Assembly (NCBI RefSeq): GCF_005484585.1
Contig: NZ_CP039435.1
Span: forward strand, 1,116,001 to 1,180,000
Length of the DNA stretch: 64,000 nt
Source: Brevundimonas sp. SGAir0440
GTDB lineage: Bacteria > Pseudomonadota > Alphaproteobacteria > Caulobacterales > Caulobacteraceae
Direction of reading: 5' to 3'
Positions 1 to 64,000 of the stretch are shown here, in pieces. The translations under genes and the position numbers were made by a program. Position 1 is the first letter of the stretch; each line of letters begins with the position of its first letter. The notes beneath the pieces were generated by a model, which searched no databases, had not been told where the DNA came from, and saw nothing but the letters and a program-made list of their open reading frames with translations.

Positions 1-2
1 AT

Positions 3-149
3 CAACTGCTACGCGGGCCATGGTTTGAGGTGAGCGAAGTCTATGCTGATGGCGATGGAGCGACGCGATATCCGCCTCCGCCAAGAGAGCTGGCGGACAC
101 CTTCATCCGACAATGCCAAACAGCAGCCGAGATTAAACAAATCGATTGA
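3..149 (+). CDS. C-terminal end of an unidentified protein (5' truncated)
   Basis: The third frame is open from the window edge to a TGA at 147-149 and gives 48 residues with an ordinary mix of charged and aromatic residues, ending in TAAEIKQID. The other two plus frames stop within the first 35 bases. No domain is recognisable in so short a piece. It converges on the histidine kinase that ends at 159. It could be the tail of a real gene or chance; the missing upstream sequence would decide. Confidence 0.4.
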   Translation, partial: QLLRGPWFEVSEVYADGDGATRYPPPPRELADTFIRQCQTAAEIKQID

Positions 150-158
150 TGGAGAGGT

Positions 159-1856
159 CTAGGCTTCGACCGTGACCGGCGTCTCGTCGACAGCCGTCTC
201 CCCCGCCACCATCACCGGCAACCGGATCATCACCGCCGCGCCTTCGCCCAGGGTGCTGTCGATGGTCATGCGGCCGCCGTGCAGTTCGGTCAGGCTGCGG
301 ACCAGGGACAGGCCCAGGCCGGTCCCTTGCGCCTTCTGGTCGGCGCCGCCGGCCTGTTCGAAGGGGCGGCCCAGGCGTTGCAGGTCCTGCGGCGCGATGC
401 CGACGCCGGTGTCGGACACCGCCAGATCCAGGTCCGGCCCATCGGCGTCCAGGGTGATGGTGACGGATCCGCCGGCCGGGGTGAACTTAACCGCATTGGA
501 CAGCAGGTTCAGCGCCATCTGCTTCAGGGCGCGGGCGTCGGCGCGGACCGTGATCGGCTCGGACGGCAGGACGGCGGCCAGCTCGACCCCCTTGTCGTCC
601 GCCTGAAGCCGGACCAGGGCGACGGCGGCGGACACGGCGTCGCGAGCGTCGAACGTCTCCATCGCCAGCTGGTAGCGCTCGGCCTCGATCTTGGACAGGT
701 CCAGCACGTCGTTGATCAGATCCAGCAGGTGGCCGCCCGCCTGATGAATGGCGTCGGCGTAGCCGGCGTAGCGTTCGGGCAGGGGGCCGAACAGCTTCTG
801 GCGCATGATGTCGGCGAAACCGAGCACGGCGTTCAGGGGGGTGCGCAGCTCGTGGCTCATATTGGCCAGGAAACGGGTCTTGCCGGCCGACTGGGCCTCG
901 GCCTCGACGCGGGCGGTCTCCAGCCCTAGCTCGCGGGCGAACTGGGCCGTGCCGTCGAACGCCTGGGCGATCAGGCGCGGGCGGTCCGTCTCGTGCTGGA
1001 ACGGGCCCAGGATCATGACGACCCGGCGGTCCAGGGCGATGCGCGGCGTGAACTGGACCTCGACCGACTGGCCCGACAGGGCGCGGGCCAGGGCCGCGGA
1101 CACGGCCGGGCGGTCGGGCGCATGGACGGCCGAGATCAGGCCCTGTTCGGTCAGGGCCAGCACCGACAGGGCGGGCGGCGGCGTGCCCCAGGTCGCGACG
1201 GCGCGGCCCGACGGATCGAGCAGCAGGGTCAGGGCCGGCTGATCCTCCAGCAAAGCGGCGATCCGGGCCGCCTGTTCTTCCGCTTCGGCCAGACGACGCT
1301 GGCGCGCGCTCCAGGTCAGGCGCATGGCGGCGATGACCGCGCCCATGGCCAGCAGGCCCGATACGGCGGCCAGCAGAGGGCCTTGCGCCTCCGCTCCGTT
1401 CAGCCAGGTCGAGATCAGCCCCGCCAGCAGCGGCAGGGTCACCGCAAAGGCGCCCATCCGGGTCAGGCGATCGGCGCCGACGCGGGCATGATGCACGCCG
1501 TGATCCAGGGCGATCCCCGCCGCCAGCGGCGTCAGGATCAGGCCGGGCAGGGCGCCGGTCACGCCGCCGGTCAGGCCCGCCGAGGCGGTGGCGGCCAGGA
1601 TCCAGCCGCCCATGACGGCCAGCCTCAGCCCCACGCTGTCGCGCACCATCAGCACGACGCCGAACACGCCGGGGAAGGCCATCAGCAGCAGGGCGGCCAG
1701 CGGCGCGTCCTTCAGCCCGTCCATCATCTGGGCCGCCAGCGCCGTCAGGGCCACCGCCACCGCCCAGATGGCATGCCACAAGGCGACCAGCGGGGCGCCC
1801 AGCGCCGCGTCGTGCGTCGGGTCGTCCTCGAATCTGGCGTGGGCGTCGGGTTTCAA
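159..1856 (-). CDS. divJ: Membrane sensor histidine kinase, DivJ/PleC family
   Basis: The 565-residue protein starts with about 180 residues of hydrophobic segments (six or more predicted membrane helices), followed by a short coiled linker and a PAS-like region (about 200-300). A HisKA domain follows with the H-box SHELRTPLN, then the PdhS/DivJ/PleC signature around LLDLINDVLDLSKIEA, and an HATPase_c domain with N-box (NLLSNAVKFT) and G-boxes (DTGVGI, GTGLGLS). In Caulobacter, DivJ phosphorylates DivK and PleD and so indirectly controls CtrA; the multi-helix N-terminus with a PAS-like middle resembles DivJ more than PleC. Assignment as DivJ rather than another DivK-type kinase is inference. 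It has no receiver domain. It is divergent from sufE. Confidence 0.75.
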   Translation of the reverse strand: MKPDAHARFEDDPTHDAALGAPLVALWHAIWAVAVALTALAAQMMDGLKDAPLAALLLMAFPGVFGVVLMVRDSVGLRLAVMGGWILAATASAGLTGGVTGALPGLILTPLAAGIALDHGVHHARVGADRLTRMGAFAVTLPLLAGLISTWLNGAEAQGPLLAAVSGLLAMGAVIAAMRLTWSARQRRLAEAEEQAARIAALLEDQPALTLLLDPSGRAVATWGTPPPALSVLALTEQGLISAVHAPDRPAVSAALARALSGQSVEVQFTPRIALDRRVVMILGPFQHETDRPRLIAQAFDGTAQFARELGLETARVEAEAQSAGKTRFLANMSHELRTPLNAVLGFADIMRQKLFGPLPERYAGYADAIHQAGGHLLDLINDVLDLSKIEAERYQLAMETFDARDAVSAAVALVRLQADDKGVELAAVLPSEPITVRADARALKQMALNLLSNAVKFTPAGGSVTITLDADGPDLDLAVSDTGVGIAPQDLQRLGRPFEQAGGADQKAQGTGLGLSLVRSLTELHGGRMTIDSTLGEGAAVMIRLPVMVAGETAVDETPVTVEA

Positions 1857-2020
1857 GAAGGGCGGGCCATGGGTTTCGTCTGCGCCCAGACTAGGGCTGC
1901 GGCTGAGTCGGTGCGAGGCCGCTCCCCCCTGAGGCGAACCCCATTGCGGCGTTCACCATGAATATCAGGGGACAAAACGGCCGGTTGTCGTTAACGGCCG
2001 CGCGGCCTATCTGGCGGCGC

Positions 2021-2458
2021 ATGACCAACCGCACGCCGCCGACCGACACCCTGGACCAGACCCTGGCCGAACTGGCCGAGGATTTTGACCTGCTGGGCGA
2101 TTGGGAGCAGCGGATCGAATACGTCATCGAACTGGGCAAGGGGCTGGCCCCGCTGGACGAGGCCGACCGGATCGAGGCCAACAAGGTGCCGGGCTGTGCG
2201 GCCCAGGTCTGGCTGGCGACGACCCAGGACGACGGGCGGCTGTGGTTCGCAGCCGACAGCGACAGCGCCCTGTCCAAGGGCAATATCGCCCTGCTGCTGA
2301 AACTCTATTCCGGCCGCACGCCGCGGGAGATCGTCGCCTTCGACGCCCGCGCGGCGCTGGATCGGCTGGGCCTGCCCTCGGCCCTGACGCGCCAGCGCGC
2401 CAACGGCCTGAACAGCATGGTCGGCCGCATCCGCGAGGCGGCGCTGGCGGTTCAGTAG
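2021..2458 (+). CDS. sufE: SufE family Fe-S cluster assembly protein
   Basis: SufE accepts sulfur from the SufS cysteine desulfurase on a conserved cysteine and passes it to the SufBCD scaffold. The 145-residue protein shows the family core: the active-site loop NKVPGCAAQVW with the conserved Cys, an early DWEQRIEYVIELGK helix, and the later segment SALTRQRANGLNSMV. The start is placed at the ATG at 2021 because the preceding in-frame residues are low-complexity and not part of the family. There is no other suf gene nearby, so it acts as a stand-alone sulfur carrier here. It is divergent from the kinase upstream and 61 bp before the next membrane-protein gene. Confidence 0.88.
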   Translation: MTNRTPPTDTLDQTLAELAEDFDLLGDWEQRIEYVIELGKGLAPLDEADRIEANKVPGCAAQVWLATTQDDGRLWFAADSDSALSKGNIALLLKLYSGRTPREIVAFDARAALDRLGLPSALTRQRANGLNSMVGRIREAALAVQ

Positions 2459-2519
2459 TCGGGGGTTGCAACCGCCGGCCCGGCGACCCACGATCGCGGG
2501 GTCGTAACCGGGGGCGCGA

Positions 2520-3188
2520 ATGGACCTGCTGAAGATCCTGCGCAGTTTCGAGGAGTTTCTCTTCGAGGCGGTCAGCTGGCTGGTCTTCTATCCCCTGACC
2601 CTGTGCCGCATCCTGCGCGGGCCGCTGGCGGCGATGGACTATTCGGACCGCGAGCAAAGCGACAGCGAGGAGCGTCGCTACGACGATGCGCTCAGCCCGC
2701 CGCTGTTCCTGTTGGCCACCATCGTCCTGACCAATCTGCTGTCGATGGCGCTGCATGTGCCACAGCCGCCCGAGGCGACCGACCTCAGCCGCATGGTTTA
2801 TGCGTCCCAGCAGAACCTGATCCTGTTCCGCTCGCTGGCCTTCAGCCTGATCCCGCTGGTCGCCGCCGTCACCCTGCTGCGCCATGAGAAGAAGCGTATC
2901 GCCCGAGAGGCCCTGCGCGCCCCCTTCTATGCGCAATGCTATCTCGCCGCCGTCTGCGCCGCCTTCGTCTCGGCGGGCGGGACTATCTTCCAACGGCCCG
3001 AACTGCCCAATGCGATCGGCGCGGCGATCATGATCGTCGGCGCGGCCTGGTTCGTTGTCGTGCAGTCCCGCTGGTTCGCCCGGCGGCTGAACGTGTCAAA
3101 GGCGCGCGGCGCCGTCACCGCCGTTCTGGCCCTGATCCGGGCGCTGATCTACCTGCTGACCATCCTGATCCCCATCGCCCTGATCTGA
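2520..3188 (+). CDS. Integral membrane protein of unknown function
   Basis: I do not recognise a named family. The 222-residue product has an amphipathic N-terminus (FEEFLFEAVSWLVFYPL), a cytoplasmic-looking acidic loop (residues about 40-60), and then about five hydrophobic segments: around 63-80, 97-118, 138-155, 162-180 and 200-220. The last helix runs to the C-terminus. It follows sufE by 61 bp on the same strand and may be cotranscribed, but nothing links it to Fe-S assembly. It resembles permease-like or Yip1-like small membrane proteins only in general architecture. Confidence 0.7.
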   Translation: MDLLKILRSFEEFLFEAVSWLVFYPLTLCRILRGPLAAMDYSDREQSDSEERRYDDALSPPLFLLATIVLTNLLSMALHVPQPPEATDLSRMVYASQQNLILFRSLAFSLIPLVAAVTLLRHEKKRIAREALRAPFYAQCYLAAVCAAFVSAGGTIFQRPELPNAIGAAIMIVGAAWFVVVQSRWFARRLNVSKARGAVTAVLALIRALIYLLTILIPIALI

Positions 3189-3623
3189 GCGGGAGAAAAC
3201 TGGGTGCAATGAGAGCGCCTTTTTGTCGGTGTGGCGAGAAGTCCAAGCGAAGGGCGGCACCATGGCCATTTTGGATTTCTACCTTGTTGCGGACTTTTGA
3301 GCCGTAAGGTGCGCGCTCAGTTTAGGAAGCCCGAGGGGCGAGCAGAATTCCGGCTGCGCCGATTGCGATGGCGACACCACGGCCCCCCAACGCAGGAGGG
3401 ATCGCTGAGAAGGCGTGTAGGCCATCAGGTCTCTACACTCTTCGAAATACTTTCGCAGCTGCCCTGTTCGAGCTCTCTCTATCTGCGCACACGAGTCGCT
3501 TCCGAGCGCACCGCGAAGGCGTTAAGGGCGAACGTCCGTCTGGTGCGCCAGCCTTGCCGGCCGTGATCTCTCCATTTCAGAACCGCGACTATCGCGTCGT
3601 GCAACGACATTCTGCCAGCGGAT
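3189..3623. other. 435-bp intergenic stretch, no supported gene
   Basis: Short open frames exist here on the plus strand, but they overlap each other, lack ribosome binding sites and have no recognisable protein features. Base composition is visibly less GC-rich than the flanking genes, and this continues to about 4.8 kb. I see no tRNA, repeat or strong terminator. It looks like remnant DNA at the left edge of an acquired island. Confidence 0.5.
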
Positions 3624-4567
3624 TTAACGTGACTCGGCTTCAATCCTTCGGGCTAGCCCGCGCGCAATAAGGCGATTGTCCCCGGCACCCTTGAAGTTCC
3701 GTTGGCGCGTTCCATAAAGCGCCTCCAGAAAGCTGCGGTCCCAGCGAGTTAACGTTTCTTCCTGAGGGACACCTTGTTCAAACAGGGTCAAAATAGATGG
3801 AACTGATGGGGTCGCCGAGGGACTGATCTGAGCCAATGCAATCATCGCCACATAGTCCGACAGTTGAAAGAAGCTAACCTCTTCGAATGCCACGGCATCA
3901 ATGACAATTACGAGCGACTGCATGTGATCTAGGCTGTCGTCATACAGCCTAGAGGCCGAGACGATCTGGCCATAAGCGCCCAAGTCGACGGTGCTCTAAT
4001 GATGCCATCAGTAGCGGCAATTGAGAACGGCTGTTGCCCCCTTTGGCGGACAAGAGCATCGCCGGTGTCAGGGTCGACAGGTATGCTGACATGCCACCAC
4101 CTCACGGGGCGATCCGACTGTTCAAACTCACGAAGCGCAGCGCGGCCGCGGTGACTGCTCTCCACCCGCGCGTCGAAATCAAGTGGACGCGCGCGAACGA
4201 GCGCTTGCGCTGTCCGGTCTGCGTCATCAGTGGAAACGATCAGTATGTTCGGGTTGCAACCGGGTCCTGATGTCCTGATGCCGACATGGTTAGCCCAATC
4301 GAGAACCCGGTCGATCATGTAGCCGGCTGGCTCGGCGGCCATTCCAATCGAACCGACGCAGATCGACCGCGACCAGACAGCCATTTTGCGTCCAGAGGGG
4401 GGCGCGCCGATATTGGAGACGAACGCCTCCGCTTGTTCGACTGTCTGTTTTCCAGTGACGTTCAGGTCTTCGAGTTGGGTTATCAGAGGATGTGGCTGGC
4501 CAGGGTTCACCTGGGCGTCCACCTCGTTGGCGATGCCGAGAATGAAAAGCAAACAGAGGCGAACCAT
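3624..4567 (-). pseudogene. Frameshifted secreted protein of unknown function
   Basis: Two minus-strand frames join to one protein. The first (from the ATG at 4567) starts with a signal peptide (MVRLCLLFILGIANEVDA) and continues to about residue 190, with a Cys pair, a CNPNILIVSTDD stretch and RWWHVSIP. The second frame, taking over near 3985-4000, carries SASRLYDDSLDHM, then LVIVIDAVAF, DYVAMIALAQ, PSILTLF and an end rich in Arg. From memory this order matches one family of secreted proteins seen in sphingomonads and Caulobacterales (ILIVSTDD ... VIVIDA ... DYVAMIALAQ), so I read it as one gene broken by a single-base shift. Function is unknown. The gene lies in an AT-richer island, which suggests transfer; a sequencing error is the alternative explanation for the break. 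Confidence 0.6.
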
Positions 4568-4838
4568 GAGGCAGGTCTTCACCGGGCTTCTCCGTGCTGA
4601 AGCCAAAGTATAACTCATTATTTCATGCCTGCCACCCTAGAGTGCGGGCCTTTGTCCGCATCATCACCGGTGTCCTTTGCTCAGCTGACTGGCTGGTATC
4701 GGTACGAACCAAATATCGGCTTCACTCGAAGCCGTCGTCCAATTTGAAATCTAGGGCTAAATGCGACCATTCCGCTTTCCACTGACAGCTGCGCCGCGTC
4801 CGGATCGCGCATCGGAAACGCAGTGCAATCTGTGCCCT

Positions 4839-5549
4839 TCACCCGATCCCATAGTGATCCGCCAGGGCCTGCAACGCCTGTTTCAGCACGGTCTTGCCCT
4901 GGCGACGGCGTAAGCCCAGGCCCGTTTCGGCCAGTTTCAGGCTGTCGCCGTGGATGCAGATGCGGGTCAGGATGGGGCGAAGGCGCGGGCCGACGGCGGT
5001 CAGGGCCTGTTCGACGCGGCGGGCGGCGGACAGGGCGCGGTCGGTCGGCTCCATCCGCGCGGCGGTTCCCGAGCCGGAGGTCGGCAGGGCGTCCCAGCGC
5101 ATGGTGACCGAGGCGCCCTTCGTCGCCTGTTCCGCCTCGCGCCGCAGTCGTTCGCCGGCGGCGGTCTCGGCCGGGGTCAGCCAGGGGCGGCCGGACGCAT
5201 CCTTGCGTCGCGCCAGCCAGGCGATGGGGCTTTCACCCAGATTGGCCCGCGCCCGCACCATGCAGCCGTCCGGCTGCATCAGGTCGCGCTCGCCCGCCAC
5301 GAAGCCGGGACGGCCGGGAGCAGGGGACGGCGTCGGGTCCGGGTGAACCCGCCCCGACCAGCCGCCGCCGGGCCGCACGCGCAGGCCGGGCTGGTCGATC
5401 AGGGCGCGAAACTCGGTCTCGGTCAGGGTCAGGCTGATGCGGCTGCGGCGATCCGGCGACAGGCGCAGGGCATAGGCCCCGCCCTCGGCCGACAGCCAGG
5501 CGCCGGGCTTGGCTATCAGATCGCGCGCGCGTTCCAGAAGCCGGCTCAT
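4839..5549 (-). CDS. DUF6456 domain protein
   Basis: The 236-residue protein starts at the ATG at 5549, whose ATGA overlaps the stop of the upstream HTH gene, indicating translational coupling. The C-terminal half (from about residue 95: LGESPIAWLARRKDASGRPWL, TPAETAAGERLRREAE, then GDSLKLAETGLGLRRRQGKTVLKQALQALADHYG) is the DUF6456 domain of alphaproteobacteria, which ends in a predicted DNA-contacting helical segment. The longer in-frame extension upstream is out-of-family Arg/Pro-rich sequence and is discarded. Function is not established; its partner has a DnaA-like HTH, so a DNA-binding role is inferred. Confidence 0.75.
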   Translation of the reverse strand: MSRLLERARDLIAKPGAWLSAEGGAYALRLSPDRRSRISLTLTETEFRALIDQPGLRVRPGGGWSGRVHPDPTPSPAPGRPGFVAGERDLMQPDGCMVRARANLGESPIAWLARRKDASGRPWLTPAETAAGERLRREAEQATKGASVTMRWDALPTSGSGTAARMEPTDRALSAARRVEQALTAVGPRLRPILTRICIHGDSLKLAETGLGLRRRQGKTVLKQALQALADHYGIG

Positions 5550-5920
5550 TGCGGCAGCTCCAGGCGGGGCGATTGATACAGGCCCTGGATGCAGCCTTCG
5601 AGGTCGTTCATCAGGTCGTCGATGCTGCGCCGTTCGCGCTCGTCCTCGACCCAGCGGCAGGCGGCGCCGACGCTGGCGCGATTGACGCCGAAGACGTGTC
5701 CGACCCGCTCCAACGTCCAGCCATAGGCGACGTGGGACAGATACATAGCCAGCCAGCGCGGGCGGGCCGCGCGCGGATTCATCCGGCCCCGGCCGGTCAT
5801 CTGCGACGGATGGGCGCCGGTGCGCGCCGCGATCAGATGAATGGCCAGCCCGGCCTTGACCTGATCCTCCTCGGTGACCGGCACCCTGTAATCCTCCAGC
5901 ACGAAACGTCTCCCTCTCAC
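5546..5920 (-). CDS. DnaA domain IV-like helix-turn-helix protein
   Basis: This 124-residue protein resembles the C-terminal DNA-binding domain (domain IV) of the DnaA initiator, including ARPRWLAMYLSHVAYGWTLERVGHVFGVNRASV, where the second helix pair forms the HTH. The ATPase domains of DnaA are absent. Such stand-alone DnaA-HTH proteins occur in alphaproteobacteria, often coupled to a DUF6456 gene as here. Target and role are unknown; competition for DnaA-box-like sites is one possibility. It is divergently oriented from ctrA, separated by 441 bp of repeats and promoter sequence. Confidence 0.75.
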   Translation of the reverse strand: MRGRRFVLEDYRVPVTEEDQVKAGLAIHLIAARTGAHPSQMTGRGRMNPRAARPRWLAMYLSHVAYGWTLERVGHVFGVNRASVGAACRWVEDERERRSIDDLMNDLEGCIQGLYQSPRLELPQ

Positions 5921-6042
5921 GACCTCTCGACGCCGGCATCATAGGCGGCCGGGACGTCGCGATAGGAATATCGTCCTACCATGCGCCAAAATCGGTCGTG
6001 GCGGCTTAACCGCCTTGCGGTTGCGGGTGGGACGTTGTGCTT

Positions 6043-6162
6043 GGTGAGTGGTGAGTGGTGAGTGGTGAGTGGTGAGTGGTGAGTGGTGAGTGGTGAGGGG
6101 GGAGCATTCGTATGCGCTCTTTCGGCGTCGCCCACTCACGAGTCACGCATCACCACTCACAC
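6043..6162. repeat. Heptad hairpin repeat, copy A: seven exact GGTGAGT units plus inverted arm
   Basis: From 6043 to 6091 the seven-base unit GGTGAGT is repeated seven times exactly, followed by one variant unit (GGTGAGG, 6092-6098). After a spacer, 6132-6162 holds the complementary arm (CACTCACGAGTCACG, then CACCACTCAC), so the transcript could form a long imperfect hairpin. The same design occurs five more times in the window, all in the GTA cluster. A GANTC site lies in the right arm at 6140-6144. Confidence 0.9.
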
Positions 6163-6180
6163 TCCAGGCCGCCCAAACAG

Positions 6181-6361
6181 GGTTAATAAATTTCGAATCA
6201 TTGACTCCAGCCCCTCGACGCCGATTCGCAAATCAGCCTAGATTCGCCTCAATTGGATGGCGTTAACCCTTCTTAAGGTTTTCACGTCTTAACTTGCGAA
6301 CAAGGTTACCCGGCCGTGTGTCAGGGTGGTTACCGCAAAGCTTTTGCCTGGAGGGGCACGT
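6181..6361 (+). promoter_or_regulatory. ctrA promoter region with four clustered GANTC sites and TTAA boxes
   Basis: Between 6195 and 6245 there are four GANTC motifs (6195, 6203, 6223, 6241), the CcrM methylation sequence; a fifth lies at 6140 in the adjacent repeat. Downstream, 6262-6295 contains GTTAACCCTTCTTAAGG and GTCTTAAC, TTAA half-sites of the kind CtrA binds (full consensus TTAA-N7-TTAA; the spacing here is six, so it is imperfect). In Caulobacter, ctrA is controlled by GANTC methylation, GcrA and CtrA itself. A ribosome binding site (GGAGGGG) precedes the ATG at 6362. Confidence 0.7.
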
Positions 6362-7063
6362 ATGCGCGTCCTGTTGATTGAAGACGATCACGCAACCGCC
6401 CAAAGCATCGAACTGATGCTGAAGTCGGAAGGCTTCAACGTCTATACGACGGACCTGGGCGAGGAAGGCATCGATCTGGGCAAGATCTATGACTATGACC
6501 TCATTCTTCTTGACCTGAACCTGCCGGACATGAGCGGCCTGGAAGTCCTGCGCCAGCTGCGCGTCGGCAAAGTCAATACCCCGGTCATGATCCTGTCGGG
6601 CAGCCACGAGATCGAAACCAAGGTCAAGACCTTCGGCGGCGGCGCCGACGACTATATGACCAAGCCCTTCCACAAGGACGAACTTATCGCGCGCACCCAC
6701 GCCGTGGTCCGCCGCTCCAAGGGTCACGCCCAGGCGATCATCCACACCGGCGAGATCGCCGTGAACCTGGACGCCAAGACGGTCGAGGTGAACGGTCACC
6801 GCGTCCATCTGACGGGCAAGGAATACCAGATGCTGGAGCTGCTCTCGCTCCGCAAGGGCACGACCCTGACCAAGGAAATGTTCCTGAACCACCTGTACGG
6901 CGGCATGGACGAGCCCGAGCTGAAGATTATCGACGTCTTCATCTGCAAGCTGCGCAAGAAGCTGGCCACCGCCGCCGACGGCAAACACTATATCGAAACC
7001 GTCTGGGGCCGCGGCTATGTCCTGCGCGACCCGGCCGAGGGCGTCGTCACCGTCGCCGCCTGA
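6362..7063 (+). CDS. ctrA: Cell cycle response regulator CtrA
   Basis: CtrA is the OmpR-type master regulator of the Caulobacter cell cycle; phosphorylated CtrA silences the origin and activates flagellar, division and (indirectly) GTA genes. The 233-residue protein has a receiver domain with IEDD, the phospho-acceptor Asp51 in LLDLNLPD and Lys in TKPFHKDE, followed by a winged-helix domain ([37 protein letters not shown]). The last residues are Val-Ala-Ala; an Ala-Ala end is needed for ClpXP degradation of CtrA in Caulobacter. The start at 6362 follows a strong Shine-Dalgarno; an upstream in-frame extension is not conserved. It is monocistronic, with a terminator after it. Confidence 0.98.
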
Positions 7064-7087
7064 TCGACCTTCGATCCGCGATTTCGA

Positions 7088-7116
7088 AACGCCCGCCGGT
7101 GACGGCGGGCGTTTTG
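7088..7116 (+). terminator. Rho-independent terminator of ctrA
   Basis: An 11-bp perfect stem (AACGCCCGCCG at 7088-7098 pairing with 7103-7113), a GTGA loop and a short T run at 7112-7115 lie 25 bases after the ctrA stop. Confidence 0.85.
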
Positions 7117-7209
7117 CGTTGAGGGCGTCAGGACGATGGTCGCGTTGTGCGGTCCGATTTGACTCTGCATCTGGGCGACACCCATATGCTGTCCTTAACT
7201 GGAGTTGTC

Positions 7210-7455
7210 ATGAGCAAGGTCATCGTCGTCAAAGCCGTTTTCGACCCGGAAGCGGGCGTTTGGCTGACCGAGTCCAGCGATGTTCACGGACTTCGGATCG
7301 AGGCCGCCACGCTGGAAGCGCTGATCGAACGCATTCCCGGCGCGATTCAGGATCTGTTGGAAGGTAGCGAGGGCGAGAACGGCTACCCACGAGATGTGCC
7401 GATCGAACTGATCGCCCACGCCAGCACCCGGGTCAGGCTGGGCCTGGCCGCTTGA
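7210..7455 (+). CDS. DUF1902 protein, HicB-like antitoxin
   Basis: The 81-residue protein begins at the ATG at 7210, after an ACTGGAG ribosome binding site. Its core (VIVVKAVFDPEAGVWLTESS, then GLRIEAATLEALIERIPGAI) is the DUF1902 fold, a shortened HicB-like alpha-beta unit. It directly precedes a HicA toxin gene, with which it shares the four bases TTGA, so the two are translationally coupled. The antitoxin-first order is inverse to classical hicAB. No obvious DNA-binding domain is present in the remaining C-terminal segment, so autoregulation is uncertain. Confidence 0.8.
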   Translation: MSKVIVVKAVFDPEAGVWLTESSDVHGLRIEAATLEALIERIPGAIQDLLEGSEGENGYPRDVPIELIAHASTRVRLGLAA

Positions 7456-7643
7456 GCTACACGGCCGACGTCAAGCGCAAGCTCAAGGACGCCGGGTGCT
7501 GGTTCGTTCGCCAAGGGCGCGGCGACCACGAGGTTTGGGAAAGTCCGGTCAACGGAAAACGCTTCACCGTCGATGGCGACATCAAATCGCGACACACGGC
7601 GAACGGCACTTTGAAGGACGCCGGCCTGAACAAGGCGTTCTAA
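7452..7643 (+). CDS. hicA: HicA-like mRNA interferase toxin
   Basis: HicA toxins are small double-stranded-RNA-binding-fold proteins that cleave mRNA using a His. Here 63 residues contain the typical pattern KLKDAGCWFVRQGRGDHEVWES (Gly-Asp-His with the catalytic His) and a basic C-terminus ending in GTLKDAGLNKAF. The start is a TTG overlapping the stop of the upstream antitoxin. Together they form a complete type II toxin-antitoxin module between ctrA and a hydrolase gene. Confidence 0.82.
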   Translation: MSYTADVKRKLKDAGCWFVRQGRGDHEVWESPVNGKRFTVDGDIKSRHTANGTLKDAGLNKAF

Positions 7644-7667
7644 GCCGACGCCGAAATGGCTTCGGCC

Positions 7668-9071
7668 CTACTGACGCTTGGCCGGCATGTCGCGGCCGCC
7701 CTGGTGCAGGACCAGACCCTCGACGGCGCCGGCGGGGTTGCGGGTGAAGGTGATCTGGGCGTCGACGGCGGTCAGGTAGAAGGCGTCCTGAGCTTCCGCC
7801 GTCAGTGCGAAGGCCGGCTGGCCGGTGGCCTGGGCCATCAGCTTGCCGTCCACGACCGAAATCGTCAGGGCGAAGGTCGGGGCCAGATTATAGACGCCCT
7901 CATAAGCCTTCAGCACCTCGGGCGAGAGGGAGACGGCGCGGCGTTCGCTGGGCAGGGTGACGGTTCCACCGCGCGCCAGCGTGACCAGGGCCGCGCCCAG
8001 TTTGTCGGGCGCCTCGCCGTTCAGATTGCCCAGGACGATGACGGCGGTCCGGTCGCCCGGGTCATAGGCCATATAGGTGTTGAAGCCCTCGATGGCGCCG
8101 TTGTGCCAGACCAGGCGCTTGCCGTCGGCCTCGGACACCATCAGCCCCATGGCGTAGCCGTTGCGGACCGGCGTGGTCAGGGCGGTCATCGACTGGGCGT
8201 TCAGCAGTCGGCCGCCGAACAGGCCCTGTTCCCACTTCAGCAGGTCGTGGGTGGTCGAATACAGGGCGCCGGCCCCGGTCGGGATGGTCATGTCCACATA
8301 GTCGGCGTTGACGACGCCGTCTGCGCCCGGCGCATAGCCCGAGGCGCGGCGGGGCAGGATCACGTCATGGCGGTCATAGCCGCTGTCGCCCATGCCCAGC
8401 GGCTGGAACAGATTGGCGGTGACGAAATCGGCGTAGGTCAGGTCGCTGGCCGCCTCGATGATGGCGCTGAGCAGCACATAGCCCGAGTTGGAATAGGCGA
8501 ACCGAGAGCCCGGCGCGAAGTCCAGCGGCCGGTCGCGGAAGCGGGCGATCAACTGCGGCAGCGTCGCGGGCCGGGTCTTCTGGGCCTCGAAGTCGGAAAA
8601 GGCGGTGAAGTTGGGCACGCCCGCGGTGTGGCTGAGCAGATGGCGCGGCGTTATCGCGTCCCAGGCGGCCGGGGCGTCGGGCAGCCAGGTCTTGATCGGC
8701 GCATCCAGATCCAGCTTGCCTTGCTGGTTCAGCAGCATGACCGCGACGGCGGTAAACTGTTTAGACAGTGAGCCCAGGCGGAACTTCACATCACCGTCGT
8801 TGGGGATGTTCCACTCGCGATTGGCCAGGCCGTAGCCCTGATCCAGAAGGATGCGGCCGTCGCGGCCGACCAGGACGGCGCCGGAGAAGGCGTCGGCGTC
8901 GCTGGAGGCGCGGATCACCTGGTCCATGCGCGCCACGTCTTGGGCGGCGGCCGGGCGGCTGGCCAGCGGGCTGAGCGTGAGGGCCAGGGCGCTGGCGGCC
9001 AGCAACAGGAGGACCGGACGACGGCGGGTGAGGGGCGACTGAGGCAAGGGGCGATCTCCTGAACGCGTCAC
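7668..9071 (-). CDS. Serine hydrolase of the beta-lactamase/class C family
   Basis: The 467-residue protein has an N-terminal signal sequence (about residues 18-43, ending ASRPAAAQ). The penicillin-binding-protein-type motifs follow: SxxK as SLSKQF (nucleophile Ser), YxN as YSNSGY, and an HxG-like HNG in VWHNGAIEGFNTY. It probably hydrolyses peptides, esters or beta-lactam-like substrates in the periplasm; substrate cannot be read from sequence. A C-terminal domain of about 100 residues follows, like the lipocalin-like or DUF3471 tails of this family. It is not a typical AmpC in length or motif context, so resistance should not be assumed. Confidence 0.85.
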   Translation of the reverse strand: MTRSGDRPLPQSPLTRRRPVLLLLAASALALTLSPLASRPAAAQDVARMDQVIRASSDADAFSGAVLVGRDGRILLDQGYGLANREWNIPNDGDVKFRLGSLSKQFTAVAVMLLNQQGKLDLDAPIKTWLPDAPAAWDAITPRHLLSHTAGVPNFTAFSDFEAQKTRPATLPQLIARFRDRPLDFAPGSRFAYSNSGYVLLSAIIEAASDLTYADFVTANLFQPLGMGDSGYDRHDVILPRRASGYAPGADGVVNADYVDMTIPTGAGALYSTTHDLLKWEQGLFGGRLLNAQSMTALTTPVRNGYAMGLMVSEADGKRLVWHNGAIEGFNTYMAYDPGDRTAVIVLGNLNGEAPDKLGAALVTLARGGTVTLPSERRAVSLSPEVLKAYEGVYNLAPTFALTISVVDGKLMAQATGQPAFALTAEAQDAFYLTAVDAQITFTRNPAGAVEGLVLHQGGRDMPAKRQ

Positions 9072-9135
9072 GCTAACGCTTTCAGAGAGAGGCGGCGAGC
9101 GCGGCGAACGGATGCAGGCGCCGCTACGCTTTTCG

Positions 9136-10464
9136 TCAGGACTGCGGAAAGGTCAGGGTCGCTTCCAGCCCGCCGCCGTCGGCGTTGGCAAGCGTCAGAT
9201 GGGCGCCGGCGCGTTCGGCCATGCGGCGTGCGATGGTCAGGCCCAGGCCTGAGCCGCCGCTGTCGCGCGAGCGGGACGGATCGAGGCGGTAGAAGGGCTC
9301 GAACAAGCGCTCCAACTGGTCGGGCGCCACGCCGGGGCCGTGGTCGCGCACGATCAGGCGGACCGCATGGTCGTCGCGCACGGCGCTGACGGCCGCCTCG
9401 CCGCCGTGGAGGACCGCGTTGTCGATCAGATTGGTCAGGCAGCGGCGCAGGGCCTGGGGCCGGGTCGGCACGACGGCGCTGCAGCCCTGGGTGAAGACGA
9501 CCGGCTGGCCCGCCTCGGCCGCGTCCTCGCAGATGGCGGATAGAAGGGCGTCCAGATCGACGGGAGTCACGGCCTCGACCGTCGTCTCGATCCGGGCCAG
9601 GTCCAGCCCTTCGCGGACCAGATGCTGCATCCCCGCCAGGTCGCTGACGAACTGGGCGCGCAGGGTCTCGTCCTCGATCTTTTCGACACGCAGCCGCATC
9701 CGGGTCAGGGGCGTCTGCAGGTCGTGGGCGACGGCGGCCAGCACGCGGGTGCGATCCTCGATCAGGGCCTTCAGCCGGGTCTGCATGGCGTTCAGGGCGG
9801 CGGCGGCCTCGCGGACCTCGCGCGCGCCCTCCTCGACCAGGGGCGGGCGATCCAGATCGTGACTGAGGGCGACGGCCCCCCGGGACAGACGGTTCAGCGG
9901 ACCGGCCGCCAGACGCGACGCCATCCAGCCGGTCAGAAGGACGGCGGCCAGACCCGCAGACAGCAGGGCGGCGGCCTCGCGGCTGAGCGTCCAGGGGTGT
10001 GGGGCGGGCGGCAGGCTGATCGCCACCGGAATCGGCGCGCCATTGACCGGCCGCAGGACCAGGATGCGGCACCGCAGACGATCGGTCGCCGCGCCGCACG
10101 CCCCGGCCGAGGCCTCGAACGCCTTGACCGAAACCCCGTCCACGCCCCGCCGCTTCAGGGCCTCTGCGACCGCGTGGGTCAGGGACGGGTCGGGCGCGCC
10201 CAGCCTCTGGCCCGCGGCGTCCGGCAGGCCGTCGGTCAGGCCGGCGGCGGGATCGTCGCTGGAGCCGGCCAGGTCCACGATCCGTTCGGCGGTGGTGAAG
10301 TCATGGGCCTGGGACAGGCGATGGCGATGGTTCAGGCCCAGGGCGGCGAAGGTCACGCCCGCCGCCAGCAGGGCGCCGACCAGCAGAAGCAGGAACAGCC
10401 GCGTGGTCTCGGCCTCGGCCCGGCCGTGGCGCGGGGTCAGGCGCGCCCCCATCACGCGCGCCAT
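9136..10464 (-). CDS. Two-component sensor histidine kinase, EnvZ/RstB-like
   Basis: The 442-residue kinase has an N-terminal transmembrane helix (LFLLLLVGALLAAGVTFAAL), a periplasmic domain with two or three Cys around residues 110-130, a second helix (ALLSAGLAAVLLTGWMAS), a HAMP domain, HisKA with AAVAHDLQTPLTRMRLR and HATPase_c with NLIDNAVLHG and SGLGLTIARR. The start at 10464 overlaps the end of the regulator gene by 13 bases; an ATG at 10452 (TGATG overlap) is an alternative. It forms an operon with the response regulator immediately upstream. The signal is unknown. Confidence 0.87.
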   Translation of the reverse strand: MARVMGARLTPRHGRAEAETTRLFLLLLVGALLAAGVTFAALGLNHRHRLSQAHDFTTAERIVDLAGSSDDPAAGLTDGLPDAAGQRLGAPDPSLTHAVAEALKRRGVDGVSVKAFEASAGACGAATDRLRCRILVLRPVNGAPIPVAISLPPAPHPWTLSREAAALLSAGLAAVLLTGWMASRLAAGPLNRLSRGAVALSHDLDRPPLVEEGAREVREAAAALNAMQTRLKALIEDRTRVLAAVAHDLQTPLTRMRLRVEKIEDETLRAQFVSDLAGMQHLVREGLDLARIETTVEAVTPVDLDALLSAICEDAAEAGQPVVFTQGCSAVVPTRPQALRRCLTNLIDNAVLHGGEAAVSAVRDDHAVRLIVRDHGPGVAPDQLERLFEPFYRLDPSRSRDSGGSGLGLTIARRMAERAGAHLTLANADGGGLEATLTFPQS

Positions 10465-11168
10465 GTGACGGGCCCCGCCAGCATATAGCCCAGGCTGCGC
10501 ACCGTGCGGATCAGGGCCGGGGCCTTGGCGTCGTCGCCCAGCTTCTGGCGCAGGCGGCTGACCCTCAGGTCGATGGCGCGGTCGTCGGCGTCGGCGACGG
10601 TGGACAGGGCGCGGATCCGCTCGCGCGACAGGGGCTTGCCGCCGTTCCTGACCAGGGCGTGCAGCAGGTCGAAGTCGGCGCCCGACAGCGGGGCCAGCCG
10701 TCCGTCCGGCGCCGTCAGCGCCCGCGCGGCGATGTCCAGCGACCAGCCGGAGAAGTCGGCGTGTCGACCCTCGCTCGCCGACGCCTCGCCGCCGGTACGC
10801 CGCAGGACGGTGCGGATGCGGGCCACCAGCTCGCGGGGTTCGAACGGTTTGGCCATATAGTCGTCGGCGCCCATCTCCAGCCCCACGATCCGGTCGATGG
10901 GATCGCCGCGCGCCGTCAGGATGATGACCGGCGTCTTGGACGCCGCCCGAATGCCGCGACACAGCGACAGGCCGTCCTCGTCCGGCAGGTTCAGGTCCAG
11001 CACCACCAGATCGACCGGCCCGGCCTCCAGTGCCGCCTTCATCGCCCGGCCGTCGGCGGCCTTTACCGTGCGGAACCCGTGCTGCTCCAGATGGTCGGAC
11101 AACAGGTTTCGGATCTCGCGGTCGTCGTCGACGACCAGAAGGACGGGGGCGGCGGAGGTCTGGGACAT
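10452..11168 (-). CDS. OmpR-family response regulator
   Basis: The 238-residue protein has a receiver domain with VVDDD, phospho-acceptor Asp in VVLDLNLPDEDG and Lys in AKPFEP, followed by a winged-helix DNA-binding domain (LSGADFDLLHALVRNGGKPLS, DLRVSRLRQKLGD, VRSLGYML). The start at 11168 removes an upstream extension that lacks family similarity. It is first in the operon with the kinase and divergent from two small secreted-protein genes at 11364 and 11650, which are plausible targets. Confidence 0.9.
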   Translation of the reverse strand: MSQTSAAPVLLVVDDDREIRNLLSDHLEQHGFRTVKAADGRAMKAALEAGPVDLVVLDLNLPDEDGLSLCRGIRAASKTPVIILTARGDPIDRIVGLEMGADDYMAKPFEPRELVARIRTVLRRTGGEASASEGRHADFSGWSLDIAARALTAPDGRLAPLSGADFDLLHALVRNGGKPLSRERIRALSTVADADDRAIDLRVSRLRQKLGDDAKAPALIRTVRSLGYMLAGPVTWRA

Positions 11169-11363
11169 TGGCGTTCGGCGAGCGGGAAGACGTGCGATCT
11201 GTCGTCCTGTCTCATGGCTAAAGCGCGGCGGATACAGTCGGACACAATTCTCTTCGCCGACGATACGCGGCGACATCGACCGGCCCCGAACCGGCCGGAC
11301 GCGGGTCCGAAACAGTGACTGTCCGACACGAGGCCGGACGCCAAACACACAGAAAGACCCGCC

Positions 11364-11558
11364 ATGAAGTCCTTCCGTTCCACCGCCGCTTTCGGCGCCG
11401 CCGCCCTGGTGATCCTGACCAGCGGCGCAGCCTTCGCCGGCACCCCTTCGGCCCCGTCGTCGGGCGCTCACGCCCGCCCCGCCGCCTCCGCCCGTGCGCA
11501 TCATCGGGTCAGCCACGCCCGCACCCACCGCGCCGTGACGCCCGCCAAGAAGAAGTAA
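11364..11558 (+). CDS. Small secreted Lys-tailed protein, paralogue 1
   Basis: The product has 64 residues: a signal peptide (MKSFRSTAAFGAAALVILTS, cleavage probably after GAAFA) and a mature part of about 39 residues rich in Ala, His, Arg, Ser and Pro, ending PAKKK. It has no domain. It resembles the acid-shock Asr-type proteins of enterobacteria in design (exported, Ala/His/Lys-rich), but this is only a compositional likeness. A close paralogue follows at 11650. Both diverge from an OmpR-type two-component system. Confidence 0.7.
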   Translation: MKSFRSTAAFGAAALVILTSGAAFAGTPSAPSSGAHARPAASARAHHRVSHARTHRAVTPAKKK

Positions 11559-11577
11559 GGCCCGACGCCTTGCTGGT

Positions 11578-11602
11578 CCTGCCGGCGTCCCCGGCCGGCA
11601 GG
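11578..11602 (+). terminator. GC hairpin between the two small paralogues
   Basis: A 9-bp perfect stem (CCTGCCGGC at 11578-11586 with 11594-11602) lies between the two small-protein genes. It has no T tract, so it may be a weak terminator or a transcript-stabilising element rather than a full stop. Confidence 0.5.
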
Positions 11603-11649
11603 ATCCCCGACGCTCCTGAGACTTCAACCTTCAAAAGAAGCACATCGAC

Positions 11650-11895
11650 ATGAAATCCTTCCGCACCGCCGCCGCCGTTTCCGCCGTCGCCTTCGTCGCC
11701 CTGACCAGCGGCGCCGCCTTCGCCGGCACGACCCCGGCGCCCTCGACCGCCATGACCGCTCGTCCGGTCGCGACCGCTTCGGCGACGACCCCTGCGCCGT
11801 CGGCCCGCGCCCCGCGTGCGCACCGCCGGGGTCATCAAGCCCAGGCCCAGACCTCGGTCCAGGCGCCGGCGACCGTGACCGCCAAGAAGAAGTAA
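11650..11895 (+). CDS. Small secreted Lys-tailed protein, paralogue 2
   Basis: This 81-residue protein shares with paralogue 1 the N-terminal MKSFR, the sequence SGAAFAGT around the predicted signal cleavage site, and the terminal AKKK. The mature part is longer and rich in Ala, Thr, Pro and Gln. The strong conservation of the signal peptide and tail with a drifting middle suggests tandem duplication and a surface or periplasmic buffering or binding role. Function is unknown. A terminator follows at 11925. Confidence 0.7.
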   Translation: MKSFRTAAAVSAVAFVALTSGAAFAGTTPAPSTAMTARPVATASATTPAPSARAPRAHRRGHQAQAQTSVQAPATVTAKKK

Positions 11896-11924
11896 ACCGG
11901 CCGCCCCCTCCGGTTCGCACAGGA

Positions 11925-11957
11925 ACGCCCGGCTGTCGCAAGACGGCCGGGTGTTTC
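11925..11957 (+). terminator. Hairpin terminator after the small-protein pair
   Basis: ACGCCCGGCTGTC (11925-11937) pairs with 11942-11954 (two G-T wobbles) across a GCAA tetraloop, followed by TTT. Confidence 0.75.
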
Positions 11958-11976
11958 CGTATTCAGAGGCCTGTCG

Positions 11977-13119
11977 TCAGGCGGGGGTCTTGAAGCCTGC
12001 CGCTATGGCGGCCGCCATCGGATTGGGGCGGCCGAAGCTGTCGAAGGGCAGGGGCTTGTCCCGGCCGTCGTCCTTGTCGCCCTGACGATACCAGCTGTCG
12101 GTGTCGCGCAGGCCCCAGACGGTGAAGGCGAATTGCTGAGCCCTGGGCAGGGCCGCAAAGGCCGAGGCCAGTTCGGTGACGCGGGCGCCCTGGGCCGCGA
12201 TTCGGTCGGCCTGGCTGCTGAGGTCCAGCCGGTTTTCGGTGCGCAGGGTGCAGTCCAGCTCGGACACATGGATCGGCAGGCCGAACTGGCCGATCTCGCG
12301 CATAAAGGCGGCGATGACGCCCTCGGGGATGTCGATCCACAGGTGGGATTGCAGGCCCAGCCCCTGCAGCGGACAGCCGGCCTTCAGCAGCCGCTCGACC
12401 AGTTTCAGGAACTGCGCGCCCTTGGCCGGCACGCTTTCCTGATTGTATTCGTTGAGAAACAGGATGGCGTCAGGATCCGCGATCCGGGCCTTTTCGAACG
12501 CGCGCAGGATATAGCCGTCGTGGCCGTATCGCGCCGACCAGTGGCAGTCGCGCAGGCCCGAGCCGTCGTCCAGGATCGGCTCATTGACCACGTCCCAGCT
12601 GCGGACCTTGCCACGATAGCGGCCGGCGACCGTGGCGATATAGCCGTCGAAGGCGCGGTCGAAGCCGGCGCCCGACAGGCCGGCGAAGGCCTCCTTGCCT
12701 TGCGCGTACCAGATCAGGGTGTGGCCATGCATCGCCATGCCCTCGGCCCGGGCGAAGGCGGCGATACGGTCCGAGCGGTCGAAGTTGGGCCGGTCCAGGC
12801 CGTTCGCCAGGATGTATTCCATCTTCATCTCCCACTCGGGCGTGAGTTGGGAGACGTTGGCGCGGGCCAGCGCGATCCAGTCCGGGTCGTCGATCTGGCT
12901 GGCCTTGATCGCCGTGCCGAAGGGCGCCGGGGTGATGGATTTCAGCGGAGGAACGTTGGGCGGCGACGGCTCCGCCGAGGCGAAGCGGTCGCAGGCGGCC
13001 AGGTTGCTCAAGGAAAGCGCGAGCGGGGCGACGAGGATTGTGCGGCGACTAAAGCCCTTCTCCCCTCGGGGGAGAAGGTGGCTCGCGGAGCGAGACGGAT
13101 GAGGGGGCTGTATGGTCAT
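11977..13119 (-). CDS. GH10 endo-1,4-beta-xylanase, Tat/lipoprotein-like export signal
   Basis: The 380-residue protein carries a glycoside hydrolase family 10 domain: the acid/base Glu in WDVVNEP, the nucleophile Glu in HVSELD, and substrate-site motifs MHGHTLIW and TPEWEMK. It cleaves internal xylan bonds. The leader contains FSRRTILV followed by a hydrophobic stretch and NLAAC, suggesting twin-arginine export and possibly lipid attachment. The first 22 or so residues are encoded by a dispersed intergenic repeat (see findings), so the annotated ATG at 13119 may be a replacement for an original start nearer the twin-Arg. It is otherwise isolated from other polysaccharide genes. Confidence 0.9.
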   Translation of the reverse strand: MTIQPPHPSRSASHLLPRGEKGFSRRTILVAPLALSLSNLAACDRFASAEPSPPNVPPLKSITPAPFGTAIKASQIDDPDWIALARANVSQLTPEWEMKMEYILANGLDRPNFDRSDRIAAFARAEGMAMHGHTLIWYAQGKEAFAGLSGAGFDRAFDGYIATVAGRYRGKVRSWDVVNEPILDDGSGLRDCHWSARYGHDGYILRAFEKARIADPDAILFLNEYNQESVPAKGAQFLKLVERLLKAGCPLQGLGLQSHLWIDIPEGVIAAFMREIGQFGLPIHVSELDCTLRTENRLDLSSQADRIAAQGARVTELASAFAALPRAQQFAFTVWGLRDTDSWYRQGDKDDGRDKPLPFDSFGRPNPMAAAIAAGFKTPA

Positions 13120-13198
13120 CCCTGATCTCTCATCTCGAGGCCGGCGCCCCCTCATCCGAGCCCTTCGGGCCCACCTTCTCCCCCGAGGGGAGAAGGGA
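13053..13198. repeat. Inverted pair of dispersed CTCATCC/CCTTCTCCC repeats
   Basis: Two arms in opposite orientation each contain a local hairpin (CCTTCTCCCCTCGGGGGAGAAGG at 13056-13078, and its counterpart at 13171-13196) linked to CGGATGAGGGGG or its complement. A related element lies at 40838-40886. Such repeats are common between genes in Caulobacterales; here one arm forms the 5' end of the xylanase gene. Confidence 0.75.
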
Positions 13199-13201
13199 GG
13201 A

Positions 13202-13612
13202 TCAAACGGCTCGCTTCCGCAGGCCCAGCTCGTCGAAGGCGGCGGTTTCGCGCTTGGCCAGGGCGATCAGCTGGTTCAGGCGAGTGGTCTCGGCGACGTG
13301 TTCGAACTTCTTCAGCTCTTCGAAGGCGCCGGTCAGGGCGTCGCGGGCACCGGCTTCCTCGGCGTCCAGCACCGACAGGTCGCCTTCGGCCGCGGCCTTT
13401 CTTGATTTCCAGCCGTTCAGATAGGCGCCCAGCATCATGCCGGCCTCGGCGTCCATGCGGGCGCGGTTGCGTTCGCCCTCGGCCTCGGCGTCCAGCACGG
13501 CGATGCGGAGTTCGGCGCCGGCGCGGCGTTCGGCGATCTCGGCCAGGCGCTTTTGCAGCGTCTCGACCTCATAGTTGGAGATGCGGATCAGGGATTGGGC
13601 CCAAGCGGTCAT
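13202..13612 (-). CDS. fliJ: Flagellar export chaperone FliJ
   Basis: The 136-residue protein is predicted to be almost wholly alpha-helical coiled coil (SLIRISNYEVETLQKRLAEI, then long Glu/Arg/Ala heptads), as expected for FliJ, the stalk-like protein that couples the FliI ATPase to the export gate FlhA. It starts 8 bases after the fliI stop on the same strand, the usual order. Sequence conservation in FliJ is low, so the assignment rests on length, helicity and context. Confidence 0.85.
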   Translation of the reverse strand: MTAWAQSLIRISNYEVETLQKRLAEIAERRAGAELRIAVLDAEAEGERNRARMDAEAGMMLGAYLNGWKSRKAAAEGDLSVLDAEEAGARDALTGAFEELKKFEHVAETTRLNQLIALAKRETAAFDELGLRKRAV

Positions 13613-13620
13613 CTAAATCA

Positions 13621-14964
13621 TCACTCCCTGATCATGCCTTGGTTCAGGATTGCTTCCAGCCGGGTAAAGGAATCGGAAAGACGCGTCGCATCGTCCTTGT
13701 CCTGACCCAGAAAATCTTCCAGCGCGGGGTTCAGGGCGATGGCCCGGTCCACGATGGGGTCGGCGCCGGTGCGATAGGCGCCGATCTTGATCAGCTCTTC
13801 CATATTGGCATAGGCGCTCAGGCACTGGCGGGCGCGCTTGTTCAGCTCGCGCTCGGGCGGGGTCTGACAGCCGGGCAGGGTGCGGCTGACCGACTTCAGC
13901 ACGTCGATGGCGGGAAAGCGCCCGCGCTCGGCGATCTTACGATCCATGACGATGTGACCGTCCAGAATACCGCGCACGGCGTCGGCGATCGGCTCGTCAT
14001 GGTCGCCGCCGTCCACCAGCACGGTGAACAGGGCGGTGATGGGCGCCGCCGTCGTGCCGTCGGGTCGGATCGGGCCGGGACCAGCGCGCTCCAGCAGCTT
14101 GGGCAGTTCGGTGAAGACGGTGGGGGTGTAGCCCTTGGTGGTCGGGGGCTCGCCGGCGGCCAGCCCGATCTCGCGCTGGGCCATCGCAAAGCGGGTGACG
14201 CTGTCCATCAGGCACAGGACCTCCAGGTCCTGGTCGCGCAGATATTCGGCGATGGCCATGGTCATATAGGCCGACTGACGGCGTTTCAGGGCCGGCTCGT
14301 CCGAGGTGGCGACCACGACGACGGCGCGTTTCAGCCCCTCTTCACCCAGGGTCTCTTCCACGAACTCGCGCACCTCGCGGCCCCGTTCGCCGATCAGGCC
14401 GACGACCACGGCGTCGCAGGTCGCCTCCTTGGCCAGCATGGACAGCAGCACCGACTTGCCCACGCCCGACCCGGCGAAGATGCCCAGGCGCTGGCCCCGG
14501 CAGGTGGTGGTGAAGACGTCCATGGCCCGCACGCCCAAATCCAGCCGCTCGCCCACCCGGCCGCGCGAATGGGCGGGCGGGGGCGGGGCGCGCAAGGGAT
14601 AGGGGGCGGGGCCTTGGGGCAGCGGCCCCTTGCCGTCGATCGGCTGGCCAAAGGCGTCGATGATGCGGCCCAGCCAGGCGGTTGTCGGGCGCACGCTGGC
14701 GGCCTGGTCGATGATGCGGATGTCGGCGCCGGGGGCCACGCCCTCGACCGGACCGAAGGGCATCAGCAGGGCCTTGGAGTCGCGAAAGCCGACGACTTCG
14801 GCGGGCAGGGGGTCGTGGCCGCGCCGACCGATCTCGGCCCGGGCGCCGACGGCGAGGCGCGACAAGCCGCCGCGCGACTCGATCAGCAGGCCCGACACGC
14901 CCGCGACCTTGCCGGTCACGACCAGCGGATCGATCGCTTCGACGGCGGCGACGAGATTGCGCAA
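13621..14964 (-). CDS. fliI: Flagellum-specific ATPase FliI
   Basis: FliI is the ATPase of the flagellar type III export apparatus. The 447-residue protein has a Walker A motif GSGVGKS (in [15 protein letters not shown]), Walker B around [10 protein letters not shown], the family signature segments [13 protein letters not shown] and [12 protein letters not shown], and a C-terminal KSVSRTLPG. All catalytic motifs are intact. It leads the fliI-fliJ operon; TTAA boxes upstream fit CtrA control as in Caulobacter class II flagellar genes. Confidence 0.95.
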
Positions 14965-15167
14965 AAATCAGACCCCAGGAACAGGTCTTAACAGATGCGG
15001 CAACGTGGTTAACGACCGATGAAGCGCTGCTGCAACGCAGGGGATAAGGCCGCGATTATTGCGTCTTGATTGCAACTCAAGCGGGCAACGATTTTTCAAC
15101 TAATTAGCCTGTTAATCTTGCAACTGAGGCGGGCGGGGGCCGGCCGATAGCGAAGAGGTTGTAACCT
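14965..15167. promoter_or_regulatory. Divergent fliI / chemoreceptor control region
   Basis: The 203-bp gap holds AT-rich boxes unlike its surroundings. Read toward fliI, GTTAACCACG and TGTTAAG (15011-14986) resemble CtrA half-sites. Toward the chemoreceptor, AACTAATTAGCCTGTTAATC lies around 15098-15117, about 50-70 bases before its ATG. Binding is inference from motif likeness. Confidence 0.45.
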
Positions 15168-16670
15168 ATGTTCGCGCGTAAACCGAAGTCGTCGGACATG
15201 CAGGACCGGCTGATCGATCTGGACGGCAAGATGGCCGCCATCGGTCGGTCCCAGGCGGTGATCGAGTTCAACCTGGACGGCACCATCATCGACGCCAACC
15301 AGAACCTTCTGGCCACGATGGGCTATAGTCTGGACGAGATCCGGGGCGCCCACCACAGGACATTCATGGATCCGGCCGAGGCGGCCTCGCCCGACTACGC
15401 CGCCTTCTGGCGCGAGCTTAACGCCGGTCAGTTCCTGGCGCGCAAGTTCCGGCGGCTGGCCAAGGGCGGGCGCGAGGTGTGGCTGCAGGCCTCCTACAAT
15501 CCGGTGTTCGGCCCCGACGGGCGGCCGGTGAAGGTGATCAAACTGGCCATCGACATCACCGCCGACGAGCAGGAGGCCGCGCGCCGCGAGGCCGAACGGG
15601 TCGAGGCGGAAAGCGCCCAGACCCTGCTGGTCGACGCTCTGGCGGGGGTGCTGAACAAGCTGTCGGCCGGCGACCTGACCGCGCGGATTGATGCGCCGGT
15701 GAAGGGCGACCATGTGCGGGTGCGCGACGACTATAACGCCGCAGTCGAAAGCCTGCGCCAGACGATGGGCCAGGCGCTGCGGGCCGTGTCGGGTCTGAGG
15801 GGCGGGGTGGGCGAAATCTCCAGCGCGTCCGACGACCTGTCGCGCCGCACCGAACAGCAGGCCGCCAGTCTGGAAGAAACCGCCGCGGCGCTGGACCAGA
15901 TCACCGCAACGGTGAAGCGCAGCGCAGACGGCGCCAAACAGGCCTCGGCTGCGGCCCTGGGCGCGCGCGCCGAGGCGGACCGGTCGGGCGAGGTCGTGCG
16001 CCAGGCGATCGCGGCGATGGACGGCATCAAGCGCAGCTCGACCCAGATCAGCGACATCATCGGCGTGATCGACGAGATCGCCTTCCAGACCAATCTCTTG
16101 GCCCTGAACGCCGGGGTCGAGGCGGCGCGGGCGGGCGAGGCGGGGCGCGGCTTCGCCGTCGTCGCCTCCGAAGTACGGGCTCTGGCGCAGCGCTCGGCGG
16201 AAGCCGCGAAGGAGATCAAGACGCTGATCACCACCTCGGGCCAGGAGGTGGCGCAAGGGGTCAAGCTGGTCGACGAGACCGGCGCGGCCCTGTCGGCGAT
16301 CGCCGTCAAGGTGGCGGAGATGGACGCCCTGGTCAGCGAGATCGCCGCCTCGGCCCAGGAACAGGCGACGGGGCTGAGCCAGGTCAATACGGCCGTCAAC
16401 CAGATGGACCAGGTGACCCAGCAGAACGCGGCCATGGTCGAACAGACGACCGCCGCCGCCATGAGCCTGAAGTCCGAGACCGAGCAACTGGCCCTGCTGG
16501 TCGAACGGTTCGAGACGGGCGAGGCGCCGGCACAGGCCCGCGTCCACGACCTGTCGCAGGCCGCCGCCCCCGTCCCCCTGGCCCGCGAACGCGCCCGCAT
16601 CCGGGCCTTCGCCAGCGGCGGCGGCGCCGCGGCGGCGGCGGCATCGAACGCGGGCTGGGAAGAGTTCTGA
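15168..16670 (+). CDS. Soluble methyl-accepting chemotaxis protein with PAS domain
   Basis: The 500-residue receptor has no membrane helix. A PAS domain (about 28-140, [18 protein letters not shown]) probably senses a cytoplasmic ligand or redox state. A HAMP-like segment (about 155-210) and a methyl-accepting signalling domain follow, with the hairpin tip [35 protein letters not shown] seen in parts. The C-terminus, after an Ala-rich linker, is WEEF, the pentapeptide-type tether used to recruit CheR or CheB. No other che gene is nearby. The start at 15168 is supported by position before the PAS domain. Confidence 0.92.
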
Positions 16671-16682
16671 CCACCCCGCCTC

Positions 16683-16809
16683 CGCTCATCCCCGCGAAAG
16701 CGGGGACCCAGTCCTTTCGCATGGCAGGGTGCGTAGGATTGGCGGTGTGACCGAACTCAAACGATGAAACGCCCAAAGCGCTGGGTCCCCACTTTCGCGG
16801 GGATGAGCG
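16683..16809. repeat. Intergenic element with 29-bp inverted repeats
   Basis: Positions 16683-16711 and 16781-16809 are inverted copies with one mismatch, each centred on CCCCGCGAAAGCGGGG-like sequence. The 69-bp interior has no gene. It lies between the chemoreceptor and the exporter gene that converge, so it may also end both transcripts. No terminal duplication is evident. Confidence 0.8.
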
Positions 16810-16815
16810 GAATCT

Positions 16816-17718
16816 TTAAGCCGGTTCGATCTCAACGCGATCAGCCCGCGTCGTTGCGATGGCGCCGACCGAGGCGGCGACGATGGCGGCGATGGCGAGC
16901 CATTGCTGGCCGGTCAGATGCTCGTGCAGGATCACAAGCCCGGCCAGGGCGCCGACGGCCGGCTCGGCGCTGAGCACCACGCCGAAGGTGCGTTTGGGGA
17001 TGCTGCGCAAGGCGATCATCTCCAGCGAATAGGGCAGGGCGCTGGAGAAGATCGCCACCGCCACGCCCGCCAGGATGATGGCGGGGTTCAGCAGGGCGGC
17101 GCCCGCATGGGCCACGCCGAACGGCACGACGACAAGGGCCGCCACGCTCATGCCCAGCGCCACCGACTGGCCGGCGTGCAGGTGCGACAGCCGCTTGCCG
17201 AAGACGATGTACAGCGCCCAGCACAGGCCGGCGAAGGCGGCCAGCGCCATGCCGACGGGATCCAGCGCGCCGGCCCCGGCCTTCAGCGGCAGCAGCAGGC
17301 CTAGCCCCACTACCGCCAGACCGATGCAGGCGAAATGGATGGGCTTCCTCGAATGGATCAGGGCCAGGGTCAGGGGCCCCATGAACTCGATGGCGATGGC
17401 CAGGCCCAGCGGAATGGTGCGCAGGGCCATGTAGAAGCTGAGGTTCATCGCCCCCAGCACGACGCCGTACAGCGCAATGCCGCCCAGATCCGCGCGGGTC
17501 AGGCGGAACCGCCAGGGCCGGAACACGGCGACCAGCAGAAGGGCCGAAATCCCGACGCGATAGGCCGAGGTCCCCTCCGCCCCGATCACCGGAAACAGCG
17601 TCTTGGCGAAGGAGGTGCCGCACGCCAGCGTCACCATGCCCGCAAACAGCGCCAGATAGGGGATCAGGCGCGCCGCCAGCGGCGAGTTCAAGTGGGTTTT
17701 CAGGGCCAGCGACGTCAT
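16816..17718 (-). CDS. rhtA: EamA/DMT exporter, RhtA-like
   Basis: The 300-residue protein shows ten hydrophobic segments arranged as two EamA repeats, with features of the RhtA threonine/homoserine exporter: LACGTSFAKTLFP early, SFYMALRTIPLGLAIAIEF in repeat one, and SSALPYSLEMIALRSIP with FGVVLSAEPAVGALAGL in repeat two. It likely exports amino acids or analogues across the inner membrane. It is divergent from an Lrp-family regulator whose operator-like palindromes lie 57-100 bases upstream, suggesting amino-acid-dependent control. Substrate is inferred from family. Confidence 0.85.
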   Translation of the reverse strand: MTSLALKTHLNSPLAARLIPYLALFAGMVTLACGTSFAKTLFPVIGAEGTSAYRVGISALLLVAVFRPWRFRLTRADLGGIALYGVVLGAMNLSFYMALRTIPLGLAIAIEFMGPLTLALIHSRKPIHFACIGLAVVGLGLLLPLKAGAGALDPVGMALAAFAGLCWALYIVFGKRLSHLHAGQSVALGMSVAALVVVPFGVAHAGAALLNPAIILAGVAVAIFSSALPYSLEMIALRSIPKRTFGVVLSAEPAVGALAGLVILHEHLTGQQWLAIAAIVAASVGAIATTRADRVEIEPA

Positions 17719-17774
17719 GGCGTAAAGCTAGCGTAACGCCGCTTGCGCTTCCCGGCGATTTTCCGCTTGAATGC

Positions 17775-17818
17775 GACGGAAATCGTCACTGAAGGATCTA
17801 TAATGACGAATTTCGTCA
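17775..17818 (+). promoter_or_regulatory. Paired operator-like palindromes for the Lrp regulator
   Basis: GACGGAAATCGTCA (17775-17788) and GACGAATTTCGTCA (17805-17818) are two near-identical palindromes spaced 30 bp centre to centre, about three helical turns. The second overlaps the regulator's start codon. They sit in the divergent gap with the exporter gene, fitting autoregulation and control of the exporter. Confidence 0.65.
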
Positions 17819-18285
17819 CCCTCGACGATTTCGACCATAAGCTGCTGATGCGGGTCCGCCGCAACAATCTGGAGCCGGCGCGGGTGACGGCCGAGGCGGT
17901 GGGCCTGTCGGAATCCGCCGTCCTGCGCCGCCTGCGTCGCCTGCGGGCCGAGGGCGTCATCGCCGCCGACGTCGCCGTGATCGATCCCGCCCGGGTCGAG
18001 CCGCGCATCGTCCTGCATGTCCAGGTCGAGATGAACACCCAGGATCGTAAAGTCATGGAGGCGTTCCAGCGCGCCATGAAGGCCAGCCCCGAGGTCCAGG
18101 GTTGCTGGGACGTGACGGGCGAAACCGACTATCTGCTGACCGTCGCCGTCCGCTCCATGCAGGACTACGAAGCCTTCGGCATCCGCGAGCTGGTCCCCGA
18201 AAAGGGCGTGCGCGGCTTCAAGAGCATGATTGTCATCCGCGAAGTCGTCGGCTTCGACCCCGCCCGCGCCGTGCTGGAGCGCTAG
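17803..18285 (+). CDS. Lrp/AsnC family transcriptional regulator
   Basis: The 160-residue protein has an N-terminal winged HTH (DHKLLMRVRRNN, then VTAEAVGLSESAVLRRLRRLRAEGVI) and a C-terminal RAM/AsnC ligand domain (ALKASPEVQ-like region, CWDVTGETDYLLTVAV). Such proteins bind amino acids and form octamers on paired sites. The ATG at 17803 is chosen because GAAGGA lies 7 bases before it and the longer upstream frame has no family match. Its stop shares CTAG with the convergent kinase gene. It probably regulates the divergent exporter. Confidence 0.9.
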   Translation: MTNFVTLDDFDHKLLMRVRRNNLEPARVTAEAVGLSESAVLRRLRRLRAEGVIAADVAVIDPARVEPRIVLHVQVEMNTQDRKVMEAFQRAMKASPEVQGCWDVTGETDYLLTVAVRSMQDYEAFGIRELVPEKGVRGFKSMIVIREVVGFDPARAVLER

Positions 18286-19616
18286 GTCGCCGGGGCCTCG
18301 ACCACCAGGATCGCGCCGACGCCCTGGGTTTTGTTCTCGATCGTGCCGCCGATCTGGCGGACCAGGCTGTCGATGACGCGCATGCCCAGACTGCGGTCGC
18401 TGCGGGCGGCGATCAAGTCGAAGCCCTTGCCCTGGTCCGCGACCGTGACGGTCAGGCGGCCGTCGGCGATGCGGCCGGTGACCGCAACGCCGCCGCCTTC
18501 GGGGCCATAGGCGTATTTGATCGCGTTGGTGACCAGCTCGTTGACGATCAGACCGAGCGGGATGGCGATGTCGGCGCCCAGCGGCGCGTCGGACGCCTCG
18601 CAGGTGACGACATGGCGGTCGCTGCCGGCGTCGATGGCCTCGCACAGCTGGCACAGGAAGTCGGACAGGATCACGGTCTGGACGTCGGCGCCGCGCCACA
18701 GCTGGTCGTGGACTTCGCTGATGGCCTGGATGCGCGATCCGGCCGTGGCCAGGGCGGCGCGCACCGCGTCGGAGGCCGCGCCGCGCGCCTGCATCGACAG
18801 CAGGCTGGAGACCAGGGACAGGCTGTTCTTGACCCGGTGGCTGACCTCGCGTGTCAGAAGGGCCTGATGTTCTATGGCGGCCAGAAGCCGCTGCTCGGTC
18901 TGCTGGCGGGCGATGGCGGCGCCGACGACGGCGGCGAAAGCGTCCAGGAACAGGGCGTCGCGGGCGTCGAACTGACCCTCGTCTGGACTGTCGACCTCCA
19001 GCACGCCCCAAGGTTCGCCGTCCAGCTCGGGCCGGATCAGGACGTTGATGGCGCGCCGCACCCCGTGGTCGGCCAGAAGCCTGGGCGTATGAAACCGCTG
19101 TTCGTTCTCCAGATGGTTGGAGATCAGCGGCTTGCCGGTCTGGAAGGCGTAGCCGGCCGGCGAATCCAGTTCGACGCTCAGCGAGGCCTGGCCCTCGACC
19201 GGCCCCGTCCAGCCGACGCCCGCGATCAGCACCAGCCGGTCGCGCGCCTCGTTATGGATCAGCACCTTGGACAGCGGCGTCTCCAGCCCGTCGGCGCAGA
19301 CCGGGCAAGCGGCGTCCAGCAGGGCCTGACGATCGCGCTCGCGCAGGGCCACCTCGCCGAAGCGCGCCAGCAGCGACTGCTGCTTCAGGCGATAGCGCAG
19401 CTCGTCGGCGGTGGAGCGCGTCTCGGCCGCCGGCGCATCCTCGACTTTGGGCGCGACCGGGGCGTCCATCCGGATCTGGGTTTGGGCGGCCGTATCCGCG
19501 TGCACCTCCGCGACCAGTTCGGCGATTTCCGGGGTCAGGCCGGTGTCGGAGAGCGGACGGGTATGAGGCAAGGACGGAAATCTCGGTTCGCGCGACGGCG
19601 ACATATAGGCTGACAT
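18282..19616 (-). CDS. Cytoplasmic GAF-HisKA_2 sensor histidine kinase
   Basis: The 444-residue protein lacks membrane helices. After a disordered N-terminus (about 1-65) there is a GAF domain (about 85-235, [19 protein letters not shown] ... [14 protein letters not shown]) and a HisKA_2-type domain with the phospho-acceptor His in [16 protein letters not shown], then HATPase_c ([24 protein letters not shown]). This class is typical of alphaproteobacterial general-stress and light/redox signalling (LovK or PhyK-like), but no anti-sigma or receiver partner is adjacent. Convergent with the Lrp gene, overlapping it by four bases. Confidence 0.87.
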
Positions 19617-19718
19617 AGCCGCTCTGAAAGGTTCGCGCAGAAATCATCGCGCGTCACCCCTTGCGTGGGGCGGCAAGGCCTTATCTGTTGTGCGCCAGCA
19701 TTCGAGGAGACCTTTTCC

Positions 19719-20697
<979 letters not shown>

Positions 20698-20699
<2 letters not shown>

Positions 20700-20755
20700 G
20701 CGGAGCCTTTAGGCCGCTCGCGTGTTCGATAACGGACGCGCGTGCGGCTCCGCTT
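20698..20755 (+). terminator. Hairpin after cysK
   Basis: AAGCGGAGCC (20698-20707, overlapping the cysK stop) pairs perfectly with 20746-20755. The 38-base interior is itself GC-rich and foldable (GCGCGTGC with CGCTCGCG-like parts). There is no long T run, so Rho-independent termination is only probable. Confidence 0.5.
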
Positions 20756-20801
20756 GGGATGAGGGGCGACGCGCGGCGGATCAACAACGCCGGAGCGTTT
20801 C

Positions 20802-21395
20802 ATGCCTGTCGCCGCCCTTCGCCTGATCGCCGTCGCCGGGGTCTCGGCCCTGGCGCTCGCGGCCTGTTCCAACAACGACGACAAGGCGGCGGTCGATCCG
20901 TCGATGTCGCCCGAGCAACAGGCCGCGGCCGCCGCCAACACCCCCGTGACTGCCCAACCGCGTCAGATCCGCAATGTGCCGGTCGACGTGCAGGGCGTGA
21001 CCGAGGTGGGCGCCACGGTGCGGGTCAAGAACGTCGATCTGGCCGAAGACGCGACCATCTTGGACGTCAGCATCTCGTTCGCCAGCGACATGACCAACAG
21101 CGTCCAGATGGCCTCCGAGGCCACCTATGTCGAACTGCCGAACGGTCAGAAGCTGCGTCTGAAGCCGCCCGAAGGCAATCCGTACATGACCATCGCCAAG
21201 GGCGACACCATGAACGGCCGGCTGGTCTTCATGGGCGCGGTGCCGGCCGGCGTGAACCAGATTTCGGTCGTGTTCAACGAAGGCTCCACCTCGGACAGCA
21301 TCATCGGCCCGTTCCTGCGCATGACCATTCCGCTGACCGCCCAGGCCGCCCAGAGTCAGGCGGCCCAGACTCCGGCGAGCGGAGCGGCCGGATGA
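20802..21395 (+). CDS. Lipoprotein of unknown function
   Basis: The 197-residue product has a type II signal peptide with lipobox LALAAC (Cys about 22) and a mature part containing a beta-rich domain (VRVKNVDLAEDATILDVSISF, later VNQISVVFNEGSTSDSI). The C-terminal 20 residues are Ala/Gln-rich. I do not recognise a family. It overlaps the following OmpA-family gene by ATGA, so the two are coupled; a role in the outer envelope is inferred. Confidence 0.75.
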   Translation: MPVAALRLIAVAGVSALALAACSNNDDKAAVDPSMSPEQQAAAAANTPVTAQPRQIRNVPVDVQGVTEVGATVRVKNVDLAEDATILDVSISFASDMTNSVQMASEATYVELPNGQKLRLKPPEGNPYMTIAKGDTMNGRLVFMGAVPAGVNQISVVFNEGSTSDSIIGPFLRMTIPLTAQAAQSQAAQTPASGAAG

Positions 21396-22039
21396 CGGGA
21401 CGACACGCGCCCGCCATGGCGGCGGCGCTGTTGGCCGCGGGTCTGACGCCCTGCGTCGCCTCGGCCCTGACGGTGCGGCTGATGAGCGGCAGCGCCATCG
21501 GCCTGCGCTCCACCTTCGAAAAGGATATGGCCGCGCCCCGGTCCACCTTCGCCAAGGCGGGGCCGGACAGTGCGCTGGAAAGCGTGTTCGTCTCGTCCGA
21601 GGTCGCGCCCGAACGGTTCGAGACCACCCGCAGCCTGCTGAGCGAACTGAACGCGCGGCGCACCGACGGGGTGATCGTGATCGACCTGCCGGCCGACGTT
21701 CTGTTCGACTTCGACAAGGCGACGATCCGGCCGGACGCCGAGCCGGCCCTGACGCGGGCGGCGGAACTGCTGAAAAGCTATCCGCAGGCCCAGGTCAGCA
21801 TCGGCGGCCATACTGACGCCAAGGGCGACGACGCCTATAACGAAGGGCTGTCGCTGCGCCGCGCCCGGGCTGTGGCGGCGCGGCTGCAACGCGCGGCCGG
21901 ACGCACTCTTGGCGCCGAGGGCTTTGGCGAGCGCAGGCCTGTAGCCCCCAACGTCAAGCCGGACGGCTCGGACGATCCCGACGGGCGCCAGAAGAACCGC
22001 CGCGTCGAGATCCGCATCACGCCGCGCGCGGGAGGCTGA
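21392..22039 (+). CDS. OmpA-family peptidoglycan-binding protein
   Basis: The 215-residue protein has an N-terminal signal peptide (AAALLAAGLTPCVASA) and a C-terminal OmpA domain (from about residue 95: DVLFDFDKATIRPDAEPAL, then GGHTDAKGDDAYNEGLSLRRA, RVEIRI), which binds diaminopimelate of peptidoglycan through the Asp and Arg of these motifs. Between lies a linker without known domain. It is coupled to the lipoprotein by ATGA overlap and followed after 2 bp by a zinc-ribbon protein. Confidence 0.87.
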   Translation: MTGRHAPAMAAALLAAGLTPCVASALTVRLMSGSAIGLRSTFEKDMAAPRSTFAKAGPDSALESVFVSSEVAPERFETTRSLLSELNARRTDGVIVIDLPADVLFDFDKATIRPDAEPALTRAAELLKSYPQAQVSIGGHTDAKGDDAYNEGLSLRRARAVAARLQRAAGRTLGAEGFGERRPVAPNVKPDGSDDPDGRQKNRRVEIRITPRAGG

Positions 22040-22041
22040 GC

Positions 22042-22299
22042 ATGGCCTTGATCCCTTGCCCCGCCTGCGGGCGTCAGGTGTCGCAGGCGGCCGTCGCCTG
22101 TCCCAACTGCGGCCATCCGATCGCGGGCGACGCAGCGCGGCCGCCGGGCACGTTCAAGGAGGCTCTGACGCGGCCCGAAGCGGTCAAGAGCGGGATCACT
22201 GTGCTGGGCGTCTTCGTCGCCGCGCCGTGGATCGCGCGCGTGCTGGCGGTGGTCGCATTCGTGATCCTGGCCATCGTGGTGGTGGTCAACAAGAGCTGA
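22042..22299 (+). CDS. Small zinc-ribbon membrane protein
   Basis: The 85-residue protein has an N-terminal zinc ribbon (CPACGRQVSQAAVACPNCG, two CxxC pairs) and a C-terminal hydrophobic segment (VLAVVAFVILAIVVVV) that should anchor it in the inner membrane, perhaps with a second short hydrophobic stretch before it. It begins 2 bp after the OmpA-family gene and is probably in the same transcript. Function is unknown. Confidence 0.75.
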   Translation: MALIPCPACGRQVSQAAVACPNCGHPIAGDAARPPGTFKEALTRPEAVKSGITVLGVFVAAPWIARVLAVVAFVILAIVVVVNKS

Positions 22300-22342
22300 T
22301 CCGGCTCACGCCCGGTTAACCGCTCGCTTCTAAGGTGGGGGG

Positions 22343-23560
22343 ATGGGCGATCTGGCAGCCATGATCGGGGAAGAGGCGACGCCGCCGCCGCTGCGTGCGC
22401 GCCGGGCGCTGCTGAAGCGTCTCGCCGACGTCGTGTCCCTGCCCGCCAGCCGGATCAACGCCTTCGAGCGGGCGGTGACGGGCGACCTGCTGGTCGAGAT
22501 GCTGCGGCTGGCCTCGCACGATGAGCGCAAGCGCGTGGCCGCGCGTCTGGCGCCGCTGGCCGAACTGCCCAACAGCGTGGCGCGCATCCTGTTGCGCGAC
22601 GATCCGGACATCGCCGGCCTGCTGATCGAACAATGCGCCTCGCTGAGCGATGCGGACATCGTCGGCTGTGCGCGCGACGCCAGTTTCGAACACCGGATGC
22701 TGCTGGCGGTGCGCCGGGGCCTGTCGGAGATCGTGACCGAGACGCTGTTCTCCTTCGGCGAGATGGAGGTGATCGAGGCGGTGCTGCGCAACACGACTGC
22801 GCGCCTGTCGCAGCTGGGCATCGAGACGGTGGTGGGCCTGAGCCGCCAGTCGCCGAACCTGTGCAGCCCCCTGCTGAAGCGACCCGAGCTGAGGCCGTCA
22901 GGCGCCTATGTCATGTTCTGGTGGTGCGCGCCCGAGGATCGCCGCACCATCCTGCAACGGTTCGCCGTGTCGCGCGAAGTCATGCAGGAGGCGTCCGAGG
23001 ACGTCTTCGCCATCGCCAATGACGAAAGCTGGTCCGATCCTGTCGCGCGCAAGGCGCTTCAGTTCATCGAGCGCCGCCAGCGCAATCGCGCGGCCATCCA
23101 AAAGAGCCCGTTCGACAATCTGGAACACGCCGTCATGGTCGCCGCCAGCGACGGGCTGACGCGCGAGACGGCGTCCGAGATCGCCTTCCTGGCGGGGATC
23201 AAGCCGCTGACGGGGGCCAAGCTTCTGGGTGATCCCGGCGGCGAGCCGCTGGCGATCCTGTGCAAGGCGACGGGGATGTCGCGCGTCGATCTGACCCATC
23301 TGTGGCGCTCGATGCGGCGGCCCGAGACGACGGCGGACGGCAAGATCCATCCCGACTGGGAGCGTGTGCAGATCACCTATGAAATGCTGGCCGTCGATCG
23401 CGCCCAGACGGTGCTGCGTTACTGGAACTGGTCTTTGTCCTCGGCCCTGACGCCCACGCTGTTGCGCGCCATTCGTGACGGGGAGGATGACGCCGTCGAT
23501 GAATATTCGGCGCCGGAGCGGGCGGCGATGATGGTGCTGGCCGAAGACTTCGGGCGATAG
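22343..23560 (+). CDS. DUF2336 domain protein
   Basis: The 405-residue protein is predicted all-helical with HEAT-like repeats (RKRVAARLAPLAELPNSVARILLRDDPDIAGLL), the pattern of DUF2336 proteins of alphaproteobacteria. No catalytic residues are evident and the function is not established. A second, diverged DUF2336 gene lies 0.8 kb away at 24397 on the other strand, with mucR between them. The start at 22343 lies 44 bp after the zinc-ribbon gene. Confidence 0.8.
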   Translation: MGDLAAMIGEEATPPPLRARRALLKRLADVVSLPASRINAFERAVTGDLLVEMLRLASHDERKRVAARLAPLAELPNSVARILLRDDPDIAGLLIEQCASLSDADIVGCARDASFEHRMLLAVRRGLSEIVTETLFSFGEMEVIEAVLRNTTARLSQLGIETVVGLSRQSPNLCSPLLKRPELRPSGAYVMFWWCAPEDRRTILQRFAVSREVMQEASEDVFAIANDESWSDPVARKALQFIERRQRNRAAIQKSPFDNLEHAVMVAASDGLTRETASEIAFLAGIKPLTGAKLLGDPGGEPLAILCKATGMSRVDLTHLWRSMRRPETTADGKIHPDWERVQITYEMLAVDRAQTVLRYWNWSLSSALTPTLLRAIRDGEDDAVDEYSAPERAAMMVLAEDFGR

Positions 23561-23710
23561 GTCTGATCACTAAAGCCGAATGCATAGACGTGCATATCGC
23601 ACCGCTTATACGCGTGTTTGCTTTCGCGGCGAAACAACCCTATGACGCTATTGGGGTCGTTCGGTTGGAGAATCAGCCGAACTCAATAGATCAGGAAAGC
23701 GAAGCCGATA

Positions 23711-24145
23711 ATGGAAGATAAGCCCGAACTGCTAGAGATGACCGCAGACATCGTGTCGGCCTATGTCGGCAATAACTCGGTCTCCGCAGAGGCCCTGCCT
23801 GCGCTTATCGCCAATATTCACGCCGCCCTGTCGGGTGTGTCGAACGGTCCGGTCGAGGCCGAACCTGAACCCAAAGAACCGGCGGTGCCGATCCGCAAGT
23901 CGATCGCGCCCGATTTCCTGATCTGCCTGGAAGACGGCCGCAAGTTCAAGTCGTTGAAGCGCCACCTGCGCACCAAATACGACATGAGCCCCGAAGAATA
24001 CCGCACCAAATGGGGTCTGCCGAAAGACTATCCGATGGTCGCCCCGAACTACGCCAAGGCGCGTTCGGAACTGGCCAAGTCGATGGGCCTGGGCCAAGGC
24101 GGCCGCAAGCCCGCCCGCGCCGCCGGAACCCGCGCGAAGAAATAA
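23711..24145 (+). CDS. mucR: MucR/Ros family transcriptional regulator
   Basis: MucR proteins are zinc-finger H-NS-like repressors that bind AT-rich DNA and, in Caulobacter, work with SciP and CtrA in cell-cycle transcription. The 144-residue protein has the N-terminal oligomerisation part (LEMTADIVSAYVGNNSVS), then the Ros finger region CLEDGRKFKSLKRHLRTKYDMSPEEY seen as pieces, and a basic tail ending in Lys-Lys. The usual first finger Cys pair is reduced to ICLEDG with one Cys, as in MucR variants that still fold. Its 150-bp upstream region is AT-richer, fitting autoregulation. A terminator follows. Confidence 0.9.
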   Translation: MEDKPELLEMTADIVSAYVGNNSVSAEALPALIANIHAALSGVSNGPVEAEPEPKEPAVPIRKSIAPDFLICLEDGRKFKSLKRHLRTKYDMSPEEYRTKWGLPKDYPMVAPNYAKARSELAKSMGLGQGGRKPARAAGTRAKK

Positions 24146-24168
24146 ACCGAACCGTTTTCGGTCATGAG

Positions 24169-24202
24169 ACGCCCGCTTCCATCAGGGGGCGGGCGTTTTT
24201 TT
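24169..24202 (+). terminator. Rho-independent terminator of mucR
   Basis: ACGCCCGC (24169-24176) pairs with GCGGGCGT (24189-24196) and is followed by a run of T residues. Confidence 0.88.
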
Positions 24203-24221
24203 GCTTTTGGGGCGCACGAGC

Positions 24222-24390
24222 ATTCTCCCTCCCCGCACCGGGGAGGGTGGCTGAGGCGCAGCCGAAGCCGGGTGGGGACTTCAGGGCGACGTCCCACGGA
24301 TTTGTCTTTGCTCTGATGAGTCCTCTGCCGGGCCGCCCCCACCCGGTCGCTGCGCGACCACCCTCCCCCGCAGGGGAGGGAGAAGTCGGT
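24222..24390. repeat. Dispersed repeat pair (CCCTCCCC...GGGGAGGG type)
   Basis: Two inverted modules, 24226-24273 and 24339-24390, each with a local hairpin (CCCTCCCCGCACCGGGGAGGG in the first, CCCTCCCCCGCAGGGGAGGG in the second) and a GCGCAGCC or GCTGCGCG core. They fill the space between mucR and the convergent DUF2336 gene. No coding sequence is seen. Confidence 0.7.
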
Positions 24391-24396
24391 GATGCT

Positions 24397-25512
24397 TCAG
24401 GCCGCCTGGGCTGTGCGGCGCATGCGCCAGAAGCGCAGGGTGCGCAGGGCTGCGTCGCGGGTCAGTTCGCCGTACATGCGGCCGTAGGCGGCGGCCTTGC
24501 CCATCGGGTTGTCCTCAGCCCCCAGGACGGCGACGGCGTAGGTCAGATAGACGGCGCGGTCCATGTCGGCCGCCTTGCAGACCACCGACAGGGCGTCCAG
24601 GTCCTTGCGCTCGACGATGCCGCGCGCGGTGTGGAAGTCGATGTCGGCCAGCTTGGACAGGGCGATCAGGAAGGGCGTGCGACCGTTGGAGCGCAGGAAG
24701 CGGATCAGGGTCTGCGGCGTCAGCTGGCCGGCGGCCTGAAGCTCGTCGATATAGGCCAGGTTCTCGGCATAGTCGGCCGGCAGGGCGCCGTCGTCGGTGG
24801 CGACGCGGGTGCGGCCGGCGGCCAGCGCCGCCTCCAGCAGGGCCGGGTCCATGCGCGCGTTCTGTTCCAGGATCTGATGACGCAGCCGGGCCTCGACGAC
24901 GAAATACATCTCGTTCAGCAGATCGGCGGGCAGGCTCTGGCGCTCGACCGTGGCGGCGTGCAGGGCCGGATTGGCCTTGGCGCGCTCGATGGCGGTTTCG
25001 GATGCGGCGCGCGACAGTTGGGCGCCGTCGTTGCGCAGCAAGGTATTCAAAGTGTCGTCGTCGCCGTGCTCGACGATGACGTCGGAAACCGCCTCGGACA
25101 CCGTCGCGCGGCCCGAGACGGCGCGCAGATGGCCCTGGCTGCGCTTGCGCACGACCTGAATCAGATCTTCATCGGTCAGGACGGTTGAGGCGCGCAGAAC
25201 CTGTTCGGCGACCTCGATCTCGTCGTCGGCGAAACGGCGGATCAGGCTGTGGGGGGCGTTGGGAGCCTGGGCGAAACGGGCGGCCAGCTCGGCGCGGACC
25301 GCGACCTCCATCTCGGCCGACAGCTTGGCCAGGACCGTGCCGTAGAGCGCGGTTTCATTGGCGTTGGGCGCCGGCGCGCCGAAGAAGTGGGCCGTCAGTT
25401 CGCGCAGCAGCAGACGACGCTTTTCGCTGGACTCCTCGCTGGCCAGGGCGATGAGTTCGGGCAGGCGCGAGCCCTTGATCTCGGCAGGTTCGATCACGGC
25501 GCGATCGTTCAT
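24397..25512 (-). CDS. DUF2336 domain protein
   Basis: The 371-residue, predominantly helical protein matches the DUF2336 pattern (EKRRLLLRELTAHFF, SLIRRFADDEIEVAEQVLRAS, LADIDFHTARGIVERKDLDAL). Like the protein at 22343 it lacks visible catalytic motifs. Its start ATGA overlaps the stop region of the next minus-strand gene's partner at 25509-25512, so it is translationally coupled downstream of the Pro-rich secreted protein. Function is unknown. Confidence 0.8.
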   Translation of the reverse strand: MNDRAVIEPAEIKGSRLPELIALASEESSEKRRLLLRELTAHFFGAPAPNANETALYGTVLAKLSAEMEVAVRAELAARFAQAPNAPHSLIRRFADDEIEVAEQVLRASTVLTDEDLIQVVRKRSQGHLRAVSGRATVSEAVSDVIVEHGDDDTLNTLLRNDGAQLSRAASETAIERAKANPALHAATVERQSLPADLLNEMYFVVEARLRHQILEQNARMDPALLEAALAAGRTRVATDDGALPADYAENLAYIDELQAAGQLTPQTLIRFLRSNGRTPFLIALSKLADIDFHTARGIVERKDLDALSVVCKAADMDRAVYLTYAVAVLGAEDNPMGKAAAYGRMYGELTRDAALRTLRFWRMRRTAQAA

Positions 25513-26444
25513 GGCAGGTTGTCGGCTTCAGTCTGTGGCACGGCGCGCAAGCTGCCGTTGGCGTTGCGGATCAGGGCGGGCGGACCGTCCGGCTGGGCCA
25601 GGTCGCTGGACTGCGGCGTCTGGGCCATCTGGACAGGCATGGCGTCGAGGTAGGTCTGCTGCGGCGCAGGGATGGCGTCGGGGTGACGGCCGGCCTGGCG
25701 GTGGACCGAATAGTAGCGGGCGGTGTTGTCGCCGGCTGGGGGCGTCTGGGCGGCCTGGCCGCTGACGGCGACAACGTCCAGCGGCGCGCCGGCTTGGGGC
25801 CGTTGCAGGCGATAGATGGGGGCGTCGCGGCGCGGGGCCATCGGATCGGCGACGGCCGCCTGCGCCGGCTGGGGCGCGGGCGGCGGCTCGGCCTGCGCGG
25901 CCTGTTGCGGAGCGGGCGCCGGCTCGGCCTGCATCTGAGGTTCAGGCTGAGGTTGAGGCGCGGAAGGCTGCGGCTCCGGAACATAGGGCGAGGGCGCGAC
26001 GCGCGTCGCCGTCGCCTGCGCCGGGGGCGTCTCTGCGGGTGCGGCCTCTACGGGTGGGGTCTGCGCGGGCTGGGCCTGCATCGGCGCGCGCTGGGGCATC
26101 CAGGCGCTGGCGGGCGTCAGGCCGTTGCTGCGCGGCGTGGCGGTCGCGGGGATGCCCGAAGGGGCGGGCGACAGGCGGGCCAGCGGGATGGCGCCGGGCA
26201 GGGTGCGGTTGGCGGCGGTCACGGTCGGGGCGGGCGCCTCGGCCTGGATGACGGCGGGCGTCGGCGTCGCACGGGCGGCGACTGTCGGCTTGCCGGGCCA
26301 GGACAGGTAGCGCAGGCCCGACGCGTTGGTCGGCGCCTGTTGCGCCACGGCGGCGCCGGCCGCCAGATTGACGGCGGTCAGGACGATCGAAACTGCGAGG
26401 GCGCGGCGCACGGCGGCTCTCCGGAGAGGAATTCCAGCGCACAC
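25509..26444 (-). CDS. Pro/Ala/Gln-rich exported protein of unknown function
   Basis: The 311-residue product has an N-terminal signal segment (ALAVSIVLTAVNLAAGAAVA) followed by a low-complexity region rich in Pro, Ala and Gln (about residues 75-220) that is probably disordered, and a C-terminal part with short motifs such as YYSVHRQAGRHPDAIP. No domain is recognised. It could span the periplasm or bind peptidoglycan, but that is only composition-based. It is first in a two-gene operon with the DUF2336 gene. Confidence 0.6.
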   Translation of the reverse strand: MCAGIPLRRAAVRRALAVSIVLTAVNLAAGAAVAQQAPTNASGLRYLSWPGKPTVAARATPTPAVIQAEAPAPTVTAANRTLPGAIPLARLSPAPSGIPATATPRSNGLTPASAWMPQRAPMQAQPAQTPPVEAAPAETPPAQATATRVAPSPYVPEPQPSAPQPQPEPQMQAEPAPAPQQAAQAEPPPAPQPAQAAVADPMAPRRDAPIYRLQRPQAGAPLDVVAVSGQAAQTPPAGDNTARYYSVHRQAGRHPDAIPAPQQTYLDAMPVQMAQTPQSSDLAQPDGPPALIRNANGSLRAVPQTEADNLP

Positions 26445-26506
26445 ACTAGGGCTCGGACCCTTAATCCCGCGCTAATGTGAAGCCAGGATTCGACAACGAC
26501 CGCGTG

Positions 26507-27547
26507 TCAGCCGCGACCGGGCAGATAGTTGTCGGTGAAGGCGTCGCGCCAGTTCAGACCGACCTCGTAAACCCCGGCTTTCGAGGTCACGTCGAAGAAG
26601 GCCTGCCAGCGTTCCTCGGTCAGGGCGCCCAGGCCGTAAAGCGCCGCATCGCCGCCATCGACGATGGCGTAGTCGCGCAGGCGTTCGCGGGCTTGATCCA
26701 GCACAGCCTGGGTCATGTCCGGGTTGTCCTTGCGGATCAGGGCGTCGGCGGCCGAGGCGTCGCCGCGAATATAGTCGCGCCACCCTTCGGCCGAAGCGGC
26801 GATGAAGCTGCGTAGCGCCGCTGCATTGTCCCGGGCGAAGGCGTTGGGCGCCAGGACCATGGCGGCGTAGGAGGGATAGCCCTCGTCGGCCAGCAGGAAG
26901 ACGCGCGGGTCGAAATCGGCGGTCTGTTCGATGGCGTAGGGATCGCTGGTCAGATAGCCCTGCTGCACCGCCCGCGCATTGGCGATGAAGGCGGCGGGGT
27001 CGTAGGCGAAGGGTCGCAGCTGCTCGTCGGTAAAGCCGTACTTGGCCTTCAGCCAGACCCAGAAGGTGCTGATCCCCGCCTCGGACAGCAGGAAGGGCCG
27101 GCCGGTCAGATCGGCGATAGTCTCCAGCGCCGCGTCGGGATGGGCCATCAGGACCTGCGGATCCTTCTGGAAGAAGGCGGCGACCGCCTTCACCGGCGCG
27201 CCGGACGCGACCAGGTTCAGGGGGATGAAGCTGTTGGAGCCCATGCCCAGTTCGACCGCGCCCGAGGCCAGCAGTTGCGGCACGTTCACGCCGGGGCCGC
27301 CCTGAACGATCTGGACGTTCAGTCCGCGCTTCTCATAGGCCCCGCTGGCGAGCGCCTGATAGAAGCCGCCCTGTTCGGCCTGGGCGCGCCAGTCGGTGGC
27401 GAACCGCAGCCGCACCCGGCCCTGTTCGTCGACCGGCGCCTCGGCCCGCCCGCAGGCCCGAAGACCGATCGCCCCCGCCGCCACAGCGGCCCCGCCCGCG
27501 ATCAGCGCACGGCGACGGGTCAGCAGGCGATTCCCCAACAAGCTCAT
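26507..27547 (-). CDS. NMT1/THI5-like ABC transporter substrate-binding protein
   Basis: The 346-residue protein has a twin-arginine-like leader (TRRRALIAGGAAVAAGAIGL) and an NMT1/SsuA-type periplasmic binding fold: LRFATDWRAQAEQGGFYQAL, then GGPGVNVPQLLASGAVELGMG, and FFQKDPQVLMAHPD. Such proteins bind thiamine pyrimidines, riboflavin precursors, sulfonates or nitrate. No permease or ATPase gene adjoins it, so it is an orphan here and its ligand is unknown. No TPP riboswitch is visible upstream. Confidence 0.85.
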   Translation of the reverse strand: MSLLGNRLLTRRRALIAGGAAVAAGAIGLRACGRAEAPVDEQGRVRLRFATDWRAQAEQGGFYQALASGAYEKRGLNVQIVQGGPGVNVPQLLASGAVELGMGSNSFIPLNLVASGAPVKAVAAFFQKDPQVLMAHPDAALETIADLTGRPFLLSEAGISTFWVWLKAKYGFTDEQLRPFAYDPAAFIANARAVQQGYLTSDPYAIEQTADFDPRVFLLADEGYPSYAAMVLAPNAFARDNAAALRSFIAASAEGWRDYIRGDASAADALIRKDNPDMTQAVLDQARERLRDYAIVDGGDAALYGLGALTEERWQAFFDVTSKAGVYEVGLNWRDAFTDNYLPGRG

Positions 27548-28213
27548 GCCCCTGACTTACGGGGCGATAGGGGCCTTGGGAAGGCGGGGCGTCAGTCGGC
27601 CGCGTTGTCGGCGCCCCAATTGAGCGAGGGGACGAAGCGTTCGGGCGGACCCGTCAGCTTCGTCCCCTCGCCAAGTCCGGGTTGGACTTGGCCGTTTGGG
27701 TCTGGACCTTGGCGTCGGTGCCGTTTCGAGCGAACCCGAAAGGGCGGTCGGCTGTATCCTGTCGCGCTCCTGGTCTTCGGCGTCCCGCGGCATTGCGTCC
27801 GCGTCGTCCGTCGATCCCGATCCGGTTCTCCTGTCTGTCGTCGATCCGAAGACCGTCGAGGACTGGAGCCTGGATCCCGCCTGTCGCACGTTACGATCCG
27901 AAGATCGCCCGAAGCGCCGGGTCGGAGAGCCGGGCCGGTTCGCTGGAGGTCCAGGTCTCCCTGGATTTCCGCTGCCCCGTGTCCCTTGGCCTGTTGACGT
28001 TCGGACGAAACCGGCTATGAGGCAAGCGCCCGAACTCGCCCCGATGTGCACGATTGGCCCGGCGGCGGTGGACAAGCCTGTGAACATCGGTGGACGGATC
28101 AAATTCGCGATTGCGGATCAGCGTCTTGCCTTGTCCACAGAAACGCGGCGATAGAGGCTTATGTCCGGCGTCGGACACATTGCGCTGCAACCCTGCGGCG
28201 CGCTTTGGGTTCT
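27548..28213. other. 666-bp non-coding stretch with two strong hairpins
   Basis: Open frames here have no protein-like features. The clear structures are a 15-bp perfect stem (GCGAGGGGACGAAGC at 27624-27638 with 27657-27671, inner CGGG/CCCG) and directly after it a 9-bp perfect stem (GCCAAGTCC at 27670-27678 with 27684-27692). Near the right end, TGTCCGGCGTCGGACA (28162-28177) is a palindrome 37 bp before the kinase start. A small RNA or leader is possible; nothing proves it. Confidence 0.5.
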
Positions 28214-31140
<2,927 letters not shown>

Positions 31141-31144
<4 letters not shown>

Positions 31145-32109
31145 AGCCGGGCGTTCAGCCAGGTGCGGATCGCCTTGCGGGCGCCGCGCGCGGCTGGGCC
31201 GCCGAAATGCAGGAAGCCGTGCGGGGTCTCGGGCACGCGGATCAGGTCGGCGTCCGACGCCTCGCCCCAGCGCGTGGCCATCAACAAACTGTCCTCGAAA
31301 AGGGGATCCTGTTCGCCGGCGAGGAACAGGGCGGGCGGCAGGCCGGTCAGGTCGGCATACAGGGGCGAGACGTCGGGCCGGCGCAAGGCCGCCTCGTCGC
31401 GATCCGGCGCCAGGCGCGCCAGATCGGCCTGCATCGTAGGGCCGTTGAACAGCAGGGTTTCCGGTCCGGCAGAGCGCACGCTTTCGGTGCCCGACAAGTC
31501 GAAGACGCCGTAGGTGAAGACGCAGCCCTTCACCAAATCAATCAGCCCCTTGTCGCGCAGGGCGACGGCGGTCAGGGCCGCCAGATGACCGCCGGCGGAT
31601 TCGCCCGCCAGAAACAGGGTCGAGGCGCCCAGTCGATCGACGTTGGTCACGGTCCAATAGGCGGCGGCCAGACAGTCGGCGATGGCGGCGTCGATATAGA
31701 TTTGGCGCCGCTCGGACAGCAGGCGATAGTCCACCGAGACGACGCAGAAGCCGTGGTGGGCCAGATGGGCGTTCAGCCGGTCGTTCAGCCCGGCGCTGCC
31801 CAGCACCCAGCCGCCGCCGTGGATGTCCAGAATGACGGCGCGCGGCGTGCCTGTGGGGTGTAGGATGCGCAAGGGGACGGGGTGGTCGCCGTCCGTGTGG
31901 ACGATCTCGACCGTGACGCCGCGCTTCTTCAGGCGTGGCGTGGTGACCCGACCGGCGGCGGCGTCCAGCCATACCGACAGCCGCTGGCCGGCATCGATCC
32001 GCCAGCCGTCGGTGCGCAACCGCGGCGCGCGGGCGAGGACGGCGTTGATCCGCCGCACCGCCGCCTGCTGGGGCGGGGCGAACTCGACAAGGTGGCTGCG
32101 CAGGGTCAT
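31141..32109 (-). CDS. Alpha/beta hydrolase, HSL-type esterase
   Basis: The 322-residue protein has the hormone-sensitive-lipase-family HGGG oxyanion motif (DIHGGGWVLGS), nucleophile Ser in AGESAGG, an acid in LAGEQDPLFED and His in TPHGFLHF. It probably hydrolyses small esters in the cytoplasm. The ATG at 32109 is preferred over one 24 codons upstream because the family begins near this point. Substrate unknown. Confidence 0.87.
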
Positions 32110-32201
32110 GAAGCTTGAGTGTGCGGCGGCGGGTTTGGTTTCAAGTCGGCGCTTTCGGCCGAGCCTCGTCAGCCACGACAAAGCCGGCTATCGTCCGCCC
32201 C

Positions 32202-32375
32202 ATGAAACGGCTCACCCCCTTCGGCGTCCTGTTGATCTTCGGCCTGATCGGGCTTCTGACGGGCAAGTTCGGCCTGTGGTTCGCGTTCGGCCTGGTGGCC
32301 TGCATCGCGGTCGGCGTGATGCAGAACCGGGGCGCGGCGAAGACGCCGCCCGGGGATCCGGACAGTCAGGGTTAG
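32202..32375 (+). CDS. 57-residue membrane protein
   Basis: A short protein with one long or two close hydrophobic segments (FGVLLIFGLIGLLTG and LWFAFGLVACIAVGVM) and a polar tail. It starts at 32202, after a frame extension that is not protein-like. The function is unknown. It lies between the esterase and ABC-F genes, divergent from the former. Confidence 0.55.
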   Translation: MKRLTPFGVLLIFGLIGLLTGKFGLWFAFGLVACIAVGVMQNRGAAKTPPGDPDSQG

Positions 32376-32417
32376 GACCTGAAGCCGTCCTCGCCAGAGT
32401 GACGAGCCGTTCGGTCT

Positions 32418-34235
<1,818 letters not shown>

Positions 34236-34338
34236 GGGCGGCCATATAGAGGAGGGGAAGGCTAACCGCCATCGACGTTGACGGTTAGCGGCCGACACGG
34301 TGTAGTTCGTGCGCGGTTTGCACGCGGGGGATGCAGGG

Positions 34339-34926
34339 ATGGATATGACGTCGAACGGGCGCGGGGGCGCGCCAGAACGCAGGCCGGGGCGGATCTTCTA
34401 CCTGCTGGCCGCGCTGCCGGCGATCTGCGGGATCGTGGCGATGGTCGTGCTGCTGGCGACGAAACTGCCGGCGCTGGACGACGGGCTGGAGCAGATCGTC
34501 GTGCCGGGCGGCCGCGATCTGGCCTTGAAGCCGGGCGACCACACGGTGTTTCTGGAATACCGCAGCGTCGTCGATGGGCGGGTCTATGTCGTCGAGGACG
34601 TGAACGGGCTGGCGGTAAAGGTCCAGGCGGCGGATGGAAAGGCGGTGCCGACGCGGACGCCAGGAGCCAGCTCGACCTATACGTTCGGCGGGCGCCAAGG
34701 GCAGTCGATCCAGGCGTTCCGCATCGACAGGGCCGGGACCTATCGCGTGTCGGGGGATTACGACGGCCGTGATGGACCGCAGGCCGTGATCGCCGTGGGG
34801 CAGGGCTTCATGACCGGGATGTTCGTGACCATCCTGTCGGCGTTGGGGGCGTTCTTCGGGGGCATATTCCTGTCGGTCATCGGCGTCGCCTGGGTAGCCT
34901 GGAGTCGACGGCGGACGCCGCGCTGA
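34339..34926 (+). CDS. Membrane protein with a beta-rich exoplasmic domain
   Basis: The 195-residue protein has an N-terminal transmembrane helix (IFYLLAALPAICGIVAMVVLL), an exported beta-rich middle (LKPGDHTVFLEYRSVVDG, RIDRAGTYRVSGDYDG) and a C-terminal helix (SALGAFFGGIFLSVIGVAWVAW). I do not recognise a family. The start at 34339 follows GCAGGG. It stands alone between ABC-F and the TetR gene. Confidence 0.7.
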   Translation: MDMTSNGRGGAPERRPGRIFYLLAALPAICGIVAMVVLLATKLPALDDGLEQIVVPGGRDLALKPGDHTVFLEYRSVVDGRVYVVEDVNGLAVKVQAADGKAVPTRTPGASSTYTFGGRQGQSIQAFRIDRAGTYRVSGDYDGRDGPQAVIAVGQGFMTGMFVTILSALGAFFGGIFLSVIGVAWVAWSRRRTPR

Positions 34927-34945
34927 CCTTGGCCATGGCGATGGA

Positions 34946-34973
34946 TTGACAGTTACCGTCCGGTTGGTATGTA
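34946..34973 (+). promoter_or_regulatory. tetR promoter with operator-like palindrome
   Basis: TTGACA (34946-34951), 16 bases, then TATGTA (34968-34973) forms a near-ideal promoter just before the TetR start at 34980. The spacer and its edge hold TACCGTCCGGTTGGTA (34954-34969), a palindrome matching at 12 of 16 positions, placed where a TetR protein would block RNA polymerase. Confidence 0.6.
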
Positions 34974-34979
34974 GCGCGG

Positions 34980-35558
34980 ATGGATAGCACCACCCGCCGT
35001 CGCGCGCCTGACGACACCCGCGCCGAGATTATCGAAAAGGCGCTGGAGGTCGCCGCCGAGCTGGGTGCGTCAGGCTTTACGCTGGATGCGGTGGCGGCGC
35101 GGACGAGCGTCAGCAAGGGCGCCTTGCTGCATCATTTCCCCAGCAAGATCGCGCTGTTGGAAGGCATGGTCGATCATCTGGGGCGGATGCATACGGACAC
35201 GATCCTGGCTGAGGCGGCGCGCGATCCCGAACCCTATGGCCGGAATGCGCGGGCCTATCTGAGGGCGACGGTCAATGAGCCGGTGACGCCGCAGGACGTC
35301 AGCATCGGTCGGGTCATCATGGCCGCCTGCGCCATCGATCCGGCGTTGGCGCAGCGCTGGAACGGCTGGATCGACAAGGTGAAGGTGGACGATCCCAGCG
35401 ATCCGGTCGGGGCGGACGATGCCCTGATGCTGAGGCTGATCGCAGACGGGCTGTGGATGTCGGACCTGTTCGGCACCCATGCGGTGTCGCCGGAACAGAG
35501 ACAGGCGCTGCTGTCGCTGCTGACGCCCGGCCATCCGATCACGGCGAACGACGCGTGA
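34980..35558 (+). CDS. TetR family transcriptional regulator
   Basis: The 192-residue protein has an N-terminal TetR HTH (IIEKALEVAAELGASGFTLDAVAARTSVSKGALLHHFPSK) and a C-terminal ligand domain. The stop overlaps the start of the SMR transporter gene by GTGA, so the two form one operon and the regulator probably senses a substrate of the pump. An operator-like palindrome sits in its own promoter. Confidence 0.9.
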   Translation: MDSTTRRRAPDDTRAEIIEKALEVAAELGASGFTLDAVAARTSVSKGALLHHFPSKIALLEGMVDHLGRMHTDTILAEAARDPEPYGRNARAYLRATVNEPVTPQDVSIGRVIMAACAIDPALAQRWNGWIDKVKVDDPSDPVGADDALMLRLIADGLWMSDLFGTHAVSPEQRQALLSLLTPGHPITANDA

Positions 35559-35893
35559 GTCTCGTGACGTGGGCCGCGCTGCTGGGCGCCATCGCGCTGG
35601 AGGTGGCGGGCACGACGATGCTGCAGGCCTCGCAGCAGTTTACGCGGGCCTGGCCCACGGCGGGTATGGCGGTCTGCTACGGCCTGGCCTTTTACCTGCT
35701 GTCGATCGCCTTGCGGCAGATGCCGGTGGGGATCGCCTATGCGATCTGGAGCGGGCTAGGGGTGGTGCTGATCTCGGTGATCGGGACGGTGGTGTTCCGC
35801 CAGCGGCTGGACCTGCCGGCCATGGTCGGGCTGGCGATGATCGTCGGCGGGGTCGTGGTGATCAACCTGTTCTCCAAGACGGTGGGGCATTGA
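35555..35893 (+). CDS. Small multidrug resistance (SMR) transporter
   Basis: The 112-residue protein has four transmembrane helices and the SMR essential Glu in helix 1 (GAIALEVAGTTML), plus YAIWSGLGVVLIS in helix 3, a family signature. It should export cationic compounds or guanidinium-like solutes as an antiparallel dimer. The GTG start at 35555 overlaps the tetR stop. Whether it is a Qac-type or Sug-type pump cannot be decided from sequence alone. Confidence 0.88.
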   Translation: MSLVTWAALLGAIALEVAGTTMLQASQQFTRAWPTAGMAVCYGLAFYLLSIALRQMPVGIAYAIWSGLGVVLISVIGTVVFRQRLDLPAMVGLAMIVGGVVVINLFSKTVGH

Positions 35894-35933
35894 GGCTGTG
35901 ACAAGCGGCGGCGCGGCGCGTATGAGGCGCGCC

Positions 35934-36392
35934 ATGCAGCCCTACTGGGAAACCAAGACCCTGACCGAGATGTCGCCTTCCGAGTGGGAGGGGCTGTGCG
36001 ACGGGTGTGGGCTGTGCTGCGTGATCCGGTTCGAGGACGAGGATACGGGCGAGGTCATTCCGACGCGGGTGCATTGCAAGCTGTTCGACCCCAAGGCCTG
36101 CGCCTGTTCGGACTATGCGAACCGCAAGGCCCAGGTGCCGGACTGCATCAAGCTGACGCCCGGCAATATCGAGGCGTTGGAGTGGATGCCCAAGTCGTGC
36201 GCCTATCGCCGGCTGCACGAGGGGCGGCCGCTGGCGAAATGGCATCATCTGATCTCGGGCAGTCGCGAGACGGTGCATACGGCGGGCGTGTCGGTGCGGG
36301 GGCAGACGATCTCGGAGCTGTCCCTGGCCGAGCCGGAGGATGCGCTGGATTTCGAGGCGCCGGAATGGGCGGTCGAGCGGGGCCGGGAGTGA
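35934..36392 (+). CDS. YcgN family cysteine-cluster protein (CxxCxxCC)
   Basis: The 152-residue protein has the CDGCGLCC cluster and further Cys residues (VHCKLFDPKACACSDYANRK, DCIKLTP), the pattern of YcgN/UPF0260 proteins that may bind a metal or Fe-S cluster; function is unassigned. The ATG at 35934 is supported by family start and a context different from the preceding frame. It precedes the GTA cluster by about 120 bp but is not part of it. Confidence 0.85.
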   Translation: MQPYWETKTLTEMSPSEWEGLCDGCGLCCVIRFEDEDTGEVIPTRVHCKLFDPKACACSDYANRKAQVPDCIKLTPGNIEALEWMPKSCAYRRLHEGRPLAKWHHLISGSRETVHTAGVSVRGQTISELSLAEPEDALDFEAPEWAVERGRE

Positions 36393-36511
36393 TAGGGTAG
36401 CACCCCCTAGCCAGCGCAATGACGCTGGTTGAAAGGCTGCGAAAACAATCCGTTGGCGAATTATGTGGGCGTTCTTCCGGCCTGAGGACGCTGGTCCGCT
36501 ATGGTTTGGGC

Positions 36512-36952
36512 ATGACGGGAAATCAGGACGACGAAGAGGGCGGCTGCGGCGGCGCGCGCGAGACGGCTGCGTCCTGCGCCGGGTGGATGGAGCCCCTGTT
36601 CCTGATGATGAAGGCCAAGATCGAAGAGACGGCGAAAAGCGTCTGCGAGACCGACGTCAAGGACGCCGCCGTCGCCGAGAAGGTCGCGCGCCAGATCGGG
36701 GTGATCGCGCGGTCGGCCAAGGCGGTCGAGGCGATGCGGCTGCTGTGCCTGAGCGACAACGAAGAGGACGAGATGGGTGGACGAACCTACGACCCCGCCG
36801 AGGACGAGCGAATCCGACAGGAACTGGTCGTCGAACACGCGCGGCTTGATCGAATTCTGGAAGAGAAGAACGCCGAAGCTGCTGAAAGAGCGCGGGCTAA
36901 GGCTGCATCGCAATCACTGTCGGCTGGCGAAGCATCAGTTTCCGCCGACTGA
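36512..36952 (+). CDS. Candidate GTA small terminase subunit (g1 position)
   Basis: The roughly 146-residue product has a Cys-containing N-terminus (GGCGGARETAASCAGW), a helical middle (LFLMMKAKIEETAKSVCETDVKDAAVAEKVARQIG) and a charged coiled-coil end (ELVVEHARLDRILEEKNAEAAERARAK). Position immediately before the large terminase matches g1 of the Rhodobacter GTA, which encodes the small terminase. Sequence similarity is not recognisable to me, so this is context inference. Its 3' end overlaps the terminase frame; one of the two ends may be altered by a frameshift. Confidence 0.5.
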   Translation: MTGNQDDEEGGCGGARETAASCAGWMEPLFLMMKAKIEETAKSVCETDVKDAAVAEKVARQIGVIARSAKAVEAMRLLCLSDNEEDEMGGRTYDPAEDERIRQELVVEHARLDRILEEKNAEAAERARAKAASQSLSAGEASVSAD

Positions 36953-37160
36953 CGACGACCTGAAGACCTGGCTGCTGCTGGGCGGTCGGGGATCGGGCAA
37001 GACCTTCGCCGGGTCGGTCTGGATCGACATCATGGCGCGAGAGCTGCCCGGCATCACCCTGGCCCTGGTCGGCCCCGCCCTGCACGATGTGCGCGAGGTG
37101 ATGGTGGAGGGGGCGTCGGGGATCAAGGCGCTGGCGGAGCCGGGCGACCGGCCGCGTTGA
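36777..37160 (+). pseudogene. GTA large terminase (g2), N-terminal part up to in-frame TGA
   Basis: The 127 codons carry the Walker A motif of the packaging ATPase (LLLGGRGSGKTFAGS) and the following helix and strand (ITLALVGPALHDVREVMVEGASGI), then stop at TGA 37158-37160. The frame continues without shift into the C-terminal part. The true start may be later (for example TTG 36846) because the first 20 or so residues overlap the preceding gene and are not family-like. Confidence 0.75.
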
Positions 37161-38093
37161 GAGGCGGGACGGCGTCGGCTGGTGTGGGGCAATCAATCGG
37201 CGGCCTATGCGTTTTCGGCCGAGGATCCCGACAGTCTGAGGGGGCCGCAGTTTCACGCCGCCTGGGCGGACGAATTCTGCGCCTGGCGACGGCCGGAAAT
37301 GGTGCTGTCGAACCTGAGGTTTGGACTGCGGCTGGGGGCCTCGCCCCTGCTGGCGGTGACGACGACGCCCCGGCCGATCCCGGCGCTGAGACGACTGATG
37401 GCCGAGGCGGGGACGGTGACGGAACGGGCGGCGACGGCCCTGAACGCGCAGAACCTGTCGCCCGGCTTTCTGGCGCATCTGAACGACGTCTATGGCGGGA
37501 CGCGGCTGGCGGCGCAGGAGCTGGAAGGCGTGGTGGTCGAGGGCGAGGGCGCCCTGTTCCGCATCGCGGATCTGAAGCGGGCCAGGGGCGCGCGGCCGGC
37601 CGAACTGGACCGGATCGTCGTGGCGGTCGATCCGCCGGCGACCGCGACCGGAGACGCCTGCGGCATCGTGGTCGTGGGGCGAAAAGGTCGCCACGCCTTC
37701 GTGCTGGCTGACCGGACGGTGCAGGGGCGCTCGCCCCAGAGCTGGGGCGGGGCGGTCAGCGCGGCCGCGCAAGAATTCGGCGCGCACGAGGTGGTCGCCG
37801 AGAGCAATCAGGGCGGCGACATGGTGCGCTCGGTCCTGGCCATCACCGCGTGTCCGTGCCGGATCGAGATGGTCCACGCGTCGCGGTCGAAGGCTGCACG
37901 GGCCGAGCCGGTGGCCCTGCTCTATGAACAGGGGCGGGTGGTCCACTGCGACGCCTTCGCGGCGCTGGAAGAAGAGATGCTGGCGCTGGGCAGCGAGGGC
38001 GGACCCAGCCCGGATCGGGCCGACGCCCTCGTGTGGGCGATCACGCGGCTGATGCTGGGGCCGCAGTCGGCGCCGAGGATAAGCCGGCTTTAG
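37161..38093 (+). pseudogene. GTA large terminase (g2), C-terminal part with nuclease domain
   Basis: In the same frame as the ATPase part, this segment begins EAGRRRLVWGNQSAAYAFSA and includes the Walker B/coupling region (DSLRGPQFHAAWADEFCAW) and the C-terminal RNase H-like nuclease (VAVDPPATATGDACGIVVV, ESNQGGDMV, DRADALVWAITRL). Only the TGA separates it from the N-part; with any sense codon there the full terminase would be about 438 residues, normal for GTA g2. Without readthrough, packaging would fail. It could restart at the GTG at 37179 but would lack the P-loop. Confidence 0.8.
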
Positions 38094-38105
38094 TGGACCA
38101 AGACC

Positions 38106-38228
38106 CGTCATTCCGGGGCGTCCGATGGACGAACCCGGAACCCAGGGGGCTTTTGAAAACGCTGGGGTCAGCGCCGAGGGGCGGCCCTGGCTTCCGGGTT
38201 CCGCGCGGGGCGCGGCCCCGGAATGACG
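38106..38228. repeat. Dispersed CGTCATTCCGGGGC inverted repeat
   Basis: CGTCATTCCGGGGC (38106-38119) is inverted at 38215-38228, with a second inner pair around GAACCCGGAA (38131 and 38193). It separates the terminase gene from the head-spike genes, a place where GTA genes normally abut. Confidence 0.7.
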
Positions 38229-38256
38229 ACCGCATCTATTGCATAGGAGAGACGAT

Positions 38257-38544
38257 ATGCCGGCCATTCCCGAGCGGGACGGACTGTTGAATCATGGGCG
38301 CGACGCGGGCGGGCCGGCGAGGCGTGCGGCGGCTGTCACGCCCAGCGATACGGCCGACCTGACGACCTACGCCAAGGCGCTGTATGTCGGCGGGGCGGGC
38401 AATGTCCGTGTGCTGACGGTCGGGGCCGAGGATGGGGACGCCGTGACCTTCGCCAACCATCCGGTGGGGTGGTTGCCGGTGCAGGTGCGCCGGGTGCTGG
38501 CGACCGGGACGACGGCGATGCAGATCGTGGCGGCCTTCGACTGA
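38257..38544 (+). CDS. GTA head-spike base protein (Rcc01079/GhsA-like)
   Basis: The 95-residue protein (DTADLTTYAKALYVGGAGNVRVLTV, FANHPVGWLPVQVRRVLATGTTA) matches what I recall of the spike-base family typified by Rcc01079 (GhsA) of the Rhodobacter capsulatus GTA, which attaches spikes to the capsid for capsule binding. The ATG at 38257 follows AGGAGA. It overlaps the next gene by one base (TGATG). In Rhodobacter the spike genes lie outside the main cluster; here they are inside it. Confidence 0.75.
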   Translation: MPAIPERDGLLNHGRDAGGPARRAAAVTPSDTADLTTYAKALYVGGAGNVRVLTVGAEDGDAVTFANHPVGWLPVQVRRVLATGTTAMQIVAAFD

Positions 38545-39671
38545 TGTCGGGCGTCGAGATCGGAGCGGCGACGGCGGCGCCGGGCGGGGTGCTGGGGCGG
38601 GCGCGGTTCTCCGTGCCCGATCTGCCCGTCTGGTCGGCGGCGGTCAGGACCATGCAGGCGGGCGGGCGCGAGGCGCGGCTGCTGTGCATCGGCGACAGCG
38701 TGACCCAAGGCTATGGCGCGGTCTCCGGCGGTTGGACGCCGAACGGTCGGGCGGGCGCCTGGCCCGAGCGGCTGGCGGCGATGATGAGCGGGCGGGGCCT
38801 GCCGGCGTCGGCGGCGTCGGTGGCGGGCGCCGGAGCGGCGGACGGGGCGAGCGGGGGTTATCCCGCCTATGATCCGCGCGTGACGATGGGCGCTGGATGG
38901 AGCGTCAACGCCCTGACCGGGATGGGCGGCAAGCTGTTTTCGGGCGCGGCGTCGTCGACGGGCGTCTGGAGTTTTCAGCCGAACGGGCCGGTCGATCGGT
39001 TCGATCTGTGGGCCGTGACCAACACGGCGCTGGGGGTGCTGACGGTCGAGACGGACGGGTTGGTGCGGGCGACCGTGAACACCACCAAGGCGGCGTCGAT
39101 GGAGGTCACGACGGTGGCCTTTCCCGAGACGACCGGGCCGGTGAGCGTGCGCTGGGCCTCGGGCGGGGCGGTGTTCATCACGGGCGGGATCGCGTGGCGG
39201 TCGGACGTCAAGCGGGCGCGGGTGATCAATGCGGGGTGGGGCGGGGCCCGGATCGCGGACTGGATCACGACGGATCAGCCGTACCGGGCGTATGGCTCGA
39301 TCCCGGCGGCGGCGCCTGATCTGTCGGTCGTGTGTCTGACGATCAACGACTGGAACGCGGGGACGGCGGTGGCGACCTACAAGGCCGGGCTGGGGACGCT
39401 GGTGGATCGGTGCCTGACGACGGGGGACGTGTTGCTGATGACCGGATGTCCGTCCGATCCGACCCAGGGCAAGGCGAGCTATGCAACGCAAGCCGCGATC
39501 CGCGATGCGGTTTTGGAGGTCGCGGCGACGCGAGGGTTGGCGGCGCCCATCGACGGGACGGCCCTGTTCGGCGGGAGTTTCGCCGGCGGGCTGATGTTCG
39601 ATTCCGTCCATCCCAATGCGGCGGGCCAGGCGAGGATCGCCGAGGCTGTGCGAGCGCGGGTGATGATCTGA
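38544..39671 (+). CDS. GTA head-spike fibre with SGNH/GDSL esterase domain (GhsB-like)
   Basis: The 375-residue protein pairs with the spike base, as Rcc01080 (GhsB) does in Rhodobacter. It has the SGNH hydrolase blocks: Ser in IGDSVTQG, Gly in INAGWGGARI, Asn in LTINDWN and the Asp-His pair in FDSVHPNAAG. The middle (about 150-230) is beta-rich and probably the fibre or carbohydrate-binding part. It likely binds and de-acylates a surface polysaccharide of the recipient. No signal peptide is present, as expected for a virion protein. Enzymatic activity and substrate are inference. Confidence 0.78.
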   Translation: MSGVEIGAATAAPGGVLGRARFSVPDLPVWSAAVRTMQAGGREARLLCIGDSVTQGYGAVSGGWTPNGRAGAWPERLAAMMSGRGLPASAASVAGAGAADGASGGYPAYDPRVTMGAGWSVNALTGMGGKLFSGAASSTGVWSFQPNGPVDRFDLWAVTNTALGVLTVETDGLVRATVNTTKAASMEVTTVAFPETTGPVSVRWASGGAVFITGGIAWRSDVKRARVINAGWGGARIADWITTDQPYRAYGSIPAAAPDLSVVCLTINDWNAGTAVATYKAGLGTLVDRCLTTGDVLLMTGCPSDPTQGKASYATQAAIRDAVLEVAATRGLAAPIDGTALFGGSFAGGLMFDSVHPNAAGQARIAEAVRARVMI

Positions 39672-39709
39672 GGTTGTCGTGCGCGCTGGCGCGGTGATAA
39701 CCGTGGCGG

Positions 39710-40765
39710 ATGGGGGAGCGGTTCTACGGGGTGCAGGCGCTGCGGTTCGCGGCGGCGACGGCGGTGGTCGTCACGCACGCCGTGGATCTGGCCGGGACGC
39801 GGCTGGGGCTGGAGACCGCGCTGGCCGGTGGGACGCTGGAGAACTTCGGCGCCGTGGGCGTGGACGTGTTTTTCGTCATCAGCGGCTTCATCATCGCCAC
39901 GACGACGCAGGGTCAGACGGGCGTGGGCGCGGCCGGGGCCTTTCTGTGGCGGCGGTTTCGGCGGGTGGCGCCGATCTACTGGCTGCTGTCGCTGCCGATC
40001 CTGATCGGGATGGCGCGGGGCGGGACGCTGAGCCCGGAGGTGGCGGCAGCGACGTTCCTGTTCTGGCCGTTCAGCGGGCTGGAGATGACGTTTCCGGCGC
40101 TGGGGCCGGGGTGGACCCTGTGTTTCGAAATGCTGTTCTACGCCGGGTTTGGGCTGGCGATAGCGGGCGGCCGGCGGGTCGGCTGGAGGCTGGTCGGGGC
40201 CTATGCGGCGATGCTGGCGGCCGGATTGGTCGTGGCGGCGCCGGTTCTGAGGTTCTGGGGCGCGCCGATCATTGTGGAGTTTCTGCTGGGCGTCGGGATC
40301 GCCTGGGTTTGGCGGTTCGCGCCGCCTCGGTTGGGGCTGTGGGCGGTCGGTCTGGCGATGCTCGGGTTCGGGCTGGGCCTGGTGGTCGGCTATGGCGGCA
40401 TCGACGATGTGCGGGCGCTGAACGATCCGTGGAACGGGTTGAGGCGGGCAGTGATCTGGGGTCTGCCCAGCGCCCTGCTGGTGTTCGGCGTGGTGCGGAT
40501 GGAGCGGACGGACCGGGCGCCGGGGCGGCTGTCGCAGGCGGCGGCCTTCATGGGGGATGCGTCCTATTCGATCTATCTGGTCCATGGGCTGGTGATCCGG
40601 GCTTTGGGGCGGATGTTCGAGAGCGGGATGGTCGCCCTGCCGGGGGATGCGGTGGTGGGGCTGACTGTGATCGCCAGTCTGGCGGCGGGGGCGGTCGTGC
40701 ATGTGTGGATCGAGCGGCCGATGCTGAAACTTATGCGCCCCCTCTCCCGGCGGGAGAGGGCTTGA
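39710..40765 (+). CDS. Membrane O-acyltransferase (acyltransferase_3, OafA-like)
   Basis: The 351-residue protein has about ten transmembrane helices and acyltransferase_3 motifs: RFAAATAVVVTHA (catalytic-type His), VDVFFVISGFII, RRFRRVAPIYW, GWTLCFEMLFYAG and DASYSIYLVHGLV. Enzymes of this family acetylate O-antigen, capsule or other glycans. It is not a known GTA gene; it lies between spike and portal genes on the same strand. The last eight or so residues are encoded by a dispersed repeat. A link to the esterase spike (see findings) is inference. Confidence 0.85.
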   Translation: MGERFYGVQALRFAAATAVVVTHAVDLAGTRLGLETALAGGTLENFGAVGVDVFFVISGFIIATTTQGQTGVGAAGAFLWRRFRRVAPIYWLLSLPILIGMARGGTLSPEVAAATFLFWPFSGLEMTFPALGPGWTLCFEMLFYAGFGLAIAGGRRVGWRLVGAYAAMLAAGLVVAAPVLRFWGAPIIVEFLLGVGIAWVWRFAPPRLGLWAVGLAMLGFGLGLVVGYGGIDDVRALNDPWNGLRRAVIWGLPSALLVFGVVRMERTDRAPGRLSQAAAFMGDASYSIYLVHGLVIRALGRMFESGMVALPGDAVVGLTVIASLAAGAVVHVWIERPMLKLMRPLSRRERA

Positions 40766-40886
40766 GCGTCCGAGAGCCTAGCGATCGGTCAACGCGAAAG
40801 GGTGAGGGGCAGGGGGTGCGAACTGGCCCGCCGGTCGACCCTCATCCGGCTCTTCGAGCCACCTTCTCCCACTGGGAGAAGGGACA
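40738..40886. repeat. Dispersed CCTCTCCC/CCTTCTCCC repeat
   Basis: A short hairpin (CCCTCTCCCGGCGGGAGAGGG, 40740-40760) overlaps the end of the acyltransferase gene, and a second module (CTCATCCGGCTCTTCGAGCC, then CCTTCTCCCACTGGGAGAAGG) lies at 40841-40884. They resemble the modules at 13053-13198 and fill the gap before the portal gene. Confidence 0.7.
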
Positions 40887-40906
40887 AGACATCTGAGGAG
40901 ATTGCG

Positions 40907-42079
40907 ATGGTTTCGATCCGGTGGCCGTTCGGCCAGGCGAGGCGCACGGGCGCGCCTGAGGGCAAGGAGAGCCGGGCGGGCGGGGTGATCGCCTTGTCAG
41001 GGGTGGGGCGCCCGCGGTGGACGCCCAACGACTACGCCAGCCTGGCGCGCGAGGGCTATCAGAGGAATGCCGTGGCCTATCGCTGCATCCGCATGATCGC
41101 CGAGGCGGCGGCGTCGGCGCCGTTCGCGGTGTTCGTGGACGGGGTGCGCGACGATGCGCATCCGCTGGCGAAACTGATCCGCCGACCCAATCCCGAACAG
41201 TCGGGGGCGGAGCTGATGGAGGCGGTCTATGGCGCGCTGCAGGTGTCGGGCAACGCCTATGTCGAGGCGACCGGCGATGCGGACGGGGACGGGGCGCCGG
41301 ACGAGCTGTGGGCGCTGCGGTCGGATCGGGTGAAGGTGGTTCCGGGGCGATCAGGCTGGCCCGAGGCGTGGGATTATTCCGTGGACGGACGGTCGGTGCG
41401 AATCGGGCGGGCGGCGGACGGCTGGGCGCCGGTGATGCACCTGAAGCTGTGGCACCCGCTGGACGACTGGTACGGGCTGTCGCCGCTGGAGGCGGCGGCG
41501 CAAGGGGTGGACGCGCACAATGCGGCCGGCGCCTGGAACAAGGCCCTGCTGGACAATGCCGCGCGGCCGTCCGGGGCGCTGGTCTATGGGGCGAGGAACG
41601 GCGAGCGGCTGACGGACGGACAGTTCGAGGCGCTGAAGGATCAGTTGTCGAACGTCTACGCCGGGGCGACCAACGCCGGGCGGCCGATCCTGCTGGAGGG
41701 CGGGATGGACCGGAAGCCGCTGAGCCTGACGCCGGCGGAAATGGATTTCACGGCCGGCAAACATGCGGCGGCGCGCGAGATCGCCCTGGCGTTCGGGGTG
41801 CCGCCGCAGCTGCTGGGGATACCGGGCGACGCGACCTACGCCAACTATCGCGAGGCCAATGCGGCCTTCTGGCGACAGACGGTGATCCCGCTGGTGCGCA
41901 AGGCGGCGGGGGCGATGACGGGCTGGCTGGGCGAACGGTTCGCGGGGTGTGAGATCCGGGCGGACCTGGATGCGGTCTCGGCCTTGCAGCCCGAGCGGGA
42001 CGCCCTGTGGGCGCGGCTGGAGGCGGCGAACTTCCTGACGGACGAGGAACGTCGGCGGATGGCGGGGTTGGGGGCATGA
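40907..42079 (+). CDS. GTA portal protein (g3), HK97 portal family
   Basis: The 390-residue protein matches HK97-type portals: an early GYQRNAVAYRCIRMIAEAAASAP helix, LMEAVYGALQVSGNAYVE, PLEAAAQGVDAHNAAGAWNKALL, and the C-terminal MDFTAGKHAAAREIALAFGVPPQLLGIPGDATYANYREA stretch that forms the tunnel and clip. It would form the dodecameric portal at the capsid vertex. TGAGGAGA precedes the ATG at 40907. The frame is intact. ATGA overlap with the next gene. Confidence 0.93.
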   Translation: MVSIRWPFGQARRTGAPEGKESRAGGVIALSGVGRPRWTPNDYASLAREGYQRNAVAYRCIRMIAEAAASAPFAVFVDGVRDDAHPLAKLIRRPNPEQSGAELMEAVYGALQVSGNAYVEATGDADGDGAPDELWALRSDRVKVVPGRSGWPEAWDYSVDGRSVRIGRAADGWAPVMHLKLWHPLDDWYGLSPLEAAAQGVDAHNAAGAWNKALLDNAARPSGALVYGARNGERLTDGQFEALKDQLSNVYAGATNAGRPILLEGGMDRKPLSLTPAEMDFTAGKHAAAREIALAFGVPPQLLGIPGDATYANYREANAAFWRQTVIPLVRKAAGAMTGWLGERFAGCEIRADLDAVSALQPERDALWARLEAANFLTDEERRRMAGLGA

Positions 42080-42309
42080 CCGAACATCACATCCGGCGCG
42101 TGCCGACGGCGCTGCTGATCGCCGTCGTGGTGCAGACGGTGGGCGGCCTGGTCTGGGCCGGGGGCGCCGCGGCGCGGATCGCGACGCTGGAGCAGCGGGT
42201 CGGGGAGCAGAGGCTGGTCGCCGAACGGCTGGCGCGGCTGGAGGTCCAAGGCGAGGCGACGGCGGCGGCCGTGGAGCGGATCGAGCGGCGGTTGGAGGGG
42301 GCGAGATGA
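42076..42309 (+). CDS. Small GTA protein (g3.5 position)
   Basis: The 77-residue protein has a hydrophobic helix (TALLIAVVVQTVGGLVWAG) and a coiled-coil tail (ATLEQRVGEQRLVAERLARLEV). It is coupled by ATGA to portal and protease. In the Rhodobacter GTA a small gene of unknown function occupies this place. Likeness is by position and size. Confidence 0.7.
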   Translation: MTEHHIRRVPTALLIAVVVQTVGGLVWAGGAAARIATLEQRVGEQRLVAERLARLEVQGEATAAAVERIERRLEGAR

Positions 42310-42848
42310 GTGGCGAGTGGCGAGTGACGAGTGGCAAGAAAGCGGAGCGAGGTGAGAAGCGCTCGCCACTCGCTACTCGCCACTCGCCACTTCTTATAGA
42401 AGGCTACGCCTCGCTGTGGGGCGTGGCGGATCTGAACGGGGACGTGTTGCAGGCGGGGGCGTTTGCGGACAGTCTGGCCAGGACGGGGGTTGAGGGGGTG
42501 CGGATGCTGAACCAGCACGATGCGCGGGCGCCGGTCGGGGTCTGGGAGCAAATCGTCGAGGATGCGCGCGGCCTCTTCGTGCGCGGCCGGATCGAGGACT
42601 GGTCGGCCGAGGCGCGGTTCGCCGGGGCGCTGAGCCGGGCCGGGGCGCTGGACGGGCTGTCGATCGGCTACCGCACGGCGCGGGCCCGGCGTCAGGGACG
42701 CTTAAGGGTGCTGAGCGCGGTCGAGCTGTGGGAGGTGTCGCTGGTGACGTTCCCGATGCTGCCGGGGGCGCGGTTCAGTTGTTGCGATCGTAATGCTCAC
42801 GACCCATGCGGCGGAGGTCTTCGAGTGTCTGGCCATCAGGCGGTTTGA
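42306..42848 (+). CDS. GTA prohead protease (g4), both ends altered
   Basis: The core (about residues 31-158) is an HK97-type prohead protease: IEGYASLWGVADLNGDV, the His of MLNQHDARAPVGVWEQI, and ALDGLSIGYRTARAR with the catalytic Ser. The first 30 residues (MSGEWRVTSGKKAERG...) are encoded by a heptad hairpin repeat. The last 20 or so (after GARFS) come from a 567-bp cassette; without the cassette the gene would end ARFSLA and a stop at once. The enzyme may still work because both changes are outside the core. Confidence 0.88.
   Translation: MSGEWRVTSGKKAERGEKRSPLATRHSPLLIEGYASLWGVADLNGDVLQAGAFADSLARTGVEGVRMLNQHDARAPVGVWEQIVEDARGLFVRGRIEDWSAEARFAGALSRAGALDGLSIGYRTARARRQGRLRVLSAVELWEVSLVTFPMLPGARFSCCDRNAHDPCGGGLRVSGHQAV
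42309..42391. repeat. Heptad hairpin repeat, copy B
   Basis: The left arm (42309-42335, units AGTGGCG, AGTGGCG, AGTGACG) pairs with 42365-42391, two mismatches in 27. It begins at the third base of the g3.5 stop codon and lies wholly within the protease reading frame. Confidence 0.9.
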
Positions 42849-43347
42849 TGTAAGCTGTTGCGGGCGGTTGATCGTCGGCACATCTGTTTTTCAGGTTTTC
42901 CGCGCCGCCAAGAAGATTGAAGCCGCCCAAGTCGTTGCGCCGCAGCTTCCAGCGACGCGAGCCAAGATCGTCGCGGTAGCCTGTGTGTAGTACAGCCAGA
43001 ACGGTCAGGCTTCCGCGGCGGACATCGCCAAAGTGAGTTCGGCTGACGTCTAGATCAACTATCCATGGCCAACTGATTACGATGCAATCGTCAAGACAAT
43101 CGGGGAACACGGTCGGTGTTTGCGACGAGATGTGAGCCGAGACTTCGGCGTCATAGCATTCTGCGTCTTGGGCTAACACTCTGTCGATATCGCAGACTAA
43201 ACCTGCCGTGACCACCATCAGTGCGGCGAGCAATAGACGGGTCATTCGATCATTCATCTTGTTTAGCCGGTGCTCATTAGGTGAGCCCTTATGTCGGCGC
43301 AGTAGAGTGTCGCAACGTTTGCCGTTGCTGCCAAGCGCGGTTCAGTT
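42768..43347. mobile_element. 567-bp gene cassette bounded by 13-bp direct repeats
   Basis: GCGCGGTTCAGTT occurs at 42768-42780 and again at 43335-43347. Deleting one copy and the interior restores a protease C-terminus ARFSLA followed by TGA at 43354-43356. The interior is visibly less GC-rich than its flanks and carries one antisense gene whose stop codon lies in the left repeat. There is no transposase or terminal inverted repeat. A 13-bp target duplication or repeat-mediated recombination could explain it. Confidence 0.75.
42775..43257 (-). CDS. Exported protein of the cassette, unknown function
   Basis: The 160-residue product has a signal peptide (LLLAALMVVTAGLVCDIDRVLA, cleavage probably near LAQ) and a mature domain with four Cys (ECYDAEV, FPDCLDDCIVISW, NRCADD) that may form disulfides. 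No family is recognised. Codon and base use are less GC-biased than the GTA genes around it. A promoter-like TTGCGA-N17-ATAAGG lies upstream on the minus strand near 43310-43285. It ends inside the protease gene, antisense to the GTA operon. Confidence 0.65.
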   Translation of the reverse strand: MNDRMTRLLLAALMVVTAGLVCDIDRVLAQDAECYDAEVSAHISSQTPTVFPDCLDDCIVISWPWIVDLDVSRTHFGDVRRGSLTVLAVLHTGYRDDLGSRRWKLRRNDLGGFNLLGGAENLKNRCADDQPPATAYIKPPDGQTLEDLRRMGREHYDRNN

Positions 43348-44160
43348 TGGCTTGAGGGCTTGGAAGACGCCGTTGCGGTCGAGGGTTTCGGCGAGGGCGG
43401 CCATCTGGGCGCGGCCCTTCTTGCCGTGGAGATAGCGCAAGGCCCAGCCGGCGAGCACCAGGCCGAAGATCCAGCCGACGTGCAGCACCAGGTGGGCGAA
43501 CAGGATGAAGACGGCCGCCAGCGCATAGGCGCCGAGATAGACCAGCGCCAGCTGGCCGCCGCGCGAGGCCGTGGGGTTGGACAGGCCGGCGATGATCTCG
43601 GCCAGACCCGGTGAGGCGGCGGCGGACGGCAGGGCGTGATCGGCGGGCTTTGAGGCCGGTTGGGGCGCGGGTTTGGGTTGGGCTTTTGGCGCGGCTTGGG
43701 CGGCGGGCGCAGAGGCCGGCCGGGCGCTGGGCTTGGGCCTGGGCGGGATCGGATCTGGCGCGCGCCGGGCGGGACGGAACAGGATCGAGCGGCCGGCTTC
43801 GTCGACGGTGAAGACCTCTTCGAAGGCGGTGGTCGAGAAGTCGATGGCGCGGGTGTCCTGGCCATAGCTCTGGCCATGCAGGGCCGTCAGCCGGCCCTGG
43901 CGCAGCTCGATCTGGAAGCCGACGGGGTCGGGCAGGCCGGCGACCATGGCATGGACGGTGCCGAACAGGCCGGTGGCGTCCGGGTTGGCGGCCAGACGGT
44001 TCGCATCGACGACGATCTGGGAATAGAGGCCGGCGCCGGTGTTGCGACGCAGGCCCGGCGAACTGGCGGCGACCTGGGCCCGCAGGTCCGGCACGCTGTC
44101 GCCCATCTGCCAGATCATCGCGTCCATGACGGCGCTTTCGAGGGGCGTCAGATGGGACAT
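43342..44160 (-). CDS. Membrane protein with a soluble N-terminal domain, unknown function
   Basis: The 272-residue protein has an N-terminal domain (about 1-118: LTPLESAVMDAMIWQMG, NTGAGLYSQIVVDANRL, FSTTAFEEVFTVDEAGRS), a Pro/Ala-rich linker (about 125-180) and a C-terminal membrane part with two helices (LALVYLGAYALAAVFILFAHL, VGWIFGLVLAGWALRYLHG). No family name is known to me. It is read antisense within the GTA cluster, 10 bp after another minus-strand gene, and ends in the 13-bp repeat. Confidence 0.65.
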   Translation of the reverse strand: MSHLTPLESAVMDAMIWQMGDSVPDLRAQVAASSPGLRRNTGAGLYSQIVVDANRLAANPDATGLFGTVHAMVAGLPDPVGFQIELRQGRLTALHGQSYGQDTRAIDFSTTAFEEVFTVDEAGRSILFRPARRAPDPIPPRPKPSARPASAPAAQAAPKAQPKPAPQPASKPADHALPSAAASPGLAEIIAGLSNPTASRGGQLALVYLGAYALAAVFILFAHLVLHVGWIFGLVLAGWALRYLHGKKGRAQMAALAETLDRNGVFQALKPN

Positions 44161-44170
44161 GGGGCGGGCG

Positions 44171-44806
44171 TCACAGAGCAGGGAAGGGGCGACGACCTGA
44201 AGCTTTCGCCTCAGCGACGTAGTGATCGTTCATCTTGCGCAGCTGTGCTCGAAGGAAAAGCAGCAAGGCCAGTACAAACAAGGTCGTGAAGACAGGCCAA
44301 TACGGGATGGTCGGTATCCCCAAGTGGCTCAGGAAACCCAGCGGGTCGCGCAAGCCCGCCACCGCGCAGAACATGATCCACACGGAAATGGACACGACGT
44401 CGATGATGTTGTCGGTCCTTTTGGACGGCGGAGCGCCCCATCGCGCAATCAACGCCTGGATGGAGCGTGGCACGGTTTCGATAGGCGGTTTCTTGGTGAC
44501 GAGCAGGAATTCGCCGAGAGGAACAGGATCGAGTTCGTGGGATGTCTGAAGACGCTGTAGCGGAGATAGGCGACGCGCAAGCGCGCGCCGTTTGCGACGT
44601 GCGACGAAGGCGAGGCCATATTGAAGGCCCAAGGCGCCAAAGATCGCCAGCACGGGCAATGCATAGACGATTTCGGGAACCGACCCTTCGTAGTGGTTCA
44701 AGATGGCGACGGCCGTTAGCGGTACGAACGGCGCCCCTATCCAGATGAGCTTGAGCAGCCAGGAGCGCTGCAGGCCTGCCACCAGTTTCGAGGTCGTGTC
44801 GGTCAC
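44171..44806 (-). CDS. Integral membrane protein of unknown function
   Basis: The 211-residue protein has about four hydrophobic helices (residues about 20-35, 48-68, 135-155, 170-190) and basic loops (RRKRRALARRLSPLQRL). No family is recognised. It is the first gene of an antisense two-gene unit within the GTA cluster and is divergent from the capsid gene 45 bp away, so this short gap must hold promoters for both or the capsid is transcribed from upstream. Confidence 0.65.
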   Translation of the reverse strand: MTDTTSKLVAGLQRSWLLKLIWIGAPFVPLTAVAILNHYEGSVPEIVYALPVLAIFGALGLQYGLAFVARRKRRALARRLSPLQRLQTSHELDPVPLGEFLLVTKKPPIETVPRSIQALIARWGAPPSKRTDNIIDVVSISVWIMFCAVAGLRDPLGFLSHLGIPTIPYWPVFTTLFVLALLLFLRAQLRKMNDHYVAEAKASGRRPFPAL

Positions 44807-44851
44807 GCCTCGACCCTAACCGCAACACGCGGTTCTTCAACCGGAGATATC

Positions 44852-46078
44852 ATGAAAGAGACCAAACAGGCTTCGGGCCAGCCCGAGGCGCGCGATGTCG
44901 TGCGCGAGATGATGGCGGCGTTCGAGGCGTTCAAAGGGGCGAACGACGCCCGGCTGGGCGAGATCGAGCAGAAGGCGGCGGCCGATGTGCTGCTGGAGGA
45001 GAAGGTGGCGCGCATCGACCAGGCGGTCGCCTCGGCCCAGGCGCGGCTGGACCGGGTGATGAGCCAGAGCCGTCGTCCGGCGATCGGCGGCGAACCGGCC
45101 GAGCCGGCGTCTGCGCCCGAGGCGAAGGCGGCGTGGGACGGGTATTTGAAGACAGGCCAGTCTGGCGCGCTGGAGGTCAAGGCGGGCCTGTCGGGCGGCG
45201 CGACCTCGGGCGGCTATGTCGTGCCTTATGAGACCGAGCGGGCCATCGAGCGTCGGCTGATGGCGGCCAGTCCGATGCGCGAGATCGCGACGGTCAGGAC
45301 CGTGGCGGCCGGCGTGTTCCGTAAGCCGGTGTCGACGGCGGGCGTGGCCTGCGGCTGGGTGGCGGAGACGGCCGCGCGGCCCGAGACGGACCCGGCGACC
45401 CTGGCCCTGCTGGAGTTTCCGTCGGCCGATCTCTACGCCAATCCGGCGGCGACGCAGGCCCTGCTGGACGACGCCATGGTCGATCTGGACGAATGGCTGG
45501 CGGCCGAGGTCGAGGACGCCTTTGCGGCGCAGGAGACCCAGGCCTTCATCAATGGCGACGGAGTGAACAAGCCCAAGGGGCTGCTGTCCTATCCGACCGT
45601 GGCGGACGCGGGCCAGGCCTGGGGTCAGATCGGCTATGTCCCCTCTGGCGCGGCGGGCGGCTTTGCGGCGACCAGTCCGGCGGATCGCCTGATCGACCTG
45701 ATCTATGCGCCCAAGGCCCAGTACCGACCGAACGGCCGGTTCGTGATGAACCGCAAGACGGTCTCGGCCGTGCGCAAGTTCAAGGACGCGGACGGCAACT
45801 ATATCTGGCAGCCGGCGACGCGGCTGGGCGAGACGGCCAGCCTGCTCGGCTATCCGGTCACCGAGATCGAGACCATGCCGGACGTGGCGGCCAACAGTCT
45901 GTCGATCGCGTTCGGGGACTTCCAGCGGGGGTATCTGATCGTGGATCGGGCGGGCGTGCGCGTGCTGCGCGATCCCTATTCGGCCAAGCCCTATGTGCTG
46001 TTCTACACGACTAAGCGCGTGGGGGGCGGGGTGCAGAACTTCGACGCGATCAAGGTGATGAAGTTCGCCGCGACGTAG
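44852..46078 (+). CDS. GTA major capsid protein (g5), HK97 family
   Basis: The 408-residue protein has the HK97 fold layout: an N-terminal coiled-coil scaffolding-like delta domain (about 1-75: REMMAAFEAFKGANDARLGEIEQKA), then the mature shell domain from about 100 (LSGGATSGGYVVPYETER, PVSTAGVACGWVAETAARPETDP, AFINGDGVNKPKGLLSY, ETASLLGYPVTEIETMPD, FDAIKVMKFAAT). The protease g4 would remove the N-terminal part. The gene is intact. It follows antisense genes rather than g4 directly, unlike typical GTAs. Confidence 0.95.
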   Translation: MKETKQASGQPEARDVVREMMAAFEAFKGANDARLGEIEQKAAADVLLEEKVARIDQAVASAQARLDRVMSQSRRPAIGGEPAEPASAPEAKAAWDGYLKTGQSGALEVKAGLSGGATSGGYVVPYETERAIERRLMAASPMREIATVRTVAAGVFRKPVSTAGVACGWVAETAARPETDPATLALLEFPSADLYANPAATQALLDDAMVDLDEWLAAEVEDAFAAQETQAFINGDGVNKPKGLLSYPTVADAGQAWGQIGYVPSGAAGGFAATSPADRLIDLIYAPKAQYRPNGRFVMNRKTVSAVRKFKDADGNYIWQPATRLGETASLLGYPVTEIETMPDVAANSLSIAFGDFQRGYLIVDRAGVRVLRDPYSAKPYVLFYTTKRVGGGVQNFDAIKVMKFAAT

Positions 46079-46082
46079 TCGC

Positions 46083-46196
46083 GGAGTGACGAGTGGTCAG
46101 TGGCGAGTGGTCGCTCGCCGCTGACGTTTGAAACGGCGTTGGGGCTGGGTAGGCGTGGCGGTCTCGCCACTCGCCACTCGTCACTCGCCACTTCCG
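46083..46196. repeat. Heptad hairpin repeat, copy C
   Basis: GAGTGACGAGTGG (46085-46097) and further units to about 46110 are complementary to CCACTCGCCACTCGTCACTC near 46166-46186, around a 60-bp spacer. It fills the capsid/adaptor gap. CGAGTGG-type units predominate, as in copy B. Confidence 0.85.
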
Positions 46197-46214
46197 AGCG
46201 GAGCGAGGTTTGAT

Positions 46215-46478
46215 ATGGCGCAGCCGGTGACGGTGGCGGAGGCGAAGCTGTTTCTGAGGGTCGAGCACGAGGTCGAGGACGGCTTGATCCAGACCCTGAT
46301 CGCGGCGGCGCAGGCGAGGGTGGAGGCGGATGTGGGATTGAGCCTGACGTCCACTTCGCCCGCGCCGCTGAGGCTGGCGATCCTGATGCTGGTGCTGCGG
46401 GCCTATGAGCGGGGCGAGGCGGTGGAGATCGAGCGGGTGGAAGGCTGGATCGCGCCATACCGCGTGGTGCGACTTTGA
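46215..46478 (+). CDS. GTA head-tail adaptor (g6)
   Basis: The 87-residue protein matches the gp6-like connector family: VTVAEAKLFLRVEHEVEDGLIQTLIAAAQARVEADVG helical start and a conserved second half (RLAILMLVLRAYERGE). It should bind the portal on the outside. It starts at 46215, after repeat C; TTGA overlap with the next gene. Confidence 0.87.
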   Translation: MAQPVTVAEAKLFLRVEHEVEDGLIQTLIAAAQARVEADVGLSLTSTSPAPLRLAILMLVLRAYERGEAVEIERVEGWIAPYRVVRL

Positions 46479-46813
46479 CTGGGCGCTATCGGCCTTCGGC
46501 CTACTTGAGCGCCGACATGAGGATCCTGGCGGGGTTGTTTCAGCCGGTGAAGGCCGAGACGCCGTATGGCGGGCGCAGCGTGTCGTTCGAGGCTGTGGGG
46601 TCCGCCTGGCTGAAGTGCGGGGCGCGTCGGCGCACCGAACGCGGCGAGGGCGATCAGCGGCGGACGGTCGAGACGATGGGCGCCGAGGCGCGGGCGGACG
46701 CCCGGCTGTCGGTCGGTCGCGTGCTGCGGTTCGGCGGGGCGGACTGGCGGATTGTCTCGGTCGAGGACGTGCGGCCGGGGCGGTCGAAGCTGGATCTGGA
46801 GCGGGTGCGATGA
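46475..46813 (+). CDS. GTA head-tail stopper/closure protein (g7)
   Basis: The 112-residue protein is a head-closure type: beta-rich core with FEAVGSAWLKCGARRR, SVGRVLRFGGADWRIVSVED and the final LDLERVR. The start is uncertain: TTG 46475 gives a coupled overlap with g6, while ATG 46517 gives a shorter product closer to family size. ATGA overlap with the next gene. Confidence 0.8.
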   Translation: MTGRYRPSAYLSADMRILAGLFQPVKAETPYGGRSVSFEAVGSAWLKCGARRRTERGEGDQRRTVETMGAEARADARLSVGRVLRFGGADWRIVSVEDVRPGRSKLDLERVR

Positions 46814-47235
46814 GGGATCATGAAAGCGCGCTGCAGAAGGCGGTGCTGGCGGCGCTGAAGGGGGACGCGGCGGTGCAGGCCCTGCTGGGCGGGCGAATGT
46901 TCGACTTCGCCGCTTTCGGGGCGCCGGAGGACGCCGCGTTTCCGCATCTGGTGATCGGGCGGTGCGAGAGCCGGCCGGTGGCGGCCGACGGGGGCGGGGT
47001 CGAGCAGAGGCTGACCCTGACGGGCGTGTCGCGGTTCGCCGGTTCGGAAGAGGCCAAGGCGGTGGCGGCGGCGGTTCGGGCCTGTCTGCACGAGGCCATG
47101 CTGGAGGCCGACGGGGTGCGGACGTCGACGCTGAGGGCGACGTTCGCGGACGTGTTCCGCGCGGGCGACGGGCGGCGGACCTATGCGGTCATGCGGCTAA
47201 GGGCGGTGACGGAAGAGGTGAGTGGTGACGCGTGA
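46810..47235 (+). CDS. GTA tail terminator (g8), DUF3168
   Basis: The 141-residue protein is a DUF3168 family member: ESALQKAVLAALKGDAAVQALLGG, FPHLVIGRCESRP, RTYAVMRLRAVTEE. It would form the ring between head connector and tail tube. Its last residues (VSGDA) are encoded by the start of a heptad hairpin repeat. ATGA overlap with g7. Confidence 0.88.
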   Translation: MRDHESALQKAVLAALKGDAAVQALLGGRMFDFAAFGAPEDAAFPHLVIGRCESRPVAADGGGVEQRLTLTGVSRFAGSEEAKAVAAAVRACLHEAMLEADGVRTSTLRATFADVFRAGDGRRTYAVMRLRAVTEEVSGDA

Positions 47236-47302
47236 GTCGTGAGTGGCGACGACGCTTGCCGGCGCGCAATCACCCGTCACGAGTCACAATTCACGACGAG
47301 AG
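47222..47302. repeat. Heptad hairpin repeat, copy D
   Basis: GTGAGTGGTGACGCGTGAGT (47224 onward) with GTGAGTGGCGAC is complementary to CACGAGTCAC and TTCACGAC near 47279-47295. It overlaps the g8 stop and ends just before the g9 ribosome binding site (GAGAGGGAGA). GANTC sites are at 47234-47238 and 47281-47285. Confidence 0.85.
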
Positions 47303-47314
47303 GGAGAGACAGAA

Positions 47315-47737
47315 ATGACCGCACAAGCGGGCAAGGACATGTTGCTAAAGATCGAGGGCGCCCCAGTGGCGTCTCCGGGCGTGTTCACGACGGTGGCGGG
47401 GCTGAGGGCGCGGACGATCTCGCTGAACGCCAAGACGGTGGATGCGACCGACGGCGACAGCGCCGGGCGGTGGCGCGAGCTGCTGGCGGGCGCAGGTGTG
47501 AAGTCGGCGGCGGTGTCGGGGCAGGGCATCTTCCGCGATGCCGCCTCCGATGCGCTGGTGCGCGAGGCCTTCTTCGATCAGGCGGCGAAGCGGTGGCGGC
47601 TGATCGTGCCGGACTTCGGCGTGCTGGAGGGGCCCTTCCTGGTGGCGGCGCTGGAATACGCCGGCGAGCACGAGGGGGAGGCGACGTTCGCGCTGAGCCT
47701 GGCCAGCGCCGGGGCCATCGGGTTCAGCGCGATATGA
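47315..47737 (+). CDS. GTA major tail tube protein (g9)
   Basis: The 140-residue protein matches phage major tail proteins of the TP901-1/GTA type: MLLKIEGAPVASPGVFTTVAGLRA, TVDATDGDSAGRWREL, GIFRDAASDALVREAFF, ATFALSLASAGAIGFS. It forms the hexameric tube rings. The ATG at 47315 follows a good Shine-Dalgarno; ATGA overlap with the next gene. Confidence 0.9.
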   Translation: MTAQAGKDMLLKIEGAPVASPGVFTTVAGLRARTISLNAKTVDATDGDSAGRWRELLAGAGVKSAAVSGQGIFRDAASDALVREAFFDQAAKRWRLIVPDFGVLEGPFLVAALEYAGEHEGEATFALSLASAGAIGFSAI

Positions 47738-48012
47738 ACGGCGTGCGGGGCGAGGCCGCGGTGATCCTGGCCGGCGTGCGGCGTCGGGCCTGTCTGACGC
47801 TGGGGGCGCTGGCGGAGATCGAGACGGGGCTGGGCGTCGATGGGATGGCGGCGATCGCAGAGCGAATGAAGACGCTGTCGGCGCGGGATCTGATGGTGGT
47901 GCTGGCGGCGGTCTTGCGCGGGGGCGGGGAGGTCGAGCCGGAGGTGGCGGCGGTCGATCCGCGCGAAGCGGCGGTCGCGGTGGCGCAGGCGTTTGCGGCC
48001 GCTGCACGATGA
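47734..48012 (+). CDS. GTA tail assembly chaperone (g10)
   Basis: The 92-residue protein (GVRRRACLTLGALAEIETGLG, then RMKTLSARDLMVVLAAVLRGGG) belongs to the GTA gene 10 family, a tail assembly protein. ATGA overlaps join it to g9 upstream and g10.1 downstream. No domain beyond the family signature is visible. Confidence 0.85.
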   Translation: MNGVRGEAAVILAGVRRRACLTLGALAEIETGLGVDGMAAIAERMKTLSARDLMVVLAAVLRGGGEVEPEVAAVDPREAAVAVAQAFAAAAR

Positions 48013-48185
48013 CCCCGTGGGGCGAGATGTTGCGGCTAGCGGCGGCGATGGGCGTGGCGCCCGAGGCGTTCTGGCGGCTGTCGTTGAAGGAGTGGCGGAT
48101 GTTGACGCAGGCGCCGCGCGGCACGGCCCCTTTGGGACGCGAGGGGCTTGCGCGATTGATGGAGGGTTGGCCGGATGGCGGATGA
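48009..48185 (+). CDS. Short GTA tail chaperone (g10.1)
   Basis: A 58-residue protein starts at the ATG overlapping the g10 stop (ATGA) and ends at TGA 48183-48185, overlapping the tape-measure start by 11 bases. Sequence: WGEMLRLAAAMGVAPEAFWR, LSLKEWRMLTQAP, EGLARLMEGWPDG. The Trp-rich LKEW segment is the signature of the small GTA tail protein family (TIGR02216-like). Its partner is probably g10 in a chaperone pair for the tape measure. Confidence 0.82.
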   Translation: MTPWGEMLRLAAAMGVAPEAFWRLSLKEWRMLTQAPRGTAPLGREGLARLMEGWPDGG

Positions 48186-48699
48186 GTTCGGGCGAGACGG
48201 GATCGATCAGGTCGCGCTGAGAGCGGCCGAAGCCGGGGCGGCGCTGGAGGCGTTGAAGGCGCCCGCGCAGGAGGCGGCGGACGCCATCGAAGCGGCGTTC
48301 GGGCGGGCGGGCGACAGCCTGACGCGATCGCTGGCGCGGGCGGCGGCGGACGGGGAGGTGTCCCTGGCGGAACTGGCGCGGGCGGTGCTGAATGCGGTCA
48401 ATGCGGCGGCCGGGGCGAACGGCGGCGGCTTGAGCGCGGCGATCCAGTCGGTGATGTCCAGTTTCGGCGGGGCGCGGGCGGACGGCGGGCCGGTGCTGGG
48501 CGGCGCCGCCTATCTGGTCGGCGAGCGCGGGCCGGAGGTGTTCCGACCGGCGACGGGCGGCGAGATCGGGCCGGTCGGCGGCGGGGGCGTGACGGTCAAT
48601 GTGGCGGTGGACGGCGGGGCGCCGGCCCTGCTGCGGTCCGAGGCGCAGATCGCCCAGATGCTGGCGCGGGCCGTCAGCCTGGGCGCCAGGCGGATGTGA
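48175..48699 (+). CDS. GTA tape measure protein (g11)
   Basis: The 174-residue protein is a short tape measure, as in GTAs with very short tails: helical N-terminus (LRAAEAGAALEALKAPAQEAADAIEAAFG), then a Gly/Ala-rich part with the conserved GGPVLGGAAYLVGERGPEVFRP motif of phage tape-measure C-termini, ending VNVAVDGGAPALLRSEAQIAQML. The start at 48175 overlaps g10.1. Confidence 0.87.
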   Translation: MADEFGRDGIDQVALRAAEAGAALEALKAPAQEAADAIEAAFGRAGDSLTRSLARAAADGEVSLAELARAVLNAVNAAAGANGGGLSAAIQSVMSSFGGARADGGPVLGGAAYLVGERGPEVFRPATGGEIGPVGGGGVTVNVAVDGGAPALLRSEAQIAQMLARAVSLGARRM

Positions 48700-48709
48700 C
48701 GACGGGTGG

Positions 48710-48797
48710 ATGGTGAGTGGTGAATCGTGATTGGGGATGCGGTGTTGGCAAACGCGCCACCTTCCGCTCACGATTCACGCATCACGATTCACCCGTG
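48710..48797. repeat. Heptad hairpin repeat, copy E
   Basis: GGTGAGTGGTGAATCGTGAT (48712-48731) is complementary to CACGATTCACGCATCACGATTCACC (48770-48793 region) around a 40-bp spacer. It lies after the tape-measure stop, where the antisense DUF805 genes begin. GANTC sites: 48722, 48772 and 48786. Confidence 0.88.
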
Positions 48798-48802
48798 AAA
48801 GT

Positions 48803-49516
48803 TCACTCGCCCTTCGGGTTCGGGCCGAAGCGGTTCTCGCCCTTCTGGCTGTCGACCAGACCGATCCACAGCAGGAAGGCCAGGCCCAGCAGGCCAGCGA
48901 TCGCGAACAGGCCGAAGGCCGGGCCCATCAGGGCGAAGACGGCGGCCGGGTTGCCCTCGTAGTAGTCCTCCGAATAGCCGTTGGCGACGTGGGCGGCGAT
49001 GATCATGGCGAAGCCGGCGATGACGGCCACGACCGAGCCGACCCAGGGAATGGCGATCAGCCAGCCGGTCTTGCCCATGTCGTGCAGGCGCTTCACCGAA
49101 ATGGCCAGGTTGGGCCATATCAGGACCAGGCCGAACAGGTTGATGATCGGGATCCAGCTGATGACAACGTTGACGCCCAGCAGGATCAGCCAGCCGATCC
49201 AGAAATGGCTGCGGCGGATGCGACCCTCGAAGGACAGGAACAGCTTCTGCCAGTCGAAACCGGCGACAGCGGTCGAGGTCGAGCTGGCGTAACCGCCGGC
49301 GACGCCGGTTGTGGTCGGCGAACCCGCCAGAATCAGGATCTGGGTGGCGGCGGCGCCTTCGGGGACGAAGTCGACGCGGACGCCGGCGGCGGGCACGGCG
49401 GGCGATTGCAGCGCGGCCGAGGTGAAGTCGTAACGGGCGCCGTCGTCGCCGCTGATCAGACCGACGCCGGTCGAGGCGTCGTAGCTGAGAATTTCACCGC
49501 GCACTGAGATCTCCAT
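48803..49516 (-). CDS. DUF805 membrane protein with N-terminal cold-shock-like domain, copy 1
   Basis: The 237-residue protein has an N-terminal domain (VRGEILSYDASTGVGLISGDDGARYDFTSAA) like an OB-fold cold-shock module, a Gly/Ser linker and a DUF805 membrane domain with about four helices and the signature SVKRLHDMGKTGWL. Function unknown. A paralogue lies next at 49583. Both are antisense to the GTA genes, between g11 and g12. Confidence 0.82.
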   Translation of the reverse strand: MEISVRGEILSYDASTGVGLISGDDGARYDFTSAALQSPAVPAAGVRVDFVPEGAAATQILILAGSPTTTGVAGGYASSTSTAVAGFDWQKLFLSFEGRIRRSHFWIGWLILLGVNVVISWIPIINLFGLVLIWPNLAISVKRLHDMGKTGWLIAIPWVGSVVAVIAGFAMIIAAHVANGYSEDYYEGNPAAVFALMGPAFGLFAIAGLLGLAFLLWIGLVDSQKGENRFGPNPKGE

Positions 49517-49582
49517 GACTGGCGCCACGTCCGGCGCGGCGGCAACATTGCCGACCCGTGCAATCCCAGCAACCCGAAAAGG

Positions 49583-50245
49583 TCAAGCTGGCCGATCCTG
49601 ACGCGTTTGTAATGCGGGCGATCCCTTGGGCGGCGCACCGTGGACGTTCGCGTCGGGCTGCGAGGGCAGGAGGCTGACGATGAAGGTGAACAGGCCGCCG
49701 ACATAGGGGACGAGGCTGATCAGGATCAGCCAGCCGCTGAGCCCGACATCGTGGAAGCGGCGGATGGTGACGCAGACGTAGGGAACAATCAGCGCGAAAT
49801 AGACCAGGGCGACGATGCAGATCCAGGCGACGCCCCAGGCCTCCATATCGTAGCCGGCCTCGGCATCGAGGACGGCAAGGCCGATGATCGGCATGAAGGC
49901 GAGCATCAGGATCAGGAAGTGGAACAGGGCGAAGGACCAGTATTCCTTTCGCCGCGCCCGGCCGTGGCCCTCGATATAGAGGTCGGTGACGCACCGGACG
50001 AAATAGCCCCACACGCCCAGGTCCGGTTCGGGGGCGTATAGGGCCGGCCCCAGAGGGCCGTCACGCAGGACCATCAGGCTGAGCGCCTGGGCGTCCTGAA
50101 CCACGAAATCGACGCGGCGGCCGGGTTCGAGACCGGCGGCGGCCGAGGTGAAAGCGTAGCGCTGCAAGTCGTCGCCGCTGATCAACCCCTCGCCGGTCGT
50201 GGGATCGTAGCTGAGAATTTCGCCGCGCAAGGCCGTGTCTCGCAA
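49583..50245 (-). CDS. DUF805 membrane protein with N-terminal cold-shock-like domain, copy 2
   Basis: Similar to copy 1: LRGEILSYDPTTGEGLISGDD at the N-terminus, then four predicted helices and IRRFHDVGLSGWLILIS. No ATG lies at the expected start; TTG at 50245 fits alignment with copy 1 and avoids overlap with the upstream gene, but an earlier start cannot be excluded. The duplicate pair is 66 bp apart on the same strand. Confidence 0.75.
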   Translation of the reverse strand: MRDTALRGEILSYDPTTGEGLISGDDLQRYAFTSAAAGLEPGRRVDFVVQDAQALSLMVLRDGPLGPALYAPEPDLGVWGYFVRCVTDLYIEGHGRARRKEYWSFALFHFLILMLAFMPIIGLAVLDAEAGYDMEAWGVAWICIVALVYFALIVPYVCVTIRRFHDVGLSGWLILISLVPYVGGLFTFIVSLLPSQPDANVHGAPPKGSPALQTRQDRPA

Positions 50246-50314
50246 AGACGCGGCAGGGGCGCCGCCGCCAAGGTGTGGACCGGGCGGGCGGCATTGCACA
50301 ACAGGAGAGTGTTG

Positions 50315-50935
50315 ATGGACGCCTTTCACGAGGTGCGCCTGCCCGCGCGGCTGGCGTTCGGTTCGACCGGCGGGGTGGAGCGAAGGACGGAGATCACGAT
50401 GCTGGCGTCGGAGTTCGAGCGGCGCTCCACGCCCTGGGCGCTGGGGCGCAGACGGTATCTGATCGGGGCGAACCTGAGGTCGCTGGACGACATGGCCGAG
50501 CTGGTCGCCTTCTTCGAGGCGCGGCGGGGGCGGCTGTACGGGTTCCGGTTCAAGGACTTCGCCGATTTCAAATCATGCGCGCCGGGCGGGGTGGTGGCGG
50601 CGGCCGATCAGGTGCTGGGCGTGGGCGACGGGGTTCGGACCGCGTTCGATCTGGTGAAGCGCTACGGCGATGTGGAGCGGTCGATCGTCAAGCCGGTCGA
50701 GGGATCGGTGCGGATTGCAGTCGGCGGTGTCGAGACGACGGCCTTCGCGGTCGACTTCGCGACCGGGCGGGTGACGCTGGAGCGCGCGCCGGAGGCGGTC
50801 GTCGCGGTGACGGCTGGGTTTCAGTTCGACACGCCGGTGCGGTTCGACTCGGACCGGATCGAGACGACGCTGGAGAGCTTCGAGGCCGGACGGATGGCGG
50901 CGGTTCCGCTGATCGAGGTTCGGACGGGCGCGTGA
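50315..50935 (+). CDS. GTA distal tail protein (g12), DUF2460
   Basis: The 206-residue protein matches DUF2460: FHEVRLPARLAFGSTGGVERRTEI, ELVAFFEARRGRLYGFRFKDFADF, RIETTLESFEAGRMAAVPLIEVR. It would form the hexameric distal tail ring. AGGAGA precedes the ATG at 50315. It begins 70 bp from the antisense DUF805 genes, so its promoter or read-through must cross them. Confidence 0.9.
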   Translation: MDAFHEVRLPARLAFGSTGGVERRTEITMLASEFERRSTPWALGRRRYLIGANLRSLDDMAELVAFFEARRGRLYGFRFKDFADFKSCAPGGVVAAADQVLGVGDGVRTAFDLVKRYGDVERSIVKPVEGSVRIAVGGVETTAFAVDFATGRVTLERAPEAVVAVTAGFQFDTPVRFDSDRIETTLESFEAGRMAAVPLIEVRTGA

Positions 50936-51008
50936 GGGGTGACTCGTGAATCGTGACTGGGGCGGGAGCACGCCCGGCAAGGTCACGAGTCACGGCTCAC
51001 GATTCACG
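50934..51008. repeat. Heptad hairpin repeat, copy F
   Basis: GTGACTCGTGAATCGTGACT (50939-50957) is complementary in parts to GTCACGAGTCACG and CTCACGATTCACG (50982-51006). It starts at the g12 stop codon and ends before the g13 start. Four GANTC sites lie in 65 bp (50941, 50948, 50987, 51001). Confidence 0.9.
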
Positions 51009-51028
51009 CCCTCATGGCGAGGACGACG

Positions 51029-51676
51029 ATGAGGAACATGACGGAAGAAATGGCCGCCCGCATCGAGAGCGGGGCGGCGACGCTGTGCCATGTCTGGCGG
51101 CTGCAACGGGCCGACGGCGTGGCGATGGGGTTCACCGATCACGACCGGGACCTGATGGTGGACGGGGTCGTCTGTCAGGCGGCGAGCGGCTGGACGGCGG
51201 GGGCGGGCGAGAGCGCGGTCGGGCTGGTGGCGGGGGTGGTTTCAGCGGCGGGCGTGCTGGACGACGCGGCGATCACTGAAGGGGATGTGGCGGCGGGTCT
51301 GTTCGATGCGGCGACGGTCGAACTGTGGCGCGTGGACTGGGCGCGGCCTGATCTGAAGGTGCGGCTGTGGTCGGGGGCGCTGGCGAAGATCCGGCGGCAG
51401 GGGGAAAGCTTCGTCGCCGAGCTTGAAGGGCCGCTAGCCAAGCTGGAGCGAGTGGTCGGGCGGACCTATGGGCGGATGTGCGATGCGCGGCTGGGAGACC
51501 AGAGATGCGGGGTCGCGGCGCCGGCGGGGCGGGTCTGCGACAAGCGGTGGGAGACCTGCGTCGGGACGTTCGGGAATGGCGCGAACTTTCGCGGATTTCC
51601 GGACGTGCCGGGGGACGATTTCCTGACGGCCTATCCGGCCGGAAGTGCGCGCAACGACGGCGGGAGCCGGCGGTGA
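51029..51676 (+). CDS. GTA hub protein (g13), DUF2163 / BR0599 family
   Basis: The 215-residue protein matches GTA g13: ESGAATLCHVWRLQRADGV, MGFTDHDRDLMVDGV, YGRMCDARLGDQRCGVAAPA with the conserved Cys residues, and CDKRWETCVGTFGNGANFRGFPDVPG, which ends with a Cys-containing metal site (FeS in the Rhodobacter homologue by my recollection). The start at 51029 is chosen for GAGGA at good spacing; 51014 and 51038 are alternatives. GTGA overlap with g14. Confidence 0.88.
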   Translation: MRNMTEEMAARIESGAATLCHVWRLQRADGVAMGFTDHDRDLMVDGVVCQAASGWTAGAGESAVGLVAGVVSAAGVLDDAAITEGDVAAGLFDAATVELWRVDWARPDLKVRLWSGALAKIRRQGESFVAELEGPLAKLERVVGRTYGRMCDARLGDQRCGVAAPAGRVCDKRWETCVGTFGNGANFRGFPDVPGDDFLTAYPAGSARNDGGSRR

Positions 51677-52161
51677 ACGGGAGTGCGGTGGTGGTGTCCG
51701 CCCGGTCCTGGCTCGGCACGCCGTATCGGCATCAGGCCAGCGTGAAGGGCGTGGGCGCGGACTGTCTGGGCTTGGTGCGCGGGGTGTGGCGCGAGGTGGC
51801 AGGCGAGGAGCCGCAGGTCCTGCCGGCCTATTCGGCGGACTGGGCCGAGGTCGGCGGGCGCGAGACGCTGCTGGAGGCGGCGGCGCGGTGGATGCGGCCG
51901 GTTGCGGTCGATCAGATGCGGCCGGGCGATGTGTTGCTGTTTCGCATGTCGCCGGGGGCGGCGGTGAAGCACTGCGCCATCCTGAGCGAGCTCGACGGAC
52001 CGGAGCCGAGGATGATCCACGCCTATTGGGGACGCGCGGTGGTCGAGAGCTGGATGGGCGTGTGGTGGCGAAGACGGCTGGCGGCCGTGTTCCGGTTTCC
52101 TGTCCCCGGTTCGGCCTCGGCGGCGTGCGCCGCCTCGTTGACCGAGGATGACGGAGTTTAA
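51673..52161 (+). CDS. GTA tail peptidase (g14), NlpC/P60 family
   Basis: The 162-residue protein has the NlpC/P60 triad: Cys in GVGADCLGLVRGVW, His in AVKHCAILSE, and a third polar residue (likely the His of MIHAYWGRA). It probably cuts peptidoglycan cross-links at tail attachment. GTG start overlaps the g13 stop. All motifs are intact. Confidence 0.9.
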   Translation: MNGSAVVVSARSWLGTPYRHQASVKGVGADCLGLVRGVWREVAGEEPQVLPAYSADWAEVGGRETLLEAAARWMRPVAVDQMRPGDVLLFRMSPGAAVKHCAILSELDGPEPRMIHAYWGRAVVESWMGVWWRRRLAAVFRFPVPGSASAACAASLTEDDGV

Positions 52162-52165
52162 AGGC

Positions 52166-53905
52166 ATGGCGCAAGTCGTTTTGAGCGCGGTCGGGCAGTC
52201 GGTCGGCGGGCCGGTCGGGCGGATGATCGGCGCGACCCTTGGGCGGGCGATCGACAATCGGGTGGTGGGGTCGCTGGGTCCGGCGCGGCAGGTGGGGCCG
52301 AGGCTGGAGACGTTGAAGGTCCAGGGGACAGCGGAAGGCGCGCCGATGGCCTGCGTCTTCGGACGGGCGCGGGTGACGGGTCAGGTGATCTGGGCGGCGC
52401 GGTTCCTGGAAGGCAAGAACAAGGGACGGGCGGGCAAGGGTGGTCCGAAGACGGTCGACTATGTCTATTCGCTGAGCTTCGCCGTGGCGCTTTGCGAAGG
52501 CGAGATCGACGGGGTCGGGCGGGTCTGGGCCGACGGGCGTCTGATGGACATGACCGGCGTGGTGATGCGGGTGCATCGCGGGGGCGAGGACCAGACGGCG
52601 GATCCGCTGATCGAGGCGGTGGAACGTGATGCGCCCGCCTATCGCGGGACGGCCTATGTGGTGTTCGAGGACCTGCCGCTGGGGCCGTTCGGGGACCGGG
52701 TTCCTCAGCTGAGTTTCGAGGTGTTCCGGCGGCCGAGGGGGCAGGCGCCCCGGCTGGAGGATATGCTGGAGGGGGTGTGTCTGATCCCCGGCGCCGGGGA
52801 GTTCGCCCTGGCGACCGAGGCGGTGTTGCGCCGCGAGGGGCTGACGCGGACGACGGCGGAGAATGTGCATAACGGCGAAGGGCGGGCGGACCTGCTGGTC
52901 TCGCTGGATCAGCTTCAGGCGCAACTGCCGAACCTGAAGCGGGTCAGTCTGGTGGTCGGGTGGTTCGGCGGCGATCTGAGGGCGGGCGAATGCCGCGTGC
53001 GGCCGGGCGTGGAGCGGCGCGACAAGCCGACCGAGCCGATGGACTGGTCCGTGGCGGGGGTGGGGCGCGCAGACGCCTATGTCGTCAGTCAGGCGGACGG
53101 GGCGCCGGCCTACGGCGGGACGCCGTCGGACGGGAGCGTGCGTCAGGCGATCCGCGAGCTGAAGGCGCGGGGGCTGGAAGTGACCCTGTATCCGTTCGTC
53201 TTCATGGACTGCCCCGGCTATCCGTGGCGGGGGCGTGTGGCGGGCGTCGATGGAGCGGGGGCGACGTCGGAGATCGCGGCGCTGTTCGGCGGCAGCGAGG
53301 ATTGGGGGCTGCGGCGGATGGCGCTGCACTATGCCCGGATCGCAGCGGATGAGGGGGCGGACGGCCTGTTGATCGGGTCGGAGATGCGCGGCGTGACCTG
53401 GACGCGGGATGCGGCCGGGGGTTTTCCCGCGGTCGATCAGTTCCGGGCGCTGGCGGCGGAGTGTCGGGCGGTGGTCGGGCCGGGCGTGAAACTGTCCTAT
53501 GCGGCGGACTGGAGCGAATATTTTGGGCGGCAGACGGGCGGGGAGGTGGTGTTCCATCTCGATCCGCTGTGGGCCGACGCGAACATCGATCATGTGTCGA
53601 TCGACTGGTATCCGCCGCTGAGCGACTGGCGAACGGGCGACGGTGGCGTGGATGCGGCGACGTTCGGCGGGGCGGCGGATCCGGCCTATCTGGCGGCGGG
53701 CGTCGCGGGCGGGGACGGGTTCGACTGGTATTACGCCAGCACGGCGGATCGGGCGGCGCAGGTCAGGACGCCCATCGTCGACGGGGCGTATGGCGAGGAC
53801 TGGGTGTTTCGGCCCAAGGACCTGAAGGGCTGGTGGTCAAACCCGCACCATGACCGGCCGGGCGGGGTGCGGAGTGCTGTGCCAACAGCCTGGATCCGGG
53901 GATGA
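52166..53905 (+). pseudogene. GTA tail megatron (g15), segment 1 (GTA TIM-barrel part)
   Basis: The first 579 residues begin LSAVGQSVGGPVGRMIGATLG and include the N-terminal phage-tail/fibre part (RFLEGKNKG ... VDYVYSLSFAVALCEGEIDG) and the GTA TIM-barrel-like domain (LEVTLYPFVFMDCPGYPW, DGLLIGSEMRGVTW, YAADWSEYFG, IDHVSIDWYPPLSDWR). The frame ends at TGA 53903-53905, after PTAWIRG. The protein sequence continues in the next frame without a gap, so one base is missing near the G-run at 53895-53900. Start at 52166, four bases after g14. Confidence 0.85.
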
Positions 53906-54798
53906 AGCCGCTGCGGTTGTCGGAGTTCGGCTGCGCGGCGGTGGACCGGGGCGGCAATGCGCCGAACCTGTTTCAGGATGTGAAGAGCAGCGAGAGCCGA
54001 CTGCCGCCGGGGTCGACCGGCGCGCGCGACGATGCGGTGCAGCGGGCGGCGCTGGAGGCTGTGCTGGGGCATTTTGCGACGGCTGAGAACAATCCGGTTT
54101 CGGAAGTCTATGGCGGGCGGATGCTGGAGGCGGCGGACGTCTGGTGCTGGGACGCGCGACCCTATCCGGCCTTTCCCGCGAGGGCCGATGTCTGGGCCGA
54201 CGCAGGGGCTTGGCGGGCCGGGCACTGGCTGAACGGACGGCTGGCGGGCGACGGGCGCGATCTGATCGAGGCGGTGCTGTCGCGAGGCGGGTTGTCGCCC
54301 GAAGAGATGGCGATCGAGGGCGTCGAGGGGGCGGCGGCCGGCTATGTCATCGACCGGCCGATGCGGACGCGCGATGCGCTGGAGCCCCTGCTGGCGGCGT
54401 TCGACGCCGTGGCGGCCGAGCGGGACGGGAAGGTCGCAGTCCTGGGGCGAGTGGAGACGGTGGTCGAGATCGCGGGCGAGGCGCTGGCTCTGCCCGACAG
54501 CGGGGCGGCGGAAACGGCGACGCGGACGCTGGAGCCCAGGGCGGGCGAGGCGCGCGTGCGGTTCATCGACGAGACGGCGGACTATCAGACCGGGGCGGTG
54601 GTCGTGCGGTCGGACGATGCGGCGGCGACGGCGGGCGGGGTCGATCTGGACTTGCCGCTGGTGTGCGGCAGCGGGCTGGCGAAGGCGGCGGCGCAGCGGG
54701 CGCTGGACGGCGAGGGTGTGGAGACGAGAACGCTGGCGCTGGGGCCGCTGGAGGCCTTGCGGCTGGAGCCAGGAGACGGGGTGCGGCTGGAGGGTTGA
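53902..54798 (+). pseudogene. GTA tail megatron (g15), segment 2
   Basis: Starting MKPLRLSEFGCAAVDRGGN and ending VRLEG, this segment continues the TIM-barrel end and the phage-tail_3-like domain (EEMAIEGVEGAAAGYVIDRPM, DALEPLLAAFDAVAAERDGK). It overlaps segment 1 by ATGA, which could allow reinitiation. It is closed by TGA 54796-54798, after which the same frame continues. Confidence 0.8.
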
Positions 54799-55863
54799 CC
54801 GGACGACTGGCGCGTGGTGCGGGTCACGTCGGACGAGACGCCATCGGCGGTGCTGGAGCCGGTGACGGCCCGGCGGGTGGTCGAGGATGACGGCGTCTGG
54901 CGCGGGGGTGAGACGCCAGTCGTGGTCGGCGCGCCGTTTCTGAGGGTATTGGACCTGCCGCCCTTGATGGGGCGTGAGGCGGACGCTCGGCCCTTGATCG
55001 CCGTGGCGGCCGAGCCTTGGCGGACGATGCGGCTGCATGCGGGGCCGACCGCAGAGACTCTGACGGCGAGGGGCGATGTGGAGACGCCGGCGACGGTCGG
55101 GGTGCTGCTCGAGGCGCTGGGGCCGGGCGTGCGGCACCGCTGGGACGAGGCCAACGCCCTGGTGGTGCGGGTCGAGGGCGAGGCGCCGCAAAGCGCGGTC
55201 GAGGCGGCGGTGCTGGGCGGCGGCAATGCGCTGGCGGTCGAGACGGTCGTAGGCTGGGAGATCGTCCAGTATCGGTCGGCGGCGCTGGTCGGGCCAAGGA
55301 CTTGGCGGCTGACGGGTCTGTTGCGCGGGCAGCAGGGGACCGAAGTGGAGATGCGGGCGGGCGCCGGGGCGGGGGGCGTCGTGGTGTTTCTGGACGACCG
55401 GCTGGCGCGCGCGGAGATCGGGCGGGGCGAGCGAGGACTGCCGCTGGTCTGTCGTGCGGGACCGGCTGGCGCTGCGCCGAGCGGTACGGGGTTCAGCGAG
55501 ACCCTGTTCGTGGCGAGGGGCGTGCATGATCGGCCGTGGTCGCCGTGCGGCCTGATGGTCGAGACGTCGGCCGAGGGTCTAGCGATCCGATGGACGCCGC
55601 GTGTGCGGCTGTTCGGCGACAGTTGGGATGGGGAACCGACAACGGTCGATTCGATGCGGTTCCGGCTGCGTGTGCGGGACGGAGATGTCGTGGTGCGGAC
55701 AATGGAGGTGGAGGGCGTGTCGGGCTTCTATGCAGCGACCGACTTGGCGGCGGACTTCCCAGAAGGCGCGACATCGATGGCGCGGATCGCCGTGGCGCAG
55801 TGGGGCGAGGGGTTCGGGTGGGGCTCAGAAGCAGAGGTGGAGGCGGAAATCCGGCGGCTCTAA
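54799..55863 (+). pseudogene. GTA tail megatron (g15), segment 3 (C-terminal domain)
   Basis: In frame with segment 2 after the TGA, this begins PDDWRVVRVTSDETPSAVLEP and contains the C-terminal GTA domain (VLLEALGPGVRHRWDEANALVV, GWEIVQYRSAALVGPRTWRLTGLLRGQQGTE, YAATDLAADFPEGAT). It is the receptor- or cell-wall-proximal tip in the Rhodobacter particle. With both lesions repaired, g15 would have about 1230 residues, near the usual 1300. Confidence 0.8.
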
Positions 55864-55953
55864 TGAAATAGGGCGGGTCCAGCCCTTTGCGCGGGGCGGG
55901 GCATGGCTTAACTGACGGCCTCTCGACCTTTTTCAGCTGGAGCGACAACGGAC

Positions 55954-56880
55954 GTGGCAGGCGACCCCTACAAGGAACTGGGCGTTTCAAAGGGCGCGAG
56001 CGCGGACGAGGTCAAGAAGGCGTATCGCAAGCTCGCCAAGGAGCTGCATCCCGACAAGAACCCCGGCGACAAGATCACCGAGGACAAGTTCAAGCGGGTG
56101 ACGGCGGCCTTCGACATCCTGGGCGACAAGGAAAAGCGCGCCAAATACGACGCGGGCCAGATCGACGGCGACGGCAACGAACAGTATCGCGGCTTCGGCG
56201 GGGGCGGTCGCGCCGGCGGCAGCCCGTTCGGCCAGGGCGGCAATCCGTTCGGACAAGGCGGCGGACCGGGCGGCCGCGCCAACTTCGAAGGCGTTGATCT
56301 GGACGAGCTGTTCGGCATGTTCGGCGGGGGCGGGCGTCAGCGCGGCGCAAGGGACTTCACCTCACGCGGTCAGGACGTGAAGGCGACGCTGGACATCAGT
56401 CTTGAAGACGCCATCGCCGGGGCGACGCGGCGGATTCAGTTCTCGGACGGGCGCACCCTGGACGTGACTATTCCCAAGGGCGCGTCGGAAGGCCAGACGA
56501 TCCGCCTGCGCGGTCAGGGATCGCCGGGGCGCGGGGCCGAGAACGGCGACGCCCTGATCGAACTGAGGATCGAACCGCACCCCATCTACAAGCGCGACGG
56601 GGCGGACCTGACAATGGACCTGCCGGTGTCGGTGCCCGATGCGGTGCTGGGCGCCAAGGTGCGGGTGCCGACGCCCGAGGGCGTGGTGCAGATGACGCTG
56701 CCGGCAGGATCGAACTCGGGCAAGGTGCTGAGGCTGAAGGGCCGCGGCGCGTTTGCGCAAGGCAGGCGCGGCGATCTGCTGGCGCGGGTGATGGTGACGC
56801 TGCCCGATGCGCCGGACGCCGAACTGACCGCCTTCGCCGAGGATTGGCGGGCCAAGCGGCCCTATACGCCGGGGCGGTGA
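55954..56880 (+). CDS. DnaJ-type co-chaperone (J domain plus DnaJ C-terminal domain)
   Basis: The 308-residue protein has a J domain with HPD (AYRKLAKELHPDKNP), a Gly/Phe-rich linker and two DnaJ C-terminal beta domains (SLEDAIAGATRRIQF, GQTIRLRGQGSPGRGAENGD, VLRLKGRGAF). It lacks the zinc-finger of DnaJ and so is CbpA-like, a partner of DnaK. A GTG start at 55954 is used. It is separate from the GTA, about 90 bp after it. Confidence 0.9.
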   Translation: MAGDPYKELGVSKGASADEVKKAYRKLAKELHPDKNPGDKITEDKFKRVTAAFDILGDKEKRAKYDAGQIDGDGNEQYRGFGGGGRAGGSPFGQGGNPFGQGGGPGGRANFEGVDLDELFGMFGGGGRQRGARDFTSRGQDVKATLDISLEDAIAGATRRIQFSDGRTLDVTIPKGASEGQTIRLRGQGSPGRGAENGDALIELRIEPHPIYKRDGADLTMDLPVSVPDAVLGAKVRVPTPEGVVQMTLPAGSNSGKVLRLKGRGAFAQGRRGDLLARVMVTLPDAPDAELTAFAEDWRAKRPYTPGR

Positions 56881-56926
56881 GCGCGCTCAAGCAGCGCGAA
56901 GCGCGGTAGCGCCAAAGGAAAAGAGC

Positions 56927-58087
56927 ATGAGCACGAAGCCTGATGTTAAGCCCGCGCGGCCGTGGTTTTCGGCAGGGCCGACGGCGAAGCGGCCGGGCTA
57001 TGCGCTGGGCGGATTGCCGTCCGATCTGCTGGGACGCGGCATCCGCGCGCCGGAGGTGGTCGAGCGGTTCGCGCATGGCCTGCGGCTGACACGCGAGGTG
57101 CTGGAAGTGCCCGACAGCCATGTGATGCTCTACACGCCAGGGTCGGACACAGGCGCGGTCGAGGCGGCGCTGTGGGGCATGCTGGGCGCGCGGCCCGTGC
57201 AGGTCATGGCGTTCGAGAACTTCGGCCTGACCTGGCTGGCGGACGTGAGGGATCATCTGGGGCTGGATCCCGAGGCCCTGACGGCGCCGTGGGGCGAACT
57301 GCCGGATCTGAGCCGGGCCGACTGGTCCAAGGACGTGGTGTTCCCGTGGAACGGCACGACCTCGGGCGTGCGCGTGCCGGACGCCGGCTGGATCGCCGAC
57401 GATCGCGAGGGGCTGGCGATCTGCGACGCGACCTCCGCTGCCTTCGCCATGCCGCTGCCGTTCGACAAGCTGGATGTCGTGACCTTCAGCTTCCAGAAGG
57501 CTCTGGGCGGCGAGGCGGGCATCGGGGTGATGGTGCTGTCGCCGCGCGCGGTCGAGCGGCTGGATACGTACCGGCCGGATCGGGCGATTCCCAAGCTGTT
57601 GCGGCTGACGGACGGCAAGGGACGGTTCGATCGGGCGCTGGCGGACGGCGTGGCGATCAACACCTTCTCGATCCTGACCATCGAAGACTGGATCGACGCC
57701 CTGGGCTGGGCCAGGGACATCGGCGGATTGAGCGAACTGATCCGGCGGACAGACGCCAACTACGCCGCGTTGGCGGAATGGGTCGAACGGACCGACTGGA
57801 TCGCCTTCCTGCCGGATCGGCCGGAGATCCGGTCGACGACCTCGGTCTGCCTGAAGTTCACCGATGCGCGGATCGCCGCGCTGGACGACAAGGCGCAGAA
57901 GGCCTTTGTCACTCGGTTCAAGGCCCTGCTGGAAGGCGAGGCGGCCGTGTTCGATATGGAGCCGCACCGTAATGCGCCGCCTGGTCTTCGGCTATGGTGC
58001 GGCTGCACGGTCGAGACGGCCGATGTGGTTGCGGCGACGCCCTGGCTGGAATGGGCGTTCGAGACGGCGGTCGGCGAAGTCGGATAA
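56927..58087 (+). CDS. serC: Phosphoserine aminotransferase
   Basis: SerC converts 3-phosphohydroxypyruvate to phosphoserine using PLP. The 386-residue protein carries the PLP-lysine in TFSFQKALGGEAGIG and family segments (RPWFSAGPTAKRPGY, WNGTTSGVRVPD, LAICDATSAAFAMPLPFDK). serA is not adjacent within this window; purA follows after 75 bp. Confidence 0.92.
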   Translation: MSTKPDVKPARPWFSAGPTAKRPGYALGGLPSDLLGRGIRAPEVVERFAHGLRLTREVLEVPDSHVMLYTPGSDTGAVEAALWGMLGARPVQVMAFENFGLTWLADVRDHLGLDPEALTAPWGELPDLSRADWSKDVVFPWNGTTSGVRVPDAGWIADDREGLAICDATSAAFAMPLPFDKLDVVTFSFQKALGGEAGIGVMVLSPRAVERLDTYRPDRAIPKLLRLTDGKGRFDRALADGVAINTFSILTIEDWIDALGWARDIGGLSELIRRTDANYAALAEWVERTDWIAFLPDRPEIRSTTSVCLKFTDARIAALDDKAQKAFVTRFKALLEGEAAVFDMEPHRNAPPGLRLWCGCTVETADVVAATPWLEWAFETAVGEVG

Positions 58088-58162
58088 ATCCGCCTGACGG
58101 GACGACATCGGACGATTCCCTCGCTATAGGCTGCGCCCGCATTCCAGTGCGGAGAGACGGTT

Positions 58163-59458
<1,296 letters not shown>

Positions 59459-59540
59459 GGCTTTGGAAGGGGCGACGTGAGGCGGCGGACTACGCAGAAA
59501 GACCTATTCAACAGGTCTTAACCCGTCGGCGGTAAGGATA

Positions 59541-60377
59541 ATGGCTCCAACCTCGGAGTCTGATGTGTTCGCCGCAAACGCCAGAACCATAAGCCGCATG
59601 GAGCCGTCGCTTCGTCGGGTGGTCATCGTGGACGCCAACCTGTCGTCGGCGCGACTGCTGACGGACATCGTCAAGGGCATGGGTGCGCGCGAGGTCTATT
59701 CAGAGGGTGACGAAGGACGCGCGCTGGAGCTGCTGCGCGACGTCGAGCCAGGCGTGATCTTCACAGAACGGTCCGGAGACAGGCTGAACGGCGAGACGCT
59801 GGCGCGGCGCATTCGGCGCTCCAGCATGTCGTGCCGCATGTCGCCGATCATCATGGTGACGGGCGAGGCGACCGCTGCGGCGATCAAGGGCGCGCGCGAC
59901 GCCGGCATCCACGAGTTCCTGAGAAAGCCGTTCACGACGGGCGACCTGTTCAAGCGGGTCGAGAATGTGACGTTGAAGCCGCGACCCTGGATCGAGGCGG
60001 TCGGCTATGTCGGGCCGGATCGTCGCCGGTTCAACTCAGGCGAATATTCAGGCGCCCGCAAGCGCCGCAGCGATGGTGCGGCCGGAGGCGGCCCTGCCGA
60101 AATCCGCGATCAGACGTCACGAATCCTGGTTTCGGCCATGTCGCAGTTTGAGCAGGATCCGTCGCAGGCGACGCGCGCCATTCGCCAGCAGGCCGAGACG
60201 CTGAACGGTCTGGCCATCAAGACGGCGGACGCGCGACTGGCAATGGCTGTGGCGACCCTGCAGGCCTATGTGGCCAGCGGTCAGGTGACGAAGGCGGGAC
60301 TGGCCCAGCCGATCGGCACGGTGGTGACGGCTGCGAGAGCGGCCAATGAAGCGGCGCCGGTGGCGCGCGCGTCATGA
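59541..60377 (+). CDS. Receiver-domain protein with Glu in place of phospho-acceptor Asp
   Basis: The 278-residue protein has an N-terminal receiver-like domain (about 24-145): RRVVIVDANLSSARLL, VEPGVIFTERSGDRLNG, IIMVTGEATAAAIKGARDAGI and FLRKPFTTGD. The position of the usual Asp (LTD) is Glu (FTE), and only one of the two metal-binding acids remains, so phosphorylation is unlikely. The C-terminal part is helical (ILVSAMSQFEQDPSQATRAIRQQAETLN) with no known domain. It may be a scaffold or constitutively active output. It is convergent with rpoH. Confidence 0.8.
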   Translation: MAPTSESDVFAANARTISRMEPSLRRVVIVDANLSSARLLTDIVKGMGAREVYSEGDEGRALELLRDVEPGVIFTERSGDRLNGETLARRIRRSSMSCRMSPIIMVTGEATAAAIKGARDAGIHEFLRKPFTTGDLFKRVENVTLKPRPWIEAVGYVGPDRRRFNSGEYSGARKRRSDGAAGGGPAEIRDQTSRILVSAMSQFEQDPSQATRAIRQQAETLNGLAIKTADARLAMAVATLQAYVASGQVTKAGLAQPIGTVVTAARAANEAAPVARAS

Positions 60378-60382
60378 TGGAT

Positions 60383-60414
60383 GGTCCGCCGCGCCGTTGA
60401 AGGCGCGGCGGACC
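60383..60414. terminator. Bidirectional hairpin between receiver gene and rpoH
   Basis: A 13-bp perfect stem (GGTCCGCCGCGCC at 60383-60395 with 60402-60414) and a 6-base loop sit between the convergent stops. No T run accompanies it. Confidence 0.7.
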
Positions 60415-60421
60415 GACTTGC

Positions 60422-61309
60422 TCAGGCGTCGACCAGGTTCCGCTCTTCAGCGGCGGCGCGCATGGCCTTTTGCAGCTTCTCAAAGGCGCGGACCTCGATC
60501 TGACGCACGCGCTCGCGCGAAACGCCGTACTGGCCAGCGAGCTCTTCCAGCGTGACCGGATCGTCCTTGAGGCGACGTTCCGTCAGGATGTGCTTCTCAC
60601 GATCGGTCAGCTCTTCCATGGCCTCCTGGAGGAGGCTCATGCGGATGCCCTTTTCCTCGTCGTCGGCGAGCTGGGTTTCCTGGGACACGGCCGTGTCGTC
60701 GGCCAGCCAGTCCTGCCACTCGCTTTCGCCGTCGGCGCGCAGAGGGGCGTTCAGGGAGGCGTCGCCGCCGAGACGGCGGTTCATGTTGGTGACCTCTTCC
60801 TCCGTCACGCCCAGTTTGGTGGCGATGGCGGCGAGGTGTTCAGGATGCAGGTCGCCTTCCTCAAAGGCCGAGATCTGGCTCTTGGCCTTACGCAGGTTGA
60901 AGAACAGCTTCTTCTGCGCCGCGGTGGTGCCCATCTTCACGAGCGACCAGCTGCGCAGAATGTACTCCTGGATCGAGGCGCGGATCCACCACATGGCATA
61001 GGTCGCCAGGCGGAAACCCTTGTCGGCGTCGAACTTCTTGACGGCCTGCATCAGGCCGACATTGCCCTCGGAGATGACTTCGCCGATCGGCAGGCCGTAG
61101 CCGCGATACCCCATGGCGATCTTGGCCACGAGACGAAGGTGCGAGGTGACGAGACGGTGGGCGGCTTCGGGATCCTGGTGCTCGGACCAACGCTTGGCGA
61201 GCATGAACTCCTCGTCCTTGGTCAGCATCGGAAACTTGCGGATTTCCGTCAGATAACGCGACAGGCCTTGTTCAGGCGACATCACCGCGAGCGTACTATT
61301 GGCAGCCAT
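60422..61309 (-). CDS. rpoH: RNA polymerase sigma-32 factor RpoH
   Basis: The 295-residue sigma factor has conserved region 2 (HLRLVAKIAMGYRGYGLPIGEVISEGNVGLMQAVKKFD, YAMWWIRASIQEYILRSWSLVK), the RpoH box (QKKLFFNLRKAK) and region 4 (LTDREKHILTERRL, VTLEELAGQYGVSRERVRQIEVRAF). It directs heat-shock transcription. The ATG at 61309 matches the family N-terminus (MAANSTLAVMSPEQGL). A heat-shock-type promoter lies upstream. Confidence 0.96.
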   Translation of the reverse strand: MAANSTLAVMSPEQGLSRYLTEIRKFPMLTKDEEFMLAKRWSEHQDPEAAHRLVTSHLRLVAKIAMGYRGYGLPIGEVISEGNVGLMQAVKKFDADKGFRLATYAMWWIRASIQEYILRSWSLVKMGTTAAQKKLFFNLRKAKSQISAFEEGDLHPEHLAAIATKLGVTEEEVTNMNRRLGGDASLNAPLRADGESEWQDWLADDTAVSQETQLADDEEKGIRMSLLQEAMEELTDREKHILTERRLKDDPVTLEELAGQYGVSRERVRQIEVRAFEKLQKAMRAAAEERNLVDA

Positions 61310-61488
61310 ATACAGGTCCCTCCGACCGTCTTGAACGAGCGGGCTCTTCGTCATCGGCCACGGTGTGTGCGCCGACGTCTCACCCCTCAACCGGTAAAGT
61401 AGCGATGGGTTGCCGCCATTTTTAGAGGCGGATCGTCACACGAAAGCGTGACCGTGGCCCTGGCGCCACTCGCGCCGATCGACGACCT

Positions 61489-61517
61489 ATATAGAACTTC
61501 GTCAGTTGCTATTCAAG
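61489..61517 (-). promoter_or_regulatory. Sigma-32-like promoter upstream of rpoH
   Basis: On the minus strand CTTGAA (61517-61512), 17 bases, then CTATAT (61494-61489) followed by AGG matches the alphaproteobacterial heat-shock consensus well. It lies about 180 bases before the rpoH start, so rpoH may activate itself, as reported in Caulobacter. Confidence 0.55.
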
Positions 61518-61539
61518 ACCGGCCTAGACGGACGGCTGT

Positions 61540-62559
61540 TCAGAGTTCGGCGAGGCGCGTTTCGAGACTCTGCATATCGGAGGGCGGCGCGGTCTCGAAG
61601 CGAAGCGCCTCACCCGTGACAGGATGGACAAAGCCCAGGACGGCGGCGTGGAGGGCCTGACGCATCAGGCCCGCTTCGGCGATGGCGGTGCGGACGGGTA
61701 TGGCGGGGCTGCCCGAGCCGTAGGTCGCGTCGCCAAGGATCGGCGCGCCCCTGGACGACAGGTGGACGCGGATCTGATGGGTGCGGCCGGTGTGCAGGGT
61801 GCAGGCGACCCGCGCAGCCATGGGGGCGCCGCCAGCTTTCGCGGGCTGCCCGAAGCTCGCTTCAACGACATAGTCGGTGATGGCCTCGCGACCGCCGGCC
61901 TTGAGGACCGCCATCTTCTTGCGGTCGCCGGTCGAGCGGCCGATGCGGGTGTGTATGCGGCCGGTCGCGGGCGACGGCGCGCCGCGCGTCAGGGCGATAT
62001 AGGTGCGCTCGATGTCATGCGCAGCGAACAGGGCGGAGAGGCCGGCGTGGGCGCGGTCGGTCTTGGCGGCGACCATGACGCCGGAGGTATCCTTGTCCAG
62101 CCGGTGGACGATGCCGGGGCGGGCGACGCCGCCGATGCCCGACAGGCTGTCGCCGCAATGGGCCAGCAGCGCATTGACGAGGGTGCCGTCGGGCGTGCCG
62201 GGCGCGGGGTGGGCGGCCATGCCGGCGGGCTTGTCGATGACGATAAGGTCGGTGTCCTCGTAGAGGACGATCAGGGGGATGGCCTGGGGTTGGGGTGTGG
62301 CCGGCGCGACGGGCGGCAGGGCGACGGCATAGAGGCCGGGCTGGGCCTTGGCGGAACCGCCGGTCAGGACCGCGCCATCGCGGCTGACGGCGCCTTCGGC
62401 CAGCAGGGCCTGGAGCCGGGCGCGCGACAGGGTGGGGAAGGCGCCGGCCAGGGCCTTGTCCAGGCGAACGCCGGCCGCGTCGATGCGAGCCTCCAGCACC
62501 TCGGCGGGGGCGCCGGTTGCAGGGTCTTCGTCGTCATCGATCAGATCTCGGGCGGACAC
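61540..62559 (-). CDS. rluD: RluA/RluD family 23S rRNA pseudouridine synthase
   Basis: The 339-residue protein has an S4 domain (RLDKALAGAFPTLSRARLQALLAEGAV), the catalytic Asp in GIVHRLDKDTSGVM, and the family segments HTGRTHQIRVHL and LGDATYG. It isomerises uridines in 23S rRNA. RluD versus RluC or RluA cannot be fixed from sequence alone. It is upstream of rpoH on the same strand. Confidence 0.88.
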   Translation of the reverse strand: MSARDLIDDDEDPATGAPAEVLEARIDAAGVRLDKALAGAFPTLSRARLQALLAEGAVSRDGAVLTGGSAKAQPGLYAVALPPVAPATPQPQAIPLIVLYEDTDLIVIDKPAGMAAHPAPGTPDGTLVNALLAHCGDSLSGIGGVARPGIVHRLDKDTSGVMVAAKTDRAHAGLSALFAAHDIERTYIALTRGAPSPATGRIHTRIGRSTGDRKKMAVLKAGGREAITDYVVEASFGQPAKAGGAPMAARVACTLHTGRTHQIRVHLSSRGAPILGDATYGSGSPAIPVRTAIAEAGLMRQALHAAVLGFVHPVTGEALRFETAPPSDMQSLETRLAEL

Positions 62560-62642
62560 GTCGTCTTCCTAGCACGACCGGCCGCTTGCGCGAGGGGCGC
62601 GGGTGAGGTGATAGTCAAGCTTGGGGGCGTAGGGGACATCCG

Positions 62643-63278
62643 ATGAAGCGGTTGATGATCGCCGGGGGCGCGTTTGCCGCAGCGGCGCTGCTGAGCAGTT
62701 GCACGACCATGAGCAAGGACGAATGCCTGGCCGGCGCCTGGGGTGAGAAGGGCTATGCGGACGGGGCGTCGGGCTATCCGATGACGCGACTGGACGACCA
62801 CGCCAGGGCCTGCGCCAAGTTTCAGATCGCGCCCAATCCGGCGGCCTATGGCTCGGCGCGCGAGGATGGCTTGCGGACCTACTGCACCTTCCAGCGCGGT
62901 TGGGAGGAGGGGCGGGCGGGCAATGCCTATCACGGCGTTTGTCGGCCTGAGGAGGAACAGGCGTTTCTGCCGGCCTATCGTGACGGCCGACTGCTGCATG
63001 AGGTCGAGGACGCTTACGAGACGGCGGAAAGCGCGCTGAACAGCGCCGAGGCCCGGATCGAGAACCGCGAAGACAAGCTGGAGGCCAAGGAGCGCGAACT
63101 GCGCGGCGAAGGCCTGACGGACGAGGAGCGGGAGCGCATCCGTGACCGCATCCAAGAGGTCAGAGGCGAGATCCGCGATGCGCGTCGCAATGCCCGGGAG
63201 GCCCGCGACGCGCTGGATCAGGCGGAATGGGACGTTCGCCGGGTGCGGCGCGAACTGAGCGGCCGCTACCCGGTCTAG
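62643..63278 (+). CDS. DUF2799 lipoprotein with coiled-coil tail
   Basis: The 211-residue product has a type II signal peptide (lipobox LLSSC, Cys about 20), a DUF2799 core with repeated Cys and Gly-Tyr motifs (CLAGAWGEKGYADGASGYP, YCTFQRGWEEGRAGNAYHGVC) and a charged coiled coil to the end (about 115-200). It is probably attached to the outer membrane. Function unknown. Confidence 0.85.
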   Translation: MKRLMIAGGAFAAAALLSSCTTMSKDECLAGAWGEKGYADGASGYPMTRLDDHARACAKFQIAPNPAAYGSAREDGLRTYCTFQRGWEEGRAGNAYHGVCRPEEEQAFLPAYRDGRLLHEVEDAYETAESALNSAEARIENREDKLEAKERELRGEGLTDEERERIRDRIQEVRGEIRDARRNAREARDALDQAEWDVRRVRRELSGRYPV

Positions 63279-63288
63279 ACGACGGTCC

Positions 63289-64000
63289 TTAAGCGGCCTT
63301 GACGGATGCGCCGCGGAAGGACGGATCCAGGTCGCCCGAGGCGTAGCGCTTCGCCATCTGAGCGGTGGACAGCGGGCGGATCTTGGACGCCTGACCCTCG
63401 CAACCGAACTGCTGGTAGCGCTCCATGCAGAGCTTCTTCATCGCCTCCTTGGCGGGCTTCAGATAGTAGCGCGGGTCGAACTCGCCCGGCTTCTCCATCA
63501 GGGCCTTACGGATGGCGCCGGTGATGGCCATGCGGTTATCGGTGTCGATGTTGACCTTGCGCACGCCGTGCTTGATGCCGCGCTGGATTTCCTCGACCGG
63601 CACGCCCCAGGTCTGGGGCATTTCGCCGCCGTACTGGTTGATGATGTCCTGCAGATCCTGCGGCACCGACGATGAGCCGTGCATCACCAAGTGGGTGTTG
63701 GGCAGGCGGCGGTGGATTTCCTCGATCACGTTCATGGCCAGGACCTCGCCATCCGGCTGACGCGTGAACTTGTAGGCGCCGTGGCTGGTGCCCATGGCGA
63801 TGGCGAGGGCGTCGACCTTGGTGGCGGCGACGAAGTCGACGGCCTGATCCGGGTCGGTCAGCAGTTGCGAGTGGTCCAGCTTGCCTTCGAAGCCGTGGCC
63901 GTCCTCGGCCTCGCCCATGCCGGTTTCAAGCGAACCCAGCACGCCCAGTTCACCCTCGACCGAGACGCCGCAGGCGTGGGCCATTTCGGTGACGCGACGG
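63289..64000 (-). CDS. fba: Class II fructose-bisphosphate aldolase (5' part beyond the window)
   Basis: The visible 237 codons cover the C-terminal two-thirds: [21 protein letters not shown], the zinc ligands in GTSHGAYKF and [10 protein letters not shown], the substrate loop NIDTDNRMA, and a C-terminal extension of the long class II (CBB-type) form ([13 protein letters not shown]). It cleaves fructose-1,6-bisphosphate. The frame is open to the window edge, so the ATG at 63984 is internal. Confidence 0.93.

Follow-up and report, generated by a model that had tools for sequence, protein, structure and literature searches.

Repeats built from seven-base units are found in several bacterial groups, and those of cyanobacteria go by the name STRR. 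Palindromic elements of other kinds include the Rickettsia palindromic elements, in which a palindrome is placed in frame within a gene, and the REPIN-RAYT elements, which carry a GTAG or CGTC foot tetranucleotide. The CIR repeats of Caulobacter were reportedly described by Chen and Shapiro in 2003 as a long (>100 bp) motif with a CcrM site in one repeat. The GGGAATC heptamer repeats of Xanthomonas consist of heterogeneous 7-base tandem units (GGGANTN), are intergenic and capable of forming stem-loops, and often occur as inverted pairs, with 70 cases in Xcc and 75 in Xac (PMC4692102). In cyanobacteria and Beggiatoaceae the heptamer is likewise a favoured tandem unit and mostly intergenic, in Beggiatoaceae near start codons, but those arrays are mostly direct and do not build hairpins, and the TAACTGA type has a fixed sequence (PMC4679880). 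REP/BIME and REPIN-RAYT elements (PMC3116915; PMC3733652) are dispersed, palindromic and mostly extragenic, with mRNA stabilisation among their proposed roles. GC-rich inverted repeats also lie between genes of the gene transfer agent (GTA) cluster of C. crescentus, which belongs to the same order; this terGTA, however, is set apart by its description as three 150-bp direct repeats at a different junction, behind the first gene gtaT, and has been shown to terminate transcription (PMC11150451). In E. coli operons, stabilised cistrons have their 3' ends marked by hairpins lacking a U-tract; these separate cistrons that differ in abundance, are frequently located within the following gene and are largely conserved in related species (PMC5927463). 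The hairpins treated here, by contrast, are replaced by unrelated sequences. Heptad hairpins as such are known from Xanthomonas; the turnover of the unit in place and the slot behind the capsid gene look new. No description of Brevundimonas repeats of this kind was found in the open-licence PMC literature, which is weak evidence of absence.

The window, by which we mean the whole analysed stretch of 64,000 nucleotides from Brevundimonas sp. SGAir0440, contains six genuine hairpin copies, A to F, all at the positions where a first-pass annotation had placed them; inverted repeats were found for B (42308-42391), C (46084-46192), E (48702-48796) and F (50931-51001), and heptad arms for D (47213-47299) and the sixth copy, A (6039-6158). 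They and the genes next to them are as follows.

6034..6165, no strand assigned: hairpin A, built of GTGAGTG heptads and flanked by the divergent DUF6456/DnaA_C-like pair (4839-5902, minus strand) and by the gene at 6362-7063 (plus strand) that the first-pass annotation names ctrA
42306..42393, plus strand: hairpin B, GAGTGGC heptads, within the 5' end of the prohead-protease ORF
42306..42848, plus strand: g4, prohead protease gene (PF04586; TIGR01543), whose N-terminal codons are hairpin B
44852..46078, plus strand: g5, major capsid gene of the HK97 type (PF05065, E 2.6e-91; TIGR01554)
46083..46195, plus strand: hairpin C, GAGTGGC heptads, between the capsid stop (TAG 46076-46078) and the g6 start (46215)
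46215..46478, plus strand: g6, head-tail connector gene (PF05135; TIGR01560)
47218..47300, plus strand: hairpin D, GTGANTS heptads, whose left arm takes in the g8 stop (47233-47235)
47315..47737, plus strand: g9, major tail protein gene (PF06199; TIGR02126)
48700..48798, no strand assigned: hairpin E, GTGANTS heptads, between g11, which stops at 48697-48699, and a minus-strand gene whose end is at 48803
50931..51006, plus strand: hairpin F, GTGANTC heptads, spanning the g12 stop (50933-50935), before g13

Five of the hairpins fall in an 8.7-kb part of the GTA cluster. Compared with 200 dinucleotide shuffles, the RNA fold z-scores are -6.05 for A, -9.25 for B, -5.54 for C (folded as 46079-46195), -6.00 for E and -5.87 for F; hairpin D folds weakly (z -2.03), with 7 of its 200 shuffles folding equally well. 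The assignments to gene junctions were right as to place and needed refinement in detail: B lies at g3.5/g4 but inside the prohead-protease ORF rather than between genes, D lies at g8/g9 but takes in the g8 stop, E sits between convergent gene ends, and A lies ahead of the divergent DUF6456 gene pair just as much as it lies upstream of ctrA. The statement that most copies begin at a TGA is loose, as B and F do start at one, but E begins just after a TGA, C starts five bases past a TAG and D contains the stop internally.

The arms are made, as had been proposed, of tandem 7-base units in two closely spaced inverted arms. The units of the window hairpins fit the single formula GANTSGY if mismatches are allowed; with a cluster defined as three units with up to two mismatches, the window holds six clusters, each with units on both strands, and seven occur in 1.2 Mb sampled from this genome, two of them with both strands. 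The pattern read backwards as a control gives one cluster in the window and none in the sample. Hairpins formed from runs of period 7 number four in the sample and three in the window (A, B and C; the detector is strict and overlooks the other three), and runs of period 5, 6, 8, 9 or 10 give none. The units GAGTGGC and GTGANTS differ from those of Xanthomonas in not being G-rich units with a GGG run and quadruplex potential. The two arms of one copy share a subtype, GTGA- or GCGA-type (r=0.89), and match each other with a mean score of 0.64 against 0.50 between copies of the same genome, in a comparison where 50 of the 58 items had long enough arms. The claim that the arms of one copy match each other better than they match other copies holds for this average only, since the own partner was the top match for just 6 of 39 left arms, and the notion that it always is was rejected.

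The GTGANTC spelling raises the question of a DNA-level role, in which clustered GANTC sites, the CcrM methylation motif, would act on cell-cycle control or DNA structure. GANTC occurs four times in F, three times in E, twice in D and once in A against 0.09-0.15 expected, the N position is free across 91 units (30 G, 26 A, 20 C, 15 T), and copies stand before ctrA and another gene, presumably gcrA. Nonetheless, the count is zero in B and C, the GGGCTTA, GGCARCA and GAGGGNC units found in relatives have no GANTC, and among the 91 units no more than 60 retain the T and 57 the C of the site, so that such a role is very improbable and a CcrM-site function as the general role was rejected.

Genome-wide, the even density without bias to stop codons that was to refute the first-pass proposal does not hold: the genome (3.15 Mb) contains about 15 heptad elements, 13 of them at gene boundaries, hairpin B and one arm in mutL lying inside ORFs, and 13 of 44 pattern matches fall within 21 kb of the GTA cluster (0.30 expected). 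Elements of the same kind occur at two essential-operon junctions, which we take to be rpoB/rpoC and dnaN/recF, and they are therefore not special to GTA stoichiometry. The enrichment at the GTA cluster is not general across genomes. It is clear in 5 of 16 genomes (the window's own, L005, L010, L011 and L014), weak in L032 (3/49) and not clear in L003 (1/26); no GTA-region matches were seen in L046 (0/83), L025 (0/32), L038 (0/14), L008 (0/9), L002 (0/2) and L024 (0/2), and three genomes have no pattern matches at all. Judged by pattern matches, genomes carry differing mixes of unit sequences at unlinked places. The elements are members of a class of short dispersed Brevundimonas hairpins with arms of tandem 7-base units; compared with the Xanthomonas repeats, they are concentrated at GTA junctions in some genomes, and some copies lie in an open reading frame. 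One Caulobacter locus resembles them; the class-wide genome draw included only two genomes of the own family. Rfam covariance models gave no match at gathering score in the window, L001, L002, L003 and L010. The arms, being heptad arrays, also set the elements apart from REP/BIME and REPIN-RAYT, and the Y1_Tnp (RAYT) transposase, present in 3 of 26 genomes, was rejected as their mover in the own genome, where it has no match.

The main result concerns the gap between the capsid gene and g6 in relatives. Of the 79 loci holding both genes, window included, 70 have a hairpin of score at least 11 in this slot (counted from 45 bp up), and one shuffle per gap yields none. At the same score, control gaps of the own genome contain a hairpin in 33/259 same-strand cases (60-300 bp), 29/52 convergent and 4/110 divergent ones; a flank control within the relatives' loci (same-strand 0/11, convergent 1/2, divergent 0/1) has too few gaps to be used. 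An initial junction census, whose detector was too strict and counted only C of the six copies, gave a non-significant excess (Fisher p 0.068 and 0.091) and was replaced by one with a gapped detector. Of 75 such gaps that were folded, 60 have a z below -3. Among the nine rows without a hairpin of score 11, a short one is visible by eye in L023, L046 and L066. Outside the genus, a hairpin 3' of the capsid gene is frequent without being general: 10 of 29 cases have one at the same score, and one of the 29 belongs to the genus.

What fills the slot varies. The labels of the 79 rows are long inverted repeat (35), GAGTGGC (13), GGGCTTA (8), GGCARCA (8), GAGGGNC (7, of which three match loosely), GGGNCTA (1) and other (7). 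L040 and L078 each hold a heptad arm plus a long inverted repeat, L017 is a short gap with a single arm, and L021 and L035 are masked by N. On a quick tree of the capsid, made from 78 rows after one of the 79 was dropped for N, slot content must have changed at least 30 times (mean for shuffles 41.0). Of the 75 inner branches of this tree 24 are left open, and its shape may be obscured by recombination; its well-supported branches alone force 5 to 9 changes per listed group. The state labels of L052, L072, L074 and L076 in this tree are weak; by eye, L072 and L074 are of the GAGTGGC type, and L076 has an ORF-sized gap. Strong periodicity was found in 70 of 169 gaps, at lag 7 in 61, lag 14 in eight and lag 9 in one, and among five shuffles per gap four strong cases arose, one of them at lag 14 and not one at lag 7; a strong lag is absent in 9/29 class-i rows, 3/37 H rows and 65/65 long-IR rows. 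The 7-base period persists while the unit sequence changes and, unlike in Xanthomonas, related species differ in their unit at one and the same orthologous site.

It had been claimed that pairing is kept while sequence drifts. Among close relatives there is little compensation: at g5/g6, 1 of 37 pairs changes on both sides, and at g8/g9, 3 of 26 do, with 47/500 shuffles as high (14/500 for cells with both-side change, 4/500 for cells paired), broken pairs being about as frequent as compensated ones. The claim fares better across divergent capsid-junction orthologues, where GAGTGGC and GAGGGNC hairpins have loop and flanks in common and differ in both arms. There, 10 of 33 pairs change on both sides, a value reached by 0 of 500 shuffles, and pair covariation is 0.262 against 0.154, above all 500 shuffles, although these counts, from 13 author-chosen rows (alignment A4: 8 of the 13 labelled GAGTGGC and 5 of the 7 labelled GAGGGNC, L072 included), may rest on few independent events. 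One of five measures at the slot, that of further pair types, was not above chance (58/500). That most relatives keep some hairpin at the capsid slot, often with a quite different sequence, suggests that the fold is more important there than the letters.

A fold could serve as a partial terminator, with roadblocks at junctions holding the cluster off until GafYZ is present and lowering the distal genes when it is on. Besides the terGTA precedent in C. crescentus (PMC11150451), 4 of 8 GGGCTTA slot hairpins come with a T-tract within the final 60 nt of their gap, and in other orders a GC hairpin with a T-run stands, by eye, directly behind the capsid gene at some loci such as L207 and L211. However, the T-tract expected of an intrinsic terminator is missing behind the slot hairpins of GAGTGGC (0/13, window included), GAGGGNC (0/4) and GGCARCA (0/7) type and occurs in only 2 of 41 long-IR or remaining rows. 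Since elements of this kind also occur in rpoB/rpoC and dnaN/recF, where strong termination would be harmful, and hairpin B lies within an open reading frame, we regard partial termination as improbable.

The reading we prefer, with a probability of roughly 0.5, is that dispersed REP-like heptad hairpins have been recruited repeatedly as RNA 3'-end structures that would set the levels of the capsid, and perhaps the tail, protein. Tuning of RNA decay, as the first-pass annotation had proposed, would fit the capsid junction best. The hairpin in the transcript would give the capsid message a protected 3' end of its own, either by blocking 3'-5' exonucleases after downstream cleavage or, alternatively, by making some RNA polymerase stop, with capsid made in excess of connector as the predicted result; the hairpins adjoining the tail-protein gene may act likewise. 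The U-tract-free hairpins of E. coli operons (PMC5927463) provide a precedent. Because selection would see the fold, unit sequences could be rewritten or swapped, and gain and loss of units by slippage, with copying between arms or loci, would keep the arms matched.

Recruitment has to be weighed against neutrality, in which selfish or slippage-born repeats gather where they are harmless, the GTA cluster, silent in most cells and read by anti-terminated RNA polymerase, tolerating hairpins that would be polar elsewhere. The DUF6456 gene of the window is presumably gafY-like, and site occupancy differs in close relatives, the g8/g9 site being empty in L002, L006, L007, L008 and L012. In C. crescentus, the GTA cluster is silent under normal laboratory conditions, and GafYZ-dependent anti-termination carries transcription through a strong terminator, which consists of three 150-bp repeats and has inverted repeats (PMC11150451). 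Neutrality leaves unexplained, however, that the capsid/g6 slot is rarely without a hairpin despite the many changes of its content, and that g6/g7 (0/77) and g7/g8 (0/75) have none; the covariation at the capsid slot also speaks against it, and we consider it possible but less than probable. The same two empty junctions contradict the proposal that the elements prefer stop/start overlaps, as they mostly overlap or abut.

The suggestion of mobile non-coding elements stands insofar as copies vary between close relatives and some sites are empty; by eye, empty and filled g8/g9 sites show no clear target-site duplication of the kind expected of a MITE, and their flanks are partly rewritten. "Non-coding" does not suit the B-type inserts, which are mostly in frame. 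The prohead-protease ORF begins at ATG 42306, overlapping the g3.5 stop, and hairpin B lies within its reading frame; its conserved part is preceded by in-frame starts only at distances of 72 and 90 nt, in or before the left arm of B. Among g3.5/g4 gaps of at least 20 bp, 55 of 60 have a length of 2 mod 3, as do 24 of 29 at loci with an element. A palindrome inserted in frame, much as in Rickettsia, applies to the g3.5/g4 site only, where it would be translated.

More speculatively, the seven-base period itself may be the heritable trait: a replicating hairpin class whose arms are rewritten together by slippage and arm-to-arm copying would drift into species "dialects" with period and pairing retained, and the cell would enlist the available dialect behind its GTA capsid gene. 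This one slot is filled by several long inverted repeats and by three or more heptad spellings unrelated to one another (GAGTGGC with the similar GAGGGNC; GGGCTTA; GGCARCA). If the preferred reading is right, it offers a natural way to examine whether hairpins within an operon determine how much of each protein goes into a phage-like particle, and why some bacterial genomes favour seven-base repeats. If the preferred reading is true, these hairpins would be an RNA-level part kept by selection through shape alone, and would add a post-transcriptional layer of GTA control beside promoter activation and anti-termination.

The genome that holds the window is a single contig of 3,153,531 bases, and family-model matches confirm the genes of the gene transfer agent (GTA), namely portal, prohead protease, HK97 capsid, head-tail connector, tail completion, major tail protein, Rcc01695-type distal tail protein and GTA baseplate hub; the g-numbers follow the first-pass annotation. 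All six hairpins claimed in that annotation were recovered, B (g3.5/g4), C (g5/g6), E (behind g11) and F (g12/g13) by a plain inverted-repeat search and D (g8/g9) and A (upstream of ctrA) by a scan for heptads, the 7-base units building the arms. The unit formula GANTSGY covers A-F; B and C are of the GAGTGGC subtype, A, D, E and F of the GTGANTS subtype. The RNA fold lies far under shuffles in five of the six, D being the weak one. Relative to the genome-sample mean, the density of GANTC, the CcrM motif, is raised some 20- to 45-fold in D, E and F, which carry 2, 3 and 4 sites.

Across the whole genome, the GANTSGY-type pattern (three units, up to two mismatches) gives 37 forward and 38 reverse matches; the reversed pattern gives 12 and 4. 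Fifteen places with clustered matches, grouped by eye, comprise A-F and nine more, while nine further isolated matches outside them look like chance; a 1.2-Mb sample of the same genome (60 stretches) contained five elements at up to one mismatch. The density is uneven and GTA-rich, with 13 of 44 matches within 21,224 bp of GTA where 0.30 are expected (nominal p 2.5e-18, which treats matches singly, those of one element not being independent). The nine elements other than A-F occupy four gene junctions, two convergent ends and two divergent regions, and one arm lies inside a gene. From their translated proteins, we take the junctions to be dnaN/recF, rpoB/rpoC, fabD/fabG and ruvA/ruvB; one divergent promoter is presumably gcrA-like and the gene with the lone arm presumably mutL. 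The gene caller sets a minus-strand ORF at the place taken as rpoC and the recF start inside the hairpin. The repeat itself furnishes the stop codon of fabD and that of one convergent gene.

Named genomes were searched for the capsid, with Brevundimonas as the nearest named kin, and in the eighty loci taken from it (best 80 of 247) equivalent junctions hold differing hairpin families or are empty. With the window counted in and occupancy defined as a hairpin score of 11 or more, hairpins occur at g3/g3.5 in 14/66, g3.5/g4 in 23/70, g5/g6 (the capsid slot) in 70/79, g8/g9 in 23/74, g9/g10 in 8/71 and g12/g13 in 7/63 of these loci, and none reach this score at g6/g7 (0/77) or g7/g8 (0/75). For ordinary gaps in the window's genome, the counts are 33 of 259 (same-strand, 60-300 bp), 29 of 52 (convergent) and 4 of 110 (divergent), so that the capsid/g6 gap seems closer to the sites of gene-end hairpins than to gaps within operons. 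A look at other orders covered 29 further capsid loci, one of them of the own genus, drawn from the best matches of the 44 genomes with a capsid match. Within 130 nt after the capsid gene, 10 of the 29 reach score 11 or more; some carry T-runs (by eye) and others pass directly into the next ORF. The capsid slot hairpin is recurrent across the class, not universal. Records titled Pseudanabaena (L040), Porphyrobacter (L050) and Bordetella (L059) carry Brevundimonas-like GTA clusters and are probably contaminant or misnamed contigs.

The slot is filled with GAGTGGC, GAGGGNC, GGGCTTA or GGCARCA units, with GGGNCTA in one Caulobacter, or with a long inverted repeat; of 169 gaps examined, 70 are strongly periodic, 69 of them at lag 7 or 14. 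Pattern counts over 25 genomes show the four main unit families to be unequally spread: for example, GGGCTTA has 118 matches in the genome of locus L038 and 0 in that of L010, GAGTGGC 53 in that of L010 and 0 in that of L033, GAGGGNC 54 in that of L033 and GGCARCA 75 in that of L048, with two matches in total for the reversed patterns. Two or more families coexist in many of these genomes; three lack all four. The slot unit equals the genome's dialect (its favoured unit) in many genomes, not all; L031 has GGGCTTA in the slot and mostly GGCARCA elsewhere. The GTA loci of the 25 genomes hold 65 unit-family matches against 6.9 expected, unevenly distributed. In a class-wide draw of 190 genomes, in which the own genus alone stood for its family, three-unit GAGTGGC runs turned up in 2, both belonging to that genus.

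A second, longer GC-rich inverted-repeat family of about 160-200 bp (CTCCCTCCCC...GGGGAGGG and kin) occupies g5/g6, g3.5/g4, g8/g9 and g9/g10 in L002, L004-L009, L070 and others; in L008, judged by eye, it seems to have taken the place of the right part of a heptad hairpin, of which the left arm remains. Other features of the window are:

13055-13197: long near-perfect inverted repeat outside the GTA, pairing 27/27, loop 89
16681-16811: the same kind of repeat outside the GTA, pairing 30/31, loop 69
38131-38201: weaker hairpin of another heptad, GAACCCG, resembled by one at L102:7658-7714; a possible second dialect in the window's genome
40737-40890: long inverted repeat of the second kind (by eye), between what we take to be an acyltransferase-like ORF and the portal gene
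43342-44806, minus strand: gene pair inside the GTA cluster, between g4 and g5
48803-50230, minus strand: gene pair inside the GTA cluster, between g11 and g12

The proposal that pairing is kept while sequence drifts is supported by deeper slot orthologues; close relatives show little covariation. The left arm of hairpin C is one 7-base unit shorter than in L001, L010 and L011, which points directly to units being gained or lost. Among deeper orthologues, GAGTGGC and GAGGGNC hairpins agree in their stop context, in the inner loop CGCTCG and in the tail CGAGCAAAGCGAGG. In a 13-sequence alignment (A4), the T-A pair in each heptad gives way to G-C at columns 22/160, 29/153, 36/146 and 43/139, in three or four sequences per column pair, four changed sequences being maybe one or two events. 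Covariation score, both-side-changed pairs and cells exceed every one of the 500 shuffles and every slide, although the structure was taken from the tested alignment itself, which favours it over slides; the count of pair types in this alignment is not above shuffles (58/500). This is strong evidence that pairing is kept across divergent slot hairpins, not a measure of independent changes. A conserved mini-hairpin, YCGAGCAAAGCGAGR, lies just 5' of the g6 start in GAGTGGC/GAGGGNC loci (A4 columns 164-178), its outer pair varying from C-G to U-A.

The first-pass annotation had also considered mobile non-coding elements, a reading that suits the B-type hairpins of g3.5/g4 only in part. In the loci from the best 80 of 247, 55 of the 60 gaps that measure 20 bp or more at this junction are 2 mod 3 (31 of the 60 without a recognised element), and frame is kept in 24 of the 29 with one; g5/g6 gap lengths divide 25/24/30 over the three frame classes, and g9/g10 (13/20) and g12/g13 (8/11) also lean to 2 mod 3. 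In most loci with a heptad hairpin here, the start codons fall within the left arm or ahead of it; a loop start is possible in L040 and L053. Since the gaps keep frame and the starts are so placed, the reading frame makes B-type hairpins the N-terminal codons of the protease. At g8/g9, as seen by eye, stop overlaps start in empty sites (e.g. GAAGAG GTGGGAGAAGGCCG ATG in L006), and in filled sites a heptad-borne stop is placed upstream.

Heptamers in inverted pairs are described for Xanthomonas (PMC4692102), and the window's hairpins are therefore placed with that known kind, as a distinct form of it. The literature searched gave no account of units being replaced at one orthologous site while period and pairing persist, of species dialects, of the capsid slot or of in-frame use in the protease gene.

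The data show where the hairpins lie, how they fold, their period and turnover, that frame is kept at g4 and that the capsid slot covaries; by inference, the hairpins would protect RNA 3' ends or partly terminate transcription and so raise capsid over connector. The former has precedent in E. coli operons (PMC5927463) and the latter in terGTA and GafYZ anti-termination of C. crescentus (PMC11150451). Adjoining hairpin A and divergent from ctrA, a DUF6456 gene and a small gene lie at 4839-5902, the latter with a DnaA_C match just below cut-off (29 of 31.5 bits); PF20057 is present in Caulobacter vibrioides, among the controls. We take the DUF6456 gene to be gafY-like and the pair gafYZ-like, and with such a gene next to hairpin A, anti-termination may therefore exist in this Brevundimonas GTA too, which would allow hairpins to persist inside the operon.
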